Shown here: positions 1-33,855 of the stretch, piece by piece | Layout: every line of letters begins with the position of its first letter | Position numbering within the stretch: position 1 is the stretch's first letter | Assembly: GCF_019038415.1 (NCBI RefSeq) | Contig: NZ_JAFKRG010000001.1 | Location: forward strand, 1 to 33,855 | DNA length: 33,855 nucleotides | Direction of reading: 5' to 3' | Origin: Synechococcus sp. CCY 9618 | Lineage (GTDB): Bacteria > Cyanobacteriota > Cyanobacteriia > PCC-6307 > Cyanobiaceae | Notes under the pieces: model-generated | What the model was told of the DNA's origin: nothing | Seen by the model: only the letters and a program-made list of their open reading frames with translations | Databases searched by the model: none | Translations under genes and position numbers: made by a program

Positions 1-112
1 AGAGCAGCAGACCGGACCAGCCCACGAAAACGAAGCGGTCGCGCTTGAGCCAGTCGTCGAGGACGTCGAACCATCCACGCGTGGCCGGGGCGCGCCCTAG
101 GGCGATCGTCAT
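1..112 (-). CDS. psbD: Photosystem II D2 protein, N-terminal 37 residues (partial)
   Basis: The reverse strand from ATG at 112-110 reads [20 protein letters not shown], followed by [17 protein letters not shown] up to the window edge. This is the conserved N-terminus of D2, the thylakoid reaction-centre subunit that with D1 binds the P680 chlorophylls, pheophytin and QA. The gene leaves the window at base 1, so only the stromal N-terminal segment and the start of the first membrane helix are visible. No Shine-Dalgarno sequence precedes the ATG, which is common for cyanobacterial psb genes. It is transcribed divergently from ycf4. In related genomes psbC normally follows psbD, but that would lie outside this window. 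Confidence 0.97.
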
Positions 113-288
113 GGGTGAAGCGGTGTGGTGAAGCGGTGCGGATTACCCGCAAGGCTGTGGGTTACCGGGGGATGGTAACAACGCTCAACGGCCCTCCGCG
201 CCGGGCTACACGGGCTGATACCGACGACCGGCAGCGAGCCCCGGCCCGCTTCGCGGCAGGATGGCAAGCCATTGCCCCTTCCCCCCGC
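113..288. promoter_or_regulatory. psbD/ycf4 divergent intergenic region
   Basis: This 176-base spacer separates two divergent photosynthesis genes and must hold the psbD leader and promoter and the ycf4 start region. It contains an 11-base direct repeat, GTGAAGCGGTG, at about 115-125 and 129-139, and an inverted repeat GTTACC (161-166)/GGTAAC (174-179) with a 7-base spacer. I could not assign -10 or -35 boxes with confidence. The assignment as regulatory rests on position; the repeats are seen directly. Confidence 0.5.
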
Positions 289-855
289 ATGGCTTCGCCT
301 GGCGTCGCTTCCCCCTCCGCCGACGAGCAGGTGCTGGAGCAGCCGGTGCTCGGCTCCCGGCGCCTCTCCAACCTGCTGGTGGCCGCCGCGGTCACGATCG
401 GCGGGGTCGGTTTCGTGCTCACGAGCGCCTCCAGCCGCTTCGGCCGCGACCTGCTGCCCATCGGCCATCCCGCCGACCTGGTCTGGGTGCCCCAGGGTCT
501 GGTGATGGGGCTCTACGGAGTGGCGGCCCTGCTGCTGGCCACCTACCTCTGGCTGGTGATCGGCATCAATGTCGGATCCGGCAGCAACCGCTTCGATCGC
601 CGTGCCGGCGAAGCTCGCATCTGCCGCCGCGGCTTCCGCCGGCTGATCGAGGTGGTGATCCCCCTGCGGGAGATCCAGGCGGTGAAGGTGGAGGTGCGCG
701 ATGGCCTCAGTCCCCAGCGACGGCTGGCTCTGCGGGTCCAGGGGCGGCGGGACATGCCCCTGACCAGGGTGGGGGAACCGATGCCCCTGGCGGATCTGGA
801 GCTGTCAGGCGCCCGCCTGGCCCGTTTCCTCGGCGTCCCCCTGGAGGGTCTGTGA
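289..855 (+). CDS. ycf4: Photosystem I assembly protein Ycf4
   Basis: The product is 188 residues, the usual length for Ycf4. Two hydrophobic helices near the N-terminus (around residues 28-50 and 70-92) carry the family-typical run [12 protein letters not shown], followed by a soluble C-terminal half with a conserved pattern including INVGSG and FRR. Ycf4 is a thylakoid scaffold used in assembling photosystem I. The reading frame is open further upstream, to 115, but ATG 289 gives the family length and avoids running through the psbD regulatory region. The stop is followed after two bases by the next gene, so the two are probably co-transcribed. Confidence 0.9.
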
Positions 856-857
856 CC

Positions 858-1601
858 ATGGGATCACGCCGAACCGCTGTTTCCCTCGCCCCTGCCTGGA
901 TCGGCTGGCGACTGCTGCTCCTGGTCACCCTGGCCCTTGCGCCCCTGGGCCTTGCCGCCTGCGCCGCCGACCCGGGCAGCCCGCCCATGGGCTGCGCGGC
1001 GGCCACCACCCCCTGCCTGCAGGGCACGGCGGTGGTGGCCATGGACACCAGCAAGGGGCCGGTGGAGCTGCGCCTCGATGGGGCGGCGGCGCCACTCACG
1101 GCGGGTAATTTCGTCGATCTGGTGGGCCGCGGTGTCTACAACGGCACCGTCTTCCACCGGGTGGTGCGGGAACCGGTGCCCTTTGTGGTGCAGGGCGGTG
1201 ATCCCCGCAGTGCCGATCCCAAGGTGCCCGTCAGCGAGTACGGCACCGGTGGGTTCGTGGACCCGGCCAGCGGCGAATCCCGCCGCATCCCCCTGGAGCT
1301 CCGGCTCTCCGGTGAGCCGGAACCCCGTTACGGGGACCAGATCACCAGCCCCACGGCCACCCGTCAGCTGGCCCTGAGCCACGAGCGCGGTGCCCTGGCC
1401 ATGGCCCGCTCCACCGATCCCAATTCCGCCAGTTCCCAGTTCTACGTGGCCCTTCAGGCCTTGCCGGAACTGGATGGTCGCTACGCGGTGTTCGGCCGGG
1501 TCAGCAAGGGGATGGAGGTGGTCGATCGGATCCAGCAGGGCGACAAGCTGATCAGGGCCAGGGTGATCGAGGGCGGCACTCTCGTGCAGAAGAAGCCCTG
1601 A
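858..1601 (+). CDS. Cyclophilin-type peptidyl-prolyl cis-trans isomerase, lipoprotein
   Basis: The 247-residue product starts with a basic N-terminus and hydrophobic stretch ending in a lipobox, LAAC (Cys35), predicting lipid anchoring to a membrane and an extracytoplasmic domain. The rest is a cyclophilin domain: VELRLDGAAAPLTAGNFVDL, then YNGTVFHRVV, FVVQGGD, a GALAMAR segment and SSQFYVAL, with PELDGRYAVFGRV near the end. These match the FHR, QGGD and FFI-type positions of the fold. It carries an insert between QGGD and GALAMAR (about residues 120-170), common in cyanobacterial members. Likely role is proline isomerisation of periplasmic or thylakoid-lumen proteins. ATG 858 lies two bases after the ycf4 stop. 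Confidence 0.9.
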   Translation: MGSRRTAVSLAPAWIGWRLLLLVTLALAPLGLAACAADPGSPPMGCAAATTPCLQGTAVVAMDTSKGPVELRLDGAAAPLTAGNFVDLVGRGVYNGTVFHRVVREPVPFVVQGGDPRSADPKVPVSEYGTGGFVDPASGESRRIPLELRLSGEPEPRYGDQITSPTATRQLALSHERGALAMARSTDPNSASSQFYVALQALPELDGRYAVFGRVSKGMEVVDRIQQGDKLIRARVIEGGTLVQKKP

Positions 1602-1615
1602 GGACGGGAAGCCGC

Positions 1616-1636
1616 GCCGGCCGGGCTCAGGCCGGC
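1616..1636. terminator. Possible bidirectional terminator hairpin
   Basis: GCCGGCC (1616-1622) and GGCCGGC (1630-1636) form a perfect 7-bp stem with a 7-base loop between the convergent cyclophilin gene and ilvN. The ilvN stop codon (1627-1629) lies in the loop. There is no T tract on either side, so termination is inferred from position and the stem only. Confidence 0.4.
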
Positions 1637-2157
1637 ACCCGTTTGTCGGACACGGTGGCCTTGAGCAGCTCGGTGTTCACCCCCGAGGCCCGCTCCAGAG
1701 CCACCTTGCCCGTGCGGGCGATCTCCAGGATCCCGTAGGTCTCGAGCAGGCGCTCCAGGGCCACCAGCTTGCCCGGATCTCCCACCACCTCAAGGGTGAG
1801 CGCATCGTCGGCCACGTCCACGACCTTGGCCCGGAACACCTGGACCAGATCGAAGATGGCGCTGCGGTTCTCGGCCGGTGCCGCCACCTTCAGCAGCATC
1901 AGCTCCCGCTCCACCGCCGGGATGGTGGAGAGATCGATCACCCCGAGCACGTTGATCAGCTTGTTGAGCTGCTTGGTCATCTGCTCGAGGGTGCGGTCGT
2001 CCCCCTCCACCACCATGGTCAGGCGCGACATGCCCCGGTGTTCGGCGGGACCCACCGCGAGGCTCTCGATGTTGAATCCCCGCCGGGCGAACAGGCCGGA
2101 GATGCGGCTGAGGGCACCCGATTCGTCTTCCACCAGCACCGAGAGGGTGTGCTTCAT
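1627..2157 (-). CDS. ilvN: Acetolactate synthase small (regulatory) subunit
   Basis: The 176-residue protein begins [20 protein letters not shown], the ACT-domain start of IlvN/IlvH, with [17 protein letters not shown] following. A second regulatory domain begins near residue 80 (ERELMLLKV). The subunit binds the catalytic IlvB and makes it sensitive to valine in branched-chain amino-acid synthesis. The frame is open upstream to 2310, but ATG 2157 matches the family start exactly. The next gene upstream on the same strand (stop at 2246) is 88 bases away, so co-transcription is possible but not shown. The catalytic subunit gene is not in this window. Confidence 0.95.
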
Positions 2158-2245
2158 GTCGGGCTCGTGGGCGGGGTGCGGCGGAAGCCGGTGGGGAAGC
2201 CGGCACGTTCGTTCCCAAAGGTACGCGCCGGGGGGAGCACCGCCC

Positions 2246-3232
2246 TCAGCCCGTCTCCAGGCCGGCCAGCCAGTCGAGTACGGCGCGGTGGAAGGCGGCG
2301 GGAGTTTCATCGTGGGGACAGTGGCCGCACTGGTCGATCACCAGAAGGGCGAGGTCGCCGCGCAGGCGCCGGCACTGGTGCGCCACCTCCACCGGCACCA
2401 GCCGGTCCTGGCGTCCCCAGACCAGCAGGGCGGGCCGCCGCAGCCGCTGCAGCAGCGCCACGGCGGTGGCGTGGTGAGGCCGCAGGGCCATGGCGATGCT
2501 CATGGCCCGCAGGGCCCGCACCGCTCCGGGGCGCCGGGCGGGCCAGGCGATCACCCGGTGCAGCTCCCGGTCCCCGATCACCGGGTGGTGGTAAGCCGAC
2601 TGGATGCCCAGATCGAGCAGGGGCGAGTGGGCCAGCAAGGGCACCACCAGCTCCAGGGGCAGCAGGCGGCAGAGGACCTGGACCACCAGCCGTTGCAGCC
2701 GGCGCCGCCAGGGGCGGCGCCGGGGGGTGTGGCCGGGGGCGTGCCGGTGGGCCATCAGCAGGGTGGGATCGGGCAGGGGGGCGGCGACCACCGCCTTCAC
2801 CCAACGGGGGAAGTAGACGCTGCAGCTGAGGGCCACCAGACCACCCAGGGAATGGCCCACCAGCACGGCCGGTGCCTGCACCACCTCCGCCAGGAAGGCC
2901 TGCACCTGGCGTGCCCAGAGCCGGTTGTCGAGGGCCTGGCGGCGCTGGTGGCCGGGCTGGCTGGAGGAGCCGAAGCCGATCAGGTCGAGGCCGTAGACAC
3001 ACCAGCCCGCGGCAGCCAGGGCAGCGGCGTTGCGACGCCAGTGGCCGCTGCCGGCCCCGAACCCGTGCAGCAGCACCAGGGCCGGCCGGTCCTCGGCGCC
3101 CAGACGGCGCCAGTGGCAGCCGTGGCCACGCCACTCCCACAGGGCATGCTCCCCCCAGTCGGCCCCTTCCTGCGCTGCGGCCTCCCCGGGGGCAGGCTGG
3201 GGGTCGGCGGACGACACCGATGGTTGCGGCAA
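2246..3232 (-). CDS. Alpha/beta hydrolase fold protein
   Basis: About 328 residues. An oxyanion-hole motif [10 protein letters not shown] occurs near residue 53, followed by [11 protein letters not shown], a nucleophile elbow [11 protein letters not shown] (Ser in GHSLGG), a WGRQDRLVP segment with the probable acid, and a final [10 protein letters not shown] with the likely catalytic His. This is the complete hydrolase triad layout; the substrate cannot be told from sequence. A lid region rich in Arg lies after the nucleophile. No ATG is available: the frame opens at TTG 3232, and GTG 3217 is an alternative. The TTG starts of this gene and the divergent Trm1 gene would be only 10 bases apart. 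Confidence 0.8.
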
Positions 3233-3242
3233 GGATCCGGAG

Positions 3243-4409
3243 TTGAGCGGACCCCTTCACTATTGCGAAGGGCTGGCCCTGGTGGAGACCGGCGGCGGCT
3301 TCTTCCGCCCGGCTTCACGCCCAGCCAGGGACTTCGGCGTTCTGCTGGTGCGCGGCCTGGCCGGCCGGTCCGGGGGATGCGGCGCACGGGTGCTGGACGG
3401 GATGGCGGGCTGCGGCATCCGGGCCCTGCGCTACGGCCTGGAGGGCGGCGCCACCGCCGTCTGGGCCAACGACGCTGACCCCGACCGGCTGCCCCTGCTG
3501 GCGCGGAACCTGGCCCGGCTGCCGGCCTCGCTGGAGCGGCAGGTCAGCGCGCAGACCGCGCAGCAGCTGCTGGCCGGCTGCCTGGGCCAGGGGCGCCGCT
3601 TCGACCTGGTGGATCTGGATGCCTTCGGCTGTCCTGCCTCCCTGGTGCCCCTGGCCCTGGAGGCGGTGGCTTTCGGCGGTGTGCTCTACCTGGCCAGCAC
3701 CGATGGGCGCTCGGCCACGGGCCACGACCGTCGGGCCGCCGTGCGTCGCTTCGGGGCCGCCGCGCGGGCCCACCCCGCCAGCTGGGAGATCGCCCTGCGT
3801 CTTCAGCTGGGCCTGCTGGCCCGCTCCGCCTGGGCGATGGGCCGTGGACTCCTGCCTCTGCTGAGCTTCAGCGAAGGACGGGCCTTCCGCACCGCCGTGC
3901 GGCTGGAGCGCCACCCCGCCCCCGGGGAGGAGGGGCTGCTGGGCCTGGTGGCCCATTGCCACGGCTGCGGTGATCAGCAGGTGCAGAGTCTGCTGCGGCT
4001 GGGCCGCTGGCGGCCCTGCGAGTGCCCCCAGGCCCCGTCCGGGGAGCCGTCGGCCCTTGCGGTGAGCGGTCCGCTCTGGATCGGGCCGCTGCAGGATGCC
4101 CTTACCCTTGCGGGGATGCTGCAGGCCGCCGACGGGGAGGGCGCCTGCCTGGAGCGCCAGGGCCGGCGGCTGCTGGAACGGCTCCGCAGCGATCCTGCGG
4201 CGACGCCCCGTTGCTGGCCCGTGGATGCCATTGCCCGCCGGCTGGGGCAGGGACCCCCTCCGCTGGCCGACCTGGTGGCGGCGCTGGCTGCGGCGGGTTT
4301 CACCACGGCGGCCAGCGGGGTGATGGCCGGCCAGCTGCGCAGCGAGGCGCCCTGGCCCGTGGTGCTGGCCACCGCCCGGCGGCTGGTCGCCGCCACGGCT
4401 GCTAAATAG
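3243..4409 (+). CDS. trm1: tRNA (guanine-N2)-dimethyltransferase, Trm1 family
   Basis: About 388 residues from TTG 3243. The family signature is clear: EGLALVETGGGFFRPASRPA with ARDFGVL, the SAM-binding loop DGMAGCGIRALRYG, NDADPDRL, the catalytic DLDAFGCPASL (DLDPFG in most relatives), then YLASTDGRSATG. A CHGCG cluster with CEC further on could bind zinc. Trm1 methylates G26 (and G27 in Aquifex) of tRNA. It is common in archaea and eukaryotes and rare in bacteria, although known in Aquifex and cyanobacteria. The exact start is uncertain because the frame is open upstream inside the divergent hydrolase gene; TTG 3243 is chosen as the first start outside it. Confidence 0.85.
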   Translation: MSGPLHYCEGLALVETGGGFFRPASRPARDFGVLLVRGLAGRSGGCGARVLDGMAGCGIRALRYGLEGGATAVWANDADPDRLPLLARNLARLPASLERQVSAQTAQQLLAGCLGQGRRFDLVDLDAFGCPASLVPLALEAVAFGGVLYLASTDGRSATGHDRRAAVRRFGAAARAHPASWEIALRLQLGLLARSAWAMGRGLLPLLSFSEGRAFRTAVRLERHPAPGEEGLLGLVAHCHGCGDQQVQSLLRLGRWRPCECPQAPSGEPSALAVSGPLWIGPLQDALTLAGMLQAADGEGACLERQGRRLLERLRSDPAATPRCWPVDAIARRLGQGPPPLADLVAALAAAGFTTAASGVMAGQLRSEAPWPVVLATARRLVAATAAK

Positions 4410-4436
4410 GTACCCCGTTCCCCTTCCGTCCGGGCC

Positions 4437-4535
4437 ATGGCCTCTGAAATCTTCGGCATCGCCGCCATCTTCTGGGTGCTGATCCCCGTCGGACTGGCCG
4501 GAGGTGCCCTGCTGCTCAGGCTTCTGAAAGACTGA
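4437..4535 (+). CDS. petM: Cytochrome b6-f complex subunit PetM
   Basis: A 32-residue single-span membrane protein, beginning [20 protein letters not shown] and ending in LLRLLKD. Length and the [10 protein letters not shown] helix match PetM (subunit VII), a small peripheral helix of the thylakoid cytochrome b6-f complex. It starts 27 bases after the Trm1 stop and precedes ycf39 by 77 bases, an arrangement I recall from picocyanobacteria. Its promoter, if separate, must lie in the end of the Trm1 gene. Confidence 0.9.
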
Positions 4536-4612
4536 GGCCTTGCCGGGGCGGTGGCGATCGCGTCGCCGCCGGACGCACCTCTAGGCTCAGCCCGCTTCCA
4601 TTGCAGGGGTCC

Positions 4613-5575
4613 ATGAAGGTTCTTGTCATCGGTGGAACAGGAACCCTCGGACGCCAGATCGCCCGGCGTGCCCTTGATGGCGGCCACCTGGTCCGCTGCA
4701 TGGTGCGCTCTCCCCGCAAGGCCGCCTTCCTGCAGGAATGGGGCTGCGAGCTCACCCGCGGAGATCTGCTGGAACCCGACAGCCTCGATTACGCCCTCGA
4801 GGGCCAGGAGGCCGTGATCGATGCCGCCACGGCCCGGGCCACCGATGGAGGCAGCGCCTACGAGATCGACTGGGACGGCAAGCAGAACCTGTTCGCGGCC
4901 TGTCGCCGGGCGGGGCAGACCCGGGTGGTGTTCGTGTCGCTGCTGGGTGCCGAGAAGCATCGCAGCGTGCCGCTGATGGACATCAAGGCCTGCACCGAGC
5001 AGTGGCTCGAGGCCTCCGACTTCGACTACACGATCCTGCGATGCGTGGCCTTCATGCAGGGTCTGATCAGCCAGTTCGCCATCCCGGTGCTGGAGAGCCA
5101 GACGGTGTGGGTGAGCGGCTCGCCGACGCCGATCGCCTACATGAACACCCAGGACGTGGCCCGCTTCGCCGTGGCTGCCTTGGAGCGGCCGGAGACGGTG
5201 CGCCGTGCCTTCCCGGTGGTGGGTCCGAAGGCCTGGACCACCAGCGAGATCACCCAGCTCTGTGAGCGCTACAGCGGCCGGGAGGCCCGGGTGTTCCGGG
5301 TGCCGCCGGTGCTGCTGCAGCTGATGCAGTCGATCACCGGGTTCTTCGAGGCCAGCCTCAACGTGGCCGAACGTCTCGCCTTCGCCGAGGTGGTGGGGGG
5401 CGGAGTGCCCCTTGATGCGCCGATGGAGGCAAGCTATGCCGCCTTCGGTCTTGATCCTGCCGAGACCACCCGTCTGGAGGATTACCTCAAGGAGTACTAC
5501 GACACGATTCTGCGGCGGCTGCGGGAGATGGAGTCGGACCTGGACAAGGAAGCCAAGAAGAAGCTGCCGTTCTGA
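4613..5575 (+). CDS. ycf39: Ycf39: NmrA-like photosystem II assembly factor
   Basis: 320 residues. The N-terminus MKVLVIGGTGTLGRQIARRA is a Rossmann GGTGTLG dinucleotide-binding motif of the atypical SDR (NmrA-like) class, followed by RSPRKAAFLQEWG and VIDAATARATD. The catalytic Tyr of classical SDRs is not apparent, as usual for this group. Ycf39 acts with high-light-inducible proteins in delivering chlorophyll to newly made D1 during PSII assembly. A TTG twelve bases upstream is in frame, but ATG 4613 fits the family. A charged C-terminal tail (EMESDLDKEAKKK) follows an amphipathic segment. Confidence 0.92.
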   Translation: MKVLVIGGTGTLGRQIARRALDGGHLVRCMVRSPRKAAFLQEWGCELTRGDLLEPDSLDYALEGQEAVIDAATARATDGGSAYEIDWDGKQNLFAACRRAGQTRVVFVSLLGAEKHRSVPLMDIKACTEQWLEASDFDYTILRCVAFMQGLISQFAIPVLESQTVWVSGSPTPIAYMNTQDVARFAVAALERPETVRRAFPVVGPKAWTTSEITQLCERYSGREARVFRVPPVLLQLMQSITGFFEASLNVAERLAFAEVVGGGVPLDAPMEASYAAFGLDPAETTRLEDYLKEYYDTILRRLREMESDLDKEAKKKLPF

Positions 5576-5578
5576 GCC

Positions 5579-5607
5579 TTCCGCTCATTCCAGTGCATGT
5601 GTACTAT
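5579..5607 (+). promoter_or_regulatory. Candidate promoter for the 71-residue gene
   Basis: A TACTAT box at 5602-5607 (five of six matches to TATAAT) is preceded 17 bases upstream by TTCCGC (5579-5584), a poor -35. It would start transcription about 15 bases ahead of ATG 5628. The -10 is the only good part. Confidence 0.35.
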
Positions 5608-5627
5608 GGCCGGGATTGGCGGCGGTC

Positions 5628-5843
5628 ATGGCGATTTCCCAGATCAAGAATTTCCAGCGGCGGCTGGCCAACCTGGAGGAGGAGGCCATCGCTGAGCTCA
5701 CCCGGGCCTGTGGCCACGAGCTCTGGGCATCACTGGGCTTTGACGCCTTCGACACCATTGAGGACCCGGATCGTCGCGCGAAGGCGAACTATTACTACGG
5801 TCAGCTCCAGACGGTCAGGGAACTGAAGGACGCGCTCGCCTGA
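5628..5843 (+). CDS. Small protein of unknown function (71 aa)
   Basis: The product starts MAISQIKNFQRRLANLEEEA and is largely alpha-helical with many charged residues, then GFDAFDTIEDPDRRAKANYY and a final helix. No membrane segment, signal peptide or known domain was recognised. Codon use matches the surrounding core genes and a plausible -10 lies upstream, which supports a real gene. Its last 29 bases overlap the end of the convergent pseudouridine synthase gene. Function cannot be given; it looks like a conserved cyanobacterial hypothetical protein, though I cannot verify conservation here. Confidence 0.75.
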   Translation: MAISQIKNFQRRLANLEEEAIAELTRACGHELWASLGFDAFDTIEDPDRRAKANYYYGQLQTVRELKDALA

Positions 5844-6432
5844 GCAGGTCCCCCAGCCGTTCGGCCTCCGGAGGAGCCACCTCACGCCAGGCACCGGATT
5901 TCAGGCCTTGCAGATCAAGGGGCGGGCCGCCGTCCATGAGATCGATCGCCGTGCGCAGCAGTCGCAGGGTGGGCAGCCCCACGGCCGCTGTCATGCGCCG
6001 CACCTGCCGGTTCCGCCCTTCCCGCAGCTCCAGTGCCAGCCAGCCGGTGGGCACCCGCAGGCGATGGCGGATCGGCGGCTCCCTCTCCGGCAGGCCCGGA
6101 TCCTCGACGGCCCTGGCCCGGGCCGGCAGCGTGGGCCGACCCTGGATTGTGACGCCCTGCCTCAGGCCCGCCAGGGCCGGCTCGGTGATCACCCCCTCGA
6201 CCTGGACCAGGTAGCGGCGCCAGTGGCCCCAGGTGGGATCGGTGAGCCGTTGCTGCAGCCGCCCATGGTCGGTGAGCAGCAGCAGACCCTCACTGTCGGC
6301 ATCGAGACGGCCGGCGGCGTAGACGCCCGGGCGGTGGATGTGGTCAGCCAGGGTGCGCCAGGGGCTGCCTGGTTCCTGCGTGAACTGACTGAGAACCCCG
6401 TAGGGCTTGTGGAACAGGAGGGTGGTGGTCAC
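5815..6432 (-). CDS. rluE: rRNA large-subunit pseudouridine synthase, RluE-like
   Basis: 205 residues from a GTG start. The RsuA/RluE signature is present: LLFHKPYGVLSQFT, the catalytic block AAGRLDADSEGLLLLT with the active-site Asp in GRLDADSEG, and EGRNRQVRRMTAAVGLPTLR near the C-terminus. It lacks an N-terminal S4 domain, which fits the RluE branch (23S rRNA U2457 in E. coli) rather than RsuA or RluB. Substrate assignment is by family only. It converges on and overlaps the 71-residue gene by 29 bases. A 29-residue ORF ends 11 bases before the start codon and may be on the same transcript. Confidence 0.88.
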   Translation of the reverse strand: MTTTLLFHKPYGVLSQFTQEPGSPWRTLADHIHRPGVYAAGRLDADSEGLLLLTDHGRLQQRLTDPTWGHWRRYLVQVEGVITEPALAGLRQGVTIQGRPTLPARARAVEDPGLPEREPPIRHRLRVPTGWLALELREGRNRQVRRMTAAVGLPTLRLLRTAIDLMDGGPPLDLQGLKSGAWREVAPPEAERLGDLLRRARPSVP

Positions 6433-6443
6433 CGCCCTGGCGC

Positions 6444-6533
6444 TCAGGAGCTTTCGCGGGCCCGCCAGAGGTTGACCACGCCGATCGAGATCAGCAGCAG
6501 CCCCAGATCCATCGAGATGGGAGGGAGGATCAT
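6444..6533 (-). CDS. Possible 29-residue single-span membrane protein
   Basis: The ORF reads MILPPISMDLGLLLISIGVV, then NLWRARESS and a stop. It has a hydrophobic helix of about 15-18 residues and a short positively charged tail, the architecture of small thylakoid or photosynthetic-complex subunits. GGGAGG lies just inside the frame rather than upstream, and no clear ribosome-binding site precedes the ATG. It sits 11 bases upstream of the rluE-like GTG on the same strand. I do not recognise it as any named Psb, Psa, Pet or Ndh subunit. It may be a leader peptide or a genuine small protein. Confidence 0.45.
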   Translation of the reverse strand: MILPPISMDLGLLLISIGVVNLWRARESS

Positions 6534-6663
6534 GGGGGTTGGGCCGGGTGCGTGCGGTGGCCCGACCCTATCGCTCCGGTCTTCCCTCCGTGCGGGCGAG
6601 GGGGCAGGAGGGTCCGGCGCCTAAGCTGAAATCCTGTCGTCCTTCAACGTCCAGTTCTCCCGC

Positions 6664-6933
6664 ATGATCGAAACGTCCGGTGTGATCGAAAAGGAGCAGG
6701 GCAACGGGTTCTATCTCGTCACCCTCGAGCAGCCTGCCGGTCACCAGTGCCTCTGCCGGGCGGCGGGCAAGCTCACCAAGTTCCGCATCAAGCTCCTGGC
6801 CGGGGACAAGGTACTGGTGGAGATCAGCCCCTACGACCTGACCCGCGGCCGCATCACTTACCGGGAACGTAACGCCGGCGCCACGGGGCCGCGTCCGGGC
6901 GGCAACCGTCCCGGCGGTCCCCGGCGTCGCTGA
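6664..6933 (+). CDS. infA: Translation initiation factor IF-1
   Basis: 89 residues with an S1-like OB fold: MIETSGVIEKEQGNGFYLVT, CRAAGKLTKFRIKLLAGDKV and YDLTRGRITYRER. The invariant GRI.YR C-terminal element of IF-1 is present. It carries a Gly/Pro/Arg-rich tail (GPRPGGNRPGGPRRR) beyond the normal length of about 72, as seen in picocyanobacterial IF-1 proteins. IF-1 binds the 30S A site during initiation. It is not in a ribosomal-protein operon here; neighbours are an unknown convergent gene six bases downstream and the small ORF upstream. Confidence 0.93.
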   Translation: MIETSGVIEKEQGNGFYLVTLEQPAGHQCLCRAAGKLTKFRIKLLAGDKVLVEISPYDLTRGRITYRERNAGATGPRPGGNRPGGPRRR

Positions 6934-6939
6934 TCCGGT

Positions 6940-7290
6940 TCAGATCTCGAGCAGGCCGTCCGTCTCAGGGCGGCTGCCGAGGTGAAGGTTTCTGGGCAGC
7001 ATCAAAACATTGGCCTGAAGCAGCTCAGGATGGTCTTCCAGGGTGAGGAGCCATTCACGGAATTCCTCGTTGATGGCGTAGCTGTCCTCGAACAGTTCAC
7101 GGCCGTCGAGCGCCGCCCGTCGAGCCAGGGCCCAGCAGACGGCCACCGTGACCCGCCGGTGGACAGCAGCATCGAGAGTGGGGTCGAAGCCGCCGTCCTG
7201 GTCGCTGGAACCGTCCGCTGGAAAGTCCATCGGGGAGATCTCGGTGGATGTCCTGTTGGGCCCACGTTGGCGGCTGAAGGGCCGTTTCAT
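6940..7290 (-). CDS. Hypothetical protein (116 aa)
   Basis: The likely conserved core runs from FDPTLDAAVHRRVTVAVCWA through LARRAALDGRELF to NVLMLPRN, mostly helical and acidic, with no membrane span or recognised domain. The frame opens at GTG 7305; ATG 7290 and ATG 7227 (MDFPADG) are alternatives. I chose ATG 7290, but the basic first 25 residues look disordered and the shorter start is quite possible. It ends six bases from the infA stop and lies downstream of the helicase gene on the same strand (gap 60 bases), so the two may be co-transcribed. Confidence 0.6.
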   Translation of the reverse strand: MKRPFSRQRGPNRTSTEISPMDFPADGSSDQDGGFDPTLDAAVHRRVTVAVCWALARRAALDGRELFEDSYAINEEFREWLLTLEDHPELLQANVLMLPRNLHLGSRPETDGLLEI

Positions 7291-7350
7291 GGTGTTGGTT
7301 GTCACATCGTTGCAGGAAAAGCTCGTGAAAAGGACTGAAATCGGCAGAAT

Positions 7351-8835
7351 TTAAGTTCCTGCTCTGCGGAAACTCGGCAGCACCGGTCCGCCCACACTGA
7401 GCATCCGCCCGGCGCCGTCCCCCAGGGCCTGGAGAGGCAGCAGCAGGCTGCTGGCCGGCGCCCCCACGTCACCGGGTGGCTTCTCCCCCGGTCGTGGGCG
7501 GATCACGTAGGGCTCGCTCATGGTCCAGCCCCGGGCGTAGCTGATCAGCAGGGGATCGGCCGGTGCGAACACGTAGGAGGGCTGGCGGGGGATCGCTTCC
7601 CGGTCCGCCCGTTCCCCATCCATGCGCACGGCCCGGGTGATGGCCTGGACGAAGCGGCTGCGGGTCACGACGGTGGTCAGGTAGGCCACCACCCGCAGGC
7701 GGGGCGCATCGAAGCCTTCGGCGCACATGTCGATGCTGACCAGCCAGTCGCCGGCGCCGGCCCGGAACGCGGCCAGGTGGTTCGCCGCCTCCGGATCCTG
7801 GGAGTGCACCAGATGCACCCGGTCGCCTTCCTGGCTGAGCAGTTCGGCGATGCGCCCCGCATGGCCGATGTCCCGGGCCACCACCAGCCCCCCGGCCCCG
7901 GGGTGCTCCAGCCGCACCCGCTCCAGACGGCGCCGGGCCTGGAGCAGCAGTCGCAGGGCGATGCCGCCCCGGTCTCCGGGTCGGATGGCCCGCCGCAGGT
8001 TGCGGGCCCGCCAGCTTTCCCGCTGTTCCGCTGACAGGGGGGATGTCTCGGACTGGCGGCCGTCCTCCGGTCGTCCGTGCTCCACCCAGCCGTCCTGGAA
8101 CCGGAACTCCAGGGGCCGCACATCGCCCGCGGCGATCAAAGTGCGGGGTTCGACGCAGAGGTCGGGGATGATCCGCTCGGCCGGCCCGTCCTTGTCGTGG
8201 ACCTGGATCCGGCGGGCGGCGCAGAAGCCCAGGTTGTCGGCCCGGAAGGGGGTGCCGGTCAGCCCGAGGCGCAGCTGGGCGCCGCCGCTGAGGCTGGCGA
8301 AGGCGTGTCCCCAGGCCGTGGCCTCCGGTTCCAGGGGATCCACGCCCAGATGGTGGACCTCATCGGCGATCGCCAGCCAGCACTCCTTTTGCAGCGGGCC
8401 CATCAGTTCCTCCTCGAGACGCCGACGGTGCAGGGCGGCGGCCTGATAGCTCAGCAACAGGCCACCCTGGCCCGGAGCTGGGGGCGACGGGTCCCCTGCT
8501 GCGTCCCATTCGCGCAGATCGAGCCCCAGCCGGCCGGCGGCGGCAACCCACTGGCGAGCGATCGAGCTGCGGTGGCAGAAGACCACGAACCGATCCAGCC
8601 GTCCCTCCCCCTGCAGCTGGCGGAAGGCGAGCAGGGCCCCCAGGGTCTTGCCCGCACCCGGACCGGCGTGGATGAGCACGTCCTGACCACCCGGGCTCGC
8701 CGCGACCAGCCGGGCCCGCAGCAGCTGGATCATCCGGCGCTGCCAGTCCCGGGGCCGGGGTCCGCCGCCGGCGGGCGCCCCTGCCCCGGGACCCGGGCGG
8801 GATCGCAGACCCAGATCGAAGGACGGTGCCGGCAT
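7351..8835 (-). CDS. DEAD/DEAH-box (SF2) helicase, type III restriction-subunit-like
   Basis: 494 residues from ATG 8835 (the frame extends 24 codons further). SF2 motifs are in order: Walker A IHAGPGAGKTLG, motif II ADEVHHLG, motif III LTGTPFR, and a C-terminal RecA domain with LVSIDMCAEGFDAPRLR and QAITRAVRMDG (motif VI-like, Q..TR..R). This is the UvrB/ResIII-like helicase layout without nuclease, methylase or HRDC domains, so it stands alone. It may act in DNA repair or RNA metabolism; the sequence does not decide. No restriction-modification partner is nearby. The N-terminal 20 residues before the helicase core are Pro/Gly-rich. Confidence 0.82.
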   Translation of the reverse strand: MPAPSFDLGLRSRPGPGAGAPAGGGPRPRDWQRRMIQLLRARLVAASPGGQDVLIHAGPGAGKTLGALLAFRQLQGEGRLDRFVVFCHRSSIARQWVAAAGRLGLDLREWDAAGDPSPPAPGQGGLLLSYQAAALHRRRLEEELMGPLQKECWLAIADEVHHLGVDPLEPEATAWGHAFASLSGGAQLRLGLTGTPFRADNLGFCAARRIQVHDKDGPAERIIPDLCVEPRTLIAAGDVRPLEFRFQDGWVEHGRPEDGRQSETSPLSAEQRESWRARNLRRAIRPGDRGGIALRLLLQARRRLERVRLEHPGAGGLVVARDIGHAGRIAELLSQEGDRVHLVHSQDPEAANHLAAFRAGAGDWLVSIDMCAEGFDAPRLRVVAYLTTVVTRSRFVQAITRAVRMDGERADREAIPRQPSYVFAPADPLLISYARGWTMSEPYVIRPRPGEKPPGDVGAPASSLLLPLQALGDGAGRMLSVGGPVLPSFRRAGT

Positions 8836-8974
8836 CGGTCGATTCTGCTGCTCCTGCCGGACTCCCGCAGAGGCGGCCAGGGGCTGCCGGTGCCGGTGTC
8901 CGCACATTGGCGGCCGGGCGCTTGCCGTTGCCTCCTGCGCTGTTTATTGCAAGGGAAGTGCGTAGGCCCCGTCG

Positions 8975-10128
<1,154 letters not shown>

Positions 10129-10132
<4 letters not shown>

Positions 10133-10422
10133 GCCTTCTTTCGCAGTCCCTGTGGGTGCTGCTGCTGGGCAGCCTGCTGGGGCTGGAGCTGATCGGCAAG
10201 GTGCCCCCCACCCTGCACACCCCGCTGATGTCGGGGGCCAACGCCATCAGCGGCATCACCGTGCTGGCCTCCCTCACCCTCATCCAGCACGCCGGTGACC
10301 ACACCCCCCTGCTGGTGCTCGGCGCCCTCTCCCTGGGCTTCGCTCTCTACAACGTGATCGGCGGCTTCCTCGTCACCGACCGCATGCTCGCCATGTTCCG
10401 CCGCAAGGCCGACAGCCGATGA
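10129..10422 (+). CDS. pntAB: NAD(P) transhydrogenase alpha subunit, membrane part
   Basis: 97 residues, three hydrophobic helices. The segment PPTLHTPLMSGANAISGI is the family hallmark of the PntA C-terminal membrane domain, followed by helices around LLVLGALSLGFALYNVIGGF and the basic end FRRKADSR. It supplies part of the proton channel. It overlaps the preceding gene (10129-10132) and the following one (10419-10422) by ATGA, indicating translational coupling within the three-gene operon. Confidence 0.93.
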
Positions 10423-11849
10423 CCTTCTCCATGGATTTCTTCGCCGGCGCCATCGATCTGGCCGCCGTGCTGCTGCTGGCCCTGGGCATCAAGGGGCTCT
10501 CCAAGGTGCGTTCCGCCCGTGGCGCCAACGGCCTGGCCGCCCTGGCCATGGGCCTGGCGGTGCTGGGGCTGCTGATCGAGATCCGCCCTGATCCGATCGC
10601 CTGGCTGTGGATCGCCGCCGGCACCGCCGCGGGCGGCCTGGCGGGCCTGCTCACCGCCCGGAGGGTGCCGATGACCGCCATGCCCGAGACCGTGGCCCTG
10701 TTCAACGGCTGCGGCGGCATGGCCTCCCTGCTGGTGGCCATCGGGGTGGCCCTGTTCGATGCCGGCGATGCCGACATCGTGGCGCTGGTGTCGATCGCCG
10801 TCTCGGTGTTCGTGGGCGCCATCACCTTCAGCGGCTCGATCGTGGCCATGGCCAAGCTCCAGGGCTGGCTCGACACCCCGGGCTGGACCCAGAGCCGCCT
10901 GCGCCACGGCGTCAACATCTCCCTGGCCGTGCTCTGCCTGGTGGCGGCGGTGCTGCTGCCAGGGGATCCCGGCGGCCTGCCCCTGTGGCTGCTGGTGGGG
11001 GGCTCCACCCTGCTGGGCATCGGCGTCACCCTGCCCATCGGCGGCGCCGACATGCCGGTGGTCATCTCCCTGCTCAACTCCTATTCGGGCGTGGCGGCGG
11101 CGGCGGCGGGCTTCGTGGTGGGCAGTCAGCTGCTGATCGTGGCCGGCGCCATGGTGGGGGCGGCGGGCCTGATCCTCACCCAGGTGATGTGCACCGCCAT
11201 GAACCGTTCCCTGGTGTCGGTGCTGTTCGGCGGCGCCCTCGGCGCCAGCGGCGGTGCCGTTGGCGGCGGCGGCAGCGAGGCGGGCTACACCCGCATCACC
11301 AGCTGCAGCGCCGAGGAATGCGCCATGGCCCTGGAGCAGGCCGAGCGGGTGGTGTTCGTGCCCGGCTACGGCCTGGCGGTGGCTCAGGCCCAGCATTCCC
11401 TGCGCGAGCTGGCCAAGCTTCTCGAGGCCCATGGTGTGGAGGTGAGCTACGCCATCCATCCGGTGGCGGGGCGCATGCCCGGCCACATGAACGTGCTGCT
11501 GGCCGAGGCCGACGTGCCCTACGAGCAGCTGCTGGAGATGGACCTGGTCAACCCCGAGTTTCCCCGCACCGACGTGGTGATCGTGCTGGGGGCCAACGAC
11601 GTGGTGAATCCCCAGGCCAAGAACGATCCCACCAGCCCCCTCTATGGCATGCCCGTGCTGGAGGTGGACCAGGCCCGGCAGGTGTTCGTGGTCAAGCGCA
11701 GCCTCGGGGCGGGCTACGCCGGCATCAACAACGCCCTGTTCGAGATGCCCCAGACGGCCATGGTGTTCGGGGATGCCAAGGCGGTGCTGAACGGGCTCCT
11801 CACGGAGCTGCGCTCCCTGGGAGTGGGCAAGGCGAAGGTGGCCGCCTGA
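10419..11849 (+). CDS. pntB: NAD(P) transhydrogenase beta subunit
   Basis: 476 residues. About eight membrane helices occupy roughly residues 1-270, with the conserved MTAMPETVALFNGCGG and ADMPVVISLLNSYSG channel elements. The C-terminal dIII domain binds NADP through VPGYGLAVAQAQ (near residue 312), HPVAGRMPGHMNVLLAEADV and VLGANDVVNP, with KRSLGAGYAGI near the end. Length and motif order are those of full PntB. It is last in the pnt operon; the YheT-like hydrolase starts 33 bases later on the same strand. Confidence 0.95.
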   Translation: MTFSMDFFAGAIDLAAVLLLALGIKGLSKVRSARGANGLAALAMGLAVLGLLIEIRPDPIAWLWIAAGTAAGGLAGLLTARRVPMTAMPETVALFNGCGGMASLLVAIGVALFDAGDADIVALVSIAVSVFVGAITFSGSIVAMAKLQGWLDTPGWTQSRLRHGVNISLAVLCLVAAVLLPGDPGGLPLWLLVGGSTLLGIGVTLPIGGADMPVVISLLNSYSGVAAAAAGFVVGSQLLIVAGAMVGAAGLILTQVMCTAMNRSLVSVLFGGALGASGGAVGGGGSEAGYTRITSCSAEECAMALEQAERVVFVPGYGLAVAQAQHSLRELAKLLEAHGVEVSYAIHPVAGRMPGHMNVLLAEADVPYEQLLEMDLVNPEFPRTDVVIVLGANDVVNPQAKNDPTSPLYGMPVLEVDQARQVFVVKRSLGAGYAGINNALFEMPQTAMVFGDAKAVLNGLLTELRSLGVGKAKVAA

Positions 11850-11882
11850 GCGCGGCCCTCTGACGGTGCGGGGAGGGTGAGG

Positions 11883-12998
11883 ATGGGAAGCGATGGGCTT
11901 CTGCTCCCGCTTCCCCACTCCTGTTCCGTCCCGGTTCCGGTTGTGTCCCAGCTTCCCGATCTCCTCGGCCTGACCCCGTTCCGCCAGAGGTCCCCCTGGA
12001 TCGGGGGTGATCTGCAGACCCTGCGGGACACCCTGCGGCCCCTGCGTTTTCCCCCCGAGCGGGGGGAGGAGGTGGCCATCGATCTGGGCAGCGGCGACCG
12101 GCTGGTGGGTCTGCTGGACCGCCCGTCCTCCGGCCCGCCGAAGGGCCTGGTGGTGGTGCTGCATGGCCTGGGCGGCTGCAGCGACGGCCCCGGCCCCCGG
12201 CGGCTGGCCCTCGCCCTGGGGGGCGCGGGTTTTGCGGTGCTGCGCCTCAACCTGCGCGGGGCGGGCCGGGGGCGGCCCCTCGCCCGGGGCAGCTACTGCG
12301 CCCTGTGCCTTGAGGATCTGGCTCCGGCCCTGGCCCGGGCGCGGCAGCTGGCGTTCCACCTGGCCCTGGAGGCCGGCGCCGACGCCCCGCCCCTGCCGGT
12401 CTACGGCGCCGGCATCTCCCTGGGGGGCACGGTGCTGTTGAACGGCTGTCTGGCCGGCCTGGCCCTGGATGGCCTGGTCTGCGTCAGCAGTCCCCTCGAT
12501 CTGGCGGTCTGCGCCCTGCAGTTCGAGCGGCGCCGCAACCGGGTGTACCAGCGCTGGCTGATGGATCGCCTGCGGAAGCAGACCCTCGCCGATCCCGGCG
12601 GGGTGACGGAGGACGAGCGCCGCGCCCTGGAGGGGCCGGAGCGGGCCCGCACGATCCGGGGCTTCGACGCCGCCATCACCGCTCCGCGCTGGGGCTTTGA
12701 TTCCGTTGCGGCCTATTACGCCGCCGCCAGTCCCCTGGCGGCCCTGCTGGAGGGCTGCCCGCTGCCCCCCACCCTGCTGATCCACGCCGGCGACGATCCC
12801 TGGGTGCCCGTCGGCCCCCTGCGGCAGCTGGCGGCGGCCGTCGGCGGACGGGAGGGATCGGTGGTGCGGGTGTTGATCACCACCCGCGGGGGCCACAACG
12901 GTTTCCACGCGCCCGGCGATGCGCCCTGGGCCTGCTGGGCCGATCGGCTGGCGGCGGCCTGGCTGGGGCGCTTCAACCCGCGGCAGGCATCTGGCTGA
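11883..12998 (+). CDS. YheT-like alpha/beta hydrolase
   Basis: 371 residues. The N-terminal SPWIGGDLQTLRDTLRPLRF resembles the PWLRGPHLQT signature of the YheT/COG0429 group. It has LVVVLHGLGGCSDGP (oxyanion hole), LRLNLRGAGRG, a nucleophile elbow YGAGISLGGTVLL, an acid near AGDDPWVP and HNGFHAP with the His. Its Ser sits in GISLGG. Substrate unknown; members are thought to be esterases. GTG 11877 and ATG 11883 are both possible, with GGGAGG at 11871-11876; ATG 11883 gives normal spacing. The last 26 bases overlap the convergent ferredoxin gene. Confidence 0.85.
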   Translation: MGSDGLLLPLPHSCSVPVPVVSQLPDLLGLTPFRQRSPWIGGDLQTLRDTLRPLRFPPERGEEVAIDLGSGDRLVGLLDRPSSGPPKGLVVVLHGLGGCSDGPGPRRLALALGGAGFAVLRLNLRGAGRGRPLARGSYCALCLEDLAPALARARQLAFHLALEAGADAPPLPVYGAGISLGGTVLLNGCLAGLALDGLVCVSSPLDLAVCALQFERRRNRVYQRWLMDRLRKQTLADPGGVTEDERRALEGPERARTIRGFDAAITAPRWGFDSVAAYYAAASPLAALLEGCPLPPTLLIHAGDDPWVPVGPLRQLAAAVGGREGSVVRVLITTRGGHNGFHAPGDAPWACWADRLAAAWLGRFNPRQASG

Positions 12999-13323
12999 AG
13001 GGGGTGCGGCGCAGGATCCACTCCTCCACCGGCGCACCGCCGATGATGTGCTCCAGCAGGATCCGCTCGATGCGCTCCGCGGTCACGCCGCCGTAGGTGA
13101 TGCCCTCGGGCCAGACCAGCAGCACCGGGCCATCGGCGCAGATCCGCAGGCAGTCGGCCTTGGTGCGAAGCACCACGCCCTCGGGGCGGAGGGGGTCCTC
13201 CAGCCCCAGCGCGCGGATCCGTTCCTTGAGCCGGCCCCAGCTCGCCGCTCCCACGGCGGGATCGCCGCAGAGGGCTTTGGTGGGGGTGGCGCAGAGCAGC
13301 AGGTGGTGCTGGACCCCGCTCAT
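12973..13323 (-). CDS. Thioredoxin-like [2Fe-2S] ferredoxin
   Basis: 116 residues with cluster-ligand spacing typical of the thioredoxin-fold 2Fe-2S ferredoxins: Cys11 and Cys19 near the N-terminus ([13 protein letters not shown]) and Cys58 and Cys62 in [20 protein letters not shown]. The [12 protein letters not shown] and [19 protein letters not shown] segments are also family-like. It probably carries electrons or senses redox state in the cytoplasm. Its ATG overlaps the dxr stop by four bases, so the two are translationally coupled. That pairs it with the MEP isoprenoid pathway, whose late enzymes IspG and IspH take electrons from ferredoxin; a functional link is inference. Confidence 0.87.
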
Positions 13324-14570
13324 GCCGGCAGCGCCGTGCGGGGCTGGCCGTGGAGGCTGATGGCGGCCTCCCGGGTGGCCTGGCGGGCCCAGGCGTCCAC
13401 GGCCAGCACGTCGTCGAGGCAGGGGTCGCTGTGGTGGTCGACCCGGTGGCGATCGCAGACCCGCTCGATCAGCTGGGGAATGGCCAGGAAGGGGATCGCC
13501 TCCTCCAGGAACAGGGCGACGGCCTGCTCGTTGGCGGCGTTGAGCACGGCCGGCATGGTGCCGCCGGCCCGGCCGGCGGCGTAGGCCAGGGCCATGCAGG
13601 GGTACTTGGCCCTGTCGGGAGCGCTGAAGTTGAGCTGGCCGACGGCGGTGAGATCCAGCCGCCGCCAGGGGGTGTCGAGCCGCTCCGGCCAGCTCAGGCA
13701 GTAGAGCAGGGGCAGCTTCATGTCGGGCCAGCCCAGCTGGGCCAGTACCGAGGTGTCGGCCAGTTCCACCATCGAATGGATGATGCTCTGGGGGTGGATG
13801 ACGATCTCGATGTGGTCGTAGTCGAGGCCGAAGAGATAGTGGGCCTCGATCACCTCCAGCCCTTTGTTCATCAGGGTGGCGGAATCCACGGTGATCTTGC
13901 GCCCCATGCTCCAGTTGGGGTGGCTGGTGGCATCGGCCACGGTGGCCTTGGCCAGGTCGGCGGCGGGCCAGTCACGGAAGGCGCCGCCGGAGGCGGTGAG
14001 CTGGATGCGGCGCAGGCCCGGGGTGGGCACGCCGGTGGAGAGGCGGGCGGTGTCGGCCCAGGGGGTGCCCTGCAGGCACTGGAAGATGGCGGAATGCTCC
14101 GAATCGGCGGGCAGCAGCCGGCTGCCGCTTTTCTGGAGTTCGGGCAGCACCACCGGCCCGGCGGCGATCAGGGTCTCCTTGTTGGCCAGGGCCAGGTCCT
14201 TGCCGGCGCGGATCGCCGCCAGGGTGGGCAGCAGGCCGGCGCACCCCACGATCCCGGTCACCACCAGATCGGCGCTGCCCCAGGCGGCGGCCGTGCAGAG
14301 CCCGTCGGCGCCGCCCACCAGCTCGGGCAGACGGCTGGGGCGACGGCCGGGCTCAAGGGCCTCCAGTCGCTGACGCAGATCGGTGAGGCGGTCGGCGTCG
14401 GCGAGGGCCACCAGTTCGGGCCCGTGGCAGAGGATCTGCTCCACCAGCAGGTCGAGGTTGTTGCCGGCGCTGAGGGCCACCACCCGGAAGCGGTCGGGGA
14501 ACTCGCGCGCGATCTCCAGGGTCTGGGTGCCGATCGATCCGGTGGAGCCCAGGACGCTGATGGCCTTCAC
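13320..14570 (-). CDS. dxr: 1-deoxy-D-xylulose 5-phosphate reductoisomerase
   Basis: 416 residues from GTG 14570, with GGGGAG six bases upstream as a good ribosome-binding site. The NADPH loop [31 protein letters not shown], the metal and substrate block [48 protein letters not shown] and [11 protein letters not shown] are all present. Dxr makes 2-C-methyl-D-erythritol 4-phosphate, the first committed step of the plastid-type isoprenoid pathway that feeds carotenoids, phytol and quinones. All catalytic elements are intact. Length is slightly above the E. coli enzyme. It diverges from the DUF368 gene across 54 bases. Confidence 0.97.
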
Positions 14571-14624
14571 AGCTGGCTCCCCGTAAGGTTCGTGGCGATC
14601 CAGTGTCCCATCTCCTCCCTCGCC

Positions 14625-15599
14625 ATGGCCGACGGCCTGCCTGATTCAGCGTCCCCCGCCGCACCGGCGGCGGCGAAGGCCGGTGGTTTCTCGCTGCCCT
14701 ATGTGGTGGCCTGCGGTCTGGCGATGGGCACGGCGGACGTGGTGCCGGGGGTGTCCGGCGGCAGCATGGCGTTCATCCTGGGCATCTACGGCGAGCTGCT
14801 GGAGGCCATCGCCGGCTTCGACCTGGGCCTGCTGGCCCTGCTGCGCCGGGGCCAGTGGCAGGCGGCGGCGGCGCGGATCCACCTCGGTTTCCTGCTGCCG
14901 CTGGTGGCGGGGCTGGCGGTGTCGGTGCTGGTGATGGTGCGGCCGATCACCTGGCTCTACGCCGCACATCCGGTGTTCCTGTTCGCCTTCTTCTTCGGCC
15001 TGATCCTGGGGGCCATCCTGCTGATCGCCCGCCATGCCCACTGGGGTGCCCAGGGGCTGGTGGCGATGGCGGCGGGGGTGGTGCTGGCCCTGCTGCTGGT
15101 CACCCAGGCGCCGGTGACCATGCCCCACGACCCCTTCACCCTGTTCTGGAGCGGGGCGGTGGCGATCATGGCGATGATCCTGCCGGGCATCTCCGGCTCC
15201 TTCCTGCTCCTGGTGCTGGGCCAGTACCAGTACGTGATGGAGGGGGTGAAGGCCTTCGATCTGCCGATCCTGCTGCCCTTCGCCGCCGGCTGCGCCATCG
15301 GCCTGATCAGCTTCGTGCGGCTGCTGCGCTGGCTGCTGCACCGCTATCACGGCCAGGTGGTGGCCCTGCTGGTGGGTTTCATGGCCGGCTCCCTGTGGAA
15401 GATCTGGCCGTTCCGCACGGTGATCGAATCCACCCGCAACGCCAAGGGCAAGCTGATCGTGCTGCGGGATGCCCTGGCGCCCCCCCCCGACGCCGGCAGT
15501 CTGGTGGTGGCGGCTGTTCTGGCCGCCGCGGGCATCGCCCTGGTGGTGGGCATCGAGCAGCTGCAGCACCGGGTGGGGGTGGAGGAGATGGGCGGCTGA
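14625..15599 (+). CDS. DUF368 membrane protein (PopT-type polyprenyl-phosphate transporter family)
   Basis: 324 residues with about eight to nine hydrophobic helices. Two family signatures are visible: [20 protein letters not shown] near residue 30 and a repeat-related [19 protein letters not shown] near residue 180, the pair of PG(V/I)SG motifs that marks DUF368. Family members were recently shown in other bacteria to recycle undecaprenyl phosphate across the inner membrane for cell-wall and surface-glycan synthesis. The first 20 residues are Ala/Pro-rich and probably cytoplasmic. ATG 14625 fits the domain start. It lies next to dxr, which makes precursors of the same lipid; this could be coincidence. 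Confidence 0.85.
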
Positions 15600-15623
15600 A
15601 CGGGCACCCCGGCGCGACGGCCG

Positions 15624-15646
15624 GGCACCCTGGCTTAACTGGTGCC
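15624..15646 (+). terminator. Possible terminator hairpin after the DUF368 gene
   Basis: GGCACC (15624-15629) and GGTGCC (15641-15646) can pair across an 11-base loop 25 bases after the DUF368 stop. No T tract follows. The same stretch (TTAACT in the loop) could equally serve the next gene as a -10, so this is weak. Confidence 0.25.
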
Positions 15647-15662
15647 ACAACGATCCCCTGTC

Positions 15663-15890
15663 ATGTCGTGGCTGCAGCGCTGGAACTTCATCGAACGGGC
15701 CCGGATCGAGCGCCAGCTGTGGGACGCCTTTGAGCGCCGGGAGGATCTGGACGCCCTGGTGGGGGGCTGCCGTGAGGCGGTGGCGGCGGGGGACCGGGAT
15801 CGCGCTTTTCAGCTGGAGGTGTGGCAGAGCACCCTGGAGAGGATCCGCAAGCTCGAGAAGCTGATGGCCGGGCGGACACCGGGCCCCTGA
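15663..15890 (+). CDS. Small helical protein of unknown function (75 aa)
   Basis: Starts MSWLQRWNFIERARIERQLW and continues with highly charged amphipathic helices (DAFERREDLDALVGGCREAV, QSTLERIRKLEKLM), suggesting a soluble two- or three-helix bundle or short coiled coil. No signal peptide or recognised domain. Codon use fits the neighbouring genes. It is the last gene before the minus-strand glycosyltransferase group and ends 21 bases from the GT9 stop. It resembles small hypothetical proteins seen in picocyanobacteria, which I cannot confirm here. Confidence 0.7.
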   Translation: MSWLQRWNFIERARIERQLWDAFERREDLDALVGGCREAVAAGDRDRAFQLEVWQSTLERIRKLEKLMAGRTPGP

Positions 15891-15911
15891 GGACGGCGGG
15901 CATGATCGTAT

Positions 15912-17126
15912 TCAGATGGCGCCGACCGGCTGTGGGCCCGCCAGCGGCGCAGACCGTTGCCACGCCTGATGCACCAGGGGCCACACCGCTTCAGGCGGGA
16001 GGCCGTCCATGCAGGCGTGCCACTCCAGCGGACAGACGGGGTTGCGATAGTGGGCCTGGAAGCAGCCGCTGCAGTGGTGGCCGCTGTTGCCGATCCAGAC
16101 GTGCTCGGCCCGGGGGGCCCAGAGGTCACGGGGGCTGGCACCGATACCTTCGACGTCGGTACCGAACAGGGCCACGGTGGGGCAGCCTGCAGCCGCAGCC
16201 AGGTGCAGGGGGCCGGAATCCACGGCGATGCACAGGCGGCTGCGTGCCAGGGCGCCGACCAGGGCCGGCAGGGGAAGCTGACCGCGCAGATCCCGGATGC
16301 CGGAGCGGGTCAGCAGATCGCGCTCCAGCCGGTCTCCTGGATGTCGGGGTTCAGCGGGGGGCGGACCGCCGATCAGGCCGATGGACCTCGCCGGCAGACC
16401 CAGCTCCCGGCAGAGACGCTTGAGCAGCGCCAGCCAGCTCTCCAGGGGCCACAGTTTGGCGGGGCGTTCGCCGCTCACCGCGATCAGCACCGGTGGCAGT
16501 CCGGCCGGTGGCGGCAGAGCGGGAAGGTCCACCCGCTCGTAGTCGGTGTCGATCCAGGCCACGCGGCAGTGGAGCTCGCGGATGCTGTTGCTGCCGATCC
16601 AGCCGCGGTAGCGCTCCACAAGGTGGGGGCTGGCCCAGTGGGGATCCACAGCGAGGGCATGGAGGGGATGGTCGCCGGTGGGGATCGGTGCCGCCCCCAC
16701 CACGAAGCGGGGTGCCAGGGACCGGACCCAGGCGATGGTGTGGGGGGCGTGGCCATCGGCGTTGATCACCAGATCCACCGCCTGGCCCCCAGGAGCCTGG
16801 CCCTGTTGCCACTGCTCCAGGGCCGGCAGGGCGGCCGGCCCCAGCTCCGCCAGGGGAAGGCTGGCGTCGATCCAGGGGTTGAGGCGCTCCAGCTCGCGGG
16901 TGCGCCGGCTGCCCACGTAGGTGAGCCGGGCGCTGGGGTACTTGTGGCGCAGGCCCCGCAGCAGGGGTTGGAGCACCACGTAGTTACCCAGCTTGGCGGC
17001 GCCGAGCACCACGATCTGCGGGCGATGTCCAAGGGGATCGTTCCGAAAGCGCCGCATCAGCAGGCTTCGGTTGCCATGGCCCTGCCGATCGACGGATGGA
17101 TCGGGCTGCAGCAGGGGCAGGCTCAT
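15912..17126 (-). CDS. Glycosyltransferase family 9 (heptosyltransferase-like)
   Basis: 404 residues from ATG 17126. A GT-B layout is visible: an N-terminal Rossmann half with QIVVLGAAKLGNYVVLQPLL, and a C-terminal half with the donor-site stretch IAVSGERPAKLWPLESWLAL and the family hallmark CIAVDSGPLHLAAAAGCPTV followed by ALFG. It likely transfers a sugar to lipopolysaccharide or another surface glycan from an ADP- or UDP-sugar. A Cys-rich C-terminal part (HHCSGCFQAHYRNPVC) resembles GT9 proteins that end in a small Cys cluster. Its start overlaps the stop of the upstream GT2-like gene by four bases (ATGA), so the pair is translationally coupled. Confidence 0.88.
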   Translation of the reverse strand: MSLPLLQPDPSVDRQGHGNRSLLMRRFRNDPLGHRPQIVVLGAAKLGNYVVLQPLLRGLRHKYPSARLTYVGSRRTRELERLNPWIDASLPLAELGPAALPALEQWQQGQAPGGQAVDLVINADGHAPHTIAWVRSLAPRFVVGAAPIPTGDHPLHALAVDPHWASPHLVERYRGWIGSNSIRELHCRVAWIDTDYERVDLPALPPPAGLPPVLIAVSGERPAKLWPLESWLALLKRLCRELGLPARSIGLIGGPPPAEPRHPGDRLERDLLTRSGIRDLRGQLPLPALVGALARSRLCIAVDSGPLHLAAAAGCPTVALFGTDVEGIGASPRDLWAPRAEHVWIGNSGHHCSGCFQAHYRNPVCPLEWHACMDGLPPEAVWPLVHQAWQRSAPLAGPQPVGAI

Positions 17127-18124
17127 GGGCCGACGGGCTCGAGCTGCCACTGGCTGAGCCAGCGGCGCATCCAGGTGCCGGGGTGGGGATTCTCCAGGCG
17201 GCGCCGGCTGTGGAGCCAGAGGCAGTTGAGCAGGTAGGTGGTGCGGTTGCAGGCCGCCAGGCGCGGGTCGCTGGCGATGGTGGCGCTGGCGCTGGGATTG
17301 GCCTGCTGCTGGAGGCTCTGGAGGGCTTCCAGGGTGATCCATTCGACGGCGTCGCAGGCCCGCAGGCGCTCGGTGTAGTCGAGGTCCTCGCAGTAGGCCG
17401 GGTGGAAGTTGGCGTCGAACAGGCCCACCCGGTTCCAGGCTGCGGGGGTGATGGCGAAGGCGGAGAACTCCTGGGGCGCGGGCTGCAGCGGCAGGAACTG
17501 GGGCCGGGCGGGGTCGACGGTGGCGATCACGCGGGCCAGCACCCCTGGGGCGAAGACCACATCGTTGTTGACCAGAAGGGCGAAGGGCGCCTCGGGGAAG
17601 GCGGTGAGAATGGCGTTCCAGCTGGCCGCGACGCCCTGGTTGGCGAAGGGGCGGGCCACCCGCACCCGGCCGATGCCGGCGGGGGGCTCGTGCTCGAGCT
17701 GGACCAGCAGATGGGAGAGCGCACCGGCGTCGGCCAGGCCGCTGTCGATGCTGTTGTCGACGATCGCCAACGTCTCGACGGGCTGGTCAAGGCTGTCGAG
17801 CAGCCTGACCAGCAGATCGGGCCGATTGAGGATTGGAATCCCCAGCAGGGGGATGCCGGTGGGGCTGGAGGTGTGGGGAAGGATGGCGTCCAGCCGGTCC
17901 CAGAAATCGTCCACGGGGGTGGGATCGCCACTGAGGGCGGCGTACTGGGCCAGACAGCCCCAGAGGTCGGGATTGGTGAGTTGCCGGCGACTGGGGGCCA
18001 CAGGCAGGGTGGCGAAGTAGGCCCTCACCCATAGAAAAAGAAGGGACCTGGCCGCAGTCAGGTCCCTCGTCTCGATACAGGTGATGTAGTTGCGGGCGAA
18101 GCGGTGCTGATCCAATGCGACCAC
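17123..18124 (-). CDS. GT2-like glycosyltransferase
   Basis: 333 residues if GTG 18124 is used. The GT-A nucleotide-binding core starts near residue 90 (GIPLLGIPILNRPDLLVRLL), with VDNSIDSG, ANQGVAASWNAI, the metal-binding NNDVVFAPGVLARV and YCEDLDYTERLRA in the acceptor region. This is the GT2 (RfbF/rhamnosyltransferase-like) pattern. Sugar and acceptor are unknown. The start is in doubt: a terminator-like hairpin with T tract lies inside codons 19-31, in a stretch using rare CTT, TTT and CTA codons. GTG 18028 just after it is an alternative that removes 32 residues and leaves the catalytic domain intact. It follows the RTX-like gene by 17 bases. Confidence 0.82.
   Translation of the reverse strand: MVALDQHRFARNYITCIETRDLTAARSLLFLWVRAYFATLPVAPSRRQLTNPDLWGCLAQYAALSGDPTPVDDFWDRLDAILPHTSSPTGIPLLGIPILNRPDLLVRLLDSLDQPVETLAIVDNSIDSGLADAGALSHLLVQLEHEPPAGIGRVRVARPFANQGVAASWNAILTAFPEAPFALLVNNDVVFAPGVLARVIATVDPARPQFLPLQPAPQEFSAFAITPAAWNRVGLFDANFHPAYCEDLDYTERLRACDAVEWITLEALQSLQQQANPSASATIASDPRLAACNRTTYLLNCLWLHSRRRLENPHPGTWMRRWLSQWQLEPVGP
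18032..18067 (-). terminator. Rho-independent terminator-like hairpin with T tract
   Basis: On the minus strand AGGGACCTG (18067-18059) pairs perfectly over 9 bp with CAGGTCCCT (18050-18042) across an 8-base loop, and is followed by TCTTTTTCT (18041-18033 region). It lies 75 bases past the stop of the RTX-like gene, a normal place for its terminator, yet within the longest frame of the GT2 gene. This is the best terminator in the window by sequence. Confidence 0.7.
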
Positions 18125-18141
18125 GGCTGGCAGCAGGGAGA

Positions 18142-18906
18142 TCAGCCGAAGGTGACGGAGTCGTTGGTGCTGGAGATGAACGCGCTGTTGTCGGCGTTGT
18201 AGACGTACTCCTCTCCACCGATGACCAGCCGATCCCCGTTGCCGGCCCCTGTGATGACGACACCCTTGCCAAGATCGGTCTTTGCACTGATGAAGACCGT
18301 GTCGATGTCGGAGTCCCCTCCCAGATCGATCCTGGTTTTTTGGACCTTGTCGTAGAAACTGATCTCGTCAGCCCCCTGACCAGCGGCGATGTTGACGTTC
18401 TTGACGGCTCCGCCGAAGAGCAGGGTGTCGTCTCCTCCGCCCGTGGCGAAGGTGGTGGAAGTGGTATTGCCGAGGATGATGACCTCGTCGGCACCACTGC
18501 CCGAGGTGAGGAACGAATCCTTGACCGGTCCGGAAATGACCTTGTTGTCGCCTTCCCCGAGGGAAACGAATCCATCCACCACATTCGTGGACAGCAGCTG
18601 GTCGTTGCCTTCCTTGAGATCCAGGGTCAGATCAGTGGACTTCCCGAAGAGGTTGACGGCATTGGCGTCACTGTTGCCGACGTAGGAGACGTCATTGGTC
18701 TTGCCGCTGATCGTCGTCTTGGTATCGCCGGAAGTGGGGCCCTTGATGTCCAGATTGTTGATGCTGCCCTTCGGCCCGGGGATGATCCCGCTCTGGATGA
18801 AGGTGCCGTTATTGGTTGTGAATACCTTGGCGCCTTTACCAGCGTCCTGGAAGACCGTCTCACCAACTTCTGGGACAAATATCGAAAGGGTCGCTGATGG
18901 AGCCAT
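18142..18906 (-). CDS. RTX-like calcium-binding repeat protein, probable type I secretion substrate
   Basis: 254 residues, acidic, rich in Gly, Asp, Asn, Thr and Ser, with no Cys and no signal peptide. From about residue 98 to 230 it contains seven GxGxD-like turns: EGNDQLL, GEGDNKVI, GSGADEVI, GGGDDTLLF, GQGADEISF, GGDSDIDTV and GAGNGDRLV, spaced 19-20 residues. This is one RTX-type turn alternating with a degenerate one, as in calcium-binding beta-rolls. The C-terminus ends in SVTFG, as T1SS substrates often end in small and hydrophobic residues. GC is clearly lower than neighbours. The window carries a full ABC/HlyD exporter pair 4-9 kb away. Calcium binding and export are inferred from the family. 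Confidence 0.75.
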   Translation of the reverse strand: MAPSATLSIFVPEVGETVFQDAGKGAKVFTTNNGTFIQSGIIPGPKGSINNLDIKGPTSGDTKTTISGKTNDVSYVGNSDANAVNLFGKSTDLTLDLKEGNDQLLSTNVVDGFVSLGEGDNKVISGPVKDSFLTSGSGADEVIILGNTTSTTFATGGGDDTLLFGGAVKNVNIAAGQGADEISFYDKVQKTRIDLGGDSDIDTVFISAKTDLGKGVVITGAGNGDRLVIGGEEYVYNADNSAFISSTNDSVTFG

Positions 18907-19204
18907 GGGAAGGCCTTAGGTGAGCTGATGTGTGCGCAGAGTAGTTCGGCGACTTGGCTGCATCTTGTCGCCTACGCATCATTTTCCTGCGATATCCTTC
19001 AAGAATCAGCATTCATTCATTTTGTGATTGCCAATTCACAGACTTGTTGGGCCAGGCTTAATGATCGACGCTGTCTGGGCTCAAAGGGGGCCGACTTTCT
19101 CCTGGTTCAAAAGGGATTCGTTAAGGCTTGAGGGACTTTCACGGCAACTCTTAAGGCGTCGGTGCCCTCCCGGGCCGCTGCTTGGCTGTGGTGCTCCGTT
19201 CAGG
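18907..19204. promoter_or_regulatory. Lower-GC divergent intergenic region upstream of the RTX-like gene
   Basis: This 298-base gap separates the divergent starts of the RTX-like gene and the TPR glycosyltransferase-like gene and should contain both promoters. It is markedly more AT-rich than the surroundings. TTAAGGC occurs twice, at 19121-19127 and 19151-19157, exactly 30 bases apart (about three helical turns), a possible binding-site pair. I found no convincing -10/-35 pair. A 67-codon open frame at 18928-19131 looks accidental. Confidence 0.45.
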
Positions 19205-20521
19205 ATGGGTTCCATGCCCGAGCTTCCCGCCGACCCGGAACTCCGCCTGCTGCTGGCGGAAGCCCGAGGGGCGGAGCACTCAAACGAGTGGCGTGAGGCC
19301 GCCTGCGTCTATCTGGACGCTGTTGAGACCCACCCTGAGAGTGCCGAGCTGGCTCTGCGCGCTGCCAACGCCCTCTGGCTTTCGGACCAGCCGGAGGAGG
19401 CCCTGGTGCTCTACCAGCGCGCCTCCTTCCTGGCATCGGAAAGCCCGGCCCCTCTGATGGGGGTGGGCAACTGTCTGCGGGATCTCAATCGCTTCGAGGC
19501 GGCAGACCGGGCTTTCCGGGCCAGCCGCACCCTTTTGGATTCCCCCGAGGTGGCCTGCAACCACGCCTCTCTGCTGATCGGCCTGGAGGCCTACGACGAG
19601 GCCTTCGCCCTCGCTGAACGTCGTTTCGAGCTTCCCGGCGCGGGGCCGTCTCCCAATGGTGGGGTGGCAGCCGTCCTGGCCGGTGCAGCGCTGCTGCGCG
19701 TCCGGAGCGAGCAGGGACTGGGCGATGGGCTCCAGTACCTGCGCTGGATTCCCTCCCTTCAGCACCACGCGGCGAGCCGCGGACAGTCGGTGGTGCTGGA
19801 GGTGGAGCAGACCCTGGTGGCCCTGCTGCAGGAGGGACTGGCCTGGCTCCCCACCCCCCCTGCCGTCCGCACCAGGCCTGAGGGGAGCACCGGGGACGGT
19901 GTGGTGAGTCTCCTGTCGCTGCCGGCGGTCCTGGGTGGTGCCCCCTGCCCCCAGCCCCCCGGTCCGGATGGTCGCGGCACCTATCTGCGCGGGCTGGGGG
20001 GGGCGGCGGCGGATCCGGGGGATGGGGACGGTCGGCGCCCACGGATCGGCCTCACCTGGGCCAGTGGCCGCAAGCTCTCCACTGGCTTCACCCTGCGGGA
20101 GTACCGCAAGCGCAGCCTCCCTGCTCCGGCGCTGCAGCGTCTGGTGGAGGGCGTGGTGGCTCTCGGCGCCGAGCCCGTGCTGCTCCAGCAGGGCGAGGAC
20201 CGGGAGATGGCGCTGCCGTTGAAGCCGCTTGTGGCCGATGAGATCGAGCCGCACGGAGATCTGCTGGCCACCGCACGGGTGCTCGCCACAACCGATCTGC
20301 TGATCACGGTGGACACGGCCATGGCCCATCTGGCCGGCGCCATGGGCCATCCCGCCTGGGTGCTGCTTCCCTTCAGCGCCGATCCCCGCTGGCTGCGGGA
20401 GCGGGACGACAGCCCCTGGTACCCCAGTCTGCGGCTGTTTCGCCAGCGCCCTGAGCGGGACTGGTCTCCCGTGGTGGAAGCCGTGCTGCTGGCCCTGACG
20501 CAGCGGTTCCGTCGCCGCTGA
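19205..20521 (+). CDS. TPR protein with GT9-like C-terminal domain
   Basis: 438 residues. The N-terminal third (about 15-135) has TPR-type helix pairs: EWREAACVYLDAVETHPESA, ALRAANALWLSDQPEEALVL, ALVLYQRASFLASESPAPLM and RFEAADRAFRASRTLLDSPE. The C-terminal half resembles GT9/heptosyltransferases: RPRIGLTWASG near residue 280, GDLLATARVLATTDLLITVD, then TAMAHLAGAMGHPAWVLLPF and SADPRWLRERDDSPWYPS. This fusion is often annotated as a TPR or glycosyltransferase protein, and may glycosylate a protein held by the repeats. ATG 19205 and ATG 19214 are both possible. The linker around residues 215-270 is Gly/Pro-rich. It diverges from the RTX-like gene. Confidence 0.82.
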   Translation: MGSMPELPADPELRLLLAEARGAEHSNEWREAACVYLDAVETHPESAELALRAANALWLSDQPEEALVLYQRASFLASESPAPLMGVGNCLRDLNRFEAADRAFRASRTLLDSPEVACNHASLLIGLEAYDEAFALAERRFELPGAGPSPNGGVAAVLAGAALLRVRSEQGLGDGLQYLRWIPSLQHHAASRGQSVVLEVEQTLVALLQEGLAWLPTPPAVRTRPEGSTGDGVVSLLSLPAVLGGAPCPQPPGPDGRGTYLRGLGGAAADPGDGDGRRPRIGLTWASGRKLSTGFTLREYRKRSLPAPALQRLVEGVVALGAEPVLLQQGEDREMALPLKPLVADEIEPHGDLLATARVLATTDLLITVDTAMAHLAGAMGHPAWVLLPFSADPRWLRERDDSPWYPSLRLFRQRPERDWSPVVEAVLLALTQRFRRR

Positions 20522-20543
20522 GCGCTGCACCGCCAGTCAGCGC
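20522..20543. terminator. Possible bidirectional terminator hairpin
   Basis: GCGCTG (20522-20527) and CAGCGC (20538-20543) form a 6-bp stem with a 10-base loop between convergent glycosyltransferase genes; the GT4 stop codon overlaps it. No T tract, so the call is weak. Confidence 0.3.
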
Positions 20544-21760
20544 AGCACCCGCAGGCTGCGAATCAGACCTTCATAGGTCCTGGCGGCGCGGTTGACCTCA
20601 TAGCGGGCGGCGATGGTGGCCCGACCCGCTTCGGCCATGGGGGCGAACGCCATCGGGTCGGCCAGCACGGCTGTGAGCCAGGCGGCCAGCCGATCGGGCT
20701 GGTTGAACGGCACGAGCAACCCGTTGTGGCCGTGCCGGATCACTTCGCTGACGGGAGGGTTGTCGGAGCCCACCACCAGGGCGCCGCAGGCCATCGCCTC
20801 CAGCAGGCTCCAGGACAGGGCGTAGGGATAGGTGAGGTACACGTGGGCGGCGCTGATCCGGAAGAGGCTCAGCAGGTCCCGGTGGGTCAGGGGCGGCAGG
20901 AAATGGAGGCGCTCCAGGGGCAGGCGATGGCCCAGCAGGGCCAGCAGTTCTCCCCGATGGCCGTCACGGTGGGCCGATGGAGCGCCATAGCCCGTGCCGT
21001 TGCCGCCGACGATCACCACCCTGGCGTCCGGTCGGGCGGTCAGCACCTCCGGCAGGGAGCGAAGCAGGGTGCGGAAGCCTCGCAGGGGTTCGAGGTTGCG
21101 GCTGGCGAAGGTGATCACCGGATCGCCTTTTCGGAGGGTGGGCCCCGATGGCAGCTGGAACGCCTGACCAGCGGAGCCCGGTGTCGGGAGCGGCGGCAGG
21201 GCGATGCCCTCATGGAGAACGTGAAAGCGTCCGCGCAGATGGGCCGGGAAGGTGTCGCGCTGGAAGAGGGTGGGCACCACGCAGGCATCGGCTTCGGCGA
21301 TCGCCGCCAGCCCCATCAGATTGCGTCGTCGCCACTGGGCTCGCAGCGCCGGGGGAGGGGCCCCCAGATCGGCGTCGAAGCCGTAGCCCAGCAGCCGGGG
21401 AGCGGCATGGAGCTCGGGGTAGGCGATCAGGACCGCTTCGGGCCAGACATCCGCCAGATGCAGGGCTTCTCCCCAGCCGCTGTGGGCGAGCACGGCATCG
21501 GGGACATAGCCCTGCTGCCGCAGCTGCAGGCACCGTTCCAGCACCTGCTGGGCGCGCCGCAGGCTGGTTTCCAGCACCGGATCGAGCAGGTCGTCGGCCA
21601 GCTTCGGGGGGCTCCAGTCGTAGTGCAGCCGGGGGCTGCCGGCGGCGGTGGCCCGGGGGGAGGCTCCGAGGCCAAGGACGCGATGGCCGAGGCGTTCGAG
21701 GGCGGGAGTCAGATCACGAAACTGGCCAGGGTGATTCTGATGGATCAGCAACAGTTCCAT
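20537..21760 (-). CDS. Glycosyltransferase family 4
   Basis: 407 residues. The start MELLLIHQNHPGQFRDLTPA is typical of GT4 enzymes that begin with an acceptor-side Rossmann fold. The donor half has FASRNLEPLRGFRTLLRSLP, RVVIVGGNGTGYG, and the E-x7-E element in SWSLLEAMACGALVVGSDNP followed by PVSEVIRHGHNGLLVPF. It is cytoplasmic with no membrane spans. Likely transfers a hexose from a nucleotide sugar to a surface glycan or glycoprotein; donor unknown. It diverges from the duplicated-domain gene across 46 bases and converges on the TPR gene. Confidence 0.9.
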   Translation of the reverse strand: MELLLIHQNHPGQFRDLTPALERLGHRVLGLGASPRATAAGSPRLHYDWSPPKLADDLLDPVLETSLRRAQQVLERCLQLRQQGYVPDAVLAHSGWGEALHLADVWPEAVLIAYPELHAAPRLLGYGFDADLGAPPPALRAQWRRRNLMGLAAIAEADACVVPTLFQRDTFPAHLRGRFHVLHEGIALPPLPTPGSAGQAFQLPSGPTLRKGDPVITFASRNLEPLRGFRTLLRSLPEVLTARPDARVVIVGGNGTGYGAPSAHRDGHRGELLALLGHRLPLERLHFLPPLTHRDLLSLFRISAAHVYLTYPYALSWSLLEAMACGALVVGSDNPPVSEVIRHGHNGLLVPFNQPDRLAAWLTAVLADPMAFAPMAEAGRATIAARYEVNRAARTYEGLIRSLRVLR

Positions 21761-21773
21761 CCGGCAACGCTAT

Positions 21774-21779
21774 TACAAT
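21774..21779 (+). promoter_or_regulatory. Candidate -10 box for the duplicated-domain gene
   Basis: TACAAT (five of six to TATAAT) lies 27 bases before ATG 21807. Read on the other strand the same bases contain TGTAAT (also five of six), which could serve the divergent GT4 gene. No good -35 was seen for either direction. Confidence 0.35.
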
Positions 21780-21806
21780 CAGCTTCGATGTCAGTTTCCC
21801 TGCGCT

Positions 21807-22937
21807 ATGTCGCTCATGAGTCGCTTGTTTGGGCGCCGCGATACGGTGAGCTGGAGTGAAAGAAAAGGGGAGAATGATGGTATCGGCCTTGAAACCCTGG
21901 TGAGTGATCCTGGTCAGCCGACGATCGACCTGTCGCATCGGCCCCGGATCACCCCCTGGTCAGCGGCGCGGCTGAGCACGATCTTTCGCGACTACGCCGC
22001 TGATCCTTCCGCCGCACGGCTGGCGGAAGCGCGTCTCGCCCGCCAGTGCCTGTCACAGTTCTGGTTGAACGCACCGATCGATTCCCTGGAGTTTCTTTAT
22101 GCATCAGAGATCGGTCAGTGCTACCGGACTCTGATCACCACAGATCTGTCTGCCCAGTCTCTTCTGCGTGATGAGGAGACATGGAAGGACCTGCTCTGCC
22201 AGCGACTTTTCTCTGGTCTGGAGCGCCCGGAGACGGCTAATCTCCTGTTGGCGGTGATGCCCTATTTCCGCCGGGGCAAGATGAAGGTGCGCCACTGCGA
22301 CAAGAACGTTCCGAGTTGGCTCCTGGAGGACTACGCGAGTCTGTTTGAGCCTGAACTGCTGCCGCGGTTGCGTCAGCCCAGCATCACGGTGCGGAAGGCC
22401 TTGGCACCTGTGGGTCACCGGGCCGAACGGATCGTGGATCCGGCCGCCGGTCCGGCCCTCGAGGCGGCGTTGCCGGGGCTTCCGCGTCTGGCCTCCCACA
22501 CCGGTGAGCAGGCCCTGCAACTCACGGCTAGCGAGGAGTTCCTCACTCGCCTGAGCGGCCTGGTGAACCTCTTTGAGATCGATCCCACCGATGCGGACAT
22601 TCTCCAGGAGCTGGCGAGCTTCCGCCGTCAGATCGGTCAGATCTGGCTGGACACCCCTGATGAACAGGTCAAGGTCCTGTTTGATGCACCCTTCGGGGAG
22701 GCCTACCGCAAGTTGTTGCGCAGCGGCTATGTGGCCGTGCCGCTGGCGGACCAGGACCGCCAGCTGCGGCTGGATCTGGCCCGCTACGTCCGCAACATGA
22801 CCCGACCCAAGGCGCTCCAGGTGGTTCTGGCAGTGCTGCCCTTCTTCCCCCCGGGAAAGATCGAATTCGCCGGCGGCGAACAGTTCATGCCCCAGTGGCT
22901 GCTGGGGACCCTGCCGACGCTGTATGTGAAGGCCTGA
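21807..22937 (+). CDS. Unknown protein with two copies of a ~125-residue domain
   Basis: 376 residues, mostly alpha-helical, no signal peptide or membrane span. Residues about 55-180 and 247-374 align along their whole length: RLSTIFRDYAADPS with RLSGLVNLFEIDPT, then FWLNAPIDSLEFLYASEIGQ with IWLDTPDEQVKVLFDAPFGE, CYRTLI with AYRKLL, LLLAVMPYFRRGKMK with VVLAVLPFFPPGKIE, and VPSWLLEDYASLF with MPQWLLGTLPTLY. The offset is about 193 residues. I do not recognise the family. It lies among glycosyltransferases and next to a type I secretion operon, so a role in assembling, regulating or exporting the surface product is possible. ATG 21807 is the first start; ATG 21816 is an alternative. Confidence 0.78.
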   Translation: MSLMSRLFGRRDTVSWSERKGENDGIGLETLVSDPGQPTIDLSHRPRITPWSAARLSTIFRDYAADPSAARLAEARLARQCLSQFWLNAPIDSLEFLYASEIGQCYRTLITTDLSAQSLLRDEETWKDLLCQRLFSGLERPETANLLLAVMPYFRRGKMKVRHCDKNVPSWLLEDYASLFEPELLPRLRQPSITVRKALAPVGHRAERIVDPAAGPALEAALPGLPRLASHTGEQALQLTASEEFLTRLSGLVNLFEIDPTDADILQELASFRRQIGQIWLDTPDEQVKVLFDAPFGEAYRKLLRSGYVAVPLADQDRQLRLDLARYVRNMTRPKALQVVLAVLPFFPPGKIEFAGGEQFMPQWLLGTLPTLYVKA

Positions 22938-22947
22938 GCGCTCGGGC

Positions 22948-22968
22948 CCCGGCCTGTCTGCGGCCGGG
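22948..22968. terminator. Possible bidirectional terminator hairpin
   Basis: CCCGGCC (22948-22954) and GGCCGGG (22962-22968) form a 7-bp GC stem around a 7-base loop in the 35-base gap between convergent genes. No T tract is present on either strand. Confidence 0.4.
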
Positions 22969-22972
22969 TCAC

Positions 22973-23239
22973 TCATTCGTGGAACTCCTTCCACAGCAGC
23001 CAGTAGGTGAGGTAGCCGAGCAGGGGCAGCAGCACCATGGGGGCCAGGGCGAGCAGGCCCACCACGGGCGGCAGTTGGCTCAGCAGCCAGAGCAGCCCCA
23101 GTCCATAGGTCGCAAAGGCCAGGCCGATGCCCACCGGGCGCCGCAGCAGGCGCTCCCTGCAGCGCAGGCGCCAGGCCTTGAAGCGCCGCCGGCGCCGTTC
23201 CTGCGCCGGCACGAAGCGCCACCAGTCACCCCGGGGCAT
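22973..23239 (-). CDS. Small two-span membrane protein at the end of the secretion operon
   Basis: 88 residues: a strongly basic N-terminal part (PAQERRRRRFKAWRLRCRER, about residues 11-30), then two hydrophobic helices (GLAFATYGLGLLWLL and VVGLLALAPMVLLPLLGYLT) and a short acidic end WKEFHE. It begins five bases after the HlyD stop, so it is surely co-transcribed with the exporter. No family recognised. The helical hairpin with a basic cytoplasmic face would fit an accessory subunit of the ABC/HlyD complex; this is inferred from position alone. Confidence 0.72.
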   Translation of the reverse strand: MPRGDWWRFVPAQERRRRRFKAWRLRCRERLLRRPVGIGLAFATYGLGLLWLLSQLPPVVGLLALAPMVLLPLLGYLTYWLLWKEFHE

Positions 23240-23244
23240 GGCGC

Positions 23245-24759
23245 TCAGTGGGCCCGCAGGCGCTGGAGATTGCGCCGCTGGTCCTCGAACAGGCCGGTGA
23301 GCAGGCTGATCACACGCCGCTCGCGCAGCTTGATGTCAGCGGTGAGGGCCATGCCGGCCTGGAGGGGCACCGTGCTGGCGTTGGGCAGGGGGATGTTCTG
23401 GCGATCGAGCTGCAGGATCACCGGGAAGTGGAGGCCTTCGGCCTGGGTGCCGAGGACCTTCGTCTGCTCCTCTGGGGTGAGGGCATCGGAGCCGATGCGC
23501 TCCACCCGGGCCGGTACGTAGCCGAAGTCGTTGGCGGGGAAGGTCTCGATGGAGATGTCGGCGGTCTGGCCCACCTGCACGAAGCCGATGGCCTTGTTGG
23601 GCAGGTAGACCTTGGCCCGCAGGGAGTCCTGGGGCACCACCTTGAGCAGGGGGTTGGCTTCGTTGGCGCCCACCACGCTGCCGGCGCCGGGCACGATGTC
23701 GAACACCACGCCGTCGCTGGGGGCGGTGAGCACGCCGTACTGGATCTGCTGGCGGGCCTGGCGGATCTGGGCGTCGAGGTCGCTGATCTGGCGCAGGTTG
23801 GCCTCGATGGTGCTGCGCAGTTCCACATCGGTGCCGGAGCCGGTGTTGACCAGCTGGGAGCGGAGCCGGGCGATCTCGCGCTCCTCCTCGGCCACGCTGG
23901 TGCGCAGGTCCTGCATCTTGTTGCGGGCCTCGAGCAGCTGCACCTCGCTGACGGCGCCGTCGCGGACCAGGGACTGGTAGCGGCCTTCGATGTCGGTGTA
24001 GATGCGCAGGGATTCGCGGTAGCCGGCCAGGCGGGTGGTGCTCTTGGCCAGTTCCTCGCGGGCCGCATCGAGGCGGCTGTTGAGCTCCCGGGCGCGGTCG
24101 CGCAGCTGGCTGAGCTGGTTGGCTGTGAGGCCGGCGGTGGCGGCCTCCTCGCCGAGGGTGGCGCGGGCGACCCGGTTCTCGTTGAGCAGGCGCTCGCGGA
24201 TGCTCTCGGCGGCGGCCAGCTTGCTGCGGGGCTCGCGCAGGTCGAAGCGGATCAGGGGCTGGCCTTTCCTGACCTCCTGGCCCTCCTTCACCAGCACCTC
24301 TTCCACCACGCCGGGCACCGGGGAATCCACGTCCTTGACGGTGCTCGAGGGCTCAAGCTTGCCGGGCACGGGGATGGTTTCGGCGATGGGCGCGGTGACG
24401 CTCCAGAGGCCGAGGGCCGCCACGCCACCCACCCCGGCCCAGAGCAGCAGGCTGGAACTGCGGCGGCTCTTGCGAAGCACCACCGTTTCGCTGAACGACC
24501 AGTCGCGTGCTCGGTCGGAACCGTTGCCTGCCAGGTCGCCTCCGAAGGGATGGTCGCCGGCCGCGGCAGAACCGGGGTCGGCTGAGGGCGTCGGCGACGG
24601 GGTGGCCGGGGGACCGGATGCCCGGCCCACCAGATCGACGCGGACGGCGGCCACGCCGTGACGGCGGTGGGCCCGGGGCGAGCGCAGCCAGCCGACGCCG
24701 TCCTCCAGGAAGGCCACGAGCCGGGAGGCTGGATCGGAGGAGCGGGGCGGGGAGGCCAT
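23245..24759 (-). CDS. HlyD-type membrane-fusion (periplasmic adaptor) protein
   Basis: 504 residues. An unusually long cytoplasmic N-terminus of about 100 residues, Pro/Ala-rich in the middle, precedes one membrane helix (SLLLWAGVGGVAALGLWSVT). Then come VPGKLEPSSTVKDVDSPVPG, the start of the biotinyl-lipoyl-like domain, VVEEVLVKEGQEVRKGQPLI, a long coiled-coil hairpin (about 170-345) and the returning lipoyl half GVLTAPSDGVVFDIVPGAGS, ending in a beta-barrel domain. This is the adaptor linking the ABC exporter to an outer-membrane TolC-like channel. Its ATG shares one base with the stop of the ABC gene. No TolC gene is in the window. Confidence 0.93.
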   Translation of the reverse strand: MASPPRSSDPASRLVAFLEDGVGWLRSPRAHRRHGVAAVRVDLVGRASGPPATPSPTPSADPGSAAAGDHPFGGDLAGNGSDRARDWSFSETVVLRKSRRSSSLLLWAGVGGVAALGLWSVTAPIAETIPVPGKLEPSSTVKDVDSPVPGVVEEVLVKEGQEVRKGQPLIRFDLREPRSKLAAAESIRERLLNENRVARATLGEEAATAGLTANQLSQLRDRARELNSRLDAAREELAKSTTRLAGYRESLRIYTDIEGRYQSLVRDGAVSEVQLLEARNKMQDLRTSVAEEEREIARLRSQLVNTGSGTDVELRSTIEANLRQISDLDAQIRQARQQIQYGVLTAPSDGVVFDIVPGAGSVVGANEANPLLKVVPQDSLRAKVYLPNKAIGFVQVGQTADISIETFPANDFGYVPARVERIGSDALTPEEQTKVLGTQAEGLHFPVILQLDRQNIPLPNASTVPLQAGMALTADIKLRERRVISLLTGLFEDQRRNLQRLRAH

Positions 24760-27716
24760 CAGCTGAGTCCCTCCTGGTTCTGGCTGCGGTACAGGGCGTA
24801 GTACCAGCCGCGCAGCTGCATCAGCTGGCGGTGGTTGCCCTGCTCCATCACCGCCCCCTGGTCCATCAGCACGATCAGGTCGGCGGGCTGGACGGTGGTG
24901 AGGCGATGGGTGATGAAGAAGACGGTCCGGCCTCGGAAAGCCTCGAACAGGTTGATGCAGACCTGGCGTTCGGTGGTGGCATCGAGGGCGCTCGTGGCCT
25001 CATCGAGGATCAGCATGCGGGGGTTCTGAAGCACGGCCCGGGCCAGGGCGAGGCGCTGGCGCTGGCCGCCGGACAGGCCGGCGCCCCGTTCGCCGACGCT
25101 GGAGTTGTAGCCCTGGGGCATCTGCATGATGAAGTCGTGGGCACAGGCGATGCGGGCGGCGCGGACCATCTCGGTGGCGCTGGCATCGGGCTTCACCATC
25201 AGCAGGTTGTCCCGGATGGTGCCGTCGAAGAGGAGCGAATCCTGCGGCACCACACCGATCTGGCGGCGCAGGGAATACAGCTCCACCTTGCCGATGTCGA
25301 GGCCGTCGATCAGCACGCTGCCGCGCTCGGGCGGGTAGAACCTGGACAGCAGCTTCAGCAGGGTGGACTTGCCGCTGCCGGAGCCGCCCACCAGACCCAC
25401 GAAGGAACCGGCGGCGATCTCCAGATTCACCCCGTCAAGCACCAGGGGCCCCTGGTCGCGGAAGCGGAAGGCCACATCGATGAACTGCACCCGGCCCTGG
25501 AGGGGGGGCAGGGGGATGTTGCCAGCCTGCTCCTGGGGTTGCTCGGTGGTGCGATCCACCACATCGGCCACCATGCGCAGGGCCTGGGTGTTGAACTGGA
25601 AGTCCTGCCAGGTGCTCACCAGCTGCACCAGAGGCTGGTTGATGTAGCCGGAGAGGATGCGGAAGGCGAACAGGGCGCCGATGCTGAGCTTGCCCTGGAA
25701 GATCAGCCAGATCGCCACGGCGATGACCACCAGCTGGCCGGCGTTGCTGAGGAACGTGGAGAGGTTGGCGATCGCCTCGCGGGTCACCTTGAGTTTGAAG
25801 TCTTCGCCGATGTAGGCCGCGTAGCGGTCCTGGAATTCCCAGCGGGTCTTGAGCTCGGCGTTCTGGGATTTGATCGTCTGGATGCCGGTGATGGCTTCCG
25901 TGAGGAAACTGGCGGCCCGCACGCCCTGGGCCATGGTGCGATGGATCTGGCCGCGCACCAGGGGGTTGCTCACCAGGGCCACCACCAGGATCAGAGGCAG
26001 GGTCGCCAGGGTGACCAGGGTGAGCAGGGGACTGATGGCGAACAGGATCGCCAGGTAGAGGAGGCTGAAGACGAAGTCCACCAGGGTGGGCAGGGTCTTG
26101 CCGAGCAGGAAATCGCGCAGGCGGTCGAGCTGGGAGAAGTAAAAGGTGATCTGCCCCACCGGCCGGGAGTCGAAGAAGCCCTGGGGCAGGCGCACCAGCT
26201 GGTCGAGAATGGTGGCTTTGGCGTCCTGGTCGATCCGGTTGGCCAGATCGGTGAACACGAAGCTGCGCAGGGTGCGGAAGACGCTTTCCAGAAGGGTGGC
26301 GAGCAGCATCACGGAGGCGATGCCTGCGAGGGCGCCGAGGTTGCGGCTGGCCAGCACGCTCTGGAGCAGGACGAGCAGGCCGAGAGGAAAGACCACCCTG
26401 AGGGTGTTGATCACCACTGAAGCCACCAGCACCTCGATCAGTTCACGGCGGTGCTGGTTGAGGAAGGGGGCGTACCAGCTCCAGTCGAAACGCCGTTGCT
26501 TGGCATCGGCCTTGCGATCGAAGAGGAGCAGCTCCACCATCCCTCCCTCATGGGTGATGAGCTCCTCGGCCGGCACCAGCAGGGCACCGATCTCGGCCTC
26601 CAGCAGCCGGGCGCGGCCATCGGGCTCGACGCCGTCGAGCAGGCCGAAGTGGCCGTTCTGGAGGAGCAGCGCCGGGGCGGGCACCCGGGCCAGACGACTG
26701 GCCGGCACGCGGGTCAGCACCACCCGCAGACCAAGGGTGTCCATGATCTGGCCGATGTTGACCAGGTTGAGGCTGTCCTGTCGCTGCAGGATCGCATCCA
26801 CCTGGTCGGCGAGGGCATCGCGGTTGAGGGGCAGGCCGAAGTAGTCGGCCAGGGACTGACAGACGGCGATCGGCACCGCCCGGGGCCCGCTGGCCCGGGG
26901 GAGGGCGAGCCGCCCGCCGCCATCTCCGCTGCGTCGGGGCGGTGGTTCGAGGCTGGCGGCGTAGACAGTGGCGGGAGCCGCCACCCCGGCGAGGACGGCG
27001 GGAGTGAGGGGATCGGCGCCGAGGGTGATCGGTGCTTCGGCGTCACGGGGGATCGCCAGGCCGACCAGCCGCAGCCAGGGAGCATCGGGTCCGATGGGCC
27101 GCAGCGGGCGTGGAGTCCAGGGTTCGGCCAGGGGCAGGCCGCTGCTGGCGAACCAGCGGAAGCCTGGCGGCAGGCCCATCTCCGGGGGCGCCCCCGGCAG
27201 CAGGCTGCGCAGCCGCACCTGCTCGGGGGGCACCGGCCAGTCGTCGAGCAGGGCTTCGCCGAGGGGATCACGCCGGGCCAGGGCCAGCAGCACGGCGTGG
27301 AGCTCGGCCGGGCTGGGCTGGTTGGCGAACCAGGCGCCGAATTCGGGATGGCCCGTCAGCAGTTCGCGGAAGGCGGCGGTCGGGAGCTCCAGCGCCTCCA
27401 CTTCGGTGGTGGCCCGCAGGTGCTCGCAGGGATCGCGACGCAGCAGGCCGGCCCAGCCTGCGAGGGCGCCTGGGGCGAGTCTCTCGATGGTGCGCAGGCC
27501 ACGGCCGCTGGGGCTGGGTCCGAGGCTGCGCAGCTGGCCGCTGCAGAGCAGCAGCACGCCATCGGGCATCACATCCGGGCGCAGCACCGTCTGGCCGATG
27601 CGGAATCGACGCGGCTCCAGCAGGGCGTCGATGGCTTCGATCCGGGCAGAGGGAAGCCGGTCGAAGGGGGTGAAGTCCTTGAGCAGGCCGCTCAGGGCCC
27701 GGGGCGAGGAGGTCAT
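24759..27716 (-). CDS. Type I secretion ABC exporter with cNMP-binding-like and C39-like domains
   Basis: 985 residues. Order: a cyclic-nucleotide-binding-like domain (about 15-130, RPDVMPDGVLLLCSGQLRSL); a linker; a C39-peptidase-like domain (about 275-395) with AVCQSLADYFGLPL and QNGHFGLLDGVE; six membrane helices (about 425-700); an ATPase domain with Walker A GGSGSGKST at about 777-785, signature LSGGQRQRLA at 881, Walker B MLILDE at 901 and the switch THRLTT. The usual DCG catalytic Cys is not visible upstream of Cys285, though His356 is kept, so the C39 domain is probably a non-cleaving substrate-docking CLD as in HlyB. The frame is open 31 codons further, but ATG 27716 overlaps the preceding gene by ATGA. 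Confidence 0.93.
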   Translation of the reverse strand: MTSSPRALSGLLKDFTPFDRLPSARIEAIDALLEPRRFRIGQTVLRPDVMPDGVLLLCSGQLRSLGPSPSGRGLRTIERLAPGALAGWAGLLRRDPCEHLRATTEVEALELPTAAFRELLTGHPEFGAWFANQPSPAELHAVLLALARRDPLGEALLDDWPVPPEQVRLRSLLPGAPPEMGLPPGFRWFASSGLPLAEPWTPRPLRPIGPDAPWLRLVGLAIPRDAEAPITLGADPLTPAVLAGVAAPATVYAASLEPPPRRSGDGGGRLALPRASGPRAVPIAVCQSLADYFGLPLNRDALADQVDAILQRQDSLNLVNIGQIMDTLGLRVVLTRVPASRLARVPAPALLLQNGHFGLLDGVEPDGRARLLEAEIGALLVPAEELITHEGGMVELLLFDRKADAKQRRFDWSWYAPFLNQHRRELIEVLVASVVINTLRVVFPLGLLVLLQSVLASRNLGALAGIASVMLLATLLESVFRTLRSFVFTDLANRIDQDAKATILDQLVRLPQGFFDSRPVGQITFYFSQLDRLRDFLLGKTLPTLVDFVFSLLYLAILFAISPLLTLVTLATLPLILVVALVSNPLVRGQIHRTMAQGVRAASFLTEAITGIQTIKSQNAELKTRWEFQDRYAAYIGEDFKLKVTREAIANLSTFLSNAGQLVVIAVAIWLIFQGKLSIGALFAFRILSGYINQPLVQLVSTWQDFQFNTQALRMVADVVDRTTEQPQEQAGNIPLPPLQGRVQFIDVAFRFRDQGPLVLDGVNLEIAAGSFVGLVGGSGSGKSTLLKLLSRFYPPERGSVLIDGLDIGKVELYSLRRQIGVVPQDSLLFDGTIRDNLLMVKPDASATEMVRAARIACAHDFIMQMPQGYNSSVGERGAGLSGGQRQRLALARAVLQNPRMLILDEATSALDATTERQVCINLFEAFRGRTVFFITHRLTTVQPADLIVLMDQGAVMEQGNHRQLMQLRGWYYALYRSQNQEGLS

Positions 27717-28543
27717 GGGTTCCCGTCCTCCTCCAGAAGGGCGAGCATGGCGTCGAGGGCCGGCAGGGGCTGGCCCTCCAGCAGGGTGTCCACCCGCTGC
27801 TCGAGCCATGTGTTGAAAAGCTCGCGCAGCATGAGGTTCCTGTTGGCCTCGTCCAGGGAGGCGGGCAGCAACTGTTCGAGCCGCAGCACCACCCAGCTGG
27901 CGCCGGCCTGAAAAGGGTCGAACAACTCGCCCTGCCGCCCCCGACGCAGCCGGCCCACCAGGGTCTGGTGACCGGCGGCCAGGGATACAGGGCCGATCTG
28001 GCCGCGGCTGTGGCGCTCGGGGCCACTGGAGTGAAGCGGCGCCAGCTCGGGGAAATCGGCTTCCCCCTCCGCGATCTGCTGGTGAAGTTCGGCGGCGAGC
28101 TCCTCGCTCTCGAGGCGCAGCAGGGAGTACACCACCTGGTCGAGGGCGGGTTTGCGCTGCAGGAAGCGCACCTCCACTTCCGCGCCCCAGCGTCGCCGGC
28201 AGAGGCGCTGCAGTCGCTGCTCCTGGGTGGCCAGGATGCGGAGATCCTCGAAGGTCAGGCCGCGGCTGGCAAGCCAGGCGGGTACCTGCTCATCGGCGTT
28301 GACCCCGCGGCGCTGGAGGAAGGTCCCCATCAGATCCTTCTCCTCGCCGGCCGGAAGGGGGATGGCGCGAACCAGCTGATCCAGCACCCAGGCGCGGGCC
28401 AGGGCACGGGCCTGGCCCTGCTGGCGGATCAGCCGGTTCAGCTCCGAGATCGCCATCCAGGGGCGCCCGGGGGGAAGTTCCACCACCGCCGGCTCGCGGA
28501 GCCCCGAGAGCGGCTCGGGCAGGGCCTGGCGCTGGGCGGTCAT
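27713..28543 (-). CDS. SurA/PpiC-like peptidyl-prolyl isomerase-type protein
   Basis: 276 residues. N-terminal helices (ISELNRLIRQQGQARALARA, VLDQLVRAIPLP) resemble the chaperone part of SurA/PpiC proteins, followed by a parvulin-like region with HSSGPERHSRGQIGPVSLAA (normally ...G..G.v..), LFDPFQAGASWVVLRLEQLL and a C-terminal helix. There is no signal peptide, so it is predicted to be cytoplasmic. Proteins of this type often sit beside cNMP-ABC/HlyD exporters in cyanobacteria and may hold the substrate export-competent. Parvulin active-site residues are degenerate, so isomerase activity is uncertain. It overlaps both neighbours by ATGA. Confidence 0.78.
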   Translation of the reverse strand: MTAQRQALPEPLSGLREPAVVELPPGRPWMAISELNRLIRQQGQARALARAWVLDQLVRAIPLPAGEEKDLMGTFLQRRGVNADEQVPAWLASRGLTFEDLRILATQEQRLQRLCRRRWGAEVEVRFLQRKPALDQVVYSLLRLESEELAAELHQQIAEGEADFPELAPLHSSGPERHSRGQIGPVSLAAGHQTLVGRLRRGRQGELFDPFQAGASWVVLRLEQLLPASLDEANRNLMLRELFNTWLEQRVDTLLEGQPLPALDAMLALLEEDGNP

Positions 28544-31476
28544 GGGGTCTCCTCCCGGGCCTGGCGCCGTCGGGGGTGGCCATGGGGCAGCTGCAGACGG
28601 TCGAGGGCATCCGCCATCAGGGCGAGGCCGCGCTCGCGGCTCCAGGTGCCACGGGCGTAGGCGAAGGCGGCCGCGGCCATGGCGCTCCAGGCTCGATCGT
28701 CGCTGTCCAGATGCAGGACGGCGTCGCGCCACTCCCCGGGACTGCCGGCGATGAGAACTTCCTGCCCATGGCGCAGACCGGTGGCTTCGGCCGCCAGGGG
28801 GCTGAGCACCTGGGGGATCCCATGGGCGGCGGCGGCGACCACTTTTCCCTTGAGGCCGGCGCCGGAGCGCAGGGGAGCCAGGAAGACGCGATGGCGGGCG
28901 TACACCTCGGCGGGATCGGCCACCCAGCCTGCGGGGACCACCCCCGGCTCGCCGCCCCAGCGGCTGGCCAGTTCAGGGGTCAGGCCACTGCCGTACAGGT
29001 GGAGCCGCAGCTGGGGTCGCTGGCGGTGCAGGTCGGGCCAGACCTGTTGCAGAAAAGCCTCCACACCATCGCGGTTGGGGGGGTGGCCGTAGCTGCCGAG
29101 GAAGGCGAGGCCGCTGCGCCCCTCAAGGGGGGCAGGCGCTACGGGCCCCTGCACCACCCAGGGGCAGGGGGCGGTGGCGGCCTCGCCGAGGGTTTCGGCC
29201 TCGATCACGGCCCTCTCCACATCCGAATAACTGAAGGTGAGGTGCACCTCGCGCATCACCGCCAGCTCCTGGCGCTTCACCTGCTCGACCGCTTCAAGCG
29301 CCCGGCGGGCCGCTTCACCCTCGAGGCCCTCGGCCCGGGCGGCTCGCAGCTGGCGCAGATGGTGCAGATCGGCATTGCAGAACAGCAGCCGGGCCTGCGG
29401 AGCATGGCGACGGATCAGGGGCAGTGCCTGGGAGGCGACGGTGTATCGGGTGAGATAAATCAGTTCGAACTCCCGCCCCCGCTCCGACAGGAACTGCTCA
29501 AGGGAAAGCACGAAGGGGGCATGGATCAGCTCGACACCACGGCGCTGGAGGTCTTCGCTGTAGCTGCCGAGCCAGGCGAGGTTGAGCGGCAGGAGGGTGA
29601 CCTTCCATCCGAGGGCCTGGAGCAGGTCCATCTCGACAAGGGCGGCATGGCTGCCGGCATCGCGGTCGGGCCGCGGGGTTTCCTGGTCGATGCAGAGGAC
29701 GCGGCCGCAGATGCCCCGGTCCTTGATCGCTTCGGCGGCGGCGTGGCTCGGCTCGGTGGGGCCCACAAAGGCGTCGGCCCACTTGCGCTGGAACAGCGGA
29801 GCATGGATCCCCTGGTAACGCTTGAGGCCGGTGGCCGCTGCCGTGTCGGTGCCGCAGCTCATCCCCTCATGGTGGATCACCCTGGCGAGGGCGGCATAGC
29901 GCACCGAATGGCCGGCCTGGCGCACCTTGAAGGCCAGATCGGTGTCTTCGAAGTAGGCGGGGGTGAATTCGGGGCTGAATCCGCCCAGCTCATTCCAGAG
30001 GTCCAGGCGGATGGCCAGGGCGGCGCCACTGACGTAATCCACCTGGCGGCCGTAGGCGAAGCGTGGGTCGTGGGGATTGCCGCCGCGGCCGTAATTCCAG
30101 GGTTCACCGTTGCCCCAGACGATGCCGCCCGCCTCCTGGAGCCTGCCATCGGGGTAGATCAGCTGGGCTCCCACCATCCCGGTGTCGGGCCAGCGGGTGA
30201 AGGGGTCGAGCAGCTCCTCCAGCCAGATGGCGCAGGGCTCGGTGTCGTTGTTGAGCAGCACCAAAAAGGTGCCGCGAGCCGCAGCGGCGCCCGTCTGGCA
30301 GGCCCGGTTGAAGCCGAGGGCCGCTTCATGGCGGATCAGGCGGATTCCAGGGGCCTCCCGCTGCAGGGCGTCAGCGGTGCCGTCGCTGGAGCCGTCGTCG
30401 ACCACCACGATCTCGTAGGAGATACGGGTGGGGGCATAGGCGATCGCCGCCAGGGCCCGGCGGGTGACCGCGTACTGGTTGTGCACCGGGATCACGATCG
30501 TGACCAGGGGGTCGGCCGCCACCGAAAGCCGCAGGGGCTGACGGGGGCCCCGGACGCCACCCGGCCCGGGTTCGTCGTCCCCTGCAGGAGCAGGAGACCC
30601 TTCACTGCGCCGGAGGGGCTGCTCGAGCAGGCGCTGCAGCAGGGGCAGGTCGGCCGGGAGGGGGGTGCCGTCGGCATCGGCCCAGGCCAGCCAGGTGCGC
30701 AGGCTGCGGTAGTGCTCCCTGGCCAGGGGCGAGAGCTGATCGGGAAATGGCGGCCGTCCGTGCTCCTGCAGGGCGGCCCAGGGGGTGAGGTGAAAGGGGA
30801 CCAGCTCGTAGCGCTGGTCGAGCACCCGGCCGGGGACCGTCTCCAGCTGGAGATGGTGGACATCGCCATCGCAGAGGTCGGTGGGCAGCACCGCCTCGAA
30901 GGGCCAGGGCCCCTCCGGAAGGGGCTCAGGGGGCACCACCGACAGCCGGACGGCCCCGTCGAGACGGAGCTGAAGGGCTTCCGCGCCCCGGCCCCAGCCC
31001 TGCAGGCTTGTCGCCCGCAGCTGGGTCAGACCTCCGTCCAGGATGGGACCGTACTGGCGCTGGTGGGCGATCTGTCCGTAGGTGGCCGCATCCAGCCGCA
31101 GGGGACTGCCGGCCAGCTCCAGACCCCCCTCGGCAACGGTGAGCACCCGCAGAACCAGCCCGCGGGAGAAGGGGGGCAGGGGATGCTGGGGTCCCCATCG
31201 GAAGCGGAAGCCACAGGGAAGATCGATGCCTTCGGCCGGGAGGTCGGGCCGCTCCAGGTCCGCGGTCAGTTCGGAGATGGTCAGCCGCAGGGCCGGTTGC
31301 AGCAGGTCCTCGAGGATCAGCAGCAGCCTCAGGGGCTCGGCCAAGGGCCGCAGGGGCCAGTTGCAGGCCCATCCGCTGAGCCCACCGCTCTGGCTCCAGC
31401 CCTCAAGCTGCCCCACCAAGCTGCCGCGACGCAGTTCGGACAGGGTGCTGGACAGCTCAGGGAGCATCGCAGCCAT
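28540..31476 (-). CDS. Two-domain GT2/GT4 glycosyltransferase (978 aa)
   Basis: Residues about 15-110 and 150-235 look like two related beta-rich modules (EGWSQSGGLSGWACNW, later TSLQGWGRGAEALQLRLDG) common at the N-terminus of large bacterial glycosyltransferases. A GT2 domain follows (about 322-560): VTIVIPVHNQYAVTRRALAA, VVVDDGSSDGTADAL, the metal site LLNNDTEP, and FEDTDLAFKVRQAG. The C-terminal third is GT4-like: LAFLGSYGHPPNRDGVEAFL, LHLYGSGLTPELA, LAPLRSGAGLKGKVVAAAAH. Both halves look complete, so it may add two sugars. It is first in the operon that carries the exporter. ATG 31467 is an alternative start. Confidence 0.9.
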   Translation of the reverse strand: MAAMLPELSSTLSELRRGSLVGQLEGWSQSGGLSGWACNWPLRPLAEPLRLLLILEDLLQPALRLTISELTADLERPDLPAEGIDLPCGFRFRWGPQHPLPPFSRGLVLRVLTVAEGGLELAGSPLRLDAATYGQIAHQRQYGPILDGGLTQLRATSLQGWGRGAEALQLRLDGAVRLSVVPPEPLPEGPWPFEAVLPTDLCDGDVHHLQLETVPGRVLDQRYELVPFHLTPWAALQEHGRPPFPDQLSPLAREHYRSLRTWLAWADADGTPLPADLPLLQRLLEQPLRRSEGSPAPAGDDEPGPGGVRGPRQPLRLSVAADPLVTIVIPVHNQYAVTRRALAAIAYAPTRISYEIVVVDDGSSDGTADALQREAPGIRLIRHEAALGFNRACQTGAAAARGTFLVLLNNDTEPCAIWLEELLDPFTRWPDTGMVGAQLIYPDGRLQEAGGIVWGNGEPWNYGRGGNPHDPRFAYGRQVDYVSGAALAIRLDLWNELGGFSPEFTPAYFEDTDLAFKVRQAGHSVRYAALARVIHHEGMSCGTDTAAATGLKRYQGIHAPLFQRKWADAFVGPTEPSHAAAEAIKDRGICGRVLCIDQETPRPDRDAGSHAALVEMDLLQALGWKVTLLPLNLAWLGSYSEDLQRRGVELIHAPFVLSLEQFLSERGREFELIYLTRYTVASQALPLIRRHAPQARLLFCNADLHHLRQLRAARAEGLEGEAARRALEAVEQVKRQELAVMREVHLTFSYSDVERAVIEAETLGEAATAPCPWVVQGPVAPAPLEGRSGLAFLGSYGHPPNRDGVEAFLQQVWPDLHRQRPQLRLHLYGSGLTPELASRWGGEPGVVPAGWVADPAEVYARHRVFLAPLRSGAGLKGKVVAAAAHGIPQVLSPLAAEATGLRHGQEVLIAGSPGEWRDAVLHLDSDDRAWSAMAAAAFAYARGTWSRERGLALMADALDRLQLPHGHPRRRQAREETP

Positions 31477-31531
31477 GCTGGAATCGATGGGCGAACCCTA
31501 TTGCCGCTCTGCTGCTTTGTCTCGTTCCGCC

Positions 31532-33403
31532 ATGGACCCACCAGGCGGTGAGCCGGGGGTTCGGTTGCCCCTGCGTCTGCTCGGACAGCTGGATCTGCCT
31601 GCCGAGGTGCATCGGAGGCTGCTGACACAGCTGACAGAACTGGCTGCGGGCACGCTGCGGCGGTCCCTGGAGGAAGGAGCGCTGGACGGGGCCCTCGCCG
31701 CCCACGACGATCTGGCGGCGGCGGTGACCGCGCTGGCGACCCTGAGGCCGGAGCTGGAGGCCAGCCTCTGGCCCCGATACGGCGAGCTGCTGGCCCAGCT
31801 GGTGGCCCTGGCCCACGGGGCCCTGTTCCGGGAGGGTGAGACAGCCGTCTTGATGTCGCCCCAGCAGGAGGCAAGCCTCTGCTGGCGCCTCGCCGGGATG
31901 CTCGAGGGTGGCCTGGCCCGTCCCTGGTCGCCGCCGGAATGGCTGCCGGTGCTGGAGCAGCAGCTGGTTCAGCGGGGGGCGCTGGCCTGGCAGGAGCGGC
32001 GCGAGGAAGGTCCCGAGGCCCGGGAGCGCTGCCTGGATCTGTTCCTGCGGCTGGCTCAGCTGCAGGACCCGGTGGCGCCCTGGGTGGCGCAGGCCTGCCG
32101 GGAGGGGATGGAGGCCGTGGCCGGGACCGTGCTGACCCAGGCGACGCCGGATGAAGCGTCCCTGGCGGCTCTTGCGCAACGGCTGGAGCGGTTGCCGGTG
32201 GCGGAGGAACAGCGGCAGGCCTTCGAGACGGCCCTGCTGCGAACCCGCCTGAGCCTGGAGCTGATGCAGGCCGCTCGCCGGCAGGCCCGCACCGGGGCGG
32301 AGGCGCTCGAGGTGGTGGAGCCGGAGTGGCTGGACCGGGACGATGGGGAGCCTCCGGCGAGGCCGCTTCTGCGCCTCATCCTGGAGTCCGGGGATGGGGG
32401 CCTGGAGCCGCAAACCCTTTCCCTGGCGCCGTTCCTCGATGGGGATGGGGAGGGGGCGGTGCTGGCCGTCGAGAGGTTTCTGGCCTCGGCTCCGCCGCAT
32501 GCCGCTGCGGGCCAGCCGGTACCGGATCTGCAGGCTGGCCTGGCGGCACGGGGTCTGCCGATGGGGGAGGACACCCTGATGGTGCTGCGGGCGGCGGCAG
32601 CGGCCTGGCAGGAGGCCCTCGGGGAGCGCCTGGTGCCGCTCGAACCCGCGGTCTTGGCAACGGGAGCGCTGATGGTGGAGCTGGATCCGCTGGAACTGGC
32701 GCTCCTGTGGCATCTGAGCCGGTCGCCGGAACAGGTGGAGGAAGCCCTGGGGGAACTGCGGCGCCGCCATCACGACGGTGACTTCTGGAACGCGGCGGCG
32801 GTGGAGGCCTTCCCCGCCCTGCCGGAGGCGCTGGAGGTGCTGCGGCGCTTCCAGTTGCAGGGTGGCTTCTACACGAGTTCCCACGCCCCGATGGAAAGCC
32901 TGCAGCGCTGGGCCCAGCCGGCGTTGCAGGCCCTGCTTCAGGCCCAGGTCTGGAGCGGCTCGGCCGGCACCCAGGCGCTGTGGCTCCCCTGGGGGGCGGA
33001 GGGGGGAGGATCCCTGCGTCACTCCCCCGACGCGGAGGGGCTGCTGGAGCGCCTGGGAGGCCAGGAGGTGCTGGTGGTGTCCGAGCACGGCGAGGCGATC
33101 CGGGAGGCGCACCTGGCCGGGCGTTTGTTCCGGGGTGAGCCCTTCGGTCTGCGCTGCCTGACCCCTCCGGCCAGCCGCCATCCCCAGCGGCCTGCGGCGG
33201 GATTCGAGATGAGTCTGGAAGGCTTGATCGAAGCCGTGGATCAGGCCTTCCGAGACCGTCCGTTCGCTTTGGTGTTGGCGGATTGCGGTGCCTATCGGCT
33301 CCCTCTGGCCCAGGCGGTGGTCAGCCGGTATGGGGTGATGTCGGTTGGCATCGCAGGTGGACTGCCCGGGATTGCGGCCTGGTTGACGACCCCTTGCCCC
33401 TGA
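31532..33403 (+). CDS. Large helical protein with GT-D (DUF1792)-like C-terminus
   Basis: 623 residues. The N-terminal 440 residues are Leu/Ala/Glu-rich and helical with no recognised domain. The C-terminus resembles the GT-D glycosyltransferase fold: LGGQEVLVVSEHGEAIREAH, an aromatic/Pro segment, a helix MSLEGLIEAVDQAF, then RPFALVLADCGAYRLPLAQA and YGVMSVGIAGGLPGIAAW, corresponding to the FDv.LvgaGaYglPLA and GK.aiHlGGalQ.lFGI positions of that family. Key Gln and Phe of the last motif are not conserved, so it is a divergent member. ATG 31532 is used; an in-frame ATG at 31478 would nearly touch the divergent gene. Family match is by memory of motifs. Confidence 0.7.
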   Translation: MDPPGGEPGVRLPLRLLGQLDLPAEVHRRLLTQLTELAAGTLRRSLEEGALDGALAAHDDLAAAVTALATLRPELEASLWPRYGELLAQLVALAHGALFREGETAVLMSPQQEASLCWRLAGMLEGGLARPWSPPEWLPVLEQQLVQRGALAWQERREEGPEARERCLDLFLRLAQLQDPVAPWVAQACREGMEAVAGTVLTQATPDEASLAALAQRLERLPVAEEQRQAFETALLRTRLSLELMQAARRQARTGAEALEVVEPEWLDRDDGEPPARPLLRLILESGDGGLEPQTLSLAPFLDGDGEGAVLAVERFLASAPPHAAAGQPVPDLQAGLAARGLPMGEDTLMVLRAAAAAWQEALGERLVPLEPAVLATGALMVELDPLELALLWHLSRSPEQVEEALGELRRRHHDGDFWNAAAVEAFPALPEALEVLRRFQLQGGFYTSSHAPMESLQRWAQPALQALLQAQVWSGSAGTQALWLPWGAEGGGSLRHSPDAEGLLERLGGQEVLVVSEHGEAIREAHLAGRLFRGEPFGLRCLTPPASRHPQRPAAGFEMSLEGLIEAVDQAFRDRPFALVLADCGAYRLPLAQAVVSRYGVMSVGIAGGLPGIAAWLTTPCP

Positions 33404-33737
33404 TGGCTAAACATAAGCTCCTACAAAGCAAGAGATGCATCTGCATGTTCAGGTGAGTAGTTCAAGGCTTTTGTCCAATATGCCTCATTCTGAATATTTG
33501 TCAGTCGTTCAACTTGTCGGCCTCGCTCAGTCCTCTTGGGCCTCTCAGTCATGCTAAATCTCAGCTTAATCTTCATACCTGTCTCTAAATTTCTCCTGGT
33601 ATTGCTCTGTCGTGTACGCATAGCCTTTTGGTCGTTTCTGTACGGGCAGATCTACATGCCTGTGCGTATATGAAGTGAGTGTTCCACTCCATTGCTACTG
33701 TCGCCATCACTATGTTTTCCTGTTCACGAGGCTCTAG
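33404..33737. other. AT-rich junction without a convincing gene
   Basis: About 330 bases with clearly lower GC (near 46 % by eye) between the GT-D-like gene and an insertion sequence. It holds small inverted repeats only: ATGCA-TC-TGCAT (33435-33446) and GAGTG-TTC-CACTC (33677-33689). It may be an insertion scar or degraded foreign DNA. Confidence 0.6.
33421..33621 (-). CDS. Doubtful 66-residue ORF
   Basis: The frame reads MRTRQSNTRRNLETGMKIKL and on to HADASLAL. It is basic, uses AGA, AGG, ATT and AAT codons that are rare in the rest of the window, and matches nothing I know. Start at Met16 is also possible. It is either foreign or accidental. Confidence 0.2.
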   Translation of the reverse strand: MRTRQSNTRRNLETGMKIKLRFSMTERPKRTERGRQVERLTNIQNEAYWTKALNYSPEHADASLAL

Positions 33738-33855
33738 GAGGCTGCTGAAAAACCAGCCCAGCCGCGGGAGAATGGCCTAACGGCACTGAGCGAATGCGCG
33801 GCCAGCAGGAACGCACCGGCCCCCTGTTCTCGTACATCTCCACAGAAGACCGGAT
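33738..33855 (+). mobile_element. Left end of an IS5/IS1182-like insertion sequence (partial)
   Basis: GAGGCTGCTGAAAAACC at 33738-33754 looks like the terminal inverted repeat of this group, preceded by CTAG (33734-33737), a four-base sequence consistent with the YTAR target of the IS5 subgroup. A transposase frame starts 40 bases further in. The right end is outside the window, so the target duplication cannot be confirmed. Confidence 0.7.
33794..33855 (+). CDS. IS5/IS1182-like transposase, N-terminal 20 residues (partial)
   Basis: From ATG 33794 the frame reads MRGQQERTGPLFSYISTEDR up to the window edge. This matches the N-terminal domain of a widespread DDE transposase group that begins MRG......lFSYvS.E.RVP..HPLR. 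Only this part is visible, so neither the catalytic DDE residues nor intactness can be judged. Confidence 0.75.
   Translation, partial: MRGQQERTGPLFSYISTEDR

Follow-up and report, generated by a model that had tools for sequence, protein, structure and literature searches.

A tandemly duplicated helical domain of picocyanobacteria that recurs as a module of large glycosyltransferases

Background

To our knowledge, and in line with PMC10507012, those GT41 enzymes whose function has been established act on proteins. Polysaccharide synthesis is a frequent task of GT2 and GT4 enzymes, and GtfA is itself a GT4 enzyme. In AaNGT, the all-alpha domain, which precedes the GT41 core, recognises the acceptor peptide (PMC10507012). 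GtfB, which carries DUF1975, works beside GtfA as a chaperone that binds the adhesin ahead of its export (PMC6973325). SwmA, the RTX S-layer protein of Synechococcus WH8102, appears to be glycosylated (PMC3034196).

Here we analyse a window of 33,855 nucleotides from Synechococcus sp. CCY 9618 (assembly GCF_019038415.1, contig NZ_JAFKRG010000001.1, positions 1 to 33,855), in which an ORF on the plus strand (21807-22937, with an ATG at 21807 and a stop codon that ends at 22937) encodes a protein of 376 aa, P0001, that contains two tandem copies of a helical domain. The partnership of this domain, and of P0001, with glycosyltransferases is well supported. The reading that we prefer, to which we give slightly better than an even chance, is that P0001 works in the cytosol as a non-catalytic subunit, either acceptor-binding or scaffolding, in the glycosylation of an RTX-like surface protein before its export.

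Results and discussion

P0001 contains a duplicated helical domain

Residues 27-180 of P0001 align with residues 224-373 with 27.7% identity (blastp, E 2.3e-17), comparison of the N-terminal with the C-terminal half by phmmer gives 6e-18, and comparison of profiles of the two halves by hhalign gives a probability of 99.9 and an E of 1.3e-32. The local alignment score of the halves is 155, as compared with a mean of 30.3 (SD 4.7, maximum 54) for 1000 shuffles of the second half, none of which came near 155. AlphaFold2 predicts the same order of helices in both halves. The original prediction, made from the sequence alone, was of an unknown protein generated by duplication of a helical domain, and this is borne out: the halves are homologous, and the hhalign match and the shared helix order are those of related rather than unrelated folds. 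The offset between the repeats, 193-197 residues, agrees with the ~193 first given. The predicted repeat length of ~125 residues was too short, as about 150 residues can be aligned, with a core of about 130. The core of copy 1 (21966-22352, plus strand) and that of copy 2 (22539-22925, plus strand) match profile A3 with E 2.8e-43 and 1.3e-37, respectively, matches that arise partly by construction, since the 52 rows from which the profile was built include both copies. Across these 52 domain copies, R29, L44, G53, P118 and W120 (second-copy numbering, alignment A3) are at least 90% conserved, and the motifs named in the original prediction are among the conserved ones.

P0001 exemplifies the long form of the family, which has a short basic, amphipathic N-terminus (21807-21842, plus strand, in P0001). 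Charge counts in the aligned rows gave a net positive charge for the first 12 residues in 31 of the 34 long-form sequences with an aligned start, and this sequence feature could possibly provide contact with a membrane. Inspection by eye revealed no secretion signal in P0001.

The domain has no close counterpart in the databases searched

No Pfam family was matched above cut-off by P0001 or by its long-form relative at locus L042, and no NCBIfam model was matched by P0001 at up to E 1. The Pfam scan of P0001 gave no match to PF13844, consistent with the protein having no GT41 catalytic core, and no match to DUF1975 at up to E 1. Classification of P0001 as a TPR protein was considered and rejected, the sole match being to TPR_17 with E 0.13 and 13 bits against a cut-off of 24.4. 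The profile PF18071, for the HMW1C-type domain, matched none of 20 genomes and also none of 14 control genomes. Viral contigs searched with P0001 contained no relative, and a literature search, with most subscription journals outside its coverage, found no description of the helical domain in the titles and abstracts listed. Going by the Pfam and NCBIfam scans and these literature searches, the domain is undescribed.

The AlphaFold2 model of the whole protein, made with 11 orthologues, is of moderate quality (pLDDT 67.1, pTM 0.42) and has a similar order of helices twice. The model of a single domain (22512-22934), for which the input was 24 rows comprising both copies of 12 proteins, is all helix with pLDDT 88.5 and pTM 0.85, a confident prediction, and a single copy has no clear PDB match. 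Foldseek identified no known fold: the best E was 0.37 with the full model as query and 1.4 with the single domain. The best VIA-align matches, with Z 7.0 for the full and 6.5 for the single-domain model, are both to chain A of 6vae, a Fanconi ID complex, and reach a level that the tool describes as common when the model is made of helices. Among the fold matches listed there are no HMW1C-like entries, an absence still compatible with an all-alpha kinship. In sequence searches of the PDB, profiles A1 and A3 gave best E values of 0.014 and 0.11, and no sequence match was found between the domain itself and the HMW1C-like PDB entries. When a profile that extends from the domain through the GT41 part was used, the PDB matches were in the catalytic part, apart from weak ones; the domain part weakly matches designed helical repeats, with E 0.0011 at best. 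Profile comparisons with the GT41 portions of the fused cyanobacterial enzymes gave matches to 3q3e and 8p0q.

A stand-alone family in picocyanobacteria

Relatives with 66-72% identity to P0001 are encoded at 11 loci, in records titled Cyanobium, Synechococcus, Microcystis elabens, Aphanothece and uncultured cyanobacterium. Sampling of 201 genomes from the same family gave a match in 50 at E 0.01, a few of them near that limit, and profile A1, built from the stand-alone family, matched 42 of the 388 sampled genomes of the class. The family has two forms, the long form and a short form that measures ~300-330 residues between stops, with the protein at L056 extending further upstream. One stand-alone gene (L073 9122-10035, genome G112) is split into frames of 210 and 106 aa, the result of either a broken gene or a sequence error. 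Single-copy versions, sought beside clusters similar to that in the window, do exist as frames of 156 aa (L074) and 152 aa (L075). Their surroundings (L074 8889-11556, L075 7005-9430) are, however, dissimilar, with a GT2-like gene and a conserved gene that has no assigned family; L074, L075 and L076 have almost no tblastn matches to the genes of the window.

Occurrence of the domain within large glycosyltransferases

Profile A1, although derived only from stand-alone proteins, retrieved copies of the domain that are fused to enzymes. With fused copies included, profile A3 matched 31 of 292 sampled genomes of the phylum, one of them weakly (1.2e-4) and outside the class; the sampling was within this phylum, plus plasmids and viral contigs. 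Loci L111 to L149 contain 48 domain-bearing frames, each with 1 to 5 copies, L149 being one stand-alone relative. A GT41 match is present in 30 of the 46 domain-bearing proteins scanned with Pfam (10 of 21 plus 20 of 25), a count to which related genomes contribute near-duplicates and in which one frame (L144) is in two pieces. Of 26 frames measured, 23 have 89-92 residues between the domain and the GT41 core and the others 96, 110 and 110; from coordinates, the spacing is about 91-92 in L125, L130 and L143 and about 106 in L145. In other arrangements, arrays of the domain are behind the GT41 part (L121), three copies follow a GT4 (L111), or copies come after GT2 or methyltransferase parts. 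In genome G218 (L114 81-5465), a one-copy GT4 frame ends at a stop and is followed by a three-copy frame, where relatives have a single frame. Frames with two or more GG.G.D motifs occur in 3 of the 38 loci L111 to L148 (L137, L142 and L146), with no background rate for comparison.

Among plasmids, there is one matching record, pMB01 of Acaryochloris sp. 'Moss Beach'. Its protein (L160 10804-16482; 1892 aa, annotated as a TIGR03032 family member) has, in order, DUF4915, the domain (395-507, E 7.3e-30), GT41 (600-969), TPR repeats and a second GT41 (1498-1852). In this one protein, the domain thus precedes the first GT41 core and TPR repeats take the equivalent place before the second. Divergent from this gene is a gene for a 2863-aa protein with FG-GAP, Calx-beta, DUF4347 and RTX repeats. 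A literature search for DUF4915 or TIGR03032 found nothing.

Fusion also links the domain to GT4 enzymes. A GT4 of type c14, the marine neighbour of the stand-alone gene, is clustered close by in 10 of the 17 short-form loci. When c14 was sought in 10 genomes with fused proteins, five had a single close homologue (39-40% identity, E 3.7e-64 to 5.7e-79), and in all five this is the GT4 part of a domain-bearing frame; as they come from one family and two genera, these five genomes are not independent. Further matches, at 1.8e-15 or weaker, are in G247 and G446, and three of the 10 genomes have no match. G247, a sixth genome of the family to which those five belong, has an array with no c14 GT4. 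The GT4 encoded in the window is of a different type, c3, which has matches in 17 of 20 genomes, the best being in frames of 407-549 aa in 14 cases and of 238, 693 and 2880 aa in the other three. Judged by match coordinates in these 20 genomes, with the 2880-aa frame left unread, no c3 GT4 was seen fused to the domain.

These arrangements can also be read in a way that leaves out the protein acceptor. The domain could be an oligomerisation or membrane-docking scaffold that clusters glycosyltransferases of polysaccharide or glycolipid synthesis and never touches a protein acceptor, as might be suggested by the copies fused to GT2, GT4 and methyltransferase parts besides GT41, by the tandem arrays, which suit a scaffold, by the basic, amphipathic N-terminus of the long form and by the frequent role of GT2 and GT4 enzymes as polysaccharide builders. 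We consider this explanation unlikely, although it is the foremost of the alternatives, as GT41 enzymes of known function act, so far as we are aware, on proteins, the domain replaces TPR repeats beside GT41, and the stand-alone gene repeatedly has RTX or secretion genes next to it.

Relationships of the domain copies

A quick tree was constructed from 81 of 231 domain copies (below 55% identity after thinning, at least 105 residues) with 133 columns, and 39 of its 78 inner branches were left open. All 19 first copies, from long and short forms, are in one group (support 94), so that the first copies have a common origin in both forms. The second copies are split over more than one group (5 changes): long-form ones are separate from short-form ones, and the latter are placed among the array copies of large enzymes; the tree gives no settled history for the second copies. 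The two single copies join the short-form second copies (98) and have long branches and an odd composition. In a clade of 25 rows (99), 22 are directly before a GT41 core. The P0001 copies are outside this clade.

Gene neighbourhood in the window and in relatives

P0001 is flanked by genes for glycosyltransferases and for type I secretion. Upstream and divergent is a GT4 (20537-21760, minus strand; PF12000, 3.7e-35; PF00534, 1.3e-20), preceded by a TPR-GT9-like protein (19028-20521, plus strand; PF01075 and TPR below cut-off), a 254-aa Gly/Asp-repeat protein, beta-roll-like by eye (18142-18906, minus strand; no Pfam match, including to RTX families), a GT2-like protein (17123-18124, minus strand; PF00535, E 0.0041, below cut-off) and a GT9-like glycosyltransferase (15912-17342, minus strand; PF01075, E 2.6e-15). 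Downstream, all on the minus strand, are genes for an 88-aa hydrophobic protein (22973-23239), an HlyD-type membrane fusion protein (23245-24759; PF13437, 4.8e-17), a type I secretion ABC exporter (24759-27809; PF00664, PF00005, PF00027), a parvulin-type peptidyl-prolyl isomerase, the true start of which is uncertain (27713-28732; PF00639, E 6.1e-5, above cut-off), and a two-domain glycosyltransferase, GT2 followed by a GT1/GT4-type part (28540-31476; PF00535, 4.2e-24; PF13692, 3.3e-19). The PF00027 match of the exporter (E 1.3e-9, above cut-off) is an N-terminal cyclic-nucleotide-binding domain. The isomerase gene, between those of the exporter and the GT2-GT1 enzyme, has its cluster represented in 19 of 50 gene-called relative loci. 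A DXP reductoisomerase gene (13320-14570; PF02670, PF08436, PF13288) is ordinary metabolism beside the cluster. The frames at 10350-13037 and 31460-33181 were set aside as antisense on the grounds of their composition and the lack of a Pfam match. GT41 matches in the genome of the window are on another contig (37), in a 711-aa frame.

This neighbourhood recurs. In 51 loci of up to ~21 kb each, some cut at contig ends, tblastn with the genes of the window detected the TPR-GT9-like protein in 40, the GT4 in 37, the ABC exporter in 32, HlyD in 31, the GT2-GT1 enzyme in 25, the repeat protein in 17, the 88-aa protein and the GT2-like protein in 16 each and the GT9-like protein in 10, counts that denote presence in a locus rather than adjacency and include paralogues. 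For the GT4, the tblastn count is preferred to that from the gene caller (10 of 33 long-form and single-copy loci), in which long antisense frames suppressed the GT4. Short-form loci differ, in that a gene of an RTX-type cluster (c8) is present in all 17 (L056, L058-L073) and in none of the 33 other gene-called loci, whereas the exporter genes cluster in one of the 17. At L069, an RTX gene with PF00353 repeats (6.4e-20) is followed by a GT41 gene (6e-31). By BLASTP, the 88-aa neighbour of P0001 does not resemble the small protein encoded next to the marine gene.

As P0001 adjoins the genes for HlyD (matched in 31 of the 51 loci) and the ABC exporter (matched in 32), it might be a chaperone or targeting factor devoted to a protein of the type I secretion route, acting on the exporter and having no part in glycosylation. 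We regard this as improbable given that 16 of the 17 short-form loci have glycosyltransferases but no clustered exporter genes and that the domain is, elsewhere, fused to enzymes. The original prediction had proposed, from the position of the gene, that the protein serves the surface system structurally or as an adaptor. A part in the structure of the cell surface would be in keeping with location in a surface-protein and secretion cluster, but given that enzymes contain the domain and that inspection by eye showed no secretion signal, this half of the proposal is not upheld and we consider it very improbable. The adaptor half is supported, as an interpretation, by the glycosyltransferase, secretion and RTX neighbours and by the occurrence of the domain inside glycosyltransferases elsewhere.

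Proposed role of P0001

In the reading that we prefer, that of an acceptor-binding subunit, the module would bind the protein acceptor and perhaps dock enzymes, as do the TPR repeats of OGT and the all-alpha domain of HMW1C-like enzymes; its position before the GT41 core, as for the all-alpha domain of AaNGT, makes such a role of the module likely. P0001 would hold an RTX-like surface protein while the neighbouring GT4, TPR-GT9-like and GT2 enzymes glycosylate it, and the type I exporter would then send the glycosylated protein out. As a separate subunit beside a GT4, P0001 would thus work as GtfB does beside GtfA. The candidate acceptors are the 254-aa repeat protein of the window, a putative export substrate, and the RTX protein of the marine loci. 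The duplication, the family, the enzyme fusions and the recurrence of the neighbourhood are observed; binding of the acceptor, its identity and glycosylation before export are all inferred. As several enzymes accompany most copies in the large proteins, the partner is not unique. The acceptor-binding reading is weakened by the window GT4 being of a type, c3, with no fusion seen, by the location of GT41 on another contig and by the position of the P0001 copies outside the GT41-adjacent clade.

More tentatively, and with some doubt, these observations may point to an undescribed cyanobacterial pathway for cytosolic glycoprotein synthesis, in which a helical module replaces TPR repeats and selects giant RTX-type proteins, and the two-copy subunit of picocyanobacteria serves several enzymes and couples them to type I export. 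The proposal gives a testable role to a domain for which the Pfam and NCBIfam scans found no model, and it puts forward candidates for the enzymes, the partner subunit and the acceptor in surface-protein glycosylation in cyanobacteria. If the module does bind acceptors, it would be a further kind of GT41 acceptor module, in addition to TPR repeats and the all-alpha domain.

Comparison with described systems

Like the HMW1C-like N-glycosyltransferases, the fused cyanobacterial enzymes have a helical, non-TPR domain before a GT41 core, whereas P0001 has two copies of the domain and no catalytic core. Relative to OGT and SPINDLY, the domain occupies the position of the TPR superhelix, and the one Acaryochloris protein uses both, but the domain is not a TPR by sequence, having only sub-threshold similarity, and in P0001 it stands alone. 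SwmA is an RTX surface protein, and the short-form relatives of P0001 have an RTX gene nearby; the repeat protein of the window has 254 aa and no Pfam RTX match. GtfB differs from P0001 in having DUF1975 and in operating with the accessory Sec system, P0001 being all-helical and encoded beside type I secretion genes; what P0001 may share with the GtfA-GtfB system of serine-rich repeat adhesins is a likeness of working rather than of sequence, namely a glycosyltransferase accompanied by a separate subunit.
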